From Nitrospirales bacterium (lineage in GTDB: Bacteria; Nitrospirota; Nitrospiria; Nitrospirales; UBA8639), in NCBI GenBank assembly GCA_029261235.1, contig JAJDBS010000169.1, forward strand, positions 1 through 64,000: 64,000 bases of DNA. Direction: 5' to 3'. Below are positions 1-64,000 of the stretch, one piece after another (the first letter of the stretch is position 1; the number at the start of each line of letters is the position of its first letter). The notes below the pieces were generated by a model. The model was not told the origin of the DNA. It searched no databases and saw only the letters and a program-made list of their open reading frames with translations. The position numbers and the translations under genes are program-made.

Positions 1-1
1 G

Positions 2-616
2 TCGTGGGATCGCACGCTTGAGCAGGCGTGTGAGTGTGAACCGAATCATGTCTCTTGCTATGCCCTTTCGGTTGAAGAGGGGACACGCTTTGAACATGCG
101 TTTCGACGGGGCGAGTTGAAACTGGTCGAAACCGAAACAGAACAACAATTCCAAGTGCATGCGAATGAGCAGTTAGCCTCGGCGGGCTATGAGCAGTATG
201 AAATATCAAATTGGGCGAAGCCGGGTCGAGCATGCCGACATAATCAGTGTTATTGGAAGGGGCAAGACTTTTTAGGTGTCGGTCCTAGTGCACAATCGTA
301 TATGGCCGGATGTCGTTTTGGAAATGTGTCGAATCTTGAGCAGTACTGTGGACGACTGGAGAATGATCAGTCGGCAGTGACCGAGCAAGAACATTTATCG
401 ATTCGCCAACAAGAGAAGGAACGGGTGGTCTTTGGATTGCGGATGTTGGATGGTGTGCCGAAGGATTGGGTTGAAATTAATACCCGAGATTCGGTCTGGG
501 CTGCTTCATTCACATCCTTTTTAGAGGAGAAGTATTTGATCCAAGTTGCTGATCGTTTTGCCTTGACGGCCAAAGGTCGTCAGTTTGCTGATGAGTTAGG
601 TTCTCAGTTGCTCTAG
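2..616 (+). CDS. hemW: HemW-like radical SAM coproporphyrinogen III oxidase family protein, C-terminal part (truncated by window start)
   Basis: Frame of ORF 116..616 is open back to base 2 (SWDRTLEQACECEPNHVSCYALSVEEGTRFE...). HemW-type motifs: YEQYEISNWAKPGRACRHNQCYWKGQDFLGVGPSAQSY. Confidence 0.85.
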   Translation, partial: SWDRTLEQACECEPNHVSCYALSVEEGTRFEHAFRRGELKLVETETEQQFQVHANEQLASAGYEQYEISNWAKPGRACRHNQCYWKGQDFLGVGPSAQSYMAGCRFGNVSNLEQYCGRLENDQSAVTEQEHLSIRQQEKERVVFGLRMLDGVPKDWVEINTRDSVWAASFTSFLEEKYLIQVADRFALTAKGRQFADELGSQLL

Positions 617-656
617 AAAGCTTGCAGCCCTATAGAGTAGAGCTTTTGTACGGATT

Positions 657-1199
657 CTATTCTGTCAGGCCAAGGAGAGCGAGAAGGGAAGAGCCCACCC
701 AATAGGCGAAGCTAAGCGTGACGCCGAGTAAGAGAATCATGGCGATAACAATGATGCTGACATACATCCAATCAATCACTGTCGTGACCTGAGTGGTTGT
801 TTGAGAATGTCGATACAGGAGTTGGGAATTCTGGAGATTGCTTTTAAACCAGATAGAAAATAGATCGCCAATAATGGGGATAGCGCCGACCACCATATTA
901 ATGACGATATTGAAGGACATCCTCAAGATGACAATTCGAGGAACTCCAGCTTTGGTCGCTAAGAAGAGAAGGGACGACCCTATTCCATTACTGATAAGAT
1001 CTCCTATCCCTGGAATCAAACCAATGATAGGATCCAGCCCAATTTTAATCGTCGTTCCAGGAATAGTCAGTGAGGCGTCAAGCAGTTGAGCTAACATTTG
1101 GGCAAGCTGACTGATGCTTTTTTTGTGGGCATTCGATTGAGAATGCTGTTGAGTCGAAGCTTGATCTGTTGAATAAGGGCGATCTGTCATGATGCTCAT
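657..1199 (-). CDS. DUF4112 domain-containing membrane protein
   Basis: LDASLTIPGTTIKIGLDPIIGLIPGIGDLISNGIGS...VVGAIPIIGDLFSIWFKSN is typical of DUF4112. Start placed at the internal Met at 1199 or 1190 rather than 1397. Confidence 0.8.
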   Translation of the reverse strand: MSIMTDRPYSTDQASTQQHSQSNAHKKSISQLAQMLAQLLDASLTIPGTTIKIGLDPIIGLIPGIGDLISNGIGSSLLFLATKAGVPRIVILRMSFNIVINMVVGAIPIIGDLFSIWFKSNLQNSQLLYRHSQTTTQVTTVIDWMYVSIIVIAMILLLGVTLSFAYWVGSSLLALLGLTE

Positions 1200-1227
1200 T
1201 TTAGCAGTAATGATAAGCAAATGATAA

Positions 1228-2865
1228 TTGTTGACCGTGGCCTCGATCGTTCTTTTGAGGAAATGTCGTGAATCGGCGTTGTTTCTTTTTGATGACATCA
1301 TTATTACGAATGAAGACGAATACCCTGTAGTGGATCCTCTTAGCCTAACGACGAACATTTCTGCATCCGAAACCCCGCCAGGGCCAGTTGTGCGCACACA
1401 TCGTTTGTCAAAAAGTCGGTTTTTAGCGGGGCTGCAGTGTCATAAGCGATTGTATTTTGAAATTCATTCGCCGGAATTAGCGACCCCACCAACACCAGAC
1501 AGACGAGCGATCATGGATATGGGGACGGATGTCGGTGTGTTAGCCAGAGATTTTTTCCCCGGCGGAGTGTTAGTGGCAGAAACACATCGCCAAATTCCTG
1601 CTGCCTTGGCCCGAACAGCCGAGTTGGTGGCTGACCCTACTGTGACTGCAATTTTTGAAGGGGCTTTTGTGTGGGAAGGCATTCTCGTGCGAGTGGATGC
1701 CATTGAACGTTTGGATGCCACACGCTGGCGATTAGTTGAAGTGAAGGCCACGGCAAAGGTGAAGGCCACGCATCTAGATGATTTAGCAATCCAGTCGGCG
1801 GTGTTGGAAGGTGCAGGAATTCGTGTCGATGGGTGCTATTTGATGCATCTCAACACGCAGTATGTGTTTTTGGGGGGTGATCTGAATTTAGACGAAATGT
1901 TTGCTCTTGATAATATGACAGAAGAAGTGTTGGCACGGCGTGTACTCGTCCAACAACAGCTGGAGGAGATGTGGGACGTCTTGAAGCAACCCACCTCGCC
2001 TGCAATCCTACCGGATGGACATTGTTCCCAACCCTATGAATGTCCATTTTGGAATCATTGTACCAAAGACAAATCACCACGATGGGTGCGTTACCTTCCT
2101 GGTAGCTCGAAGGTTCAAGAAATGTTGTTACAAGAAGGCGTTGAAACCATTGATGAGATTCCAGACCACATCCAATTAACGGATATCCAGCAACATGTGA
2201 AAGCGAATGTGGAGTGGATTTCACCAGTGCTGCGTGCCCGCTTGCAGTCGGTTCAGTACCCCGTGCATCATTTAGATTTTGAAACCTTCATGCCCGCCAT
2301 TCCCGTGTTTCCCTATACGCGGCCGTATCGACCGATTCCCTTTCAGTGGTCCAATCATATTGAATATGAAGATGGGACAGTCGTGCATCAACAGTTTTTA
2401 TGTGTGGATGGACGGGATCCTCGAGAAGAATTGGCACATAAACTCTTAGGTAGCTTGGGAGAGACTGGTAGCGTGTGCGTGTATTCGGAGTATGAGCGAT
2501 TTCTCTTATTTGCGCTCGGAGATTTTTTGCCGCATTTAAAGCCGGCGTTGAATAAAGTGGTGCGACGGTTGTGGGACCTCCTTGCTGTGATTCAGCAACA
2601 TTACTATCATCCTGAGTTTGAGGGATCGTTTTCAATCAAAAACGTGTTGCCCGCGTTGGTTCCCAAGTTGGCGTATGATGATTTAACCATTCAGAATGGT
2701 GCGGTGGCCGCGGTGATGTATCAAAAAATGGTCTTTTCCGAAACTGATCTTATGGAACGGGCACGCATTGCGCAGGCTTTAGAGGAATATTGTGGCCTAG
2801 ATACCTGGGCGATGGTTGAGTTACGTCGCGTATTGATGGAGCGAGTGGGGGGGCGATACCTTTGA
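1228..2865 (+). CDS. DUF2779 domain-containing protein (PD-(D/E)XK-like/Cas4-like N-terminal part)
   Basis: LSKSRFLAGLQCHKRLYFEIH...; EVKATAKVKATHLDDLAIQSAVLEGAGI; C-terminal HHLDFETFMPAIPVFPYTRPYRPIPFQWSNH motif. True start uncertain. Confidence 0.75.
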   Translation: MLTVASIVLLRKCRESALFLFDDIIITNEDEYPVVDPLSLTTNISASETPPGPVVRTHRLSKSRFLAGLQCHKRLYFEIHSPELATPPTPDRRAIMDMGTDVGVLARDFFPGGVLVAETHRQIPAALARTAELVADPTVTAIFEGAFVWEGILVRVDAIERLDATRWRLVEVKATAKVKATHLDDLAIQSAVLEGAGIRVDGCYLMHLNTQYVFLGGDLNLDEMFALDNMTEEVLARRVLVQQQLEEMWDVLKQPTSPAILPDGHCSQPYECPFWNHCTKDKSPRWVRYLPGSSKVQEMLLQEGVETIDEIPDHIQLTDIQQHVKANVEWISPVLRARLQSVQYPVHHLDFETFMPAIPVFPYTRPYRPIPFQWSNHIEYEDGTVVHQQFLCVDGRDPREELAHKLLGSLGETGSVCVYSEYERFLLFALGDFLPHLKPALNKVVRRLWDLLAVIQQHYYHPEFEGSFSIKNVLPALVPKLAYDDLTIQNGAVAAVMYQKMVFSETDLMERARIAQALEEYCGLDTWAMVELRRVLMERVGGRYL

Positions 2866-3013
2866 AATGATGGGAATAATTGCGTTGACCCATCTACTTC
2901 GCACTGGTAGAATTTGTGGCGTCCTCTCGTTTCTCGATCTTCATTGATTCCCTATGCCTGCGTGGCAATTTTTCTGACTCGTTTCGATCTGACCTGTTTG
3001 GTGATACCTGAAG

Positions 3014-3457
3014 ATGTTACGCATTCTGGTCCTGCATGGCCCAAACCTCAATCTACTCGGAACGCGTGAGCCAACAGTGTATGGCTCGACCACGTTGGAA
3101 GAAATTAATGAGGCACTCGTCGCATTAGGAAAAGAACTGGGAGTTTCTGTTGAAGCGCGACAATCGAATGTCGAGGGTGAGTTAGTCACCTGGATTCAAC
3201 AGGCGTCCTCTCAATTTGAAGGATTCGTGTTTAATCCTGCGGCCTATACGCATACGAGCATCGCCCTTCGAGATGCCGTCACAGCCGTTGGTCTGCCGAT
3301 GGTCGAAGTCCATCTCTCGAATATTCATAGTCGAGAATCGTTTCGCCGACGTTCATATCTGGCTGCCGTGGCGTTGGGGCAAATTTCAGGATTTGGTCTG
3401 CAGAGTTATGAGTTGGGTTTGCGGGCGATCGTGCATGCCCTTCAACGTAAAACGTAA
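3014..3457 (+). CDS. aroQ: Type II 3-dehydroquinate dehydratase
   Basis: [20 protein letters not shown]...[17 protein letters not shown]...[18 protein letters not shown]. Confidence 0.95.
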
Positions 3458-3491
3458 AGAGTTTTTTATTTTTTCTTGAGGAGTATTTGTC

Positions 3492-4052
3492 GTGATTACA
3501 ACAGCCGATTTTCGAAATGGGGCCAGACTCGAGCTAGATGGGCAGCCCTATCATATCGTGGAGTTTCAGCATGTCAAACCAGGAAAAGGCCCAGCCTTTG
3601 TTCGCACGAAACTCAAAGCGTATAAGACTGGGAGTGTCCTTGATCGCACATTTCGTTCGGGAGAGAAATTTGAGGAGCCAGATTTAGAGGAATGCGAAAT
3701 GCAATTTCTCTATTGTGGGGGAGATGAGTATTCATTTATGGATACCTCGAACTATGAGCAGATTGCCTATTCCAAGGATCGATTGGGTGAAAATGTCGAT
3801 TTATTAAAAGAAAATACTGTTGTGAAATTTATGTTGTACCATGGGGAGCCGATCATCGTGGAGTTGCCGATTTTTATGGAACTCAAGGTCGTGGAAACCG
3901 ATCCTGGCTTTCGTGGTGATACGGCAACTGGTGGAACAAAGCCTGCCAAGGTCGAAACCGGAGCCACCGTCAAAGTGCCGTTGTATCTTGAATCGGGAGA
4001 AATCATTAAGATTGATACGAGAACCCGTACCTTTGTCGAGCGAGTTCGTTAG
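3492..4052 (+). CDS. efp: Elongation factor P
   Basis: ADFRNGARLELDGQPYHIVEFQHVKPGKGPAFVRTKLK...; full-length 186 aa. Confidence 0.96.
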   Translation: MITTADFRNGARLELDGQPYHIVEFQHVKPGKGPAFVRTKLKAYKTGSVLDRTFRSGEKFEEPDLEECEMQFLYCGGDEYSFMDTSNYEQIAYSKDRLGENVDLLKENTVVKFMLYHGEPIIVELPIFMELKVVETDPGFRGDTATGGTKPAKVETGATVKVPLYLESGEIIKIDTRTRTFVERVR

Positions 4053-4094
4053 ACTCCTTGATCACGCAGATTGTCTGTACGAACTAAAGGACCT

Positions 4095-4553
4095 ATGCCA
4101 GAATCATCAAGAAGAGAAATTGAAGATCTTGTTGAGCTCCTCAACCAGTATCATCTTACTGAGCTGGAACTAGAAAAAAAGGGTGTACGGATTCGGGTGC
4201 GTCGAGATCCTGCCCCTATCATCACCGCACCTTCAATTGAAGTCGCCACAACCGTTGAGCCCATTTCTTCTACGCCATCTTCTCCTTCTGTACAACCATC
4301 AGAATCCCTGCATTTCCTGACTGTGACTTCCCCAATTGTCGGGACGTTTTATCGAGCCTCTTCTCCTGATGCGGATCCTTATGTTGATGAAGGCACGTTG
4401 GTCAAAAAAGGCCAGATACTTTGCATTGTTGAGGCGATGAAGCTCATGAACGAAATTGAAGCAGAAGCTGATGGGAAAGTGGTGAAGGTTCTCGTCGAAA
4501 GTACCACCCCGGTTGAATTTGGCCAACCACTCTTCTTGATTGATCCGCTATAG
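4095..4553 (+). CDS. accB: Acetyl-CoA carboxylase biotin carboxyl carrier protein
   Basis: Biotinylation motif VEAMKLMNEIEAE; start MPESSRREIEDLVELL at 4095 (the ORF track uses a TTG at 4071). Confidence 0.95.
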   Translation: MPESSRREIEDLVELLNQYHLTELELEKKGVRIRVRRDPAPIITAPSIEVATTVEPISSTPSSPSVQPSESLHFLTVTSPIVGTFYRASSPDADPYVDEGTLVKKGQILCIVEAMKLMNEIEAEADGKVVKVLVESTTPVEFGQPLFLIDPL

Positions 4554-4665
4554 GGTTCTAGGCGAAGATTTTCTTTCCGGTCGATACACCGAATCCATAC
4601 GTTTCTTCAAGTGGGAACATACAACAGGAAACCTATCCAGATGTGCATGTTGACGAGAATACGTC

Positions 4666-6015
4666 GTGTTTAAAAAAATCCTCATTGCGAATCGCGGAGA
4701 AATTGCCCTTCGGGTGATTCGGGCCTGTCGAGAGTTGGGGATTCGGACGGTTGCGATTCATTCCGAGGTGGATGCCCAGTCCTTACATGTTCGCTATGCT
4801 GATGAACATGTTTGTGTGGGCCCCGCTGAGGGGGGACTCAGCTATCGCAATATTCCGAATGTCCTGAGTGCGGCGGAAATCACGGGAGTTGATGCGATTC
4901 ATCCGGGATATGGTTTTCTTGCAGAAAACGCGCATTTTGCTGAAGTCTGTGAATCAATCGGGATCACGTTCATTGGACCGTCTTCTGAGCATATTGCGTT
5001 GTTGAGTGACAAATCTCAAGCGCGGGCGCATATGAAAAAGCATGGGATTCCTGTCTTGCCGGGAAGCGATGGGGAAATCGAGGATCCTAAAGCCTGTCGA
5101 TCTACTGCCAAGAAACTCGGATATCCTGTGATCGTGAAAGCCTCGGCCGGAGGTGGGGGTCGGGGAATGCGAGTGGTCTGGCATGAAGAGGACTTGGACC
5201 AGGCCGTCGAATCAGCACAGTTGGAAGCGAGCACGGCCTTTGGGCATGGAGGTGTGTACCTTGAACGATTTTTTGAAGACCCTCGGCACATCGAATTTCA
5301 AGTGATGGCTGACCATCAGGGGCACGTGGTGCATTTTCAGGAACGAGATTGCTCCGTGCAGCGTCGATATCAAAAGGTGGTGGAAGAATCACCTTCGCCA
5401 GCTCTGGATGAGTCCACGCGACGGAAAATGGGTCAGGTTGCCGTGAAGGTCATGAAATCGGTCAAGTATCGAAATGCGGGGACTGTTGAATTTCTCATGG
5501 ATGCAAAAGGGCAGTTTTATTTCATGGAAGTGAATACTCGTATTCAAGTGGAGCATGCGGTGACAGAGGTGGTGACCGGTGTGGATCTTATTAAAGAACA
5601 AATTCGTGTGGCAGCTGGGCATGGGCTTTCATATAAACAGAGCGACATTCAACTAGTTGGCCATGCGATCGAGTGTCGAATTAATGCGGAGGACCCTGTT
5701 CGTATGACGCCAAGTCCTGGGGTTGTCACCAAGTTTTGTGTTCCAGGAGGCCCAGGTATTCGGGTTGATACTGCGATGGATACAAGCGGCGTGGTGTCTC
5801 CATTTTACGATTCAATGATTGCCAAACTTATCGCCTCAGGACGGGATCGCAGCGAAGCCTTGGCCCGCATGCGTCGAGCCTTGGATGAATTTGTGATCGA
5901 AGGTATTCAAAGCAATATTCTTCTCCATCGACGAATCCTTGACCATCCCGATTTTCAAAAAGGTCCCGTCTCAACACGCTTTCTCGATCGATTGCTGACG
6001 TTGCAGTCTGTATGA
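4666..6015 (+). CDS. accC: Acetyl-CoA carboxylase, biotin carboxylase subunit
   Basis: FKKILIANRGEIALRVIRACRELGI...GGGGRGMR...EVNTRIQVEHAVTE; GTG start. Confidence 0.97.
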   Translation: MFKKILIANRGEIALRVIRACRELGIRTVAIHSEVDAQSLHVRYADEHVCVGPAEGGLSYRNIPNVLSAAEITGVDAIHPGYGFLAENAHFAEVCESIGITFIGPSSEHIALLSDKSQARAHMKKHGIPVLPGSDGEIEDPKACRSTAKKLGYPVIVKASAGGGGRGMRVVWHEEDLDQAVESAQLEASTAFGHGGVYLERFFEDPRHIEFQVMADHQGHVVHFQERDCSVQRRYQKVVEESPSPALDESTRRKMGQVAVKVMKSVKYRNAGTVEFLMDAKGQFYFMEVNTRIQVEHAVTEVVTGVDLIKEQIRVAAGHGLSYKQSDIQLVGHAIECRINAEDPVRMTPSPGVVTKFCVPGGPGIRVDTAMDTSGVVSPFYDSMIAKLIASGRDRSEALARMRRALDEFVIEGIQSNILLHRRILDHPDFQKGPVSTRFLDRLLTLQSV

Positions 6016-6665
6016 CCGCCGACAACCTTTCCCGTGCTCATCTAGGTTCTCTTCTCAACGGACTGTATCTTATTCTAGATGAGCGATGGTCCTCGCGCTG
6101 TTCATTGCCGCAGGTGTTGAATGAAGCAGGGCAGGCAGGCGTCAAGCTTGTGCAATATCGGAATAAAACGGGGTCGATGAGGGATGCCTATGAGATGGCT
6201 TCCAGCCTCCGTCAAATTTCCAAGAAATGGGGGATGATGTTTGTGGTGAATGACCGTTGTGATTTGGCGATGGCTGTAGAGGCTGATGGAGTGCATCTTG
6301 GTCAAGATGATTTACCAATAGCATTGGCCAGGAATCTCGTGGGCCACAACATGGTGATAGGGGTATCGACGCATCATTCAGAACACGTTGAAAAGGCTAC
6401 TCAAGAAGGGGCAGATTATCTTGGGTTTGGTCCGATCTTTCCGACAGACACGAAAGCGAATCATGATCCCGTGGTGGGTATTGCAGGAATGAAACTTATT
6501 CGAGGGCTCACGCCTTTGCCAGTGTTTGCGATCGGGGGTATTTCGGTAGACGTTGTTCCGGAATTACGGCAGGCTGGAGCCAATGGAGTGGCTGTGGCCT
6601 CTGCAATATTAGATGCGGAAGATCGACAAAAGGCATTCACTCAATTTCTGTCCCCATTTCACTAA
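6012..6665 (+). CDS. thiE: Thiamine-phosphate synthase
   Basis: VKLVQYRNKT...FVVNDRCDLAMAVEADGVHLGQDDLP...GADYLGFGPIFPTDTK...VFAIGGIS. Confidence 0.92.
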   Translation: MTADNLSRAHLGSLLNGLYLILDERWSSRCSLPQVLNEAGQAGVKLVQYRNKTGSMRDAYEMASSLRQISKKWGMMFVVNDRCDLAMAVEADGVHLGQDDLPIALARNLVGHNMVIGVSTHHSEHVEKATQEGADYLGFGPIFPTDTKANHDPVVGIAGMKLIRGLTPLPVFAIGGISVDVVPELRQAGANGVAVASAILDAEDRQKAFTQFLSPFH

Positions 6666-7380
6666 GATGGGTGGCAAGCCGCTGAATTTCCTGATGTTCT
6701 GCTAGCTGAGTCACACCTTCCTGCCATTTCGTCTCTATAATTTTTACATGATCAATTGGTCCAAAAATCGGAACTGAAGCCCAATCCTTAATCAGTTTGG
6801 CCGTTGACTCCTGCTGCTGTTGAGTTATTGTGGATTGGTTTGTGGCCTTGGAGTTATTGAGTACGATGCCGCATGGACATATTCCTTCCTGCTCTAATGC
6901 TTCTACTGTCAGCCGACAGTGGTTGACGCCTCCCAAGTTCGTGCTTCCTACGATCAAGCAGGGGATATCCAACAGCTTGACTAAATCTCGCATGGATTGC
7001 CGCGGGGTCAGCGGCGTATGAATACCTCCTGCTCCTTCGATGAGGAGAACGGAATGTTGGCGTGTGAGTTGATTTATATGTGAATGAATCCGTGTGAGGT
7101 CGATTGTTGTTCCTGCTATTTGTGCTGCAGCGAATGGTGCAAGAGGCTGAGGAAAGGTGTAGAGGCAAACGGAATCAAACGAAGGGGGAGGAGTGAGTAA
7201 GTGACGCAACCGATCGGTATCGGAACATTCTCTCTGTGTAGCATCTACTCCAGTTTCAATCGGTTTGAGCACCCCGACGGATTTCCCCTGTTGCTGTAAG
7301 GCACGAGTTATTGCTCCCGTGATCGTTGTTTTGCCGACACCGGTGTCCGTTCCTGTTATGAAAAAGGCTTGGTGTGTCAT
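6637..7380 (-). CDS. bioD: Dethiobiotin synthase
   Basis: FFITGTDTGVGKTTITGAITRALQQQGKSVGVLKPIETG...LLIEGAGGIHTPL. Confidence 0.93.
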   Translation of the reverse strand: MTHQAFFITGTDTGVGKTTITGAITRALQQQGKSVGVLKPIETGVDATQRECSDTDRLRHLLTPPPSFDSVCLYTFPQPLAPFAAAQIAGTTIDLTRIHSHINQLTRQHSVLLIEGAGGIHTPLTPRQSMRDLVKLLDIPCLIVGSTNLGGVNHCRLTVEALEQEGICPCGIVLNNSKATNQSTITQQQQESTAKLIKDWASVPIFGPIDHVKIIETKWQEGVTQLAEHQEIQRLATHLSEMGTEIE

Positions 7381-7423
7381 CTCAGCATGCCTTGAAAGGG
7401 AATGAGTAACTCATAGAAAAGGA

Positions 7424-8179
7424 TTACCAGAGGCGACTATCAAGATTCCACACCTGGCCGGAAATGTTCGGAGATACGGCGAGATGGAAGACGCTTGCCG
7501 TCACCTGTTTGAGGGAGGGTGTGCTCTTGAGAATGTGAGTCTGCTGTCCGAAGGTTGAATCCATGCCTGTGGCAGAAAGCGGAGAGGAATGCCAGCCAGG
7601 GAAAATTGCATTCACTCGTATATTCCAGCTACCCCATTCTTGCGCTGCCGTTTGCATCAAGCTGAGTAAGCCAGCTTTTGAAGAGGCATAGGATGTCTGT
7701 CCCGTCATGCCTTGTTCTCCAGATAGGGACCCAATGACAATAACTGCACCATTGCGTTGTCGTTGAAAAATAGGGCCAGCTTCCCTTAAAACGTGAAATG
7801 CCCCAGTAAGATTCGTCTGCAGGGTATGCTCCCATTCATCAGGAGTGGTTTTTGCGAGAAGCGTTGATGGGGCAACGCCAACCGCCCAGACGAGCAGATC
7901 GAGAGCGCCATAGTCTTCTAAGAAATCTTGAAACAGTCTCTCAACTTCTGATGAACTTCTGACATCAGCCTGATACATTCGGATGTTTTCATTAGACGTC
8001 TTCATTTCGGTAATCGCTTCTACTGCAGAGGAGCGATTGTGGTGATAGTGGATGCCTACGCCCCATCCCTGTTGTGCAAATTCATGAGCAATCGCCCGGC
8101 CGATTGTCCCTGACCCGCCACATATTAAGATATTGGAACAGGTGTCATCTTTGCCTTTCAAATGAACCATGTCGAACAT
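7424..8179 (-). CDS. SDR family oxidoreductase (FabG-like)
   Basis: NILICGGSGTIGRAIAHEFAQQGWGVGIHYHHN...; YASSKAG catalytic motif. Confidence 0.85.
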   Translation of the reverse strand: MFDMVHLKGKDDTCSNILICGGSGTIGRAIAHEFAQQGWGVGIHYHHNRSSAVEAITEMKTSNENIRMYQADVRSSSEVERLFQDFLEDYGALDLLVWAVGVAPSTLLAKTTPDEWEHTLQTNLTGAFHVLREAGPIFQRQRNGAVIVIGSLSGEQGMTGQTSYASSKAGLLSLMQTAAQEWGSWNIRVNAIFPGWHSSPLSATGMDSTFGQQTHILKSTPSLKQVTASVFHLAVSPNISGQVWNLDSRLW

Positions 8180-8288
8180 TTTCTGTAATTGACGTCATGG
8201 AAGACAAGTCCTTGATCTCTTATTCTTTCTTCAAGCAACCTTGCTGGTTTTGAAGTCGCTATGATAGGTTTACTATACATTGCCAACC

Positions 8289-9155
8289 ATGATGTATTCT
8301 TCTCTCTTTCTCTCATTTCGTCGAACAGCGTATTGTGTCTGTATTTTGAGTCTTTTGTGGCTCGGTGTGTCTTCTCCTGCCTTGGCAGCAGACACTTCAA
8401 CTGTGACGATTGAGAACATTCATGAATTTTTCCCTGACCAAATTGGGAATGAATGGGTGTATCGTGGCAGGATGATTGAGGGGGGGATGGTTCAGATTGC
8501 TGAGAAAGATGCGCGGTTTACCAATGTTTCCAAAGTCATTGGAACAGAAACGCAGGATGGCGTGGGCGTGACAGTTTTTCATGATACGAATCCTGGGAAT
8601 CAAGGTCCGTCCGATAGTTATTATCGCCGCGATGCTGCGGGTATTCGCTATTATGGATCGAAGCCTGGAACAACGCTAGAACGTCAGTTAGTGCCGTATC
8701 AGATCGTCCGGTTTCCCTTAGATATTCCAAGCTCGTTTGAGCAATTTAATCGACATGGACTTGAGCTTGGGATGGACATTGATCGGGATGGGGAGTCTGA
8801 TAAGGTCGATATCGTGGCGACGTCATCAGCTCAAACGCGGGAGACGATCAGTGTTCCTTCTGGTGTCTACCCTGAGGCCATTCGCTTGGAAGCAAAAATG
8901 ACGATGCACGTTCACTTATCAGGAAGTGGGAAGACTATTCAGGGTACTGATACGATGACCGTATGGTTTGCTCGTGGAGTGGGTCTCTTGAAATATATTG
9001 AACGACAGACCATTCCCTCGACGCGAAGCGAAAACGAACGTGTGATTGAAGTCACTGAAGAGCTAGAAAAAGTGACCTTGGCGACCGATGTGGCATCACA
9101 TCAAAACAAACCTACTCAAGAATCTCTCTTCAAAGTGTTCTCCTTTATGCCTTGA
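8289..9155 (+). CDS. Secreted hypothetical protein
   Basis: Signal-peptide-like N-terminus (LSLLWLGVSSPALAAD), 280+ aa ORF, no recognised domain. Confidence 0.6.
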   Translation: MMYSSLFLSFRRTAYCVCILSLLWLGVSSPALAADTSTVTIENIHEFFPDQIGNEWVYRGRMIEGGMVQIAEKDARFTNVSKVIGTETQDGVGVTVFHDTNPGNQGPSDSYYRRDAAGIRYYGSKPGTTLERQLVPYQIVRFPLDIPSSFEQFNRHGLELGMDIDRDGESDKVDIVATSSAQTRETISVPSGVYPEAIRLEAKMTMHVHLSGSGKTIQGTDTMTVWFARGVGLLKYIERQTIPSTRSENERVIEVTEELEKVTLATDVASHQNKPTQESLFKVFSFMP

Positions 9156-9375
9156 TTCAGTGCGTCATCTTTTGACGTTTTCCCCTCTCTTCCTGAGAAG
9201 TGGTTTCTTCCTGCGTTCTTTTCTCCGATCCAATATCTTCGGAAATTTTTTCGGGCCTTGGAGTTTCAATGATTGGTTCTTTGGATTGGTCTGTCGTGAG
9301 CGGAGATCTTCTTTTGCCCCTTCGGACTCATTCTTGATGATGAGACATTGCGGGAAGTGAAACGGGCGTGTGAGT

Positions 9376-10530
9376 TTAATCTTGGCAAGGAGAGAGTCGT
9401 TTGCCAGATATACTGCCATGTGGCCCAAGGGAGTTTGTAAAGGTTCCCTCGAGACGGGTGTCGCGGTTGCTCATGAGTAGACTATCTTCTTGGAAACCTT
9501 GCGGAAAAGTCCATTTGAGAAAGACGGTATCTCCGTGAATAAGAATAGTCGAGGGTTGCATTTGTGATGGAGTGGATAGTTCTGGTGGGCTAAATGTCAT
9601 CGTCGCTTTATGATCGCCATGGTTCTGGTGATTATGGACAATCCATTTCCATGTGCCACACAGTCTTCTCTTCGCAAGACGAGTGCGTTCTTGCTCCTGC
9701 CATTCTTGGATGTGACTCCATGATTCCCAAGCCACATGATAGGCTTGAGCTTCGACTTGAATCGCGTGAGTCAGCAGATGGGTATGAAACATTGGAAACA
9801 GTTTGGATTCGATGTAATGCAGCATAGCAGCCTGCTTAAGAGATTCGGACGAAGGAAGCGGTGAGTCTTGTTGGTCTTGTGTTTGCCAATATTCCTCTAG
9901 CCGAGTCAGAATCCCACTGGACCCAAGATCGTTGAATAGGTCAATCCATGTTTGTTGTTTCGCTATTAAATCGAATTGGCGGGACAGCTTGTCAAATTTT
10001 GAAATATCCTCATGAGAGGAAGACGCATGTGGTTGTTGCTGAGTCCATGTCGATAATTTGTCGTGAAAATCCAATAGATACTTGAGCTTTTCTAGGGAAG
10101 GTTTTGAGAGAAGCCATTCACGTTGCGTATCTAATGCGACGATTTCCCTAAGATAATACTTCGGAAGAGAGGATTCAGGTTTGGCGAGAAATTCTTGAAC
10201 ATATCCGATTGTTGTTAATGCGGCCCAGAATGTGGTGATTGTTGTTTTGGTCTCTTGGGGAATAGCACTGAATCTTTTCCCGCCTTGAGAGGGTGTGTTG
10301 CGTTCGCGAGCATGTCGCAACGGTCGTTGATGAGGTATGAAACGTTGGTTGAATGTTAAGGCTTCCTTATCCGAGGAAAGCGGAAGGATATGCAGACGAT
10401 GCTCTGTTAGCATTTTTCCTGGGTGATCAAATCGGTCATTGCTCTGTGCCTTCACAGTCGGAAGAGCGAGTAGGAAGAGGAAGATAATAGAAGGGACAGC
10501 GAGCCACTTCATATGGAGCGACGTAATCAT
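9376..10530 (-). CDS. Secreted hypothetical protein
   Basis: 384-aa ORF with signal-peptide-like start (IIFLFLLALPTVKAQS). Confidence 0.6.
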   Translation of the reverse strand: MITSLHMKWLAVPSIIFLFLLALPTVKAQSNDRFDHPGKMLTEHRLHILPLSSDKEALTFNQRFIPHQRPLRHARERNTPSQGGKRFSAIPQETKTTITTFWAALTTIGYVQEFLAKPESSLPKYYLREIVALDTQREWLLSKPSLEKLKYLLDFHDKLSTWTQQQPHASSSHEDISKFDKLSRQFDLIAKQQTWIDLFNDLGSSGILTRLEEYWQTQDQQDSPLPSSESLKQAAMLHYIESKLFPMFHTHLLTHAIQVEAQAYHVAWESWSHIQEWQEQERTRLAKRRLCGTWKWIVHNHQNHGDHKATMTFSPPELSTPSQMQPSTILIHGDTVFLKWTFPQGFQEDSLLMSNRDTRLEGTFTNSLGPHGSISGKRLSPCQD

Positions 10531-10609
10531 TCCCGTATTGGGTTTAAATGAGAAAAGGGTAAGGCTTGTGAGTTAACCCTATGAATCGAGCATGGCGTCG
10601 ATGTTGAGA

Positions 10610-11428
10610 TTAAGCCTTTTTGACGAGGCTGCCCACAAAGTCCAGTGAGCGCTGCAAGGCATTCTCCATATCAGACGCCCGGTAGTGTGGAGAATGTGGG
10701 TACCAGAATTCAGGAGAGGCTTCGTCATATGTGACTAGCTCGACTTTTTTCCCGGCATCTTTAGCCGTTTGGCAAAAATTTTCCAGATCTTCAGGAGAAG
10801 TTTTTGGGGATTGTCCAGGTTGTTGAATCAGCAGAGGACAGTAGAGGCCCTGTGCTGTTTCCGGTTCGATAGGGAGCGTCCCTCCGATGGCCACTGCGGC
10901 TTGAAGTCGACGACGGTGTGCTGCGACTTTGACTGCGAGCGTCCCACCCATTCCAATGCCTACCACACCATGTCCATTACGCACCGTTCGTTCAAGAAGG
11001 GTGTCTTCTGCGATGTTGGTATTGAGATATTCAAAACATGCACTGACATCTTGAAGCGCTTGTTGTTCATTGAGTTTTTCCGACAGGGCTTCTGCAACTT
11101 CAGCATTGGCTGTGACCATTCCACCTATACGGCCATAGAGGTTTGGAATCATCACAATATAGCCGTGGCACGCCAGTCCTTTAGCTAAGTCTTGAATCTG
11201 GGTGGTGAGCCCCCATTGATCATGTAAGACAACTAGGGCAGGTAGAATTTTTCCTGTGATCTGTGGTGCATATTGAATCCCTTCAACCTGAGGGACTTTA
11301 TGCATCCGTGTCTCGGCATAGGGGTCTACCATCTTATCTTTGTGGGTTTCAAAGATCCCCGTACTATTAAATCTCAGAGTTGTGTAGCCGATTTGATCAA
11401 GGGAATAGGCTGTTTCTTGTTGGGGCAT
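10610..11428 (-). CDS. Dienelactone hydrolase family protein
   Basis: LPALVVLHDQWGLTTQIQDLAKGLACHGYIVMIPNLYGR...GVVGIGMGGTLAVKVA. Confidence 0.85.
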   Translation of the reverse strand: MPQQETAYSLDQIGYTTLRFNSTGIFETHKDKMVDPYAETRMHKVPQVEGIQYAPQITGKILPALVVLHDQWGLTTQIQDLAKGLACHGYIVMIPNLYGRIGGMVTANAEVAEALSEKLNEQQALQDVSACFEYLNTNIAEDTLLERTVRNGHGVVGIGMGGTLAVKVAAHRRRLQAAVAIGGTLPIEPETAQGLYCPLLIQQPGQSPKTSPEDLENFCQTAKDAGKKVELVTYDEASPEFWYPHSPHYRASDMENALQRSLDFVGSLVKKA

Positions 11429-11742
11429 GAGGTGCTACCTTTGGATAAATTGAGATATCTATGAGCAAAAAAACATGTGCATTTGTTCAAGAAAAAGGTG
11501 TTCAGACTATATCGATGGCTTCTTGGACCTGTCAATTCATCATTCGCTCGTGCAGCTGTATGCTTCATGATCTTTCTTTGGGTTCATTTGACTCTATTTG
11601 AATGATGGTGTACTCATCCAGAAAGCCTCTAGTATTAAGGGAACGAGTCTGTCAAGATAAAGAAATTACCTAAGGAAACATTTGAGATTTCTTCGTATCT
11701 AGCGGAATAGATCACGATTTATTCAGGGAAGGGAGTATGTGA

Positions 11743-14046
11743 ATGCCACGGACACGGTTGACGGGAATGTTGCTCTTTTTGGTGTTGCCTTTGCTGTGGG
11801 TGAGTTTGGGCAATTGTACTCAATTATCTGCTGAAGAGAAAAAAGCCAAGCATTATGAACGAGGAATGGCCTATTTCAATGACGAGAAGTATCAGGAAGC
11901 ACTAATTGAATTTAAAAATATTATTCAATTAGACCCCAAAGACGCGAAAGCCTATCACCAATTAGCTCTCATACATTTGAAATTGGGCGGAATGCCGAAT
12001 TTGCAAGCTGCATTTGGAGAACTAAGCAAAGCGGTTGAAATCGATCCAACCATTGAGGATGCCCATCTTAAGCTGGGCGATTTTTATTTGTTGTCTCAGA
12101 AACCTCTCGACGCCAAAAAACACGCAGAGATCGTGCTGACATCATCACCACAGGATCCGAAGGGACATTTACTGCGGGGGCGGAGTCTCATTATTGAAAA
12201 AGAGTTTGAAGAGGGAATCGCCGAACTGAAGAAATCGCTTGAACTCGATCCGGAAAACGAACAGATCTATATCGATCTAGCTCGCGCCTATTTAGCCATG
12301 AAAAAACCTGAGGAAGCCGAGGCTACGCTACGGAAAGCGTTGGAAGCCCGAAAGGAGTCCTCTGCATTGACTGTGGCTATGGGAGATTTGCTTCTCATGC
12401 AAGGGAAGCAAGCAGAAGCTGAAGCTCAATATCAACATGCGTTAACAATTGATGCCGATAATGAGGCGCTCTATGTCAAATTAGGAAAATATTATCTTGC
12501 GACCCAAAAATGGAAGAAGGCAGAAGAAACCTACCAGGAATTAGCCAATCGGAAATCAGATCAGGAAACTCCACAAATGCTCTTAGGTGGGTTTTATAAC
12601 CTTATGGGCGTGGGGGATAAGGCGCTAGGCCACTATCAAAAAGCGGTTGAGTTGAATCCCAAATCCGAGCCAGCACAAAACGCGTTAATAAATTTTAATT
12701 TAGACAATCAAAAATGGGATGAGGCGGAGAAATTAGTTTCAGAAGCTTTGGACAGGAATAAAAAAGGTGTGCTACCTAAGGTTTTTCAAGCTCGATTGCT
12801 CCTGGGCCGCGGAAAGACTGATGAAGCCATTCACAGTTTTCAAAAAATCCTGAAGGATGACCCTCAGCAAGCGATGGCACATCAATATTTAGGCTTGGCG
12901 TTTGCTGCCAAAAAAGATATCCCCCAAGCTGTACAAGAATTAACTCAGGCCGTGAAATTAGTCCCACAGAATCGGGGTGTGCGGAAGGCTTTGGCTGCAG
13001 TGAGGATCACCGAAGGTTCGTATGCCATGGCGATTGAAGAAGCCCAAATGGCGATCAAGCTGAATCCCCGAGATGTGCAAGCCGTCCATCTTCTGGGCGA
13101 AGCGTATGTGCAGCAAAAAGATATTTCACAGGCCAAAAAAGTCTATCAAGCGATCGTTACTCAAATTCCCCAAGATCCCTTGGCACATTATCAATTGGGA
13201 CTCATCGATCAACAGGATAAGAAATTTCCAGATGCGATTAAGCATTTTGAAGAAGCGATCAAATTGCGGCCGGATTTTGCGCAAGCGTTAACCCAAATTG
13301 TCAGTATTCGGATTCAGCGAGGAGAGACCGAGCAGGCCCGGAAACGGCTTGAACAACAAATTGAGGCTTCCCCAAAAAATTCCCTGTACTACTATTTATT
13401 GGGTCGAGTGTGGATGCAAGCCAATCAAGCTGATGAAGCGGAAATAGCTTTCAAGAAATCCTTAGAATTGAATGAGCAGCTTGAAGCCTCATATATGAAT
13501 TTAGCAGCCTTGTATCAACGAACCAATCGGATGGATGAGGCTATCAAGGAATATGAACAACTGTTAGAAAAGAATCCGAAAGCTGTTTCGGCGCATATGG
13601 TGTTGGGCGTCATGGCGCAGCAAGGAAAAGATAACACCAAAGCCAAATCACATTATCGAAAAATTTTGGGCGTCGATCCAAAATTTGCGCCAGCAGGAAA
13701 TAACTTAGCGTGGTTGATCATGGAGGAGGGTGGAAGTCTTGATGAAGCCCTGACGCTGGCTGAAAATGCTCGTGCTCAGCAGAGTGATAATCCTGCGATC
13801 GCCGATACCCTAGGATGGATTTATTACCACAAAGAGGGCTATTTGAAAGCGGTGTCGCTGTTGAAGGAAGCTGCGAAAAAACTTCCAGAGAGCCCAGAAG
13901 TGAAATATCATTTAGGTATGGCACTTTTTAAAAAAGGTGATGAGGCTCAGGCTAAAATAATCTTGGAAGAAGCCTTCAAATTAAAACCCGAGTTCCCGGG
14001 CTCTGACGAAGCTCGAGCTACCCTCAATAGTCTTAATAAGACGTAA
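11743..14046 (+). CDS. TPR-repeat lipoprotein, resembling the PEP-CTERM-associated TPR family (PrsT-like)
   Basis: Lipobox-like signal peptide (...SLGNC), then tandem TPR units throughout 767 aa. Confidence 0.75.
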   Translation: MPRTRLTGMLLFLVLPLLWVSLGNCTQLSAEEKKAKHYERGMAYFNDEKYQEALIEFKNIIQLDPKDAKAYHQLALIHLKLGGMPNLQAAFGELSKAVEIDPTIEDAHLKLGDFYLLSQKPLDAKKHAEIVLTSSPQDPKGHLLRGRSLIIEKEFEEGIAELKKSLELDPENEQIYIDLARAYLAMKKPEEAEATLRKALEARKESSALTVAMGDLLLMQGKQAEAEAQYQHALTIDADNEALYVKLGKYYLATQKWKKAEETYQELANRKSDQETPQMLLGGFYNLMGVGDKALGHYQKAVELNPKSEPAQNALINFNLDNQKWDEAEKLVSEALDRNKKGVLPKVFQARLLLGRGKTDEAIHSFQKILKDDPQQAMAHQYLGLAFAAKKDIPQAVQELTQAVKLVPQNRGVRKALAAVRITEGSYAMAIEEAQMAIKLNPRDVQAVHLLGEAYVQQKDISQAKKVYQAIVTQIPQDPLAHYQLGLIDQQDKKFPDAIKHFEEAIKLRPDFAQALTQIVSIRIQRGETEQARKRLEQQIEASPKNSLYYYLLGRVWMQANQADEAEIAFKKSLELNEQLEASYMNLAALYQRTNRMDEAIKEYEQLLEKNPKAVSAHMVLGVMAQQGKDNTKAKSHYRKILGVDPKFAPAGNNLAWLIMEEGGSLDEALTLAENARAQQSDNPAIADTLGWIYYHKEGYLKAVSLLKEAAKKLPESPEVKYHLGMALFKKGDEAQAKIILEEAFKLKPEFPGSDEARATLNSLNKT

Positions 14047-14196
14047 TTCAGTGCTTGGCATCATCGTCTGATAATGGATTAAATCAATCCACCAGCTGTT
14101 GGGGTAAAAAAGTGATGACGAATATTTTGTACAGAGTAATCCAGTAGCATGTTTCTGCAATGCGGTTCGCACAATTCTAGAAAAGTGAGCGTAGAC

Positions 14197-16491
14197 ATGA
14201 GGAGGACACCGCTGTCCGGACTGGTCTTGAGCGTCGTATTGCCTTTGATGTTGGTGAGTCTGGTGAGCTGTACCCAATTGTCAGTTGAGGAGAAGAAAGC
14301 GAAGCATTATGAGCGGGGCATGGCCTATTTCAAAGGTGAGAAATTTCAAGAAGCCGTTATTGAATTTAAGAATATCATTCAATTGGATCCGAAAGATGCG
14401 AATGCCTACTATCAGCTCGCACTTAGTCATATAAAGCTGGGTGGGCTTTCTGATTTACAGGCGGCGTTTGGAGAGTTGATGAAGACGGTTGAGATTGATC
14501 CGACTATTCAAGATGCTCAATTGAAATTGGGGGAATTCTATTTACTCTCACGAAAGCCAAAGGAAGCCATAAAGCATGCAAATATTGTTTTAACCGCTTC
14601 TCCTCAAGAACCGAAAGGACATTTATTGCGAGGGCGCAGTCTCATTGTGGGAGAGGAATTTGAGGAAGGGATTCGCGAACTCCATAAAACGCTCGAATTG
14701 GATCCTGATAATGAACACATCTATTTAGATTTGGCAAAGGCCTACCTTGGCATGAAGAAGCCAAGAGAAGCGGAAGGGATCATCGAGCAAGGCTTGGAGC
14801 AGAATAGTACCTCGGTCATGCTCATTCTAGCTAAAGGGGATGTCTTGTTAGCCCAAGACAAGAGGCCCGAGGCTGAAGTGCAATTCCACCGAGCGATGAA
14901 ATTAGATGCAGATAATGATGAACTCTATCGCAAATTTGGTCAATATTTCCTGTCGACTCAGCAGTGGAAGAAAGCGGAAGAGGTGTACCTGCAGTTTGCG
15001 ACGCAGAAGCCGAAGGGTGAGGCGCCTCAACTATTATTAGGGGAATATTATACATTTCTGGGAGTGGGCTCAAAGGCGTTAGAACATTTCAAAAAAGCTG
15101 TCATCTTGAACCCAGAATCCAGGCCAGCGCAACATGCGATGACAAATTTTTACTTAGATAATCGGAAGTGGGATGACGCGGAAACGCTGGTGTCGGCGGC
15201 ATTAAAAGAAAACAAGAAAGATCTCATCGCACAAGTGTTTCAGGGACGCTTGCTGTTAGGGCAGGGAAAGGCCGATGAGGCCATTCCTCTCTTTCAACGT
15301 GTCATTAAAGAAGAGCCGAATCAGGCCATGGCGCATCAGTATTTGGGAGTGGCCTTTGCGACAAAGAAAGATATCTCACAAGCGCTACAGGAATTAAATG
15401 AAGCGGTGAAGTTAGCTCCACAAGATCGTGGAATTCGGAAAGCCTTGTCATTGGTTCGGATGGCAGAGGGCTCGTATGGTATGGCTATTGAAGAAGCGCA
15501 AACGGCCATACGGTTGAATGCTCGAGACGTCCAAGCTGTGCATTTGCTGGGGCAGGCCTATCTCAAGCAAAAGAATGTGGCGCAAGCCAAGAAAGTGTAT
15601 CAATCGATCGTCAAACAAATTCCACAAGACGCCATAGCTCAGTTCCAATTGGGTGTAATCGATCGACAGGATAAGAAGCCTGAGTCGGCAATTGTGCATT
15701 TTGAAGCAGCCATGACACACAACCCGCGTTTTGTCCAAGCTCTTGGTCAAATTTCCAGCATTCATGTTAGCCGTGGCGAGGCTGTCCAAGCACGCGAGCG
15801 TGTGCAACAACAAATTGAGGTCGTTCCCGATGACCCCTTTCTGTATAACTTACTTGGTGGATTGTGGATGCAAGCCAATGAAACGGACAATGCCGAGCAA
15901 GCGTTTAAAAAGTCCTTGGCGCTCAATGACCAACTTCAAGTATCGTATATGAATCTGGCGGAACTCTATCGACGAACCCAAAGAACTGATGAAGCGGTGC
16001 AAGAATATGAGCGGCTTTTAGAAAAGAACCCGAAAGTGGCTTCCGCTCATATGATTTTAGGGATGATTGCGGAGCAAGGAAAAGACATTCAGAAAGCTCA
16101 GATCCATTATCGGAAAACTTTAGACATTGAACCACAATTTAGTCCAGCGGCAAACAATCTTGCATGGCTCATGTCGGAACATGAAGGTAATTTGGATGAG
16201 GCGTTGTCACTTGCCGAAAGTGCACGTGGGCATCAGGAAGATAATCCTCATATTGCTGATACCCTTGGGTGGATTTATTACAAAAAGAGCGCCTATTTGA
16301 AAGCCGTGTCATTACTGCAAGAGGCAGCAGCACAGCTACCGGAGAATCCAGTCGTGCAGTATCATCTAGGAATGGCGCAATTTAAGAATGGTGATCGACT
16401 CAAAGGGAAAGAATCATTGAATGCGGCCTTTCAACTGAGTCAAAATTTCCCAGGGGCTGATGAAGCCAAAGCAACACTTGGCATGCTGTAA
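14197..16491 (+). CDS. TPR-repeat lipoprotein, tandem paralogue of 11743..14046
   Basis: Collinear with upstream gene: CTQLSVEEKKAKHYERGMAYFKGEKFQEAVIEFKNIIQLDPKDANAYYQLAL vs CTQLSAEEKKAKHYERGMAYFNDEKYQEALIEFKNIIQLDPKDAKAYHQLAL. Confidence 0.8.
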   Translation: MRRTPLSGLVLSVVLPLMLVSLVSCTQLSVEEKKAKHYERGMAYFKGEKFQEAVIEFKNIIQLDPKDANAYYQLALSHIKLGGLSDLQAAFGELMKTVEIDPTIQDAQLKLGEFYLLSRKPKEAIKHANIVLTASPQEPKGHLLRGRSLIVGEEFEEGIRELHKTLELDPDNEHIYLDLAKAYLGMKKPREAEGIIEQGLEQNSTSVMLILAKGDVLLAQDKRPEAEVQFHRAMKLDADNDELYRKFGQYFLSTQQWKKAEEVYLQFATQKPKGEAPQLLLGEYYTFLGVGSKALEHFKKAVILNPESRPAQHAMTNFYLDNRKWDDAETLVSAALKENKKDLIAQVFQGRLLLGQGKADEAIPLFQRVIKEEPNQAMAHQYLGVAFATKKDISQALQELNEAVKLAPQDRGIRKALSLVRMAEGSYGMAIEEAQTAIRLNARDVQAVHLLGQAYLKQKNVAQAKKVYQSIVKQIPQDAIAQFQLGVIDRQDKKPESAIVHFEAAMTHNPRFVQALGQISSIHVSRGEAVQARERVQQQIEVVPDDPFLYNLLGGLWMQANETDNAEQAFKKSLALNDQLQVSYMNLAELYRRTQRTDEAVQEYERLLEKNPKVASAHMILGMIAEQGKDIQKAQIHYRKTLDIEPQFSPAANNLAWLMSEHEGNLDEALSLAESARGHQEDNPHIADTLGWIYYKKSAYLKAVSLLQEAAAQLPENPVVQYHLGMAQFKNGDRLKGKESLNAAFQLSQNFPGADEAKATLGML

Positions 16492-16800
16492 ACTTGTTTT
16501 CATGGTGCGGTTGCTACACGTGTACAGGTACCTTCATTGCCAGTCTTTCCTGCAGCTGTGAGCAGGTTAAGCTCACTTTCTCTCCGTTCTATTCTGACAG
16601 GTCTCCCAATACACATTTTTCGTATCCTGTCCGTGAATCTTCATGTCTTCTTTCGAGAATTGGTGATTGCCGATTGGGACTTTCCAAGAAAAGTCCATTA
16701 GGGAATATTGCCAATTTTTTTTTATTCATGTAGAATAGGATCCCGCTATTTTCAAGCCAAAAAAGTAGAAGCCCTTTTCACAAAGAAAGGATTTGACCAT

Positions 16801-17307
16801 ATGGAACGGCGAGTGACTTCCCATACGGAAGAAGAAGAAATGAATCAACGCCGTCGTCTCTTGACTCAGGCTCGAAAGGGTGATGAAAAGTCTATTGAAC
16901 TCTTATTTGAGCTCTACCAGGTCAAAGTGTTTTCTGGCGATGAGCTGAAGAAGAAGAAACTTCCATCATTTCCTGTCGCGAAGCCAACGAATGGGTCAGG
17001 AAAAAGTGGTTCAAAGGTTACCAAGGCTAAAGCAAAAGCTTCAAAAATATCCCCGAAGGATAGCAAAGCAAAGGAAGAGGAAAAACCGACTCCGCAATCT
17101 AATTCCAAGGGGCCTTCAAACGTAAAAACCAAGACTGCCGAAGCTGCAATATCATTAGGTAAAGAGCCAAAGGCGACGAAGCAGCCTCTGAAGAAAGTGG
17201 CGACCCCAAAGCCGGCTAGTGCATCTACGAAAAAATCATCTGCGACTCCACCCAAGCAAAAGAAACTCACTGCAGTGAGTAAATCGCATATTGCAAAGAA
17301 GAAATAA
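16801..17307 (+). CDS. Hypothetical protein with Lys/Ala/Pro/Ser-rich histone-H1-like tail
   Basis: Short acidic/basic N-terminal region, then a low-complexity basic tail ending SHIAKKK; start at ATG 16801 preferred. Confidence 0.55.
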   Translation: MERRVTSHTEEEEMNQRRRLLTQARKGDEKSIELLFELYQVKVFSGDELKKKKLPSFPVAKPTNGSGKSGSKVTKAKAKASKISPKDSKAKEEEKPTPQSNSKGPSNVKTKTAEAAISLGKEPKATKQPLKKVATPKPASASTKKSSATPPKQKKLTAVSKSHIAKKK

Positions 17308-17338
17308 CAGATCTTTGAAGGGGAAATAGAGATGAAGT

Positions 17339-17779
17339 TCAGTGTCGGACTTCAATGCGAAGCCCACCGCGTGTCAGCTTATTTCCTATGTCATTAGCAA
17401 TTTTAACATCACCCTGGAAGACAGAGGCGCTGCCATGGTGATCGATTTGCCAAGCTAATTCAAAAGCCTTTTGAGGGTTCATCCCTGGAATAATTTGACA
17501 AAATAAGGAGATGACTTCTTGGGAGGTATGACAATCACAATTGAACACAATCACTTCAGCTTCAAAATCTCGACCAATGCCGACATCTGTTGTTTCTCGA
17601 GTATCGGGAACATCAATAGTTTTTGCAGCCATCATCATATTCATGATACGACATTGTAGCAATGGAATGGTTTCCTCCTCAATATAAGAAAAAATGCGAG
17701 GGCTAGGTCTTCTTCGCATCAAGCTTGAGGTGAAGCAGTCCGAAATTGACGCTTGAGTCGTAAGCATCGAAAAAAACAA
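17339..17779 (-). CDS. ClpS-like ATP-dependent Clp protease adaptor
   Basis: EAEVIVFNCDCHTSQEVISLFCQIIPGMNPQKAFELAWQIDHHGSASVFQGDVKIANDIGNKLTRGGLRIEV follows the ClpS pattern; true start probably internal (~17644). Confidence 0.65.
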   Translation of the reverse strand: MFFSMLTTQASISDCFTSSLMRRRPSPRIFSYIEEETIPLLQCRIMNMMMAAKTIDVPDTRETTDVGIGRDFEAEVIVFNCDCHTSQEVISLFCQIIPGMNPQKAFELAWQIDHHGSASVFQGDVKIANDIGNKLTRGGLRIEVRH

Positions 17780-17811
17780 ACGTTCTTATTTACATTTCTA
17801 AGGAGTTTAGT

Positions 17812-18834
17812 GTGGGTAAAACAGTCTTGGTGACGGGGGCTGCCGGTTTTATCGGGAGTCATGCTGTGGAAGAACTTGTGAAACGTGGGGACCGAGTCAT
17901 CGGTCTGGATAACTTGAATGATTATTATGATCCAGCTCGTAAGGAAGCCAATCTTCGAGAAGTCGCGGAATTGGCTCTTGCCAAGCAATGGACGGGAACC
18001 TTTGAATTTCTGAAAGGTGATATCCGAGATCGACAGCTCGTCGCCGACCTGTTTTCTGATCATCAGTTTGATGCGATTATCCATCTCGCCGCTATGGCAG
18101 GAGTGCGCGTATCTATTGATGACCCGGGGTTGTATTACGATGTGAATGTGATGGGAACCCTTGCCTTACTTGATGCGGCTGTTGGACGAATTGGAAAAAA
18201 GAAACCGGAAAAATTTCCGACGTTTATTTTTGCCTCAACATCCTCCGTGTATGGGAATACCCAGACTGTGCCTTTTGTTACTGATGATATGTGTGATCGG
18301 CCGCTAGCGCCCTACGCGTCGAGTAAAAGGGCGAGTGAAATGTTAGGGTATACGTATCATCATCTCTATGGGTTGGATTGTACCGTTTTCCGATTTTTTA
18401 CAGTCTATGGCCCGCGTGGTCGTCCAGACATGATGGCTTATAAAGTGTTGGATAATATTTTTACAGGTTGTGACGTCCCACTCTATAACAATGGCAACAT
18501 GTATCGAGATTGGACCTACGTCAAGGATATCGTGAGCGGACTTGTTTCGGCGGTTGATCAACCGTTGGGCTATGAAATTTTAAACTTGGGCCGTGGTGAG
18601 CCAGTGTTGTTAACAGATTTCGTCAAAGGCATTGAACTTTTAGCTGGAGGTGCAGCGCATCTAACCTCCGCTCCGATGTTGGATGCTGATATTGCCTATA
18701 CCTTTGCTGATATTTCAAAAACACAAAAGCTGCTGCAGTATGATCCTCAAACTTCAGTGCCAGAAGGCGTTGCTCAATTTTGGGATTGGTATCAACGTGT
18801 GGTACGTCCCACTCATCCTACGAGTAGCTCGTAA
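17812..18834 (+). CDS. NAD-dependent epimerase/dehydratase (UDP-glucuronate 4-epimerase type)
   Basis: VLVTGAAGFIGSHAVEELVKRGDRVIGLDNLNDYYDPARKEANL...YASSKRASE...FRFFTVYGPRGRPDMM. Confidence 0.9.
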   Translation: MGKTVLVTGAAGFIGSHAVEELVKRGDRVIGLDNLNDYYDPARKEANLREVAELALAKQWTGTFEFLKGDIRDRQLVADLFSDHQFDAIIHLAAMAGVRVSIDDPGLYYDVNVMGTLALLDAAVGRIGKKKPEKFPTFIFASTSSVYGNTQTVPFVTDDMCDRPLAPYASSKRASEMLGYTYHHLYGLDCTVFRFFTVYGPRGRPDMMAYKVLDNIFTGCDVPLYNNGNMYRDWTYVKDIVSGLVSAVDQPLGYEILNLGRGEPVLLTDFVKGIELLAGGAAHLTSAPMLDADIAYTFADISKTQKLLQYDPQTSVPEGVAQFWDWYQRVVRPTHPTSSS

Positions 18835-19549
18835 CTGATACGTGGCTGCTTGATCCTTCCTTGTGGAAATGTTGAAGATGTCATGAGCGGTGATCCATTT
18901 CTTTGCCAGAATGGCTTGGCACTGGCAGATCGTCTTTTGGCCGTGCTGTGACGGACTAAGATCCGCTGCTGTCCCCTCAAGTAACTGCAGCCTTGCTGCA
19001 TAACATTTTTGAGCATTCTTCTCAGCTCCTCATCCCAAAATGTTCTTGAGCAACTACAAGCTATTTGCGGGAAATATTTAAACACCCCCCTGTCTATTTT
19101 AACTTACCTTAGTGAAGTACCCTCCTTGTCAAGGGAGGGAAATTCTAGAAGACTATCTGCCGTTTTCTATCCACTCATTTAATGTGTGTAGACGTCGACG
19201 ACTAAACCTCGAGAGGGAGTGGCTTCGTTCTTCTCCTTATGGTTTTCTGAAAAAGTCATTCTCACACCTTTCTCTTTTGTTGCGTGCTTAAGGTATCCAA
19301 GGTTTGTTTTTGAGCGTGTGCATGCACGTGCGTAGACTGTTCCTAGATGTAGGAATATTTTTGGCTATTTTATGCTGAGTCGTTAAGTTTTCTGGGGATT
19401 TGCCGACAAGTCTCTATAGCTAAGACCATTTATCGGCTATCGGTAAGATGACATGATGGATTGTTTAAGGTAGCCATTGCTATCCAAACGTACAGAACAA
19501 GCTAGATGACACCAATGAACTCGATAATCATTTATATCAGGAGGATCCC

Positions 19550-20671
19550 ATGAGAGTGAGTCAAAACAACAATGGTAGGCTTTTCTTTGCTATTTTCTTG
19601 GGGATTTTGATGACCTCGGGGTGTAGTGGGCATTCTGTCAAATATGGAACAAACTCAGAAGGTGAGGGCGTAGGTGCTGACGGAGAAATGAATGGTTCCA
19701 TGGCTCGTGGCCAGAATGGAGTGACCTACAATGCTGATGGCACGCCTATTTCTGGTGGAACAGTGGATGGCACGAACGCATTTCTGAGATCAGGCCAGGG
19801 CATGTCACAGAGCAATGGAACCCGCATCGTGCCAGGGAGTGGATCAGATTATGGTCGCCAATATAATGGTGTGGATGGTACGGGCCCTAATTATGGAGGC
19901 GTGACAGGGTTTGGAAATGGCTCAGCCAATGCCAGCCAGGCAGATCCTGAAGCATGGGCGAATGCCTATCTTCGAGAAAAACGAAGTAGCCAAGAGTTTT
20001 ATGGTGATCCTTCTCAAGCTGGTTTATCGAACGACACTGGTGCAGGAGAGACGTCTCAGTATGGTCATGATTACGACGGAGTTTCAGGGAACGGTCCGAA
20101 CTATGGCGGAGTCGATGGCTTTAGTCAGGGCAGTGCATCACAAGCCGAGTCTAATCCTGATGCCTGGGCTCGGGCTTATGTCCAAGAAAACGGAGGACCG
20201 TCTCCAGAATACGTCAAGCCTGATACCAGTATAGCGTACGCGAATGGCAACGCCGATAGTCGTTCGATGGGAATACGAGACTCAAGTGGAAAGCTTCGAG
20301 AAATTCGAAATGCCAGCAGTGGTGCTGTCGGTCGTGTGCAAGATATCTATTTTGCCTTTGATAGTTGGAGCATTACTACCGTGGGCGCAAAGTATTTGGA
20401 AGAAGATGCAGAATGGTTGCATGCCAATCCTGAAAAAGCCTTGACGATTGAAGGACATTGTGATCAACGAGGAACGCAAGACTATAATCTTATCCTTGGA
20501 AAAAAACGGGCTGAAGCCGCGCAAGAATATTTAGTAAATCTTGGCGTTCAATCTCATCGAATCAAGATTGTGTCATACGGCAAAGAACGTCCGTTCTGCC
20601 GAAACAATAATGAACATTGTTTCCAGGAGAATCGCCGAAACCACATGGTCGTGCGCATGAATCAGTCATAG
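19550..20671 (+). CDS. OmpA/Pal-family lipoprotein with repeated Gly/Asn-rich N-terminal region
   Basis: Lipobox MTSGCSG; C-terminal DIYFAFDSWSITTVGAKYLEEDAEWLHANPEKALTIEGHCDQRGTQDYNLILGKKRAEAAQEYL (OmpA peptidoglycan-binding). Confidence 0.88.
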   Translation: MRVSQNNNGRLFFAIFLGILMTSGCSGHSVKYGTNSEGEGVGADGEMNGSMARGQNGVTYNADGTPISGGTVDGTNAFLRSGQGMSQSNGTRIVPGSGSDYGRQYNGVDGTGPNYGGVTGFGNGSANASQADPEAWANAYLREKRSSQEFYGDPSQAGLSNDTGAGETSQYGHDYDGVSGNGPNYGGVDGFSQGSASQAESNPDAWARAYVQENGGPSPEYVKPDTSIAYANGNADSRSMGIRDSSGKLREIRNASSGAVGRVQDIYFAFDSWSITTVGAKYLEEDAEWLHANPEKALTIEGHCDQRGTQDYNLILGKKRAEAAQEYLVNLGVQSHRIKIVSYGKERPFCRNNNEHCFQENRRNHMVVRMNQS

Positions 20672-20718
20672 ACGGACCCGTAGCTTCATTGGGGTTTCAA
20701 TGAGGTCGCAGAGCTAGG

Positions 20719-20757
20719 AAAAAGAGGATGCACGAAATGTGCATCCTCTTTTTTTGT
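20719..20757 (+). terminator. Rho-independent terminator downstream of the Pal-like gene
   Basis: aaagaggatgcac-gaaat-gtgcatcctcttttttt: 13-bp stem, 5-nt loop, T tract. Confidence 0.9.
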
Positions 20758-20850
20758 CAATGAGAGAGGGATCGCATTGCGAGGAAATCTTCAAGAAATC
20801 TTGCACCAAAAAAGAGGGGGTGGTACAGTCAGCGGACTTACCTGAACCAA

Positions 20851-20939
20851 GCCGGAGTGGCGGAACAGGCAGACGCAAGGGACTTAAAATCCCTCGGGCT
20901 TAACAGCCCGTGCCGGTTCAAGTCCGGCCTCCGGCACCA
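20851..20939 (+). tRNA. tRNA-Leu (anticodon TAA), CCA encoded
   Basis: Acceptor GCCGGAG/CTCCGGC, anticodon loop GGGA-CTTAAAA-TCCC, long variable arm, T arm GCCGG-TTCAAGT-CCGGC, terminal ACCA. Confidence 0.95.
20878..20939. repeat. att core, proximal copy (inside the 3' part of tRNA-Leu)
   Basis: 62-bp sequence agggacttaaaatccctcgggcttaacagcccgtgccggttcaagtccggcctccggcacca identical to 61142..61203. Confidence 0.93.
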
Positions 20940-20986
20940 ATGAAATCAATAACTTACGTCTCTTTAAATTTAATTGCACCTACGTT

Positions 20987-22072
20987 TTACATGCTAGGTT
21001 TTACTACGTTAGTCCCACTTTTAGTCACACCTTTGATCTGAAAACCCCCTTCCTTCTCCTGGACAATCAGTGATCCACGATTGATGGCTGAAGCCATGTG
21101 ATCTTGTACGAGGTGGAGGTATCGCATGGTGGTGTGAATGGAACGGTGCCCAAGAATTTTGGACACGGTGACTAAATCCACTCCTGCCAACAATCGACGG
21201 GTGGCACCGGTATGCCGAAGCACATGCCATGACCCCGTCAACCCGGCCTTCCGCAGGATTCGTTCGAGGTGTTCACCGGCGGCGTAAGGATTCTTGGGTT
21301 TCAAGGAATCATGAGGTTGCGGAAAGACCCAGGGGCTTTCAAGTGCCGAATCAAAAGAGCGAAGGAGAGACAGCGCTTGGTCGCTGAGTGGAACCCGCCG
21401 CGTTTGCTTGCTCTTGCTCAAGGGAATGGTCAAGACTTTGGTTTCAAAGTTGACGTGTTCCCATCGTAGAAAAAATTGTTCGCTCGCTCGTAAGCAGGTT
21501 TCAATCGCAAAGTGCACTTCTTGCCAGGCGTGAGGTGCCATAAGTTGGTGCACCGTATTGAGTTCGGCCTCGCTAAAGAATCGATCTTGTTGCACTTCAG
21601 GGAAAAACTTAATGCCCTTCATGGGGTGGCGCAGAAGTTTTCCATCGTTCACAGCCAAGGTGAACATACGGCGTAAGGCCGAAAGATATCGATTAATGGT
21701 GGATGGCTTCCAATCCCCAGTGGTTACCATTTTTGCTTGATGACAGCGAATATCTTCGCTAGAAATTTCTGAGAGAAAACGGTCACCAAAGATCGTTGCC
21801 CAGTATTTTGACCGTTGCTCCTCATGCTGCTTGTCTCTATTGGTGGTTCCTTCTAGGCAACGATCTATCCACGATTTTAAGGTGATCGGTCGAACGCGCT
21901 CAGGTTGATATCGGCCTTCGAGAATTTCAGCCTGTAATCGAGTATAGACAGCCTTCCCTTGTGCTTTACTTGCCACGCGAATCAGGCGTTCCTTCCCATG
22001 ATGTTTAATCCGGACATACCATTTCCCTGAATCCTTGGGTTTTTCTAGGAGTCCCTGAATCTTCTTAGCCAT
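20987..22072 (-). CDS. int: Tyrosine recombinase/phage-type integrase
   Basis: HVLRHTGATRRLLAGVDLVTVSKILGHRSIHTTMRYLHL (R-H-R-H/Y motifs); immediately downstream of tRNA-Leu. Confidence 0.95.
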   Translation of the reverse strand: MAKKIQGLLEKPKDSGKWYVRIKHHGKERLIRVASKAQGKAVYTRLQAEILEGRYQPERVRPITLKSWIDRCLEGTTNRDKQHEEQRSKYWATIFGDRFLSEISSEDIRCHQAKMVTTGDWKPSTINRYLSALRRMFTLAVNDGKLLRHPMKGIKFFPEVQQDRFFSEAELNTVHQLMAPHAWQEVHFAIETCLRASEQFFLRWEHVNFETKVLTIPLSKSKQTRRVPLSDQALSLLRSFDSALESPWVFPQPHDSLKPKNPYAAGEHLERILRKAGLTGSWHVLRHTGATRRLLAGVDLVTVSKILGHRSIHTTMRYLHLVQDHMASAINRGSLIVQEKEGGFQIKGVTKSGTNVVKPSM

Positions 22073-22117
22073 AGTTCGTTTTCCTTTTTTTGGAAAATGG
22101 TTGAATCGGCATCCTGA

Positions 22118-22810
22118 TTAGGTGTTTTTTGTTCCCTTTGGACGGCCACGCTTTCCATACCGGTTGGGCGGGGTCTTGCGTTTACGACGCTGCATCACAC
22201 GGGTTGCACAACGGTTACTACAAAAAATTTGATCGATTCGCTTGGCAAGGAAAAATTGCTTACAGGCTGAACATGAACTGATGTTTGGCACGAATTGTCC
22301 GAGTAGTAATATGAGATTGATCCGAAACAGAAATTCCCTATCCTTTATCCAGACTGTGAATACGACAGATTGTTTGCCCTGAATAACTTGAAATTTTGCA
22401 GCGAAATCCATTGGGACGTGTTCTGCAAAAATATGGTCAATCATGAAAGGCGAAGCCCGAGCTAATGATTTTGAATGTAGAAATGAGTGGAAGATTTTGT
22501 GTGCCTCGGATTGATACTTTGTCGCTTCTTTCTTACTTGGAAGCCTGGGATATTGGTCGTTTGGGATAGATTCAAAAAAGCTTCTTGAATTAATAGCGAG
22601 AAAACATGTTCCACGTTGGAATTGAGGAAAGTAGAAAGAGAAGACTGAAATCTCTACTTGGAGCTTGTTCCAGTCTTTTTCTTGGAGACTCTCTATGACA
22701 GTTTCATTCACGAATCGCACCATCCATTTTAATGCCAGGCGAGGGGTTCCTGTGATTCGTGTTTTGGCTTCTTCAATTTTTCCCTTGAGGCTTGAGTCCA
22801 GTTGTAACAT
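22118..22810 (-). CDS. CGNR/zinc-finger-like protein
   Basis: C-terminal CSACKQFFLAKRIDQIFCSNRCATRVMQRRKRK resembles the CGNR zinc finger; start placed at MLQLDSS. Confidence 0.55.
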   Translation of the reverse strand: MLQLDSSLKGKIEEAKTRITGTPRLALKWMVRFVNETVIESLQEKDWNKLQVEISVFSFYFPQFQRGTCFLAINSRSFFESIPNDQYPRLPSKKEATKYQSEAHKIFHSFLHSKSLARASPFMIDHIFAEHVPMDFAAKFQVIQGKQSVVFTVWIKDREFLFRINLILLLGQFVPNISSCSACKQFFLAKRIDQIFCSNRCATRVMQRRKRKTPPNRYGKRGRPKGTKNT

Positions 22811-22881
22811 TCCGTATCTCCTTCCGCGGAAGTATTTGTCACATCCTAAATTTGCTTGAGCATGTTGCGCTGTGACTTTTA

Positions 22882-22914
22882 ATGTTGTAATTGACAATAT
22901 CTAATATACAACAT
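22882..22914. promoter_or_regulatory. Inverted repeat, candidate operator between divergent island genes
   Basis: ATGTTGTA (22882-22889) and TACAACAT (22907-22914), perfect 8-bp arms around attgacaatatctaata, between the 22118..22810 (-) and 22978 (+) genes. Confidence 0.5.
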
Positions 22915-22977
22915 AAAGTCCAGTAAATCGTATGTCGGCAACTCAAAGAGCCATTTGAAAAGAAAGGAAGTTGGGAG

Positions 22978-23175
22978 ATGAGTAGCAATAAGAACCTAAA
23001 AATTGCGGAGTTTGCAAAACGAGTGGGGTACAAAGTTAGTACCATTCGCAAAAAAGTTTGGCGAAGAGAATTGGACTCAATCAAAGTAGGGCGGCTTGTA
23101 TTAATACCTGAAGAGGAAGTTGCTCGTCTCCTGTCGGATTTCAGGCCACGAGTTGAAATTGCCCCCAGAGAATGA
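22978..23175 (+). CDS. Small helix-turn-helix protein, excisionase/AlpA-like
   Basis: KIAEFAKRVGYKVSTIRKKVWRRELDSIKVGRLVLIPEEEVARLL: MerR/excisionase-type HTH. Confidence 0.75.
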   Translation: MSSNKNLKIAEFAKRVGYKVSTIRKKVWRRELDSIKVGRLVLIPEEEVARLLSDFRPRVEIAPRE

Positions 23176-23299
23176 TGATCTCGATTGTTAGAACGCAGAG
23201 GCCCTTTCTCTTAAGAAGCAAATCGAAAGCATATTTACCTGTACCCTACTGGCACGCAAGGGATTTCCTGATGTCCGGACTATCACTATTCTTTTCACT

Positions 23300-23989
23300 G
23301 TGTGGAAGTCGGCGGACTGGGAATCAGAACCAAGAGGGCTAATGCCAACACTATCAAAAATGCAGCGGTATTTTTGCGTGAAGGACTTTGAAAAATTGCA
23401 GCATTATAAGCACCGTAACCCTCCTTGGGTGAAACTCTATTACGAAATTCTCGACGACGAGAACTTTATTTCCTTGTCAATTGAGTCTCGCCACCTCCTT
23501 GTCATGCTTTTTTTAATTGCCTCAAAGCGGGATAATGTGATTCCACTTGACACTGAATATTTAAAAAAAGTTATGCGAGTAGACGAGGACCCCGATCTAA
23601 CGCCGCTTTTTGCAAAGGGATTTCTGCTAGCACTTAGCAAGCAGGGTGCAAGCAAGAGAATCGCCAATCGCCTGCCAAATGTTCTGACAGAGGCAGAGAA
23701 AGAGAAGAAAAGAGAAAAAAAAGAGTCAGAGTTAGAGGCGAAAATGAATCATGGGGATAATTCTAAGTCCTTCGAAGAAAAAACTACGAAGAAAGATGGG
23801 CTATTGAGGAGTGTAGAAAATTCTCTTTCATATGAAACTTTATCGGGCTCGAGCATAAAGAAGGACCTAGAATTTGACCCACCGCTATCGAACTCAGATG
23901 CAAAGCGTTTTCTGGGCAATCTTAAGAGTTCGTTGGGGAAAAGATCCGAGGGCTTTACCAGCTTAACTCACGGGTTGAAATCTCGGTAG
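23300..23989 (+). CDS. Phage/integrative-element replication-like protein
   Basis: HYKHRNPPWVKLYYEILDDENFISLSIESRHLLVMLFLIASKRDNVIPLDTEYLKKVM resembles the N-terminal domain common in phage replication/primosome-loading proteins; start uncertain. Confidence 0.5.
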   Translation: MWKSADWESEPRGLMPTLSKMQRYFCVKDFEKLQHYKHRNPPWVKLYYEILDDENFISLSIESRHLLVMLFLIASKRDNVIPLDTEYLKKVMRVDEDPDLTPLFAKGFLLALSKQGASKRIANRLPNVLTEAEKEKKREKKESELEAKMNHGDNSKSFEEKTTKKDGLLRSVENSLSYETLSGSSIKKDLEFDPPLSNSDAKRFLGNLKSSLGKRSEGFTSLTHGLKSR

Positions 23990-24221
23990 CATGCATCACT
24001 GGGCTTGAGCCCATCCTGTCGTGGGCAGGTGGACCTTGATGGGCGGTCGAATTTTTCTGGGGCAATAGCCGTGCAAGGTGTTGGTGAGAAGGCGAGGTGC
24101 CCGGAGTGTATCGCGATGGACCAGGCGCGAATGCCCACAAAACCTCTATGATGCCAATGAATGAGATGGTTAGTGTGTGTTTCCAGAAAGCCCATTTCCC
24201 CTTTGACCTGTCAGAGGGTTA

Positions 24222-24475
24222 CGGGTCCTTCTGGGACTTTTTCCATGCGGGGAGCCGGGCGCGCACGAAAGGGCTAGTTTGTGATTTTTTTATTTGGTTG
24301 ACATTTGTTGACAGTTGACAAAATGGAAATATAGCAAGAGAAGAAATTCTTTTTAGAGAGTATTGAACTAGCAATGGGAAATTGGACGACACTTAGTTCA
24401 GTCTCGGGTCCTTCTGGGACTCTTACTCTGCGGGGTCCCGCACGCGCACATACAAACTAATTTCTGGGATTTGAA
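24222..24475. repeat. Two imperfect direct repeats of ~70 bp, 183 bp apart
   Basis: Copy 1 from 24222: cgggtccttctgggactttttccatgcggggagccgggcgcgcacgaaagggctagtttgtga; copy 2 from 24405: cgggtccttctgggactcttactctgcggggtcccgcacgcgcacatacaaactaatttctggga. Confidence 0.75.
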
Positions 24476-24756
24476 AGGGAGTAACGGGTAACCTTTGCGC
24501 TTTTCCAACAATTAACAAATGACTATTGGGGGTTTCGAGGTGTCCGATATCCTGGGGGAAGATCAATCAAATACGTGAACAGTAATTTTGGCAAAAGAGG
24601 GTGTTAGAGAACTAATAGTAACTAGCCTAGATTTATTTAGAGTCGTGGGAGTAAACTTCGTCAGCGTAGGGGGGGACATGAAGGCCTCACTCAAATTTAT
24701 TCACTAGATAGTTTGGCTAGATGCTGGAACTGGGGTGAAACAAAGGAGTGTATGTG

Positions 24757-25359
24757 ATGCGACAAAAGTTTATCAGTTTCATTGGAGCAGTCTTGTCGAT
24801 ACTGTTGATAGGTAGCCAAGCCGCTGCGACTTCAATCTCTGTGGATGCGGATCCAGGGGCCGCTGGAATACAAAACACGGTGACGGTGATGCCCGGTAGT
24901 AGTTTTATGGTGGATATTGTGGTGGATATTATGGCTCCAGCGACCCTCAACGCCTTTCAGTTTGATTTAAACTTTGATGGCGGGCTTTTAACTCCCACCA
25001 ATGTGGTCGATGGCGGATTCCTTTTAGCGCCGGTATTTGCCGTACCAAGTATCCTCGGAGCTATGTCAGTTCAGTTTGCAGAGGCTACGCTGATTCCTGT
25101 CGGTGCCTCTGGAATGGGAACGTTAGCCACGATTACCTTCGATGCACTGGGTTCGGGAATGAGTCCGTTGACGTTGAGTAATGTCATCTTTTCTGCCCCC
25201 TTTGGCATGCCCCTCGCAATAGATCAGCAAAATAATGGGAGTGTCAATATCGCGCAGGGTAATCCGCCTCCTATCCCAGAACCAGCAACGCTCTTGTTGT
25301 TCGGAACAGGGTTAGCTGGCCTGGCTTTCTGGCGCTATCGCAAGGGGGTAAAAGTCTAA
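24757..25359 (+). CDS. PEP-CTERM sorting-domain protein with cohesin-like domain
   Basis: Signal peptide; SISVDADPGAAG...PGSSFMVDIVVDIMAPATLNAFQFDLNFDGGLLTP...GTLATITFDALGSGMSPLTLSNV (cohesin-like pattern); C-terminal IPEPATLLLFGTGLAGLAFWRYRKG. Confidence 0.8.
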   Translation: MRQKFISFIGAVLSILLIGSQAAATSISVDADPGAAGIQNTVTVMPGSSFMVDIVVDIMAPATLNAFQFDLNFDGGLLTPTNVVDGGFLLAPVFAVPSILGAMSVQFAEATLIPVGASGMGTLATITFDALGSGMSPLTLSNVIFSAPFGMPLAIDQQNNGSVNIAQGNPPPIPEPATLLLFGTGLAGLAFWRYRKGVKV

Positions 25360-25902
25360 GTCTGATCAAAAGCGTTTGCTCGGGTTCCCTTTTCAGGAGT
25401 TTGTTTACAAATTCAATTGAAGGTTGTTGGGTACAAGACCGGTAATACAGGTTCAAAGGAGGGATTGATTATAATTCTAATGAAGGCGACGCTTATCAAG
25501 TTCTCATTGGTTGCGTGGAGGACAACTACTCTCAAAGCCCTATCCGAATGTGGATGGTTCTTAATCCGTCAGATGTTCCTCGCCTCTCGATTCATCAAAA
25601 TCATCAGTAGGCAGGAAAGCTTTCTTCAGGTGCTGTGACAGCAGGAAGGCTGTTTAGGACTTTCACCCACCTCTCTCTTATGAAATACCGAAACATATAA
25701 TTAGCCTTTAAATTACTCCTTGACTTTTAAGTCGAATGATTTATTCTCTTGAACCTTTCAATCTGAAAATCAAGGACTGTGAAAATCAAAGGACTGACAC
25801 GAAATAGCCGAGCTCGTATTGGAAGGTAGTTGCTTGTAGATGAAAGCTGGCAGGGCATATTTAATGACTCTGTCGTAACAGTAGCCAAACCTATTTTTTT
25901 AG

Positions 25903-28900
25903 GTGCTTAGTACTATGCCCACCCCCAGGCAAATGGCCAATGCGAATCATTGGCTAGTATCCCGCTTATCCCTCTTATTGATAGTTGGGCTGTCCAGCCT
26001 CTTCTTGCTTCCTACCAACCTGTGGGCCTCCCACGATCCAGATTTGAATGACGATGGCATCGTCAATATTTTAGACATTTCCCTGGCAGGCAGTTGTTTC
26101 GGTCAGGATCCCACCAGCAATACCCAATGTCAGATTGCCGACCTGAACCATGATAATGCGATTGATCTGACAGATATCAACATTCTGTCAGGCAGTTTTG
26201 GGCAAACGTTTCCCATTGATCCCACTAATCCGAATGACATAGACGACGATGGTGATGGCTTCACGGAAGCCCAAGGCGACTGTAACGACGGCAATGCGGC
26301 GATCAACCCCGACGCCACTGATATTCCTGGGAATGACATTGATGAGGATTGCAGTGGCAGTGATGCGCCGCTCGATCCTCTGGACGTGGACGATGACGGG
26401 GATGGGTTTACCGAAGCTCAAGGCGATTGTAACGACAGCAATGAGGCGATCAACCCCGACGCCACCGATATTCCGGGGAATGACATCGATGAGGATTGCA
26501 GTGGCAGCGATGCGCCGCTCGATCCACTGGATGTGGACGATGACGGGGATGGTTTCACGGAAACGCAAGGCGACTGTAACGATGGCAATGCCGCGATCAA
26601 CCCCGACGCGACCGATATTCCTGGGAATGACATTGATGAAAACTGTGATGGCCAGGATGCGCCGCTCGATCCTCTGGACGTGGACAATGACGGGGATGGG
26701 TTTACCGAGACGCAAGGCGACTGTAACGACAGCAATGCGGCGATCAACCCCGACGCGACTGATATTCCGGGCAATGGCATCGATGAAGATTGTGATGGGG
26801 AGGATGCTGCACTTCCAAACATCGCGAGTCTAGAGCCGGCCCAATTAACCATTCTCACAAGTGATAGTGGGACGATGACGGTTCAGATTCAGAATCCCAC
26901 TGTCGGGCAAGAGACATTCATCGATCTTTCTAGTGCTGTTCCCACCATTGTTGACGTTCCGACGCAAGTTTCCATTCAAGCAGGAGAGACGAGTACTACA
27001 TTCCAAGTAACGGGCCTTATGGTTGGCGGCCCTGTTCTCATTACGGCAACGCTCGGCATAAGTTCAGCCACTGCGGAAATTACCGTGGTGGATCAACCAA
27101 CGCCACCAGGCATTGTTGGTCCCTTAGCCGCTGGGTCGACCAACATCACTGGAAGTGGTGTAGCGAATGCGCTCATAGACATTTTGGTGAACACCGTCCA
27201 AGTAAGTATGGGAATAATCGATGCCAATGGGATGTTTGATGTGGTGGTTCCTGTTATACAAACGGGCGATGTGGTACAGGCAACTCAAACCGTCAATGGA
27301 TTCACTAGTGCCCCATCAGTAGAGGTGACGGTCCAACCCATTCCACCAGCACCAATGATCACGGTGCCTGTGGTCGAAGGGATGACGGAGGCACAAGGAA
27401 CAGGTCAACCGGGAGCTACAGTTGACTTGTTTATTAATGGAGCTTCCATCGCTACGGGTGTGGTGCCAAGTACAGGCGCGTTTACCCTTCCAACTCCAGC
27501 CCTCATCGCGGGGCAACAAGTAACGGCCATACAAATGGTTGCGGGAATTAGGAGTATTTCTTCTGCGCCTGTCGCGGTGGTCATGATGCCTGCTCCTCCA
27601 ATTATCACGATTCCTATCGTCGCAGGTGCACAAACCGTCGCGGGAACCGGGGTGAATGGTGCGACAGTCGAAGTGTCGGTGGATGGCAACAATGTGGGGA
27701 CCACGACCGTCAACACATCAAATACCTGGAGCCTTACGCTGGCAATGGCCTTGTTAGCAACAGAAGAAGTTCAAGCCAAACAAGTAGTGAATGATGTGAG
27801 TAGCGCTTTGTCTGCAGCAGTTAAAGTGGTCGCACTGCCCCCGCCGCCAGTTGTCACTGAGCCTGTGGTAGCGGGCAACAGCACAATTTCGGGAACAGGT
27901 TCTAACGGAGCTACGATTGACATCTTCGTTAACAGTGTCAGTGTGGGGACGGCCAGCGTCAACGTTGCGGGTCTGTGGGAGATTCAAGGCTTAGCTGCAT
28001 TGGGGGCCGGGCAGATGATTGAAGCAAGTCAAACAGTGGGTGGTGTGCTAAGCACGTTGTCTGCTCAAGTCACGGTAGTTGCTCCACCACCGCCTCCGGT
28101 CGTGAGTAGCCCCTTGATCACAGGGGAAACCGCTATATCTGGAACGGGGACAGTTGGCGCCTCCGTGGAAGTTTTTGTCGATAATGCTCCCGAAGGGACA
28201 ACCACCGTGGGTATGGCTGGAGCCTGGTCCGTAGCCCTGATGCAAGCGCTTCAAACTGGCCAAGCCGTAACCGCCACTCAAACCGTTTCAGGAATCTCCA
28301 GTTTGGCTTCAGTTTCAGTCACTGCTGTTGCGCCGCCACCTATCCCCACAGTGACAGGCCCGATATTTGATGGGAGGACAGATGTCAACGGGACTGGGAT
28401 TGTTGGTGCGAGCGTCGATGTCTTTATTGATGGATCGAATGTCGGCAGCACAAATGTGGATGCCAATGGTGATTGGGCGCTCATGGTTAGTCCGGTCTTG
28501 CAAACGGGTCAAGCGATAACGGCGACCCAAACAGTAGCAGGCATACCCAGTTCACCTTCAGCACCAATTATCGTAGAAGAAATCGTCCTCACTGAAATTG
28601 AGATCGACCCCTTCCCCACGGCTGCAGTCGAGCTGAACCAAGCCGTCCAATTTTCGGCCAAAGGCATGTTCTCTGATGGAAGTATGGAAGATCCACTAAC
28701 GAACGTGGTCTGGAATAGCGACGCCACCAACATTGTCTCCATCGATACCATTGGGTTAGCAACCGGGCAATCGTTAGGCATGGCTAAAATTCACGCCAGC
28801 CGCGATGGGGTTGACTCGTTGGCGACCATCATGTCGGTCATGACCGCCGGGTCCGTGATCACCAATTTCCAACCAAAATCATCTTCGACTGGCGAATCCA

Positions 28901-31900
28901 TCACGATTATGGGAACAAATCTCTTACCGGCCACGCCGGGAGCGTTGTCGGTGACGCTCGCTCAACAAGGCGGCGGGAGAATCGAAGTACCGGTGACGAC
29001 GTCCCAGGATTCCACTGTCGTATTTACCGTACCCCCTGGAGCGACCACTGGTGATTTGGAAATTCTCATTGATCAACTGCCCGTACTCATACCTCCGTCA
29101 GCAACATTCACGGTCGTGGCATCAAGCAATTTCAGCCTGAGCGTAGAGCCATCTACTGCGGATCTCATTCAAGGACAATCGACAAGCTATAAAGTCACGT
29201 TGGATAGCAACACCGGGTTTACGCAACTGGCAGATCTGAGTGTCTCCGGTCTTCCTGCAGGCGTAACGGCAGATTTTACTCCGCCGCAAATTTCGGCAGA
29301 GCAAACAGCCATACTCACAATCATCGCCCTGGCCGCAGAACCGACCAGTTCAGCCAATCTGCTAGTCTCAGCCTCGGCAACAGTTGATGGCATTCTGCTC
29401 CAAGAAACCGGCAATGCCGCACTCAACATTCAACCAGTCACTACGTCGTTCATCGGGCGCACGGTGGTGGCAGATCCTTTGCAAACGTCCTTAGCAGGGG
29501 TAACGATCAAGATGCTGGGGCAGGATGGAAATGGAGGTTCGACGGGTTGCAGTGGAGAAGCAATTTCAGATGCTGCCGGAAACTTCACCATTTCGAATCT
29601 GCCGGTTGATTGCATCGGCAATCAACTCGTGCGGTTTGACGGAGCAACAGCTACCTTTCCGATTGGCGTGTACGCCGGAGTCGATAAACGCTACAATCTC
29701 GTGCAAGATCAAGTCACACAACCACCCGTTCTTGTGCATCTTCCGCGTATCGATAATGCTGATACCGTGATGGTCCAGCAAAACGCCACTGTTGATCAAT
29801 TCTTTACGTTCCCGACAATTCCGAATCTCTCGATCACCGTGTATGCAGGAACGATCTTTACATTAGAGAATGGCCAACAGCCCAATCCGTTCAAGCTTAC
29901 GGCTATAGAAATTCCAGTGGATCGTTTGCCAGGTGGGAATTTGCCAGCCAGCGCAAATGATGTAATTCCCTTCTTAGTAGGGTTCCAGCCGGCGAATACG
30001 AGGGTGAATCAGCCGGTACCGATCGCCTTCCCAAACACAGCCGCAACGCCGCCAGGGACTCAAGTGCCGCTCACGACACTCGATCCGACACAAGGCATTA
30101 TGGTCAATTACGGCACGGGCACCATCTCTCCAAATGGCACACAAATTCTCCCAGACTCCGATTCCTCGAATTCTGGAAAAAACTTTGGCCTCACCCATTT
30201 AGGTTGGCATGGGGGAAGGCCTCCGGCACCTGTTGATATTCCTGCCCCTCCGCCGCAAGATGTGGGTGGATGTAGTGCGCAGGCTGTGAATTTCAATTCA
30301 GGTCAGGAAGTTCAAATAAACACCGATATTGCATTTCAAGGGGCAAGAGGTTCTTTGATTATTCAGAGGGAATATTGGAGTGGGCGTTCCAATCAAGGTC
30401 CATTTGGGTTGAAAACGAGTCATAATTTTTCTCACAGATTGGACACGAATACTCCTGCGAATAGAGCGCTTATCTCTCTCATTTTGCCGGATGGTAATAG
30501 AATACCTTTTGCTCGTCAGACCGACGGAACGTATATCAATGAAACGACGCCGGCGGTTCGAGGCTCACAAATGCGGGTCGCGTCCAATGGAGAGGTAGAG
30601 CTCAAGTTAAAAAACTGCGATACGATGCTTTTCGTTCCTAGTACATTCCCGCTTGGGTCACTTTTGCAATCTAGAACTGATCGGAATGGCAATCAAATCA
30701 ATATAGAAAGAGATCCGAGTAATCCTGTACGCATAACAAAAATTATTGATCCTGTGGGGCGTTTTCTAACTCTCAGCTATGATCGCATAAATCGTATTAC
30801 CAAGATAAACGATCACACAGGGAGAACTGTTCAGTACACGTATAACCTCCAAGGTACGCTGGAAACTGTCACTGATCCAGAAGGAAAATTAAAGCTATAC
30901 GACTATGATGACCAAAATCGACTGACAAGGATAACCGATGCAAGAGGGCTGATTGTTTCAGAGCTAACCTATGGCAACAATGATCGAGTGGTACAGGAAA
31001 AAATGGCCGATGGTGGGATTATAAAATTCGACTACACTTTTTTGAATCCGCAGGTGCGGACGAGTCGAATTCTTATGACTAAAGTGACAGACCCATTAGG
31101 CCGTGTGACGAAGTATGATTATAACGCTCAGGGGTATCTAAAAAAAGTTACAGATGCATTGGGTCAAATCACGCTGTTCGAAAGAGAGATAGGGACTAAT
31201 TTAATTATCGCTCAGAGAGGGTTCGCTCGATGCACTATCTGTAGACATCCTGGTTCAGGTGATTCTAAATTTACCTACGACAATAATGGGAATGTTCTAA
31301 CCGTAACTAATTCGATGAATGAAACATCTATTTTTACTTATCACCCTATCATTAATAAAGTAACTTCATCCGTGGATCCCTTGGGGCATAAGACTACTGC
31401 TAGTTACGATAACAAAGGTAATCTTTCTGAGCTGGTTGACGAAAATGGAAATGTAACAACTTTTTCTTATAATGGTTTTGGATTGCCTACAAGAGTTATT
31501 GATCCTAATGGGTCAGAAACCCAATTTTCCTATGATGCTGAAGGAAATTTAATAACGGTTACTGATGCTCAAAAGCATGAAACCCGAATGGAATATGATG
31601 TTCTCTCAAGGCATCTCGCAACAATCGATCCTTTGGGAAGGAGACACGAGAAAAAGTATGACAAGCTTAATCGATTAATAGGGGTTAAGGATGCATTTGG
31701 CCAGGAGGCAACTTTCATCTACGACGAAGTGGGTAACGTCCTTAAGATCACTGATCCTAGAGGAAAAAGCAATGTATATACCTATGATAATTTGAATCGC
31801 ATGATTTCACGCACCGATCCTTTAGGACACATTGAAACTTTAGTTTATGATCTTGCGGGAAATCTAGTGGCCCTCACCGATCGAAGAGGCCACAGGAATC

Positions 31901-33546
31901 AATTTACATATGACGATATTGATCGATTGGTTCAAGAAAGTTATCAAGATGGGGCCAGAGTGTGGCGCTTTTACAGCCGACGAAGCCTCCTAATTAGAGT
32001 GGAGGATTCTTCTGGGGGAGTATATAGGGCCTCTTATGACCCAGTTGGTCGAATTCTTATTGATTCAAATTCCATTGGGCAAGTGAAATATACCTATGAT
32101 CGGATGGGCCATGTTCTATCCCGACAGGTTGTAGGACAACCAAGCGTGATATTTAGCTATGATCCTGTAGGAAATCTTCTGTCGGCAAGCCTGCCAAAGG
32201 CTTCCGCGAAGATGACCTACAGTTCTAGGAATTTTCTGGAGAACGTGGAGCTATCAAATGGTGTGAATAGTGGATATAAGTATGACACCCTGGGGCGATT
32301 AGAAACTGTAGTTCACTTAAAAGGTACGATGACTCTTGAAAAACAGGAATACAGCTATGATGCTGTGGGCAATCGCACGAAATCTACCGCCAATTTTGGG
32401 CAATCTCTCATAACCCAATCGACAGTCAATACTTTTGATGACAACAATCGAATGCTTAGTAGAGGACCCGTAACTTTTACTTATGATAGTAACGGGAATC
32501 GGTTGACTGAAACTGACACATTAGGGACAAAGAAATTTACATGGGATTCCAGAAATCGACTAGAAAGACTACACGAGCCTGCTGGTGAAACAACTTTTCG
32601 TTATGATTTTGCAGGAAACTTGGTGGAAAAAACTGATATTGATGGAAATGGAATTATTCGGAAGAAATTAGTCCTCGATGATTTAGGCAATTTGATCCAT
32701 GAATTCGAGTCCAATGGGCGGAATTTGAATGTATTATCAGGAGTGGGCGTTGACAGACATATTGCTATAACTCGTTCTAACGGAATTACCGAATTCAGTC
32801 TTGCAGATGGGTTGAATTCCACTGCAATTACCGTAGATAAGACAGGTCTTCAAACAGGGGCGTTCGGTTACGAACCCTATGGAGAAACCAAGACTAACAA
32901 TCCGTTCCCGTTTCAATACACTGGAAGAGTGCCAGTTTCAGATAACCTTTACTATTATCGCGCCCGATATTATGACCCCATAGCTGGACGTTTCTTGAGT
33001 GAAGATCCGATTGGATTTTCTAGCGGAGACGTTAATCTCTATGCCTATGTTCAAAATAATCCGATTAATATTGTAGATCCAAGTGGTTTAAAAGATAGAC
33101 CTCCTATATTTTGGCCCAATCCGAAGATACCTATTGGCCCACCAACTCCGATTAACCCCAATGATCCAAACGATCCCAATAATCAAGCTGGGTTTAATTG
33201 TCATTCCTATACTTGGCATGGTGGTTTGGGCGACCCGACCGATCCACGTAACAATAGGAGCTATCCCAGATGGGACCAAAATCCGAGCGATGATCTCGAT
33301 GGGTGGACGAAATTAGACCCGAACGATGATAACGTGATTGGAGACAGGGTCATCTACTGGAAGGATGATAATGGGGATCAGGTACGACAAGACAATGAAA
33401 TTACACACTCAGGTACAGTAACTGGCGTTGATCGAAAGGGATATACAACGGAAGTAACGAGTAAATGGGGGCAGCGTCCAATTTATCGTCATCATCCACA
33501 TGATGTTCCAAAGTCGTATGGTAGCAATCGAGACTATTACAGATAG
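25903..33546 (+). CDS. Giant secreted dockerin / MopE-repeat / Ig-like / RHS protein with C-terminal cysteine-hydrolase-like domain (2547 aa)
   Basis: Signal peptide; dockerin DLNDDGIVNILDISLAGSCFGQ...DLNHDNAIDLTDINILSGSFGQ; 4x 49-aa MopE-like repeats; Ig-like repeats; many YD repeats; RHS core YYYRARYYDPIAGRFLSEDPIGFSSGDVNLYAYVQNNPINIVDPSGL. Start GTG 25903 or ATG 25915. Confidence 0.9.
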   Translation: MLSTMPTPRQMANANHWLVSRLSLLLIVGLSSLFLLPTNLWASHDPDLNDDGIVNILDISLAGSCFGQDPTSNTQCQIADLNHDNAIDLTDINILSGSFGQTFPIDPTNPNDIDDDGDGFTEAQGDCNDGNAAINPDATDIPGNDIDEDCSGSDAPLDPLDVDDDGDGFTEAQGDCNDSNEAINPDATDIPGNDIDEDCSGSDAPLDPLDVDDDGDGFTETQGDCNDGNAAINPDATDIPGNDIDENCDGQDAPLDPLDVDNDGDGFTETQGDCNDSNAAINPDATDIPGNGIDEDCDGEDAALPNIASLEPAQLTILTSDSGTMTVQIQNPTVGQETFIDLSSAVPTIVDVPTQVSIQAGETSTTFQVTGLMVGGPVLITATLGISSATAEITVVDQPTPPGIVGPLAAGSTNITGSGVANALIDILVNTVQVSMGIIDANGMFDVVVPVIQTGDVVQATQTVNGFTSAPSVEVTVQPIPPAPMITVPVVEGMTEAQGTGQPGATVDLFINGASIATGVVPSTGAFTLPTPALIAGQQVTAIQMVAGIRSISSAPVAVVMMPAPPIITIPIVAGAQTVAGTGVNGATVEVSVDGNNVGTTTVNTSNTWSLTLAMALLATEEVQAKQVVNDVSSALSAAVKVVALPPPPVVTEPVVAGNSTISGTGSNGATIDIFVNSVSVGTASVNVAGLWEIQGLAALGAGQMIEASQTVGGVLSTLSAQVTVVAPPPPPVVSSPLITGETAISGTGTVGASVEVFVDNAPEGTTTVGMAGAWSVALMQALQTGQAVTATQTVSGISSLASVSVTAVAPPPIPTVTGPIFDGRTDVNGTGIVGASVDVFIDGSNVGSTNVDANGDWALMVSPVLQTGQAITATQTVAGIPSSPSAPIIVEEIVLTEIEIDPFPTAAVELNQAVQFSAKGMFSDGSMEDPLTNVVWNSDATNIVSIDTIGLATGQSLGMAKIHASRDGVDSLATIMSVMTAGSVITNFQPKSSSTGESITIMGTNLLPATPGALSVTLAQQGGGRIEVPVTTSQDSTVVFTVPPGATTGDLEILIDQLPVLIPPSATFTVVASSNFSLSVEPSTADLIQGQSTSYKVTLDSNTGFTQLADLSVSGLPAGVTADFTPPQISAEQTAILTIIALAAEPTSSANLLVSASATVDGILLQETGNAALNIQPVTTSFIGRTVVADPLQTSLAGVTIKMLGQDGNGGSTGCSGEAISDAAGNFTISNLPVDCIGNQLVRFDGATATFPIGVYAGVDKRYNLVQDQVTQPPVLVHLPRIDNADTVMVQQNATVDQFFTFPTIPNLSITVYAGTIFTLENGQQPNPFKLTAIEIPVDRLPGGNLPASANDVIPFLVGFQPANTRVNQPVPIAFPNTAATPPGTQVPLTTLDPTQGIMVNYGTGTISPNGTQILPDSDSSNSGKNFGLTHLGWHGGRPPAPVDIPAPPPQDVGGCSAQAVNFNSGQEVQINTDIAFQGARGSLIIQREYWSGRSNQGPFGLKTSHNFSHRLDTNTPANRALISLILPDGNRIPFARQTDGTYINETTPAVRGSQMRVASNGEVELKLKNCDTMLFVPSTFPLGSLLQSRTDRNGNQINIERDPSNPVRITKIIDPVGRFLTLSYDRINRITKINDHTGRTVQYTYNLQGTLETVTDPEGKLKLYDYDDQNRLTRITDARGLIVSELTYGNNDRVVQEKMADGGIIKFDYTFLNPQVRTSRILMTKVTDPLGRVTKYDYNAQGYLKKVTDALGQITLFEREIGTNLIIAQRGFARCTICRHPGSGDSKFTYDNNGNVLTVTNSMNETSIFTYHPIINKVTSSVDPLGHKTTASYDNKGNLSELVDENGNVTTFSYNGFGLPTRVIDPNGSETQFSYDAEGNLITVTDAQKHETRMEYDVLSRHLATIDPLGRRHEKKYDKLNRLIGVKDAFGQEATFIYDEVGNVLKITDPRGKSNVYTYDNLNRMISRTDPLGHIETLVYDLAGNLVALTDRRGHRNQFTYDDIDRLVQESYQDGARVWRFYSRRSLLIRVEDSSGGVYRASYDPVGRILIDSNSIGQVKYTYDRMGHVLSRQVVGQPSVIFSYDPVGNLLSASLPKASAKMTYSSRNFLENVELSNGVNSGYKYDTLGRLETVVHLKGTMTLEKQEYSYDAVGNRTKSTANFGQSLITQSTVNTFDDNNRMLSRGPVTFTYDSNGNRLTETDTLGTKKFTWDSRNRLERLHEPAGETTFRYDFAGNLVEKTDIDGNGIIRKKLVLDDLGNLIHEFESNGRNLNVLSGVGVDRHIAITRSNGITEFSLADGLNSTAITVDKTGLQTGAFGYEPYGETKTNNPFPFQYTGRVPVSDNLYYYRARYYDPIAGRFLSEDPIGFSSGDVNLYAYVQNNPINIVDPSGLKDRPPIFWPNPKIPIGPPTPINPNDPNDPNNQAGFNCHSYTWHGGLGDPTDPRNNRSYPRWDQNPSDDLDGWTKLDPNDDNVIGDRVIYWKDDNGDQVRQDNEITHSGTVTGVDRKGYTTEVTSKWGQRPIYRHHPHDVPKSYGSNRDYYR
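26038..26211 (+). other. Type I dockerin-like module
   Basis: Two DxNxDGxxNxxD-type Ca-binding repeats. Confidence 0.75.
26242..26829 (+). repeat. Four in-frame 147-bp tandem repeats (49-aa MopE-like metal-binding repeat)
   Basis: DDDGDGFTEAQGDCNDGNAAINPDATDIPGNDIDEDCSGSDAPLDPLDV x4. Confidence 0.92.
33085..33546 (+). other. Variable C-terminal domain after the RHS core, NlpC/papain-like cysteine hydrolase candidate
   Basis: NCHSYTWHGG...GDRVIYWKDDNGDQVRQDNEITHSGTVTGV...TSKWGQRPIYRHHPHDVPKSYG: candidate Cys/His catalytic residues. Confidence 0.5.
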
Positions 33547-33882
33547 TATCTGTATGGCTTTTAAAGAAATAAGGTGTAAAGCATTTTAAGCGACTGCTTT
33601 ACTAAACTTTGAAGCGGCAAATATTTAATCTTCATGAAAATGGATTATTTTTTCGATCAAGAGACCTAAGGATCGGTGTCAGTTTTAGATAAAATTATGG
33701 AAAATAATTATTTTTTAGTTTCAGCACGAAGTTGATAGGGAGTTGGTTACACAAGAATCAATTCACACAGTTATTAAGCACTGCATGATTAAGTAAGGGA
33801 CCTCATGGTGCCTCTGTCGTTTTTTGTCACATCTACTGATTAAACTGATTTCATGGCAAGAAGATAGATTGAAACGATCATA

Positions 33883-36882
33883 ATGAGAATTGTTATTAGT
33901 TTAATTAGTTGTTTCTTGTTTTTGGTCTGTCTAAATAATGTGGTATTTAGTATCGGGTTCGAATATTTTTATGACTCCCTCGATCGTTTAGTTCGTGTAA
34001 TTGATGGTCAGGGAAACATCATTACATATGACTATGATGAAGTTGGGAATATTCTTGCTATTCGACGAAACACGGTAGGGGATCTTCCACCACCAGCACT
34101 GACGACAGCTGTGCCAAATCAATTTACTCAAGGAAAATCCGTCACAGTGATTTTATCTGGTACGTCCTTACTTGGCGGAGTCGTATCTACTCCTTCGCCA
34201 GATATCACGATTGATAATTTTTTAGGAACTGACACGAAAATCACCGTAAATCTGACTGTTAGTCCGACTGCTCAGTTTGGGAATACGAATCTTACGGTCG
34301 GGACCTCATCGGGTATGGCCTCAATCGCGGTTTCAGTTGTGCCGCTCCAACCTCGCATTACAAGAATTGCACCTGGCGAGGGACTGATTGCCGGGGGGAC
34401 GCAAGTGACGCTGACAGGAGAGAACTTTGATCCTACGGCGAGGGTTTCATTTGGAGGAGTATCAGCCACGAATGTGGTGTTTGTTGATTCCACAACGCTG
34501 ACTGCCGTGACGCCGCCTGGTCCAGTGAATGCTCCGCCCGTCGATGTGGTCGTACAGGTGGCGAGTTTGTCTGATACGTTGGCTGGAGGCTTCCAATATT
34601 TCGATGGGATTCAATATGGAGACTTTGTTCAAGATCTGATTGATCCGGTTGGTGATGAAGATTCGTTTCCATTTTCTGGTCAAGTCGGTGACTTAGTGGT
34701 GGTCCGAGCTCGACCAGTTAACGGGACATTGGTCCCAAACCTCCAAATCCTTGGTCCAAGTGGTGTGGAGGGGTGTTCACAATCAGCTCCAAGTTTTGGT
34801 GGGGATAGGGTAGAGTTAGGTTGTACCTTAGGAGCTTCAGGTCTTCATACATTAGTGATCAAGGATGTTTTTGGGATTGGGACAGGAGCTTATGAATTCC
34901 ACATTTTCCGAATTAATAATCCGGTCAGTGCCCTCCCGATTAACGTGGGTGATGAGAAGCTGGGTTCTCTCGCATCCGTTGTCGTGGTAGATGTGTTTCA
35001 ATTCGCGGGGACAATGGGCGATCAAATGATTCTTCGTTTGGCCACTACGGCTGGGACCCTGCTTCCTCGGTTTGATGTGTTTCGTTCTGATGGGACGTTT
35101 GTCTGTGGAGGCAGTGGCCTTTTAGCTGCTGAGCGGATCTGCGAATTACCCTCTACGGACACGTATTCAATTTTTGTTGCCAACCTTTCTGGTGCCAATA
35201 CTGGCGCCTATGCGTTGGCTCTTCAACGACTGAATGGTCCGGTGAATCCATTGCCGATCAATTTGGGCTCTGTTCAGAACTTGCCTCTTTCTTCTCGAGT
35301 TGAACTGAGCCTCTTCAGCTTGAATAGTACTGCTGGGGAGGTGTTGGTGGTGAATTTTGAATCTCTCACGGCTTTATTTGATGTTCAAGTGCGAGTCTTT
35401 GATCCTTCGGGAAATTCCATTTGTTCGTTACAGCCTATTAATCAGCCACAAGGGTGTCCCATCGCCGTCAGTGGCAACCATACGGTGTTGGTGACGGGAG
35501 GCAATAATTTTGGTTCGCCGGCATCAGGGAATTATTCCCTTATCATCAATCGTCTCCCGAACCCTGTTTTATCTTCTTCTATTGCCTTTGGTGAACAAAA
35601 CACTTCGACTTTAGATGCCGATGTCGATATGGATGTTTGGTCATTTTCTGGAATAGAAGGGGAGGGAACTGTGCTCCGTTTCTCCATTCTGAATAGTGTT
35701 GGGGCGTTTAATTTAGCTGTTCAAGTTCTGAGTGTCGCTGGGCAAACAGTTTGTTCCCAGCTTGTGGGGCAGACAGCGGTAGATTTGGTTTGTGAACTCC
35801 CCGTTGCTGGCAATTATTTTGTGTTGGTTAGTGACCAAGGGAATAATGGAAATGGCTCGTACAACATTTCGTTGGACCAAGCATCTGGTTCGGTTGAGAC
35901 AACGGCTATTAGTTATGGCGACATTACTGCGAAGCCAGCCAATGCGGGAACAAATGTAAATTATTGGCGGTTTTCGGGGACGGCGGGAGATCATGCGGTT
36001 TTTCGGTTGAATCCGCCAGGACTGTTTTCTCTTACTCAGCTTCAATTATTTGGTCCAGATAATGTGCGGATTAAGAATTGCCAGGCTGGAGGGGTGACCG
36101 ACGCTTTCGGACTTGTGAACATGGAATGTTCCTTATCACAAACCGGCCAACATACCTTGGTGGTCAATGGGAATACGGGCAATACCCAGCTGCTTGGTGA
36201 TTATTCTGTTGCCCTTCAAGAAACCAACAATCCAGCTAACCCAGTGGCGGTTGGATTTGGGGACATTGAGTCGCGAACCCTTTCCCACCCCTTGGGATTA
36301 GATGCCTGGATCTTTGAAGGTTCTGCCGGTGATCAAGTCTTTTTCCGGGTAGGGGGGGCAACAGGAGGGATAGAAGCGGAACTTCGAGTGTATGGGCCAA
36401 CAGGCTTGCCGGTTCCTAATTGTCAGAGCCCAGCCTTGCAAAATCCTTTGGAGAGATTTTGTGCCTTGGACAGTACTGGTACGCACGTTTTTGTGATCTC
36501 TGATTCACTAGGTGATGAAGCTGGAGCTTACAATGTGTTTTTGGAAAAAACCAATGCTCCCAGTACCTCTACCCCTCTGAATGTTGGGCAAACAGTTTCC
36601 GATTTAATTCAACCAAGCTTTGAGACGGATGTTTTCACTTTTTCAGGAAATTCTGGTGATCAAATTCAACTCACCATGACACCAACTTCAGGAGGAATTG
36701 ATCCACAAATTATCACCCTTCACCAGAACGGGACGCCGACTAACTGTATTAATCGTAACCCTTTAGGCCAACAACTTCAGGTTTCCTGCTCCTTGAACTT
36801 CTCAGGTATTCACACTGTTTTCGTCAATGACTTTGGCGGAGATGAAACGGGAACTTACGACTTGGCTCTGACCAATCCTTAA
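33883..36882 (+). CDS. Secreted protein: short RHS/YD segment + IPT/TIG domains + tandem PPC (pre-peptidase C-terminal)-like domains
   Basis: YFYDSLDRLVRVIDGQGNIITYDYDEVGNILAIRR; IAPGEGLIAGGTQVTLTGENFDPTARVSFGG (IPT/TIG); repeated D-W-F-SGxxGD...LxxTGxHxxxVxDxxGxxxGxYxLxLxxxNxP units. Confidence 0.78.
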   Translation: MRIVISLISCFLFLVCLNNVVFSIGFEYFYDSLDRLVRVIDGQGNIITYDYDEVGNILAIRRNTVGDLPPPALTTAVPNQFTQGKSVTVILSGTSLLGGVVSTPSPDITIDNFLGTDTKITVNLTVSPTAQFGNTNLTVGTSSGMASIAVSVVPLQPRITRIAPGEGLIAGGTQVTLTGENFDPTARVSFGGVSATNVVFVDSTTLTAVTPPGPVNAPPVDVVVQVASLSDTLAGGFQYFDGIQYGDFVQDLIDPVGDEDSFPFSGQVGDLVVVRARPVNGTLVPNLQILGPSGVEGCSQSAPSFGGDRVELGCTLGASGLHTLVIKDVFGIGTGAYEFHIFRINNPVSALPINVGDEKLGSLASVVVVDVFQFAGTMGDQMILRLATTAGTLLPRFDVFRSDGTFVCGGSGLLAAERICELPSTDTYSIFVANLSGANTGAYALALQRLNGPVNPLPINLGSVQNLPLSSRVELSLFSLNSTAGEVLVVNFESLTALFDVQVRVFDPSGNSICSLQPINQPQGCPIAVSGNHTVLVTGGNNFGSPASGNYSLIINRLPNPVLSSSIAFGEQNTSTLDADVDMDVWSFSGIEGEGTVLRFSILNSVGAFNLAVQVLSVAGQTVCSQLVGQTAVDLVCELPVAGNYFVLVSDQGNNGNGSYNISLDQASGSVETTAISYGDITAKPANAGTNVNYWRFSGTAGDHAVFRLNPPGLFSLTQLQLFGPDNVRIKNCQAGGVTDAFGLVNMECSLSQTGQHTLVVNGNTGNTQLLGDYSVALQETNNPANPVAVGFGDIESRTLSHPLGLDAWIFEGSAGDQVFFRVGGATGGIEAELRVYGPTGLPVPNCQSPALQNPLERFCALDSTGTHVFVISDSLGDEAGAYNVFLEKTNAPSTSTPLNVGQTVSDLIQPSFETDVFTFSGNSGDQIQLTMTPTSGGIDPQIITLHQNGTPTNCINRNPLGQQLQVSCSLNFSGIHTVFVNDFGGDETGTYDLALTNP

Positions 36883-37320
36883 CTTCTTTCGATAGTCCTT
36901 GTCTCAAAAAACCGATACTAGAATTTCCCAAGAAAGCAGCAGATTCAGAAAAAATCCGAGATGCTCCCCTCTCAATCTGTACTTCCATGCTTGATAAGGG
37001 TCCCGATAGGGAATTTTTTCCAGTTACTTCCCTCCTTCAGCAAAGCACTTGACATTATTCACGATATTTACGACAGTTGGCCTTCTTATCTAATGGAACT
37101 CCTCTTGGGAAGGTGGTCCTCTTCGGTTGTAATTTTCAACCATATTGTCCGTCATCGGAATTACGATATCCGATTCCTTGTGCGATAGCGGCGCTAGTTG
37201 TCGGACCAGACAAGACTAGAAAATCCCCTTCTATCTTTAGAAATTCGATCCTCAGATATGAGCGATGTCAGAGAGCCTTGAAGGAATTAATAAGCCTTGA
37301 AGTGAAGAGAATCTAAGGAA

Positions 37321-40300
37321 ATGCTGAGACGTAACTTGAATCGCATATTGGGCAGCTTCTCTTCTCTCTACATATTTGCCGTAATAATTATATCCATTGC
37401 TTTCATCGCCAAGAGTCAAACAGTTTTGGCTAGTCACGATCCGGATTTGAATGATGATGGGATCGTGAATATCCTGGATCTATCGTTAGCGGGGAGTTGC
37501 TTCGAGCAAGACCCAACGATCAATGTCCAATGTCAGGTAGCGGATATTAACCACGATAATGTCATTGATCTGGCAGATATCAATATTCTGTCCGGTCGCT
37601 TTGGCCAATCCTTTCCGCCTAATCCTACCGATCCGAATGATATAGACGACGACGGCGATGGGTTTACCGAGAACCAAGGCGACTGTAACGATGGCAATGC
37701 GGTAGTTAACCCGGATGCCACCGACATTCCGGGCAATGACATCGATGAAAACTGTGATGGCCAGGATGCGCCGCTCGATCCCCTGGATGTGGATGATGAC
37801 GGGGATGGCTTCACCGAATCGCAGGGCGACTGTAACGACGGTGATGCGGCGATCAACCCCGATGCCACAGACATTCCAGGCAACGGGATCGATGAAGATT
37901 GCAGTGGTAGCGATGCGCCCGTAGATCCCCTGGATGTGGATGATGACGGCGATGGGTTTACCGAGAATCAAGGCGACTGTAACGATGGCAATGCGGCGAT
38001 CAACCCGGGTGCCACGGATATTCCGGATAATATCATTGATGAAAATTGTGACGGCCAAGATGCTACCACGAGTGGGCTTGACACAATTCCGCCAAGCCTC
38101 TCCATTCTGACACCAAAGAATGGCGCGTTGGTCACGCAAAAACGACCAACGATCGCTTTTCAATTCAGTGATGAGAATAGTGGAATCAACACGCAGAGTC
38201 TGGCTATTTCCGCCGGTAGTAATACCCTAGAAGTCACATGTGTATTCACAGACGCGAGTGCGGAGTGTACGCCAGAGGCAGATTTCCCTGAAGCTGCGGT
38301 TACCCTAGTAGCATTCATCGAAGATCAAGCGGGCAATCCTGCGACGACACACATTGATCTGATTGTCGACACGGTTCCTGTAGAGGTTAGCATCTTGACT
38401 CCCAATGATGGACTCATCACAAAAGAGGCAGAGATACAAGTCACTGGAGAAATTGGGGATGGAATAACCAAGGTTTCCGTCAATGGAGTCGAAGCTGACC
38501 TAGGGAATGCTTTCTCGGTGAACGTGCCCCTACGAGAAGGTAAAAATATGATTGTGGCAGTGGCCGAAAACGCGAATGGCAAAACCGGGACAGATACGGT
38601 CGATATTACAAGAGATATCGTTGCTCCCATCGTGCGCATTGATTCGCCACGAAATGGGTTGGTTTCGGTCGAAGATAAGATCGCCATCGCCGGGAAAATC
38701 AACGATATCGTTAATGGTGGGACCAATGCGCGCGTCTTGGTCAACGGTATTGAGGCGACTGTTGCTCAGGGCGCGTTTATGCTCACAGATCTTCCACTGA
38801 CGCGTGGCCCTAATACCATTACTGCTGTTGCCACAGATGCAGTCGGTAATGAGGGGAGTCATAGTGTTCAGGTTATATTCCAACAAATAGCCGGAGGTCG
38901 TATCGGCCTTGTCTCAGGCAATGGCCAAGCCGGTTTGGTGAATCGAGCCTTACCGAACCCTCTCGTCGCATCAGTCAAAGATCAGGTGGGCAATCCATTG
39001 TCAGGACGGATCGTGACGTTTGAAGTCACTCGAAATAGCGGAACATTACAACGACAGTCTTCCGATTCACCAAAACGGAACATGCAAGTGCCGACAGACG
39101 TCAACGGTCAAGCGACTGTGGCATTCACTCTCGGGGATACCGCTGGAGAAGGCAACAATCGTGTACGGGTGACCGCACAGGGAGTGGCGGGAGAGGGTGA
39201 GTTTTGTGCGTCGGCATTGGGATCAGATCCTGACAAAATTCTTGTCATTACTGGTGATAATCAACGAGGTCTCGCTGCTAACCCTTTAGCAACGCCGTTA
39301 GAAGCCATCGTCGTTGATGAGGACGGAAATCCCATTCAGGATCTGCAGGTTACTTTTTCAGTGGTGACAGGAACTGGAAGTCTCAATGGGCAACAAAACC
39401 TTGTGAGAACCACCGGTGCAGATGGCGTTATTCGTGCTGTGCTGACGTTGGGGCAAGAACCGGGGATTAACAATAACGTCGTCAATGCAACCTTTGAGGG
39501 ACATACGGGAGCTCCCGCTACGTTTGTTGCCTCAGCTTTGTTGGCAGGTAAGCCTGAAGACACTGGATTCCGGGGTGTGGTGTTGGATAATGGATATACA
39601 GCTATTCCAGGTGCCACTGTCAGTATTCCAGAAGCAGGCGTGAGTACCACGACCAATGAAGAAGGACAGTTCACGTTAACTCAGATACCGGTTGGGCATA
39701 TTCATCTACGGATTGATCCTACAAACAGTCCTCGACCTGAGACATTTCCGCCGCTGGAATTTGAGACCGTCACGGTAGCTGGGCAACTCAATATTCTTGG
39801 GCAACCCATTCTCTTGCCTGCCCTTCAGATCGATAGTTCGAAAACGGTGGGTGGGGATCAGGACGTGACGCTAGAGATGCCTGGGGTTGATGGCTTTACT
39901 CTCACAGTCTTTGCCAACTCGGTGAATTTTCCCGATGGTTCTAAAACAGGCCAGCTCACAGTAAGTCAAGTGCATCTCGATAAAGTGCCCATGCCGCCCC
40001 CTGGCGGGACGACTCTTCTGTCTCCAGCGTGGACCATTCAACCCTCAGGGACCAAGTTTGATCCGCCCGCTCGCATTACTATTCCCAACAATGGTCTACC
40101 GCCAGGCCGTGTCGTGGATATTTTCCAGTTTGATCATGGTCTGAATCAATTCATCAATGTGGGCCAAGGAACGGTCTCGGAAGATGGATTGATTATTAGG
40201 TCCGACCCAGGGTTTGGCATAACGGCGGCAGGATGGGGTTTCCCTCAAGCTGAGCCGCCAGAGCCTGGATGTGTCTGCTCATGTAATGATGGGAATGTGT

Positions 40301-41196
40301 GTACAAACGATAGTTGTTCCGGAAAACCTGAGTGCAAATGTAGTTTTACGCTCCGTGATGGGCCAGTACCATCTGATAGGTGTAAGACATGCGAGAATGG
40401 AAGTACCAGAGATATTGACCTAGCAATTCCTACTACCGATGCCATCAAAATTGGTCTACCAAATCCTACAGTCAACAAAATCAACGAAGGGTTGGATGAA
40501 TTAAGGAAAATAGGTATTTTAGCCAGTCTATCGACAGAGGAACTTACTGGCCAGCGAACGTTGGAAGAATGTTGTGAATCGACTATTGGAAAAGGCATTA
40601 AAGAAACAGCAAGCTTGTCTGGGACTATTGCGAATATTAAATTTGCAGGGAAAGTTTGGCCACCTGGTCCTATTCCAGAATTTAAATCACCAGACATTTT
40701 TATTCTAGTAGCCACCATTAGGTTCGAAGCTTCTTTTGAAGGAGGTCTTTTTGCTGGCTTTAACTTTGATGTAGGGGGAGATCTAGGAAAAATCAAAGAT
40801 GGATGTTCGAAAGATCAAGCAAATCGCAATGGATGTATTCAAGCGGAATTTGCAGTAAAGTTCGAGCCTATTCTTGATGTACGACTTAACGGCAAAGGAT
40901 GCGGTCTTATCAAATGTCTCCTCTGCGATGATTTCGATCAGATCTGCGGCAATGGAGGTGCAATGGCTGAAGCTAAGTTAACTTTCAATATTGCAACTAT
41001 TACCTTTAACAAGCCCAATTGCGGTGATCTGATTTCTGGAGGCGTAGCTACGTTTGGAGGTGCATCATTTACCGTTCCGGTTACCTTTGGACTAAGTGGA
41101 AAAATAGGCGGAGTACCGTTTAGTGAAAACAAAACATTCGACGTTCTAACTTGCAATAGTAATTCATCGCCATATTGTAAGGTGAATGTTTTTTAG
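37321..41196 (+). CDS. Secreted dockerin / MopE-repeat / Ig-like and invasin-like protein with Cys-rich C-terminal domain (1291 aa)
   Basis: DLNDDGIVNILDLSLAGSCFEQ...DINHDNVIDLADINILSGRFGQ; 3x MopE-like repeats; Ig-like units (GRIGLVSGNGQAGLVNRALPNPLVASVKDQVGNPLSGRIVTFEV); no RHS. Confidence 0.85.
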   Translation: MLRRNLNRILGSFSSLYIFAVIIISIAFIAKSQTVLASHDPDLNDDGIVNILDLSLAGSCFEQDPTINVQCQVADINHDNVIDLADINILSGRFGQSFPPNPTDPNDIDDDGDGFTENQGDCNDGNAVVNPDATDIPGNDIDENCDGQDAPLDPLDVDDDGDGFTESQGDCNDGDAAINPDATDIPGNGIDEDCSGSDAPVDPLDVDDDGDGFTENQGDCNDGNAAINPGATDIPDNIIDENCDGQDATTSGLDTIPPSLSILTPKNGALVTQKRPTIAFQFSDENSGINTQSLAISAGSNTLEVTCVFTDASAECTPEADFPEAAVTLVAFIEDQAGNPATTHIDLIVDTVPVEVSILTPNDGLITKEAEIQVTGEIGDGITKVSVNGVEADLGNAFSVNVPLREGKNMIVAVAENANGKTGTDTVDITRDIVAPIVRIDSPRNGLVSVEDKIAIAGKINDIVNGGTNARVLVNGIEATVAQGAFMLTDLPLTRGPNTITAVATDAVGNEGSHSVQVIFQQIAGGRIGLVSGNGQAGLVNRALPNPLVASVKDQVGNPLSGRIVTFEVTRNSGTLQRQSSDSPKRNMQVPTDVNGQATVAFTLGDTAGEGNNRVRVTAQGVAGEGEFCASALGSDPDKILVITGDNQRGLAANPLATPLEAIVVDEDGNPIQDLQVTFSVVTGTGSLNGQQNLVRTTGADGVIRAVLTLGQEPGINNNVVNATFEGHTGAPATFVASALLAGKPEDTGFRGVVLDNGYTAIPGATVSIPEAGVSTTTNEEGQFTLTQIPVGHIHLRIDPTNSPRPETFPPLEFETVTVAGQLNILGQPILLPALQIDSSKTVGGDQDVTLEMPGVDGFTLTVFANSVNFPDGSKTGQLTVSQVHLDKVPMPPPGGTTLLSPAWTIQPSGTKFDPPARITIPNNGLPPGRVVDIFQFDHGLNQFINVGQGTVSEDGLIIRSDPGFGITAAGWGFPQAEPPEPGCVCSCNDGNVCTNDSCSGKPECKCSFTLRDGPVPSDRCKTCENGSTRDIDLAIPTTDAIKIGLPNPTVNKINEGLDELRKIGILASLSTEELTGQRTLEECCESTIGKGIKETASLSGTIANIKFAGKVWPPGPIPEFKSPDIFILVATIRFEASFEGGLFAGFNFDVGGDLGKIKDGCSKDQANRNGCIQAEFAVKFEPILDVRLNGKGCGLIKCLLCDDFDQICGNGGAMAEAKLTFNIATITFNKPNCGDLISGGVATFGGASFTVPVTFGLSGKIGGVPFSENKTFDVLTCNSNSSPYCKVNVF
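37645..38085 (+). repeat. Three in-frame 147-bp MopE-like repeats
   Basis: DDDGDGFTENQGDCNDGNAVVNPDATDIPGNDIDENCDGQDAPLDPLDV and two related copies. Confidence 0.9.
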
Positions 41197-42367
41197 CTTG
41201 GTCAACGTGACTGAAAAATATCATTCATACATTTACATTCTTGCAATCAGCCTATTATTGCTCGCTCAATACTCGACTGTAAGAGCTGGAGAAGCGCACG
41301 ATGTAAGGGTTCCGCTGATTTTCTCACTAGAAGGAATTGACATAAAGACTTCTGCCTGTGTCCTTGTTAAGGAACAAGTGTATGGCATGAAAGGTGTTAC
41401 TTGGCAAGGCTTCAGAGATAAAGCGCAAGAATTTCCAGAAAACTTACTGAAAGAAACGATTGGTGCAATGCGTAACAAAAATAGTAAGCGATTACAAGAA
41501 TTGACACATCCAACTCTAGGGCGTAATTCACAAAAGTTCGGACAAGCAGCTATAGGATATTTTCGAGTATTTTCAGATTTAACAATAAATCAGGTGTGGG
41601 GTAGCTACAGATTCGACGATCTTCTAGTCTTTTTTTTGAAGATACAATTAGCTAGGAGTTCTGGGTTTGCAAATTTTCGATATAGTTTAGTTGGAGAGAC
41701 AGGTGTTTATGGATTTTTGCCATATGATTCTGGGCAAAGCCTCACATTGCAGTTTCTAAGTGGGTGGTTTCAGTCCGATTGGGGACCAGCAAAGAGCATA
41801 CCGCCTGCATATTGTACCCCATTTTTACTCAAGGAAATGACTCATAAAGTTGAGTTAGATTATACCAACAGTCATTTGAAATATTCCTCAAGGCTTTTGT
41901 TGATTGGATCGCCTTTAAAGGAAATTAGCAAAGATAGACATCCTTATAATGAATTGCAGAATAAAATTTCAGCGCTACGGAAAGCACTGCAAGTAGGCAA
42001 TTGGGAGGACTATTTTGCTGAGTTCACAGAGCGTGGGAAAAAGAGGGTAACAGACTGGTTCCAAAAGTCTAAAAAGGAAGAACGGCAGAAATACAAAGAT
42101 AGCTTTATTAATCAAGAACCTTTTTTTGTCTTTAATGCCGCGCCTCTTTTCGTTGTATACACACACACTCGATCTAATGGCGTACAAGTCATATACTTCG
42201 TTAAAGATAGGAACGGACAATTCCTTTTGGCTAATGCCGCTTATGCAACTACAGCTGATAGAGTTTTCAAAAGTCAGAGATTTATAAATGAAGCCACAGG
42301 GGATAAACCTTTTGAGAAATGGAAAATTTCTCAAGGCGGGTTAGTCCAAGAAGAAGGGTTTAGGTAG
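41186..42367 (+). CDS. Hypothetical protein (393 aa), start overlaps the upstream dockerin gene
   Basis: Long ORF; ATG at 41186 overlaps the previous stop by 11 bp; signal/TM-like N-terminus (YIYILAISLLLLAQYSTVRAG). Confidence 0.65.
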   Translation: MFFSLVNVTEKYHSYIYILAISLLLLAQYSTVRAGEAHDVRVPLIFSLEGIDIKTSACVLVKEQVYGMKGVTWQGFRDKAQEFPENLLKETIGAMRNKNSKRLQELTHPTLGRNSQKFGQAAIGYFRVFSDLTINQVWGSYRFDDLLVFFLKIQLARSSGFANFRYSLVGETGVYGFLPYDSGQSLTLQFLSGWFQSDWGPAKSIPPAYCTPFLLKEMTHKVELDYTNSHLKYSSRLLLIGSPLKEISKDRHPYNELQNKISALRKALQVGNWEDYFAEFTERGKKRVTDWFQKSKKEERQKYKDSFINQEPFFVFNAAPLFVVYTHTRSNGVQVIYFVKDRNGQFLLANAAYATTADRVFKSQRFINEATGDKPFEKWKISQGGLVQEEGFR

Positions 42368-42488
42368 ATTGAAAACACGGCTACTAAGAATGTGTTGATC
42401 TAACAGAAAGAGCACTCAGTTGAATTTCTGTAAATATTGTTAAAGGAATTCCTGCTTCACGTTGTGGATAACAAGACCAAGTTTTTTT

Positions 42489-45400
42489 ATGAGACTGTTT
42501 AAAGGTAGCCATATAAGCCTCTGGTATTTGTCGAAAAGGATTAGTCTGTGTTTCGGTATTTTATTGAGTCTATCAATAGCTGGTGTTCCTGCTGTGGCTA
42601 AAGTTGTTTCATTGGATGAAAACTGTACGGCTTCCGTATTAAATCGTACGGTTCAAGTGAGCCCCAATGCGACATTTACCATTGGCAATGTTCCAATACC
42701 TCCTTCAGTATTTCGAGTCCAAGTGATTTGTAATAATGAAAGTGGTGGGGTCGTTAAGGGGCAGTCGAATTTTGTGCAAGGAATTCCTGGTGGTGAGGTT
42801 CTCATAGAGGAAGTTAGCTTTGATGAACAAAAAAATCTTCTTCCAATTTCATTGCTCATCACTTCACCTGCTGATGCTATTACACCATCAACAAATGGGC
42901 TACAACTCATCACTACCGGTTCTCTTCCTAATGCATCTCAAGTAAATCTAACGTTAGCTACAACAGGAACCTCATACCGCTCTTCGAACTCAAGCATCGC
43001 AACAGTTTCCGCTGATGGATTGGTTAATGCGGTTGCGAGTGGCGCAGTCATTATATCCGCAATAAATGAAGGTGCAGTAGCTGGTAAGCGTCTTGAAGTG
43101 CGGTTAAGCCAAGATAGTGACGGTGATGGATTGCCGGATGACTTTGAACGTGCCAATGTTCTCAATCCAGTCGGCGTAAATGAGGCACGACGACCAAGTA
43201 CCGTTGTATCTGCTAGTAGTTTTGCGTCTGGCGCAGATCCTCGGCAGGCGGTTGATGGAAATCTTCAGACTTCGTGGCGCACTCAAGGTGGTGATGCGGC
43301 GAATTTGGGCGGTGCCCCATTTATCGAACTGACGTTTCCTTTTTTGGGAACTGTGGTAGCAGAGATACGTTTGTTCGGCAATCGCGAACTTGCCGACGGG
43401 TTTGACTTTTTTTCTGGAATTTTTCAAGCGTTCGATGCGGCAGGGGCTGAACTGTACAATTCTGGTGAAGTAGTTTTACCTGCCCCCGATCGTGATGTGA
43501 TTTTGCCTGTTGATTTACGAGGGGTGAAACGTATTCGGTTTACGGGAACTGATGATGAAGGGCGAGCACCAGGTGTTGCCGAATTTCAGGTGTTTTCTCG
43601 GCTTGAAACTTTTGGATTAGACCCGGATGATCCTACTGATGCCTTAGATGATTATGACGGGGATGGGATCACGAACCTGGAAGAGTTCTCACTTGGAACC
43701 AGTATTTTCTTGCCCGATACCGATGGGGATGGGTTAGAAGACGGCCCTGATAAATCGGTGAATCCTCTCGTGCCAGATACCGATGGAGATGGCCTACTTG
43801 ATGGGGAAGAAGTTAACGAATTAAACAGCGATCCTAATAGTCCTAGGACGGATCCTTTAGATCCTGATACGGATGATGATGGCTTATTTGATGGCCTTGA
43901 AGTTCAATTGGGATTAAGTCCGCTACGAGTCGATACCGATGGAGATGGGACCGCAGACCCAGATGAAGATCATGATAATGATGGGCTCAGTAACGTTGAT
44001 GAAGTCACCCTATTCACTGATCCCGAGTTAGTAGATACGGATGGAGATCGTGCACCTGATGGGCAGGAAGCTCTGTTGGGCTGCAATCCACTCGTTCCAA
44101 AAACTACAATAGTAAGGGGAACGGTGGTTGATGGAAGCGGTGCTCCTGTCAGTGGCGCACGCATACAAGTCATTGAGCGTGTAGGAGAGTTCACGTTCAG
44201 TAATGCTTCAGGTGAGTTTGTCTTGCCAAATGTGCCAGCCTGTCCTCAAGTGGGTTCGGTGGTAGGAAGAATTTTCAAGGACAATGTCTTATTGCGTGGA
44301 AAGACTCCAGAAGGTTCCTTAATCGCGAATGGCGAGACGAATATCGATGACCTCGTGTTGCGGCCATTTTCTGGATCGATGCTTCCGTTAAATAGATATA
44401 ACATTGGAGGCGAGTCTGTAATTAGATCGAATGTTTTTGAAAAAGCACGTTTACTTACTCGCGACTTGGATGGGGATGGGATTGTGGACGTGATAACCTC
44501 AAACCCACTCTCACTGGATATTTCTGTGCTCATGGGCAAAAATGATGGGACATTTGAGGTTGCAACCAATTTTGGGAATCTCAGCGGAGAACCGTCATCC
44601 TTAGCCATCGGAGATCTGAATGAAGATGGCGCTGAAGATGTCGTGGTTGGTCATGAGGTCGGCGGGGGGAATTTCAGCATCTATTGGGGAGATGGTGTTG
44701 GACAGTTCTCACTTCCTACTGCGGTAAGGATACCAGATTTGCCTGTCACACCTTTAGTAGCGATCCATGATTTAAACGGAGATAACCATTTGGATCTAAT
44801 TCTAAGTACGAAATTTGGATCTGATAGAGCCAAAGTATTTATTGTTTTGGGGAACGGAACAGGTAATTTCTCTTTTTTTGAGAGTCTATTAGTGAATGAT
44901 CTCAGTGATATTCCCATTGCACTCAAATTTGCTGACATTTCGGAAGATGGACGAATGGACTTGCTTGTGCTTTCGCAAAGTGCATCTCTTGGTCAAAGTG
45001 GGAAAGCTCAACTTTTTATCAACCAAGGAGGGGGGGATTTTTCTCAAAGTCAAGTTCTCATTACAGAAGTTAATCCGGTTGATGCAGCCTTCGCGGATTT
45101 TACCCAGGATCATAAGCTTGATCTTGTCGTAGCTAATGGCAATTCTAGCAACGTATCGGTGTTTATGAATAATGGTGATGGGACTTTTGGAGCCGTGCAG
45201 CAGTTTCCCGTTGGTACTCCTAGAAATACTGGAGTGTGTTGTCAAGAGCCAACAATCCCAGCATCTGTAGCTGTGGCTGACCTGAATAAGGATTCCTTTG
45301 CTGATATCGTGACAGCTAATGCTGGAGATGGCGATGATATTTCTGTGTTGTTAGGCAATGGTAACGGATTCTTTAGGACTGCTCGGGACTTCACTGTAGC

Positions 45401-48400
45401 GAAAAACCTGTCTTCTATTGCCATTGTAGATTTGAATGGAGACAGTGTCTTAGATGTAGTGGCCACAGATGAAGTATTCATGAGACGAGGAGCGGTTACT
45501 GCTTTATTTGGTCAAGGTCGAGAAGAAGAACTTTTTTCTGTGCCAGTGGAGGTCCAAACAGGGGGATTTCCCACGCGACCTATAGTATTAGACCTGAATG
45601 GAGATGGCTGGCCCGATATTATTAATCCGAATAGCAGTAATGGCGATAATGATATCTCTGTAATATTAGGAAATGGAAATGGAACGTTTCGCTCGCGGAT
45701 GAACTTTTTCGTACAACCAAGAAGGTTTAATGGCTCTCGTCCACCAGGTGGTCCCGATCTGGTTATAGCCGGAGATATCGATAATAATGAGGTTCTGGAT
45801 CTCGTGACGCGCAACAGACCTCAGGGTCTTGGTGCTGGAGTGTCTTTATTCTTAGGTAATGGAAATGGGAGATTTGACCCTGCTATTGGAATATTAGGTG
45901 CTGGAGATACCTTAATTGATTTGCCTGATCTTAATGGTGATGGGAATTTAGATCTTGTCACTTGGCAGTTGACTGCAAGTAGGGTGGATACCCACCTTGG
46001 CAATGGTGATGGGACGTTTAGAATGGCAATTGCTGCTCAGTCCGGTGTATCTCTAAGTTCAAATCCAGATTCCATTCGAGTCGTAGATCTCAACGATGAT
46101 CCCTTCCTAGATCTAGTTCAGGTTATTTTTGATTTTTCAAATCCTGAGCCTTCAAGTTCACTACTTCTTTCGCTTGGAAATGGTGATGGAACTTTTAGAA
46201 CTCATCAACAAGTTGATTTTGACAAAGTTGTGGAGATTATAGAAATTCAAGACCTTAATGGAGATGGTGGTTTAGATATAGTGGTTAAGGGGTTCAAACA
46301 AGATACTATTTCTGTACTTTTTGGTGAGGGTAATACTAGCTTTACGGATCCCAAGCATTTTTTTGCAGGTGGGGAAGTGCGTTCTGCAACTGCCATGGAT
46401 GTGTCAGGAGATGGGATTATTGACTTAGTTGTCCAGGGTTTCAATCTTAAAGAAAGTACTCATCCAAGAACAAGATTCAAGGCAGGAGGGTTTATTTCAA
46501 TTCTACTTGGTAAAGGCGGAGAGGATTTCGGGCTACCTCAGAACTTTTCTGGGGCCGGCTTTAATCCGAGTACTCTGGCAGATCTGAACCTTGATGGTAC
46601 AGCGGACCTTATTGTTCCTAATGCAAACTCTAACCATCTTTCCATCTATTTTTCTTTACTCAATTCTTCGATATTCTCGGATGATGATCAAGATGGTCTT
46701 CCTGATCAATATGAAACTGCGCAAAGTTTAGATCCTACTGATAGAAATGATGCAGGAATAGATGCGGACGGAGATGGTCTCTCCAACATTCAAGAGTTTC
46801 AACTTCGTTCTTCCCCATTCCAATTCGATAGTGATCAGGATGGCCTATCTGATGGAGATGAGGCATCAAGGGGCACAAAGATCCTTCGAGCCGATTCTGA
46901 TCTCGATGGTCTTGATGATGGAAGAGAAGTCTCATCTGTGGGGACCAATCCTTTGAAGGCGGATACGGACGGAGATGGGTTGGAAGATGGCCGTGAGATC
47001 ACTCTTGGACTCGATCCGTTAGATCCCACTGACGCTGGGAACGACCCTGATGGTGATGGGTTGAGCACAGATGATGAATCAGCACGTGGCACTGATCCGT
47101 TTAGGGCAGATACCGATGGGGATGGAATATTGGATGGACGGGAAGTGACTCTCGGCCTCAATCCTTTGGATCCGACTGATGCCGATGCAGATCCAGATGG
47201 AGACGGTCTGAGCACGAAGGAAGAAGTGGATTTAGGCACTGACCCCTTCAACGCAGATACTGATGGAGATGGGTTGATGGATGGAGAGGAAGTGACGTTG
47301 GGCCTCAATCCTTTGGATCCGGATGATGTTGCGGCTGATCCAGATGGCGATGGGTTGAGCACGGATGACGAGCTGACGCGTGGCACCGATCCCTTGAAGG
47401 CGGATACGGATGGCGATGGTCTCCCTGATGGCCTTGAAGTTCAATTTGGTTTGAATCCGTTGGATTCTAGCGATGGTAATACCGACGTTGATAGTGATGG
47501 GTTGGGATCTGCTGATGAGCTGGCTCTTGGTACGGATCCTTTACGAGCAGATACTGATATTGATGGCCTGAAGGATGGAGATGAAGTGAAGATCCATTCT
47601 ACAGATCCGCTTCAATCAGATACAGATAGCGGTGGTCGAAAAGATGGGGAAGAGGTGTTGTTCCATAATACGGACCCATTAGAACCGAGTGACGACTTAG
47701 CCCAAGATGATCCTAGGGCTGATCTGTATGATGATTTTGAGGATGAGTTGATTAATGCTGACAAGTGGGAAAATTATGCACTCATTCGACGAGTGAGGGA
47801 TGGTGTGCTGGAAGTTGGACTGAGGGCGGTTGCGGAAGAAGACGATAATCTTGTGACATTGGCGCAGCCTCAAGTCATTACGACCATTTCGGCCAACATG
47901 ACCGTTACTGATGCTAAGCATGATGGAGGTACGCCGTTTGCCGGTTTAGTGGGGACATTTTATAAAGATACGACTGACGGAGAAGGGGCCGCCGGGGACA
48001 TTTTTGCTGGGAGCGGAGTTCGTCATAATGGAACCAAACTCGTGAGCACCTATTTTATTGGAAGATGTGATGATGCGGACTGTGATGAATCCACGTTTCT
48101 GTTGGCGAATGAGACGACAATAGATCCGGTTGCTCTTGGTGACACAAATTTTGTGTCTTTAGGGTGGGATGGCAACTTGTTTACGTTCGGTTTTGCTGGA
48201 GAAACGGTTGTCGTGGATCCTCAAGATGTCGCGCCGGTTGTGGCTGCGCCTAGTAATCCGCTCAATGCACTGGGGATACTCGTAATAGGTGTTGATGGCG
48301 GAGATGATGCAGCGAGTTTGTTTGTTGAGTTTGATGATTTCGCAATTGATGGAACAGTGGTTGATCAATTTACTTCGGATTCACTCGATACGAACAAGTG

Positions 48401-49256
48401 GGAAGGGACTGAGGTCTTGCGAATTATTGCCAATGGGGCCCTGCGCTCTAGCTTGGCATCGCCTGGTCAGTTCGCTGCCAATGTTTTGGGAATTGTCGAA
48501 CCTGCACACGTTCGTTCACTGAGGACCGATGTCGCAGTTCAGGATATTCAAAGCACAGGGGCTGCCGTTCCCTTTGCTGGCCTTTTGATGACACTGTACA
48601 AGGATCAAGCTCTATCTGGGGATGATGCAACCGGTGATATTATCGTTGGTAGTGGCATTGGGTCCAACGGAACTGACCTTGTTGGGTTGTTTTTTGCTGG
48701 ACGTTGCGCGGATGCCGATTGCGAAGAATTCACTTTGTTATTTGTTGATGACACGAGCGTTGGGACCGTTCAATTGAGTGACGTGCATGCAGCGTCTGTG
48801 GCGTGGGATGGTAACACTGTCTTATTTAGGTTTGATGGCCAAACCTTCCCAGTAGTTGCCCAAGATATTGCACCGGTCGTTGATTCGCCTTCGACTGCTT
48901 TTGCGGGGGTTGGGACTTTGGTCTTAGGAGCAGCGAGTGAGGAAGACGGGGCTCATATTGATGCGATCTTCGATAATGTGTTTATCCCAGGGGCTCATGA
49001 AGTTTCCCTGCGAGGGCTAGTCTTTGAACGTGGCACGAATAACCCGATTGAAGGAGCGCAGGTCGGGACGTCGTTGGACGGGGAGACGGCACTTACGAAT
49101 GCATTAGGCCGATTTTTCTTGCAGACCACGACTCCCGCACTTTTTGATTTTTCGGAGTTTTCTGTGAGTGTTGCGGCTCCTGGCTGCGATCCTTTTAACG
49201 CTACTGATTTTTTTGAGAGCAAAGGAAATGTGTTTGCTGATTTAGTGTGTCCGTAA
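42489..49256 (+). CDS. Giant secreted protein: discoidin-like, TSP type-3 Ca-binding repeats, FG-GAP/VCBS repeats, duplicated C-terminal lectin-like domain, CnaB-like end (2255-2264 aa)
   Basis: DGDGLPDDFE / DTDGDGLEDGREITLGLDPLDPTDA repeats; DLNGDGxxDLVxxN...SVxLGNGDGTF repeats; C-terminal pair DDFEDELINADKWE.../DQFTSDSLDTNKWE... Confidence 0.85.
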   Translation: MRLFKGSHISLWYLSKRISLCFGILLSLSIAGVPAVAKVVSLDENCTASVLNRTVQVSPNATFTIGNVPIPPSVFRVQVICNNESGGVVKGQSNFVQGIPGGEVLIEEVSFDEQKNLLPISLLITSPADAITPSTNGLQLITTGSLPNASQVNLTLATTGTSYRSSNSSIATVSADGLVNAVASGAVIISAINEGAVAGKRLEVRLSQDSDGDGLPDDFERANVLNPVGVNEARRPSTVVSASSFASGADPRQAVDGNLQTSWRTQGGDAANLGGAPFIELTFPFLGTVVAEIRLFGNRELADGFDFFSGIFQAFDAAGAELYNSGEVVLPAPDRDVILPVDLRGVKRIRFTGTDDEGRAPGVAEFQVFSRLETFGLDPDDPTDALDDYDGDGITNLEEFSLGTSIFLPDTDGDGLEDGPDKSVNPLVPDTDGDGLLDGEEVNELNSDPNSPRTDPLDPDTDDDGLFDGLEVQLGLSPLRVDTDGDGTADPDEDHDNDGLSNVDEVTLFTDPELVDTDGDRAPDGQEALLGCNPLVPKTTIVRGTVVDGSGAPVSGARIQVIERVGEFTFSNASGEFVLPNVPACPQVGSVVGRIFKDNVLLRGKTPEGSLIANGETNIDDLVLRPFSGSMLPLNRYNIGGESVIRSNVFEKARLLTRDLDGDGIVDVITSNPLSLDISVLMGKNDGTFEVATNFGNLSGEPSSLAIGDLNEDGAEDVVVGHEVGGGNFSIYWGDGVGQFSLPTAVRIPDLPVTPLVAIHDLNGDNHLDLILSTKFGSDRAKVFIVLGNGTGNFSFFESLLVNDLSDIPIALKFADISEDGRMDLLVLSQSASLGQSGKAQLFINQGGGDFSQSQVLITEVNPVDAAFADFTQDHKLDLVVANGNSSNVSVFMNNGDGTFGAVQQFPVGTPRNTGVCCQEPTIPASVAVADLNKDSFADIVTANAGDGDDISVLLGNGNGFFRTARDFTVAKNLSSIAIVDLNGDSVLDVVATDEVFMRRGAVTALFGQGREEELFSVPVEVQTGGFPTRPIVLDLNGDGWPDIINPNSSNGDNDISVILGNGNGTFRSRMNFFVQPRRFNGSRPPGGPDLVIAGDIDNNEVLDLVTRNRPQGLGAGVSLFLGNGNGRFDPAIGILGAGDTLIDLPDLNGDGNLDLVTWQLTASRVDTHLGNGDGTFRMAIAAQSGVSLSSNPDSIRVVDLNDDPFLDLVQVIFDFSNPEPSSSLLLSLGNGDGTFRTHQQVDFDKVVEIIEIQDLNGDGGLDIVVKGFKQDTISVLFGEGNTSFTDPKHFFAGGEVRSATAMDVSGDGIIDLVVQGFNLKESTHPRTRFKAGGFISILLGKGGEDFGLPQNFSGAGFNPSTLADLNLDGTADLIVPNANSNHLSIYFSLLNSSIFSDDDQDGLPDQYETAQSLDPTDRNDAGIDADGDGLSNIQEFQLRSSPFQFDSDQDGLSDGDEASRGTKILRADSDLDGLDDGREVSSVGTNPLKADTDGDGLEDGREITLGLDPLDPTDAGNDPDGDGLSTDDESARGTDPFRADTDGDGILDGREVTLGLNPLDPTDADADPDGDGLSTKEEVDLGTDPFNADTDGDGLMDGEEVTLGLNPLDPDDVAADPDGDGLSTDDELTRGTDPLKADTDGDGLPDGLEVQFGLNPLDSSDGNTDVDSDGLGSADELALGTDPLRADTDIDGLKDGDEVKIHSTDPLQSDTDSGGRKDGEEVLFHNTDPLEPSDDLAQDDPRADLYDDFEDELINADKWENYALIRRVRDGVLEVGLRAVAEEDDNLVTLAQPQVITTISANMTVTDAKHDGGTPFAGLVGTFYKDTTDGEGAAGDIFAGSGVRHNGTKLVSTYFIGRCDDADCDESTFLLANETTIDPVALGDTNFVSLGWDGNLFTFGFAGETVVVDPQDVAPVVAAPSNPLNALGILVIGVDGGDDAASLFVEFDDFAIDGTVVDQFTSDSLDTNKWEGTEVLRIIANGALRSSLASPGQFAANVLGIVEPAHVRSLRTDVAVQDIQSTGAAVPFAGLLMTLYKDQALSGDDATGDIIVGSGIGSNGTDLVGLFFAGRCADADCEEFTLLFVDDTSVGTVQLSDVHAASVAWDGNTVLFRFDGQTFPVVAQDIAPVVDSPSTAFAGVGTLVLGAASEEDGAHIDAIFDNVFIPGAHEVSLRGLVFERGTNNPIEGAQVGTSLDGETALTNALGRFFLQTTTPALFDFSEFSVSVAAPGCDPFNATDFFESKGNVFADLVCP
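46680..47690 (+). repeat. Tandem thrombospondin type-3-like Ca-binding repeat region
   Basis: (D)ADTDGDGLxDGxEVTLGLNPLDPTDADADPDGDGLSTxxExxxGTDPF repeated in frame. Confidence 0.85.
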
Positions 49257-49280
49257 TTGGAAGGAATAACTATCAAGCCT

Positions 49281-50075
49281 ATGCGATCATATCTTTCGAT
49301 GTTTGTCGTATGTGTTTTCGTCTCGGCCTGGAGTCAACCTGTTACCTTTGCGGAACTTCCACGAACTGAGTCCACCAATCAAGCTATTCTTGATCACCTT
49401 GATGCATTGCATGAAGAAGTGAAGGCTTTACGAGGTGAGGTCGGCCAATTGCGACAAGCCGTCAAGGAAATTCATCGGTCTACCATTACCGTTCCATCTG
49501 CTCCTTCTTCTCCTCAAAACTCTGAGCCCATCGATGTAGCCTTGGGCGATGGGCCTTCGTTGGGAAATGCCAACGCTACCGTTGGCATTGTGGAGTTTAC
49601 GGATTATGAATGCCCGTTTTGCCAACGATTTCATACTCAGTCTTTTGGCAAAATCAAGGAGACGTATCTTGACTCAGGAAAGGTTCGATATTTTCTAAGA
49701 AATTTCCCATTGGGTTTCCACGCTCAGGCTAAACCGGCTGCTCTGGCAGCGTATTGTACGGGTGAACAGGGGCAGTATTGGGAGATGTCGCATGAACTGT
49801 TTATGAACCAACGAAAGTTGGGTGTTGAATTGTATAATGACCTGGCCGATACCTTAGGAGTACACGAAACTGAATTTCACGCTTGTTTGGAAAATCCTGG
49901 AAACCTCCAGAGAATCGAAGCCGACCTCACGTATGGCAAAAGTATTGGGGTTCGTGGCACACCTAAATTTTTTATCGGCCGCATCCAGGATGGAAAACTT
50001 GTGAGTACCAAACAGATTTCTGGTGCCCAACCCTTTGCCGCCTTCCAACGAGTTTTGGATTCTTTACTTCAATAA
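49281..50075 (+). CDS. Secreted DsbA/thioredoxin-like protein with N-terminal coiled coil
   Basis: Signal peptide; LDALHEEVKALRGEVGQLRQAVKEIHR; VGIVEFTDYECPFCQRFH...KVRYFLRNFPLGFHAQA; GVRGTPKFFIG. Confidence 0.88.
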   Translation: MRSYLSMFVVCVFVSAWSQPVTFAELPRTESTNQAILDHLDALHEEVKALRGEVGQLRQAVKEIHRSTITVPSAPSSPQNSEPIDVALGDGPSLGNANATVGIVEFTDYECPFCQRFHTQSFGKIKETYLDSGKVRYFLRNFPLGFHAQAKPAALAAYCTGEQGQYWEMSHELFMNQRKLGVELYNDLADTLGVHETEFHACLENPGNLQRIEADLTYGKSIGVRGTPKFFIGRIQDGKLVSTKQISGAQPFAAFQRVLDSLLQ

Positions 50076-50531
50076 CCCTCGCTCCATTCCTTTTCCTTCT
50101 GTATCTATTCAGGAAAATGGATTTCCTGCTCCCTGTGTGGTTTTTCATTTTCCCTCAGAAATTTTGTCCGCACCTACATATATGGTGTTGTTCATTCCAC
50201 GATTGAGGTTCCTTTGTGGCAAATGACGTGGTTGTTTCCTTTGAAATAACATTGATTGACATTATTCACCATTTTTAAGACACTTGGTCTCGTTCGTTTG
50301 ACACTACCCGGGAAGGTGGTCCTTTTCTGTCAAGCGAACTCTACATCAAGAAGGAAAGAGGAATACGGGTATCCTGGTTGCTTTTTTCAATTAAAGCCGC
50401 CATGTATGAAGGCTCATAGGTTGTGAGAAATTCTCTCTAACTATGATGTTCGATATCCTCAGTATCGGCAGTTCAGAAAACGTGTAATGCAATGATGATG
50501 AAAAGATCATAGAGAAAGGAACAGACGAAAT

Positions 50532-53500
50532 ATGAATTATAGCTTGAGCGGCATGTTCCTTCGATACATTTTTGCTCTAATGATTCTGATCATTGGATTC
50601 GTTACGGGCAGTCAAACAGTTTTTGCCAGCCATGATCTTGACCTGAATGACGATGGCATCGTCAATATTCTGGATATTTCGCTGGCAGGGAGTTGTTTCG
50701 GGCAAGACCCGACCGCCAATGCCCAATGTCAGGTGGCAGACATCAATCACGATAATGTCATTGATTTGGCTGATATCAACATCCTGTCCGGGAGTTTCGG
50801 GCGAACCTTCCCGACCGATCCCACTGACCCTAATGATGTCGACGACGATGGTGATAACTTCACAGAGAACCAGGGTGATTGTAACGACGGCAATGCCAAC
50901 ATTAATCCCGGGGCCACGGATATTCCGGGTAATGGGATCGATGAGGATTGTAACGGCACCGACGCGGAGCCGGATCCCAACGACGTAGACAATGACGAAG
51001 ACGGGTTCACCGAAAACCAAGGAGATTGTGATGATTCGAATGCAGGGCTCAACCCTGCGGCCACTGATATTCCAGGGAATGGAGTCGATGAAGATTGTAG
51101 TGGCGGAGATGCAGAGCTCGATCCTAACGATGTCGACAATGATGGAGATGGATTCACAGAGAACCAGGGTGATTGTAACGACGGCAATGCAACGATTAAT
51201 CCAGGGGCCACGGATATCCCTGGTAATGGTATTGACGAAAACTGTGCTGGACAGGATACGCCCTTAGACCCGAGCGATATTGACAATGACGGCGATGGGT
51301 TCACAGAAAATCAAGGTGACTGCGACGATACGAATCCGAATATCTTCCCCGGTGTGGCAGATCTTCCGGGTAATGGTATCGATGAAGATTGTGATGGACA
51401 GGATGCATCACCACCACCTGATTTGAAAGTATCTTCGAGTGTGTTCTCCGACTCCGACAATTCTTACTCGACAGGAAATGTCATCAGGATTGATATTGAA
51501 CAGCCGGAGGAAGGTCCACAGTTTGACAGTGGAACAATCCGGATTACCTCGGAATCGCAAGCTTATGATTCTGGTGAACAGCCGCTTTTATTTGGGTCTA
51601 TCTTTTTTCTGTGGGATACCACCGGGCTCCCCCCGGCTGATGATTATCAGACGACCGTATCCTTGACAAATATTACGGGTGAAACGACTACAAAAGATGG
51701 AGCTATTAAGCTTAAGTTAGAGCCCAACCCGCCAGTGATCAATAAACTTGTTAGTGATTTGGATGTCAATTTCCCTGCGGTGGGATTGCCAGTTCGAGTC
51801 GTTAGAACTTACTTGTTGGATTCAACCTTTGATGGTCCTATGGGATATGGATGGACCCATTCTTATGGCATGCGGATTGTGGAGTCGCTTGGAAGTATCC
51901 GCAAAACACTCACCAATCCTCCTAACGAAGGATCGATCCAGGTTTTTAACGCGGATGGAACTGCATCTTTCTTTACAGCAAATGGTGACGGAACCTTTCA
52001 AGCTCCGAAAGGAGACTTTCGAACATTAACGAAAAAAGCAGATGATTCGTATCTGCTCAAAGAAAAATATGGCAAGCAATTTCATTTTGATGCATTAGGA
52101 AAGTTGTTGGGAATTGAAGATTCAAACGGAAATGTTCTTACATTTAGCTACAACCCTATAGAACGGTTAGACAAGATTACAGATGCCTCAGGCCAAGTGA
52201 CGATATTTGCATATAATGCTGACAATCGAATTTCCTCGATCACGGAACCATCGGGAAGATCAGTTACTTATGGGTACGACACAGAAGGAAACCTTATATC
52301 AGTAAGGGACTTTAGTGGTGCCATCACGACCTATGTTTACGACAGCACTCACAATATAACCACCCTTACCGATCCATCTGGCCGGCGACAATTCTTCATC
52401 ATAAATGGTGATGATCGCTTAGAGAGTTTTTTTTCTGAGGGAGGTGTGAACAAAACGACTTTCCAATACTTCTTACCCTCACCAAACCAAATGACAATGA
52501 TTGATGCATTGGAAAACAAAACTATTCTGACTTATGACAGTAATGGGTTGATTACAAAAAGAACCGATTCTTTAGGAAACTCCACAACAACATCTTTCGA
52601 TGCCGATTTCAATGTGATAAGTGCGACCGATGCCAATGGAGCCCAAGACACATTTACTTATGACTCGAAAGGAAATCTTTTATCTGTAAAAGATCCGCAG
52701 GGGAAAACCGTAATCTTTACATATGAACCTACATTTAATCAGCTTTCAAGCTACAGAAATGATAACGGAAATCCAACAACTTTTACTCATGATGCGAACG
52801 GTAACCTCACTAGCATCAACCGCGCTAACGGTGCCGTAGAAAGATTGACCTATAATTCTATTGGTACAATAACTAGTATTTCTGATGGAAATAACAATAC
52901 AACCCTCTTTACTTCTAACGCACAGGGTAATGTGACAATGATAACCTATCCGGATGGTTCTACTGAATTTTTTTCGTACGATCCAATGGGGAATCTCATT
53001 AGCAAAGCAAGCAGACGGAACCAAACCATCAATTATTCATATGATCTGATGGGAAGGTTATTAATGAAAATATTTCCGGATAATTCTTCTCACACCTTTT
53101 CTTACGATGCTGCAGGGAGGGTTAAGAGTGCATCAGCCGCTAACGGAACAATTGGTTTCGTCCATGATTCTGTTGGGAGGCTTGCGCAAGTCCTTTATCC
53201 TAGTGGAGAAACCGTATCACACGGATATGACAGTAATAGTAACCGCTCTCGGTTAGTCTACCCTGATGGAACCGTGGTTGATTATAGTTTTGATGCTCTG
53301 AATCGCATGAAACAGATAAGCAAGGCTGGCCAAATCAAAGCTAAATACATGTATGATCCCAGTGGCAGAATTGTCCAACGAGATTTGGAGAATGGGATCT
53401 TTACTACTTACAGCTATGATGTTTCCAATCAGTTATCGAACCTTACAAATCGCAATTCAACATCTCAGATTATATCTAGTTTTTCCCATACCTATGGTAT

Positions 53501-56500
53501 TCAAGGTAACAGACAAACTAGAACTACTCCTCAAGGGACTACTCAATATGTTTATGATTCCGCTAGTCAATTAACGGGCGTGGTATTTCCCAATACTTCA
53601 ACAACTACTTACAACTTGGATCCGGCTGGGAACAGAACTTCGGTAGTTGTAGGTGGCAATTCAACTGCTTACATCGTTAACAATTTAAATCAGTATACTA
53701 CTGTAGGAACGGATTCCTACACCTATGATTTAAATGGCAATAGGGAAAGTAAAACTACTCCAAAAGGCACAACCTTTTATAAGTATGATTTTGAAAATCA
53801 GCTCATTCAGGTAAATACACCTACCGAAGCCGTTTCATTTACCTATGACCCGCTTGGCCGGAGAATTTCAAAGACAACGACTAGCGGGATAACAAATTAT
53901 TTTTATGATGGTCTTCAAGTTATCATGGAAAAAAATATTGCTGGTGCGGTGCAAGCCAAGTTTTTTCACGGGCAACGAATTGATGAATTACTCATAATGC
54001 AGAGGGGTGGCGTAGATTACTTCTATAACCATGATTCCTTGGGAGGTGTCAGTAACATTACAAATCTTTCAGAAAATGTCATTGAGTCGTTTACTTATGA
54101 CTCGTACGGAGTCCCAGACAATGTAAGTCTATTAGGAAATTCGAACCTCTTTACAGGAAGAGAATATGATTCAGAAATTGACTTATATTATTACAGGGCA
54201 AGGTACTATGACCCGACTATAGGGGGATTTTTAAGTGCGGATCCTATTAGCTATTTAGGCGGGTTAAATTTATATACCTACGTCTTTAATAATCCAACTA
54301 ACTACGTAGATCCGTATGGTAATTTTGCCATAATATGGCCAGTTATTATTACTGCTGACGCAGCTATAAAATGGGGCTTGATTGGGACTGCTGCTTATTT
54401 AGCTTGGAAGGGAGATGTAGTACGAAACGGATTGCGAGTAGCGGCTGCAAAAGTTAAGGTGCCGAGGATAAGTACGTGGGACCCAGAGAACCCATCCAAA
54501 GGACCACCGCCGAAATTTCCAAAAAAATGGGGAAAAAAACTTTTGCCTTGGGTGCTGGGGGCGTTAACATTTACAAAGCTAGGACAAGCCTTAAACCCTC
54601 AAATAATAAATCCAGAAACTGGTGAGCCATTAGAAGATCCAGGAAACACGCCTGGTAACCCAGATCCTCCAGATCCCCCAGATCCCCCAGATCCCGTGGA
54701 TTGTACCACTGAGCCGGAGAAATGTACCTGTTCAGAGGAAGATCCTCTTATGTGTCGGCCGATCGACTGTACCACTGAGCCGGAGAAATGTACCTGTTCA
54801 GAGGAAGATCCTCTTATGTGTTCTCCCGATCCGACTTTTGTTCAGGCTCCGCCTGCATTCGGTGTCCAAGACTACAGGGTTCGGCTTGGCAGGGTCCAGC
54901 ATGAAATATGGCAGAATCACCAAGCTGACGGGCTCTCGGCAAAGATACTTGTGCCCTATGAAGATGCGTTAGTTCGGGCGGACATCCCTATTTCTGGGTT
55001 CGCGTATGGTGCAGATTTCAAGGAGTACCGTGTTGAATTTGGGGAAGGGGAGAATCCGTCGGAATGGTTCATGCTCACTTCTTCCACGACATCCCAGACC
55101 GAAGAAACCAAAGTATCCGATCTTGATGATTCCTTGAATATTACAATTCAGGGCAATCTGGCGAACTGGGATACGGGATTGAGAAATTATGAGTATTTGC
55201 CGTCGTATCCCAAGGACCATCCCATTAATTATAAGGGGACTCACACCATACGGTTGGTGGTGACTGGTGAAGATGGAAACACGGTTGAAGATCGAGTGAC
55301 TGTTCATGTGGCCAATGTGATTCCCAATGCCTGGGGTGGCCGAGTGGTCAGTCCGGATGAGAAGGTCGTGTTGACTGTTCCGGAGCAAGCTCTGCGTGAT
55401 TCATTCCGCCTCATCTTAATTCAACCAGAGGCCGATTCAACGCTCTCTCTATCAGAGGGCCGAAGCCTCATTGGTAGCGTCTATGAGGCGCGTGAACCAG
55501 GCGAACGCTTTACAAAACCGGCTGTGCTTCGGATGGCCTTTACGGCCAAAGAGCTTGGCCAATCGCGACCGGATCAACTTGGGATTTATGGCTATGACGC
55601 AAAGAAAGGCGAATGGGAATATTTACCATCCTACCGGCAGCTCGATGATGACAATGCCGTCTTAGCCAATGTGCGACATCTGCATGCGCGGTATGCCCTC
55701 ATGGTGAGCTCTTTGTCTATGGAAGGGTCTACGCTTCAGCCTGCTGCAAAACCTGATGTTGCTGTTCACCATGTGAGTCTTGGCACATCCTCCGGTCATT
55801 ATTTGATACAGAACACTTTTGAGGATGGGTTGGCTGAATGGTCGAACCGTAGCAGTGATATGGGCGGGGAAATCTCCCTGGACGACCAGGTTACCTTTGA
55901 TGGGACGAAGGCCTTAAAGATTACCAATACCCACGAAGGCGGAAACTTTGCGGTGACGGTGCGAACTACTGCCTTTGATGCTCGGGAGTACCCGCTTGTT
56001 CAGTTTGACTATCGTATTCCACCCGATGTGAAGACCAACGTGTTTGTCAAAGTGAACGGGCGTTGGTATGAAGTCGGGTTTACGGATGATCCGAAGGATC
56101 TCGATGCTCAGCGGGTGAATATTGCCCATATCGGGGATATTGCCGAGGTGACGGCTGATGATACCTGGCATACCGCCACCTTTAATCTCTATGACATGCT
56201 TCGTACGAAAACACGGCATAGTCAGGTCGAAGAAATCATCATGGCCGACTGGGATGTGCCAGGCTATATGAAACTCCAATTTGGACACAATTTTGAAGGT
56301 GCCACTTATTACATTGATAATTTTAGTCTTAGCCGAGGTATCTCACCTGGGTTACAAATGCACAGTGACACCATATTGGTGGATGACTTTAACCAAAAGA
56401 AGAGCACGAATTCGTTTAATGCCCTGACGACGGTGTTTACCAGTGAGGAGAGTGACTCTGTGGAGCCTGACTTTAGTGTTGAAGATGCACAGGGTAAAGG

Positions 56501-57374
56501 CCATGCACTTCGGTTGGCTTACGATGTGTCTGAAGAAGGCAGCTATGGCGGTTATCTCAGCCCTCTTCCTCATTTGGACCTCTGGGAATATGATCGATTG
56601 TCCTTCTTCGTGAAAAGCGATGAAGGAGCGCAGGACCTCTTTGTTGGCTTGAAAGATGCCAATGGTCAAGAAAGTAAGGTCCTTATTGGTTCGTATCTTC
56701 CTCAGGGACTTTCTTCAGAATGGCAAAAGGTTACCATTCCACTTGTGGCGTTTTCGAACATCGTAGACTGGGGTGGCGTTGATTTATTGAGCTTCTCCTT
56801 TGCATATCCTTTTCATAGTCAAGGCGTAGTTCTTCTCGATCAGTTAGCATTCCAAAAAGGAATTAAACATATTCTCGTTGATAATTTTGAACGTGACGAA
56901 GACAAGAACGCAGTTGATGGACCCTACTGGACTTTTGTGAATGGGAACGCCGCGATCAATGGGAAGCGCACGCACAATTCCCCCAATGGGATCTATCGCC
57001 TGTCGTTTGGCGGCAATATTGGCAAGATTAAAGCTTATGCTAGTGATGTGAAATCCTTTGCGGGTTGGACTACGCAGATCGGAGGCATTGATTGTTCTCA
57101 ATGTGAGCAGTTGTCCTTCCATGTTCGCGGAGCGGAAGGTGGAGAAAACGCCACGATTTATCTGGATGATGGAAATTTCCGCTGGGGTCTGGAGCTTGCC
57201 AAGTTTGCCAAAATCACAACGGATTGGCAGCAAGTCACTATTCCCGTTGAGATGTTTGCTGAGGCCGGGGTGGACCTTTCCCACTTGGACAAACTCCATG
57301 TCATGTTCGAAGGGTGGAACATGTCCGGTACGATTTATTTAGATGATATTCAGTTAGGAGCACAGGTGAATTAG
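50532..57374 (+). CDS. Giant secreted dockerin / MopE-repeat / RHS protein with ~900-aa carbohydrate-binding-like C-terminal extension (2280 aa)
   Basis: DLNDDGIVNILDISLAGSCFGQ...DINHDNVIDLADINILSGSFGR; 4x MopE-like repeats; YD repeats; RHS core YYYRARYYDPTIGGFLSADPISYLGGLNLYTYVFNNPTNYVDPYG; then repeated ILVDDFN.../ILVDNFER... beta-sandwich-like units. Confidence 0.9.
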   Translation: MNYSLSGMFLRYIFALMILIIGFVTGSQTVFASHDLDLNDDGIVNILDISLAGSCFGQDPTANAQCQVADINHDNVIDLADINILSGSFGRTFPTDPTDPNDVDDDGDNFTENQGDCNDGNANINPGATDIPGNGIDEDCNGTDAEPDPNDVDNDEDGFTENQGDCDDSNAGLNPAATDIPGNGVDEDCSGGDAELDPNDVDNDGDGFTENQGDCNDGNATINPGATDIPGNGIDENCAGQDTPLDPSDIDNDGDGFTENQGDCDDTNPNIFPGVADLPGNGIDEDCDGQDASPPPDLKVSSSVFSDSDNSYSTGNVIRIDIEQPEEGPQFDSGTIRITSESQAYDSGEQPLLFGSIFFLWDTTGLPPADDYQTTVSLTNITGETTTKDGAIKLKLEPNPPVINKLVSDLDVNFPAVGLPVRVVRTYLLDSTFDGPMGYGWTHSYGMRIVESLGSIRKTLTNPPNEGSIQVFNADGTASFFTANGDGTFQAPKGDFRTLTKKADDSYLLKEKYGKQFHFDALGKLLGIEDSNGNVLTFSYNPIERLDKITDASGQVTIFAYNADNRISSITEPSGRSVTYGYDTEGNLISVRDFSGAITTYVYDSTHNITTLTDPSGRRQFFIINGDDRLESFFSEGGVNKTTFQYFLPSPNQMTMIDALENKTILTYDSNGLITKRTDSLGNSTTTSFDADFNVISATDANGAQDTFTYDSKGNLLSVKDPQGKTVIFTYEPTFNQLSSYRNDNGNPTTFTHDANGNLTSINRANGAVERLTYNSIGTITSISDGNNNTTLFTSNAQGNVTMITYPDGSTEFFSYDPMGNLISKASRRNQTINYSYDLMGRLLMKIFPDNSSHTFSYDAAGRVKSASAANGTIGFVHDSVGRLAQVLYPSGETVSHGYDSNSNRSRLVYPDGTVVDYSFDALNRMKQISKAGQIKAKYMYDPSGRIVQRDLENGIFTTYSYDVSNQLSNLTNRNSTSQIISSFSHTYGIQGNRQTRTTPQGTTQYVYDSASQLTGVVFPNTSTTTYNLDPAGNRTSVVVGGNSTAYIVNNLNQYTTVGTDSYTYDLNGNRESKTTPKGTTFYKYDFENQLIQVNTPTEAVSFTYDPLGRRISKTTTSGITNYFYDGLQVIMEKNIAGAVQAKFFHGQRIDELLIMQRGGVDYFYNHDSLGGVSNITNLSENVIESFTYDSYGVPDNVSLLGNSNLFTGREYDSEIDLYYYRARYYDPTIGGFLSADPISYLGGLNLYTYVFNNPTNYVDPYGNFAIIWPVIITADAAIKWGLIGTAAYLAWKGDVVRNGLRVAAAKVKVPRISTWDPENPSKGPPPKFPKKWGKKLLPWVLGALTFTKLGQALNPQIINPETGEPLEDPGNTPGNPDPPDPPDPPDPVDCTTEPEKCTCSEEDPLMCRPIDCTTEPEKCTCSEEDPLMCSPDPTFVQAPPAFGVQDYRVRLGRVQHEIWQNHQADGLSAKILVPYEDALVRADIPISGFAYGADFKEYRVEFGEGENPSEWFMLTSSTTSQTEETKVSDLDDSLNITIQGNLANWDTGLRNYEYLPSYPKDHPINYKGTHTIRLVVTGEDGNTVEDRVTVHVANVIPNAWGGRVVSPDEKVVLTVPEQALRDSFRLILIQPEADSTLSLSEGRSLIGSVYEAREPGERFTKPAVLRMAFTAKELGQSRPDQLGIYGYDAKKGEWEYLPSYRQLDDDNAVLANVRHLHARYALMVSSLSMEGSTLQPAAKPDVAVHHVSLGTSSGHYLIQNTFEDGLAEWSNRSSDMGGEISLDDQVTFDGTKALKITNTHEGGNFAVTVRTTAFDAREYPLVQFDYRIPPDVKTNVFVKVNGRWYEVGFTDDPKDLDAQRVNIAHIGDIAEVTADDTWHTATFNLYDMLRTKTRHSQVEEIIMADWDVPGYMKLQFGHNFEGATYYIDNFSLSRGISPGLQMHSDTILVDDFNQKKSTNSFNALTTVFTSEESDSVEPDFSVEDAQGKGHALRLAYDVSEEGSYGGYLSPLPHLDLWEYDRLSFFVKSDEGAQDLFVGLKDANGQESKVLIGSYLPQGLSSEWQKVTIPLVAFSNIVDWGGVDLLSFSFAYPFHSQGVVLLDQLAFQKGIKHILVDNFERDEDKNAVDGPYWTFVNGNAAINGKRTHNSPNGIYRLSFGGNIGKIKAYASDVKSFAGWTTQIGGIDCSQCEQLSFHVRGAEGGENATIYLDDGNFRWGLELAKFAKITTDWQQVTIPVEMFAEAGVDLSHLDKLHVMFEGWNMSGTIYLDDIQLGAQVN
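50841..51428 (+). repeat. Four in-frame 147-bp MopE-like repeats
   Basis: DDDGDNFTENQGDCNDGNANINPGATDIPGNGIDEDCNGTDAEPDPNDV and three related copies. Confidence 0.9.
54702..54821 (+). repeat. Perfect 54-bp direct duplication (66-bp period) encoding a Cys-rich motif
   Basis: tgtaccactgagccggagaaatgtacctgttcagaggaagatcctcttatgtgt at 54702-54755 and 54768-54821 (CTTEPEKCTCSEEDPLMC). Confidence 0.93.
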
Positions 57375-57712
57375 AGGAAAACTTATTTTTTTAACCAAAT
57401 GGACTTTTCGTTTTTAAGGTGTGGGAACAAGGGGATTGCGATATACCAATCGAATCAACCTGGTTGTATGGTGGAATTAATTCAGCGTTGATTCTCTCTT
57501 AAATTGAATGGTTTCGCTTCGAAGAAATTCGCCTGGTCTTTTCTGTGAGAGTTGTTGATAGTTGAACATTAAGTGAGTTTGCCGTTCTTCTTCTCCCTGC
57601 CCCGCCACTTCTATCGCCACGTTCCGTAATGTCATGGGTTGAGACAAACACGCATTCCCAGATCCGAGAAATCTATTAAATGTCCATGCAAAGGGAGCGG
57701 AAATAGATTGAA

Positions 57713-58603
57713 ATGCGGTGTCGAATTTTTATCCTTGTTGTGCTTACCTCCCTTTTCTGGCTGCCTGATCCGCCAGTTACTGCAACGGAAGTACGAGAAA
57801 TCCAGTTGGTCTCACCTGCGATTGCGTATCAACCACGCGATTTCTCCCCTGGGTCTGAAGATTCACCCTCTGGTCGAATACAAATAGTTAAAGAACTTCG
57901 TTTGCTTCACCAACAAGGATTTCGAAGCCTTGTGACCTATAGTTCACGTGGTGTGTTAGGCGATATTCCTGAAATTGCACGTGAACAGGGATTTTCTGGC
58001 ACGATTATTATGGGCGTGTGGGATATCTTTTCGAAAGAGGAGTGGGCGCATGCTTTAGATCAACAGACTTTTGTTGATGGCTATTGTTTAGGGAACGAAG
58101 GGCTTGGAATTCGTTACACTCCTGATGAATTGGCGGAGAAAATGACGAGGCTTAAGGGTGTTACCGGAAAGCCAGTGAGTACGACGGAGCCCATCGACCG
58201 TTATCTCGATGGACCGTATCGAGAATGGCTATTGAACCATTCCGACTGGCTTTTCCCTCTCGCCCTACCATTTTGGGCTGGGCAAATTGAGCCACAGCGG
58301 GCTGTCGATTGGGTTGTCGCCCGCTCTGATTATCTTCAGGCCATCACTGCGAGGAAGGTGATTCTCAAAGAAGCCGGGTTTCCCTCTGCATTGTCTGAAG
58401 GGCAATCCGAAGAGACGCAACTTGAATTTTTTCAGGCTTTAGAAGCTAGCGGTTTAACGTATTTTTATTTTGAGGCCTTTGATCAACCCTGGAAACATCA
58501 GATGTTTCAGGAACCGGAGTTTGAAGCCCATTGGGGCATGTATCGTGCTGATGGCGCACCCAAGAAAGTGATGAAATGGTTGGCCTCAAGGTGGGCGCAA
58601 TGA
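57713..58603 (+). CDS. GH17-like beta-1,3-glucanase/glucanosyltransferase
   Basis: GYCLGNEGLG (acid/base NE), VILKEAGFPS (nucleophile region), YFEAFDQPWKHQMF...EAHWGMYRADGAPK. Confidence 0.78.
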   Translation: MRCRIFILVVLTSLFWLPDPPVTATEVREIQLVSPAIAYQPRDFSPGSEDSPSGRIQIVKELRLLHQQGFRSLVTYSSRGVLGDIPEIAREQGFSGTIIMGVWDIFSKEEWAHALDQQTFVDGYCLGNEGLGIRYTPDELAEKMTRLKGVTGKPVSTTEPIDRYLDGPYREWLLNHSDWLFPLALPFWAGQIEPQRAVDWVVARSDYLQAITARKVILKEAGFPSALSEGQSEETQLEFFQALEASGLTYFYFEAFDQPWKHQMFQEPEFEAHWGMYRADGAPKKVMKWLASRWAQ

Positions 58604-59289
58604 AGCTGATCATAGTGGTCCTAGCTGGGGTGTTGGGACTTCTTACGACTTCCATCGTTCCTGTATGGGGATCGACTGGTGGTGTCACCAATGTCGGGGC
58701 GTTCTCATCTAGTGCGGGGCATTTCACTGGTATTCGTGAATGGATTGAACTAGAAGATCACGGTGGGATTTTGAAAGGATCTCTTTCTCATGAATTGCTG
58801 AAATTTATCACTGTGCATGCCCCTGGTGTCAAAAGTGGACACATCATTTTCCGTGAGCTAAAAACTGTCGATGGAAGACGATCGTTCTTGCTCACGGCGC
58901 CAGATGCTCTGATGGATGCCATTAAACGGGTGACTCTTTTCTTGGGACCTCAACTCGGCTCTCTAGAACTGTATGAACAAGTTGACAATCTTTGGCTCAA
59001 ACGTTTGCCACAGTCGCTTCGAGTTGCTGATCATCATCGCCCCGATAGTCCACCCCAAGATTTGCTGGCTTTTTCGTTACAGAAGCCTGGGTTTTTCTGG
59101 GTTATGGAGTCTTCATCTTCTTCATTGGATCACGCATTATTTGTTCCGCAGGGTTCTTCGGCCACCTCCTTAATGGGAGGCAGCATATTATGGGGAATTT
59201 CTGCTTGGGCCGCCGCCATTCTTCTCCTATCTCTAGGCTGGTTCATTTCGCGGCGACTTCATGCTTTTGATCAATTCGTGGGGAAATAG
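58600..59289 (+). CDS. Hypothetical protein with C-terminal transmembrane segment, between GH17 and GT2
   Basis: ATGA overlap with GH17 stop (ATG 58600); C-terminal GISAWAAAILLLSLGWFISRRLH. Confidence 0.65.
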   Translation: MKLIIVVLAGVLGLLTTSIVPVWGSTGGVTNVGAFSSSAGHFTGIREWIELEDHGGILKGSLSHELLKFITVHAPGVKSGHIIFRELKTVDGRRSFLLTAPDALMDAIKRVTLFLGPQLGSLELYEQVDNLWLKRLPQSLRVADHHRPDSPPQDLLAFSLQKPGFFWVMESSSSSLDHALFVPQGSSATSLMGGSILWGISAWAAAILLLSLGWFISRRLHAFDQFVGK

Positions 59290-59290
59290 C

Positions 59291-60814
59291 ATGGCCTGGT
59301 CTGCCATTTTTCTTTTATCCGCACAAATCTTACTCCTACTTATTTTTTCATTTTTTTCATTTTTTAACTATCTGTATGGCTTTGCCAGTTTATTTTCGCC
59401 AAGAATTCAACGGACTACGCCTTCAGGGCAGAAAGTTGCCGTTGTTATTGTGGCCTTCAATGAGGAATACGTTTTGGAAGACACTATTCGTGCCTGTGAT
59501 CGTTTAACCTATTCCAATAAGGTGCTGATCGTGGCTGATGATTCTTCTGATCCAGCTGTGGTTGAAAGGCTTCGAGTTATCGCTCAACAACGCGGATGCC
59601 AGCAGGTCTTTGATCATCCTTTCTCACAAGAGATTCCTCAACCTTCTGGACTATCATTGTGCCAACCTATTGAAATTTGGGAGTCGCCTGATTTCATCCT
59701 CTTTCACCGGCCTTCCAATGTGGGATTCAAGGGTGGCAGTCTTCAACAGATCCACGGCTTTCTTGAAAGTCGCAGCATTGAGTTGATGTATTTGCTTGAT
59801 GCGGATTGGCAGCCACAGCCAGATACGTTAGAGAGAACCTTGGAGGCCTTGGAAGTAGATCGGGAAACTGCCTTTGTTCAAACGAAACGCATCTCTCCGC
59901 AGAAGGGGATGAATCTCTTTCAAAAATATGTCGCGTTGGTTGAGGAAGGATGTTATTACGTGGATTTCGAAGGACGCCAAATTCTTGGGCATCCCACATT
60001 ATTTTCTGGCTGTTGTACCTTGTTCCGATTACAGGCAATCAGAGACGTGGGGGGCTTTACTCCTGGTCATCTTACCGAAGATTTAGATCTTACGAATCGT
60101 TTCTGGCTGTCAGGCTGGAAGGGGGTTTATCTAGCCAATGTGATTAATTATGGAGAAGTCCCGTTTTCCTATGATCATTACCGACGGCAACAAGAGCGAT
60201 GGGCTGCTGGAACCGCTCGATCGTTGCGTGAGTATTTTTGGAAACTTTTATGCTCTCCTAGGCTCCGTTTGATCGAAAAACTTTCCGCGATTCGCCAGAA
60301 TGCCTATTTTTCGACCACCGTCTTGACGGGCATCGCCATCCTTCTTGGAATGATCACTATTGGATGGCTGACATTTGGATGGAATAGTTATGAGGTTGAA
60401 TATTATTTGTATCTTCTTGAGCCGGTCAAAATGCCCTTTGCCTTCATTGTCTATTTTTGCATCCTTTCCAACTTTGTTGAGCCGGTTATCATGGTCCTTG
60501 TTAAGAAAAAGACCCATCGCGATCTCTTCCACATTCCCATGATGATCTGGTATGCCTGGAGCGTGCTTTTAACTTATATCATCGGTAACATCAAAGGGTT
60601 TTTTGGAATAAATCTTGGATGGTTCCGTACTCCTAAATTTTACCGAGATCAAGTTGGCCAATTATCTGGTAGCCCAGTTTCCATCCGGATTCTCAATTTT
60701 TGTGTTTGCATAACTATTCTGGGTTTTTATTTCAGTGAAGGCTGGGTCTTTGGGTGGTTCGATACGTTTGGGCTTTTGCTAATCCCGGCTTTTCTCATTT
60801 CCTCAATCAAGTAG
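59291..60814 (+). CDS. Membrane GT2-family glycosyltransferase (cellulose-synthase/beta-glucan-synthase-like)
   Basis: VAVVIVAFNEEYVLEDTIRACD; LLDADWQPQPD; GHLTEDLDLTNRFWLSGWK; QQERWAAGT (QxxRW); C-terminal TM helices. Confidence 0.88.
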   Translation: MAWSAIFLLSAQILLLLIFSFFSFFNYLYGFASLFSPRIQRTTPSGQKVAVVIVAFNEEYVLEDTIRACDRLTYSNKVLIVADDSSDPAVVERLRVIAQQRGCQQVFDHPFSQEIPQPSGLSLCQPIEIWESPDFILFHRPSNVGFKGGSLQQIHGFLESRSIELMYLLDADWQPQPDTLERTLEALEVDRETAFVQTKRISPQKGMNLFQKYVALVEEGCYYVDFEGRQILGHPTLFSGCCTLFRLQAIRDVGGFTPGHLTEDLDLTNRFWLSGWKGVYLANVINYGEVPFSYDHYRRQQERWAAGTARSLREYFWKLLCSPRLRLIEKLSAIRQNAYFSTTVLTGIAILLGMITIGWLTFGWNSYEVEYYLYLLEPVKMPFAFIVYFCILSNFVEPVIMVLVKKKTHRDLFHIPMMIWYAWSVLLTYIIGNIKGFFGINLGWFRTPKFYRDQVGQLSGSPVSIRILNFCVCITILGFYFSEGWVFGWFDTFGLLLIPAFLISSIK

Positions 60815-61141
60815 TTACAAAATGGTGACGAAGGAGGGGCTTTAAAAAGAGCTCTGTCTTAGTATCTACCATGAATCGTCGGGTTATCCTCCTGTCGTGA
60901 TTTGGGTAGGTTTACAATCTAACCGGTCACTCTCAGTTTTACTCCTAGTTCGATCAGGGCCGGACCTCCTCTTGGCTAAATCCGTCTTATTAAGTAATTA
61001 ACCTAGTCACACATTTAGTCACACTTTAGTCCCCCAATTAATCCAAATTGGAAGGAATGAGATCATGTGTGATTTATTGATATTATTCTTAAAAAACAAC
61101 GTGTTAAGTCTTAATCTATCCCACTCAATCGCACTCAAAAT

Positions 61142-61203
61142 AGGGACTTAAAATCCCTCGGGCTTAACAGCCCGTGCCGGTTCAAGTCCGGCCTCCGGCA
61201 CCA
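61142..61203. repeat. att core, distal copy (orphan 62-bp tRNA-Leu 3' end)
   Basis: Identical to 20878..20939; preceded by non-tRNA sequence (cactcaaaat), so not a functional tRNA. Confidence 0.93.
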
Positions 61204-61680
61204 CATATTTGCTTATCTTCTCTATCAGTTAGTCTCACGACGAAAATTTCTTGGGGAGAACTACGTAACTTTCCCAGTTTAAAATTTTTCCCATGTACTG
61301 GTCATGAGCTGCACAATGTATGTCATACATGTGGGTTGAATTTCTGCGGGTTGGAACGGCCTCAGTAGAATATTCGACGACAGATTTTGGATTGAATGAA
61401 GAGTAACTTAGCTAAGAACAGATCCATAGTCTAAGATCGTGTCTTGAATCCAAGTGTGACGAATCAATGAAAGATTCAGGAAAATGGAAGGTTCTTATCG
61501 ACACTAGGCAGGTTGAAGTCTGATTACGGCCTTAGAGTCCTGCGCTGGGTTAAGTGATTTGAAGGGGCTTGAAATGATAATGCCAAAGAGAAACATCTGC
61601 TGCTAGGAATTTCACCTCGTTCTGCTTCTTGGCTTACTTCTGCCTCCCAATTCATCCAAAAATGTTGGCGTGTTCTCACA

Positions 61681-63189
61681 TCATTGTGTTGCGTGATATC
61701 CCCTGAGCGATAGTGTGCGCCTCGGTGCATGCTGTAAGGCTTGTTCGAATTCTTTCTTCGCCATTTCTAGCTGACCCAGTTTCATCAAAACCTCTCCCAA
61801 CAGTTCATGTGTGGGTTTAATCGGAATGGGTGGCCCATAATCGTAGGGCAAGCTATCCTCAAGGACAGCCGCTTCCTTCATGACTGACAAAGCCTTTTGG
61901 GGTTTAGATTCTTGAAGCAGGATCAAGGCCTCAAGTTCTTTCATCATACCCAGCGCGGCACCTTCATCTCGTGAAAGGGAAGCGGCTTGTGATGGCTGGA
62001 TTCGCTCGCTCATCTGGGCGAGCATCTGTTTTGCGATGGCAAGGTTATCAGTGTTCACTGCACTCATGCCGATGGCAAAGAGTTCACTCGCGGCAAAAGA
62101 AAATTCCAATCCTGATCGATCGTGATTGATATGGCGAATATCCCATTCTTCGGTCTCCACGATATAGATGGCTCGCATGGAAGCCAAGTAGCCATTGGCG
62201 TAGAGGGAAGAGGTCGCCTTTGCATCAGCCTCAATGAGATTGAGTAACTGTTTCGCATCCTGAACCCGTCCGACTTGCAAGTAGGCATACATGAGCCATT
62301 TCAACGTGTGATATGGTCGAGTCAGCACGGACAGCCCTTTTCGTGTGATGCGAGCTTCACTTGAGGCCCAGGCGGCTTCATTTGCCGTGATGACCTCATC
62401 CCACATTCCTAAAGGCATGAAGATATGAGACGGCATATGTTGCGCATGGGAGGCTAGCGGGGCGAGGGATGCATAGACTCGTGCCGCTCTCAATCCTAGT
62501 GGGGCGTGAATCGGATCATCATAGGCATGTATCAGGTAATGGGCGGCTCCGGGATGTGTGGGGTTCTTGTGAAAGATTTCCTCCGCAATGGCGGCTGCTT
62601 TCATGTACGTGGCCATCTCACGTTCGCCTTGCGCACTTCCCAGGATTGCCAAGGCATAAAAGGCCGATGCTTCTTGCTTATCAGGAAAGTCTTCTGTGAG
62701 CTGTCGCATCAGATCGAGATAGGCTTTGTCGCGTGTCGGTTTGTTGCCTTCTCCATACAAGGCATTGATCGCTCTCAGATACCCTTGTTCCCATTTGGTT
62801 GGTGCGTTCGCTAATCGCATGTCAGGATTTGGCGCAAGGCGATGCAGTGCTGCACGACCTTCATCAACATCCTGCTCATTCCAGAGCGGATGGTTCGCGG
62901 TCATGGCTTCCCCCCAATAGGCCATGGCGAAATTTGCATCGAATGTCTGAGCCTGACGAAACGCTTCTCGCGCATCGTCGTACTCAAAGTTATGAAGAAG
63001 GAAGACGCCGCGTAAGAACCAGGGTTTCGCCTGTCGTAATCCTGAGTTTGGGAAATCTATAGATTCGACGCCAGCTATTGGGTTTACGTTGGCCAAGGTT
63101 GAGGACACGTCGGCTGATGAAACGAGAGCAGGTGTCGCGAAGGTCAGGATTGCGGCGATGCAAGAGGTCATAATAATACTGATGTTCAT
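61681..63189 (-). CDS. TPR-repeat protein, secreted
   Basis: PWFLRGVFLLHNFEYDDAREAFRQAQTFDANFAMAYWGEAMTANHPLW...; signal-peptide-like start. Confidence 0.78.
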   Translation of the reverse strand: MNISIIMTSCIAAILTFATPALVSSADVSSTLANVNPIAGVESIDFPNSGLRQAKPWFLRGVFLLHNFEYDDAREAFRQAQTFDANFAMAYWGEAMTANHPLWNEQDVDEGRAALHRLAPNPDMRLANAPTKWEQGYLRAINALYGEGNKPTRDKAYLDLMRQLTEDFPDKQEASAFYALAILGSAQGEREMATYMKAAAIAEEIFHKNPTHPGAAHYLIHAYDDPIHAPLGLRAARVYASLAPLASHAQHMPSHIFMPLGMWDEVITANEAAWASSEARITRKGLSVLTRPYHTLKWLMYAYLQVGRVQDAKQLLNLIEADAKATSSLYANGYLASMRAIYIVETEEWDIRHINHDRSGLEFSFAASELFAIGMSAVNTDNLAIAKQMLAQMSERIQPSQAASLSRDEGAALGMMKELEALILLQESKPQKALSVMKEAAVLEDSLPYDYGPPIPIKPTHELLGEVLMKLGQLEMAKKEFEQALQHAPRRTLSLRGYHATQ

Positions 63190-63459
63190 GTGATGACTCT
63201 AATCCAGAGAACGCGACGACACAAGGGTTTTTGATGATCGTAGATCACAATCCTATTCGAAGACCCACTGATGTGAGCTCATGTGTCGGGACACTATCAA
63301 GCGGTAGAAAAAAGAAGAAATGAATACATATGTACGACGCTCTCCTTTAGACAGAGATCTTGCCCAAGGGAAACATTAGACAGTTATTCCGGTACAAGAC
63401 TGCTGTTGTAGAAATATAGAGGTTTGCTCAGATGAGGTTATGGCTCAGTAATTCAATGA

Positions 63460-63520
63460 ATGACTTATACCGGCGTGGTCTATCACGTGATAAATCGTGG
63501 AGTCGCCAGATATGGAGCTA
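63460..63520 (+). pseudogene. Fragment resembling the N-terminus of a REP-associated (Y1/IS200-like) transposase
   Basis: Frame 63472+: GVVYHVINRGVARYG then loses similarity and stops; no full ORF. Confidence 0.4.
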
Positions 63521-63718
63521 GCTGTAGGACGACGGGCTGAGGAGTCTGTCGTGCCTTCAGGGAATGTCGACAGACCTTTGAGTGTAATCTCATTGAGACA
63601 CAGCATGTCCTTTGCGAATGAGCCAACTCTTTGCCTTCTCGAGTTGGGACTCTTTGTCGTATCAGAGTCACTGCAGATGAGAGCGATTTATTTGAGTCTG
63701 TTGCCCCATATCTGGAGC

Positions 63719-64000
63719 CTAGGACTTTGGTCGTAAGGGGAGGGGCAGTTCGAGAGGGGCTTTTTTCTTTTCTGGTTTTCGGACGAGACCGGGTCTCGCC
63801 TTCAGAATCCAGTCGATAGCTTGCTCGTTGTAGTTGCGGAGTTGGCCATAGATGATGGATCGCATGTTGTTGACGGTATCAACATAATTATCGAAATTTT
63901 CTTGCGTTATTTCTTCAGGGGCTACTCGTAATAATGTGGGGAGCAGGCAGCTTTCACACCCAGAGGCTTGTTCTTGGTAGGCGGCATACACAAAATATTT
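63719..64000 (-). CDS. Hypothetical protein, N-terminus beyond window edge
   Basis: ORF 63719..63991 starts with GTG and the frame is open to the edge (KYFVYAAYQEQASGCESCLLP...). Confidence 0.5.
   Translation of the reverse strand, partial: KYFVYAAYQEQASGCESCLLPTLLRVAPEEITQENFDNYVDTVNNMRSIIYGQLRNYNEQAIDWILKARPGLVRKPEKKKAPLELPLPLRPKS

Follow-up and report, generated by a model that had tools for sequence, protein, structure and literature searches.

A GH17–GT2 gene cassette with a carbohydrate-binding partner at the distal end of a tRNA-Leu island in a Nitrospirales genome, and its putative role in beta-glucan synthesis

Introduction

What is made by a GH17 gene, a small membrane protein gene and a GT2 synthase gene that lie together at the end of a genomic island, and does this set descend from the known NdvB synthases? 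These questions are raised by the window analysed here, a stretch of 64,000 nucleotides from a Nitrospirales bacterium. An earlier note on this DNA had called the three genes a split NdvB-like beta-glucan module, carried as island cargo next to a protein with carbohydrate-binding-like domains.

The island and its tRNA-Leu locus

The genes belong to a 40.3 kb island, whose two borders are exact 62-bp copies of the 3′ end of tRNA-Leu(TAA) and which carries an integrase. The integration target, tRNA-Leu (anticodon TAA; 20851–20939, plus strand), was identified by ARAGORN and by an Rfam tRNA match, and no RNA element other than this tRNA was found. The proximal att repeat (20878–20939) lies within the tRNA gene; its exact copy, the distal att repeat (61142–61203), was recovered also by DNA search, which confirms the distal att site that had been proposed. 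ORF 20987–22072, on the minus strand, encodes the tyrosine integrase of the island (PF00589, E=1.2e-25). An integrase beside the tRNA, direct repeats of the tRNA 3′ end and absence from some relatives, the marks of a tRNA-integrated island, were all found, and the gene trio sits just inside the distal end.

This tRNA-Leu and its left flank recur in congeners. Two of them (G007 and G009) encode integrases 82–86% identical to that of the island at this tRNA, with additional copies of att at distances of about 12.7 and 41 kb, and in four others (G010, G014, G017 and G019) the same tRNA-Leu has no adjoining integrase; thus, this is a recurrent island type with variable cargo. The G009 and G007 loci (L113–L117) hold related islands with different cargo, and that of G009 encodes several proteins of more than 2,000 aa.

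The right flank of the island (contig C78, 61204–72613; the window ends at 64000) is unlike the right flanks of the congener tRNA-Leu loci and is perhaps a second, tandem element. At its end, the segment 72169–72612 reads like a phage tail-sheath protein. The TPR gene at 61681–63189 was discarded as a right-flank marker, its congener relatives being just 38–49% identical and none of them lying in the tRNA-Leu stretches examined.

The gene trio

The back-to-back arrangement described earlier was verified ORF by ORF, with all three genes on the plus strand. ORF 57713–58603 encodes a secreted GH17 enzyme of 296 aa; ORF 58600–59289 encodes a small membrane protein of 229 aa; and ORF 59291–60814 encodes a GT2 processive beta-glycan synthase of 507 aa. 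The likely start of the membrane protein is at 58600, in an ATGA overlap with the GH17 stop, and is preferred to the mechanical ORF start at 58576, which is too early. The likely start of the GT2 gene, at 59291, is one base past the TAG stop of the membrane protein gene. The trio is not a chance arrangement, since for each of its proteins full-length relatives in synteny occur in other genomes. Scans for promoters and terminators yielded nothing beyond weak matches to the consensus, and literature searches returned no description of a CBM protein–GH17–membrane protein–GT2 cassette.

The GH17 enzyme begins with one hydrophobic, signal-like segment, as shown by hydropathy. Its single sequence scored 13.3 bits against Pfam, under the cut-off of 28.2, and the Pfam GH17 search of the genome gave no match anywhere, with the controls likewise unmatched. 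The assignment to GH17 comes from a profile of the enzyme and its relatives, which matched 4wtp (E=5e-14), a solved beta-1,3-glucanosyltransferase (4wtp/4wtr), and the GH17 enzyme 6fcg (E=4e-11). The acid/base is Glu129 (codon 58097–58099), in a GNE motif, and the nucleophile is Glu220 (codon 58370–58372), in KEAGFP, which corresponds to the E-x-G-[WFL]-P motif; both residues are kept in 23 of the 23 aligned GH17 sequences. In a tree of Omnitrophota, sister-genus and proteobacterial GH17s, the cassette enzymes joined those of Omnitrophota and the sister genus, and a single clade with P. aeruginosa NdvB was rejected (AU p=1.1e-5).

In the sister genus, a second GH17 adjoins groEL, with purL close by, and solo GH17s of Omnitrophota lie in the vicinity of groEL or immediately ahead of purB-purL-like genes (loci L016, L019, L015 and L041–L043). 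These surroundings represent either an old common neighbourhood or a coincidence.

The small membrane protein presents two hydrophobic segments by hydropathy, a signal peptide and the single C-terminal TM helix, which enclose a beta-sandwich ectodomain of ~170 aa. No match was found for it in Pfam, NCBIfam or PDB. The AF2 model (pLDDT 71, with most core blocks above 80) predicts a beta-sandwich-like fold followed by a long C-terminal helix, and fold searches that used it as query found nothing in the PDB at E<=0.001. A weak match to an unnamed viral fold (rmsd 10.9) was set aside.

The GT2 synthase matched PF13632 (E=3e-24) and, by profile, the BcsA structures. In the alignment its processive motifs are complete (DDS, GFKGG, DAD, TED, QQERW and WFRTPK), the last of them occupying the position of the BcsA gating motif FxVTxK; the roles of these motifs follow published work (PMC10237404). 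Hydropathy indicates at least five hydrophobic segments, with N- and C-terminal TM helices, and a Pfam search of the 507 aa gave no PilZ match. Its score against the NCBIfam CelA model was 56.6, the cut-off being 699. A search of the plasmid collection returned matches of 23–27% only, and the predicted structure had a pLDDT of 45, so that no fold comparison was drawn. In the GT2 tree the synthase and its sister-genus relatives formed a long private branch, outside the BcsA pair and grouped with no characterised synthase, so that its sequence does not reveal which sugar it uses or which linkage it forms. A single clade with P. aeruginosa NdvB was again rejected (AU p=0.011), in a tree of 19 sequences with long branches, one NdvB and no CrdS, which makes this a weaker test than that of GH17.

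The carbohydrate-binding partner

ORF 50532–57374, on the plus strand, encodes an RHS-repeat protein with a CBM-bearing C-terminal part (PF05593, CBM30 and CBM_11, all above cut-off). The conserved cassette begins with the CBM-bearing part itself (54795–57374, plus strand), whose relatives precede GH17 in five sister-genus genomes. These C-terminal 859 residues are 50–52% identical to stand-alone proteins of ~900 aa in the sister genus, and their profile matches solved structures of the CBM30/44 and CBM11 types. The CBM11 and CBM30 families are known for binding beta-1,4 or mixed-linkage glucans, not pure beta-1,3-glucans. The link of the module with this neighbour is stronger than was first claimed, as the CBM part has the same distribution and gene order as the trio.

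A DsbA-like thioredoxin-fold protein with a CPFC motif (49257–50075), recognised from its translation, lies between two giant surface proteins. A PEP-CTERM protein (24748–25359) has a cohesin match just short of the cut-off (23.6 against 24.1 bits), and two RHS proteins of the island (25903–33546 and 50532–57374) have N-terminal dockerin-like matches; to judge from these matches, they may possibly form a cohesin–dockerin surface pair.

Distribution and the sister-genus locus

Searched in one and the same set of 147 genomes, close relatives of the GH17 enzyme (53–59% identity), the GT2 synthase and the CBM part were found in the same six: this genome and the five examined species of a sister genus (5/5). 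Elsewhere among the 147 only more distant GH17s were found. The membrane protein is kept in the same manner, in six genomes including the five of the sister genus (5/5), and is absent from the others among 396 genomes of the phylum, except for one weak match (E=6e-4) that is broken by stop codons. The joint presence of the cassette spans divergences of 35–63% identity, and GH17 and GT2 are separate genes in all six genomes. The cassette was found in none of the 20 congeners, including the four that share the tRNA-Leu locus without an integrase beside the tRNA; a module at this locus in island-free relatives, which would have argued against island cargo, was therefore not seen.

In the sister genus the gene order is a short RHS lipoprotein-like gene, the ~900-aa CBM protein, GH17, the membrane protein and GT2 (the G039 contig stops short of the first of these genes). 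The set is flanked on one side by a MutS2-like gene and a gene for a predicted TPR-plus-barrel protein, and on the other by a methyltransferase/groEL/purL stretch, and no tRNA occurs in ~40 kb around it. The cassette is a chromosomal fixture of the sister genus, not visibly on an island, and is island cargo only here. The description of the module as island cargo is thus borne out for this genome and fails as a general rule, given its chromosomal position beside housekeeping genes in the sister genus.

The divergently placed TPR protein of ~617 aa, with an outer-membrane barrel-like part (L018:10154–12010 and equivalents), occurs in the five sister-genus genomes only, and no relative was detected in the present genome, which is 83% complete. 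Its predicted architecture makes it a candidate exporter.

Proposed function and alternative readings

We propose, with a probability of about 0.6, that the CBM-tailed surface protein, the GH17 enzyme, the membrane-anchored helper and the GT2 synthase form a four-part cassette at the distal end of the island that builds, trims and binds a beta-glucan. The GT2 synthase would polymerise the beta-glucan from UDP-glucose and extrude it across the inner membrane. In the periplasm, the secreted GH17, acting either as an editing hydrolase or as a transglycosylase, would cut the emerging chain and may re-join it. Facing the periplasm, the small beta-sandwich protein with its TM anchor would guide or otherwise assist the process, and the secreted CBM protein would retain the polymer on the cell surface or beyond it.

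The proposal draws on the joint presence and constant order of the genes, the intact catalytic residues, the GH17 match to 4wtp/4wtr, the CBM-type repeats, the membrane topology given by hydropathy and the NdvB precedent. Gene order, catalytic motifs, joint distribution and island borders were seen in the sequences themselves; the product sugar, its linkage, its linear or cyclic form, the role of the helper and the binding of the product by the CBM part are what we infer. A glucan is suggested by the specificity of GH17, by the CBM11- and CBM30/44-like repeats and by the tight linkage of the genes. Characterised GH17 enzymes are in the majority hydrolases, and their substrates are chiefly beta-1,3-glucans (PMC11005184); since the family is mostly beta-1,3-active, the product probably contains beta-1,3 linkages. 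The CBM families speak for beta-1,4 or mixed linkages no less than for beta-1,3, so that a mixed-linkage glucan is possible. Counting against the proposal are the GT2 branch that joins no characterised synthase, the preference of CBM11 and CBM30 for linkages other than pure beta-1,3, and the failure to detect in this genome a relative of the TPR-plus-barrel protein that adjoins the sister-genus cassette.

A genuine split NdvB, in which the GH17 and GT2 halves of a proteobacterial synthase were separated and would make a cyclic beta-1,3(-1,6)-glucan, is very improbable. The domain pair is the same, the GFKxG and FRTPK motif variants are in common, and P. aeruginosa ndvB is the best named GH17 match in the plasmid collection (33%), yet both AU tests reject an NdvB clade, the GH17 groups with stand-alone enzymes of Omnitrophota, and the GT2 profile places NdvB (39 bits) below generic GT2 (93 bits) and the cellulose/BgsA-type synthase (74 bits). 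The label "split NdvB-like" keeps its value for the GT2/GH17 pairing and the shared plan; as a statement of descent it is largely refuted. As the NdvB clade is rejected for both proteins, the pairing seems to have arisen independently of NdvB, with the same plan realised by members of other branches of these enzyme families.

The lead of the cellulose/BgsA-type synthase over NdvB in those profile scores agrees with a linear-glucan synthase of the Bcs/Crd/Bgs style, in which GH17 would be an editing hydrolase in the place of BcsZ/GH8 and the membrane protein a BcsB-like periplasmic partner. In its gene plan the cassette parallels bcsA-bcsB-bcsZ, with a GT2, a periplasmic beta protein held by a TM anchor and a secreted glycoside hydrolase, and the TPR-plus-barrel protein, predicted from sequence, adjoins the sister-genus cassette. 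Against this, no solved protein, not even BcsB, is detectably similar to the membrane protein, the synthase has no PilZ domain, and the hydrolase is a GH17 and not a GH8; we regard this alternative as unlikely, while giving it real weight. That the genes are mere neighbours, GH17 degrading external beta-1,3-glucan such as algal or fungal laminarin and GT2 making an unrelated surface sugar, would suit the hydrolytic majority of characterised GH17s and the Omnitrophota relatives that occur alone, away from any GT2. The ATGA and 1-bp junctions and the strict joint presence in six genomes across such divergences argue against it, no transporter or other degradative CAZyme was recognised in the cassette, and we consider it very improbable.

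The four-part glucan cassette may be extended, tentatively, to a more specific and doubtful reading: an independently evolved GH17–GT2 machine for a private polysaccharide that attaches or anchors one large RHS/CBM surface protein, with a new helper family, mobile as a unit on the tRNA island. If the glucan reading is right, GH17 and GT2 have come together in such a machine on more than one occasion; this would argue that certain beta-glucan synthases generally require a GH17 to cut their product, and the strictly linked CBM protein would offer a testable case of a bacterium that makes the polysaccharide bound by its own surface protein. In addition, the cassette brings to light a helper family yet to be characterised and a branch of synthases without a known product.

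Comparison with known systems

The cassette is well bounded and functionally coherent, with ordinary enzyme families in an unusual assembly, a strict CBM partner and an uncharacterised helper. Its GH17 is closest to the stand-alone Omnitrophota enzymes and to the second GH17 found in the sister genus, with which it shares the motifs GNE, KE-x-G-x-P and FEAF-x(3)-WK; unlike the cassette gene, the Omnitrophota genes are solo, without an adjoining GT2 or membrane protein gene.

The mixed-linkage glucan system BgsBA and the curdlan system crdASC likewise pair a membrane-bound beta-glucan synthase of family GT2 with an accessory protein. The cassette differs from them in the presence of GH17 and the lack of an HlyD-type partner, and its GT2 does not group with BgsA in a tree that did not include CrdS. 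The cellulose operon bcsABZC has a GT2, a TM-anchored periplasmic beta protein and a secreted glycoside hydrolase, as the cassette does, and all of the GT2 motifs; the cassette has GH17 instead of GH8, a helper of 229 aa unrelated by sequence, and no PilZ.

The Pseudomonas NdvB, an 'Orphan' GH17–GT2 synthase, likewise combines a periplasmic-side GH17 domain with a processive GT2, and the transglycosylation of beta-1,3-glucan by NdvB GH17 domains is a functional precedent for the cassette (PMC10237404). Both systems have the catalytic Glu pair, and in both the BcsA motifs take the variant forms GFKxG and FRTPK. While GH17 and GT2 are fused in NdvB, the cassette keeps them as separate genes and adds a membrane protein and a CBM partner.
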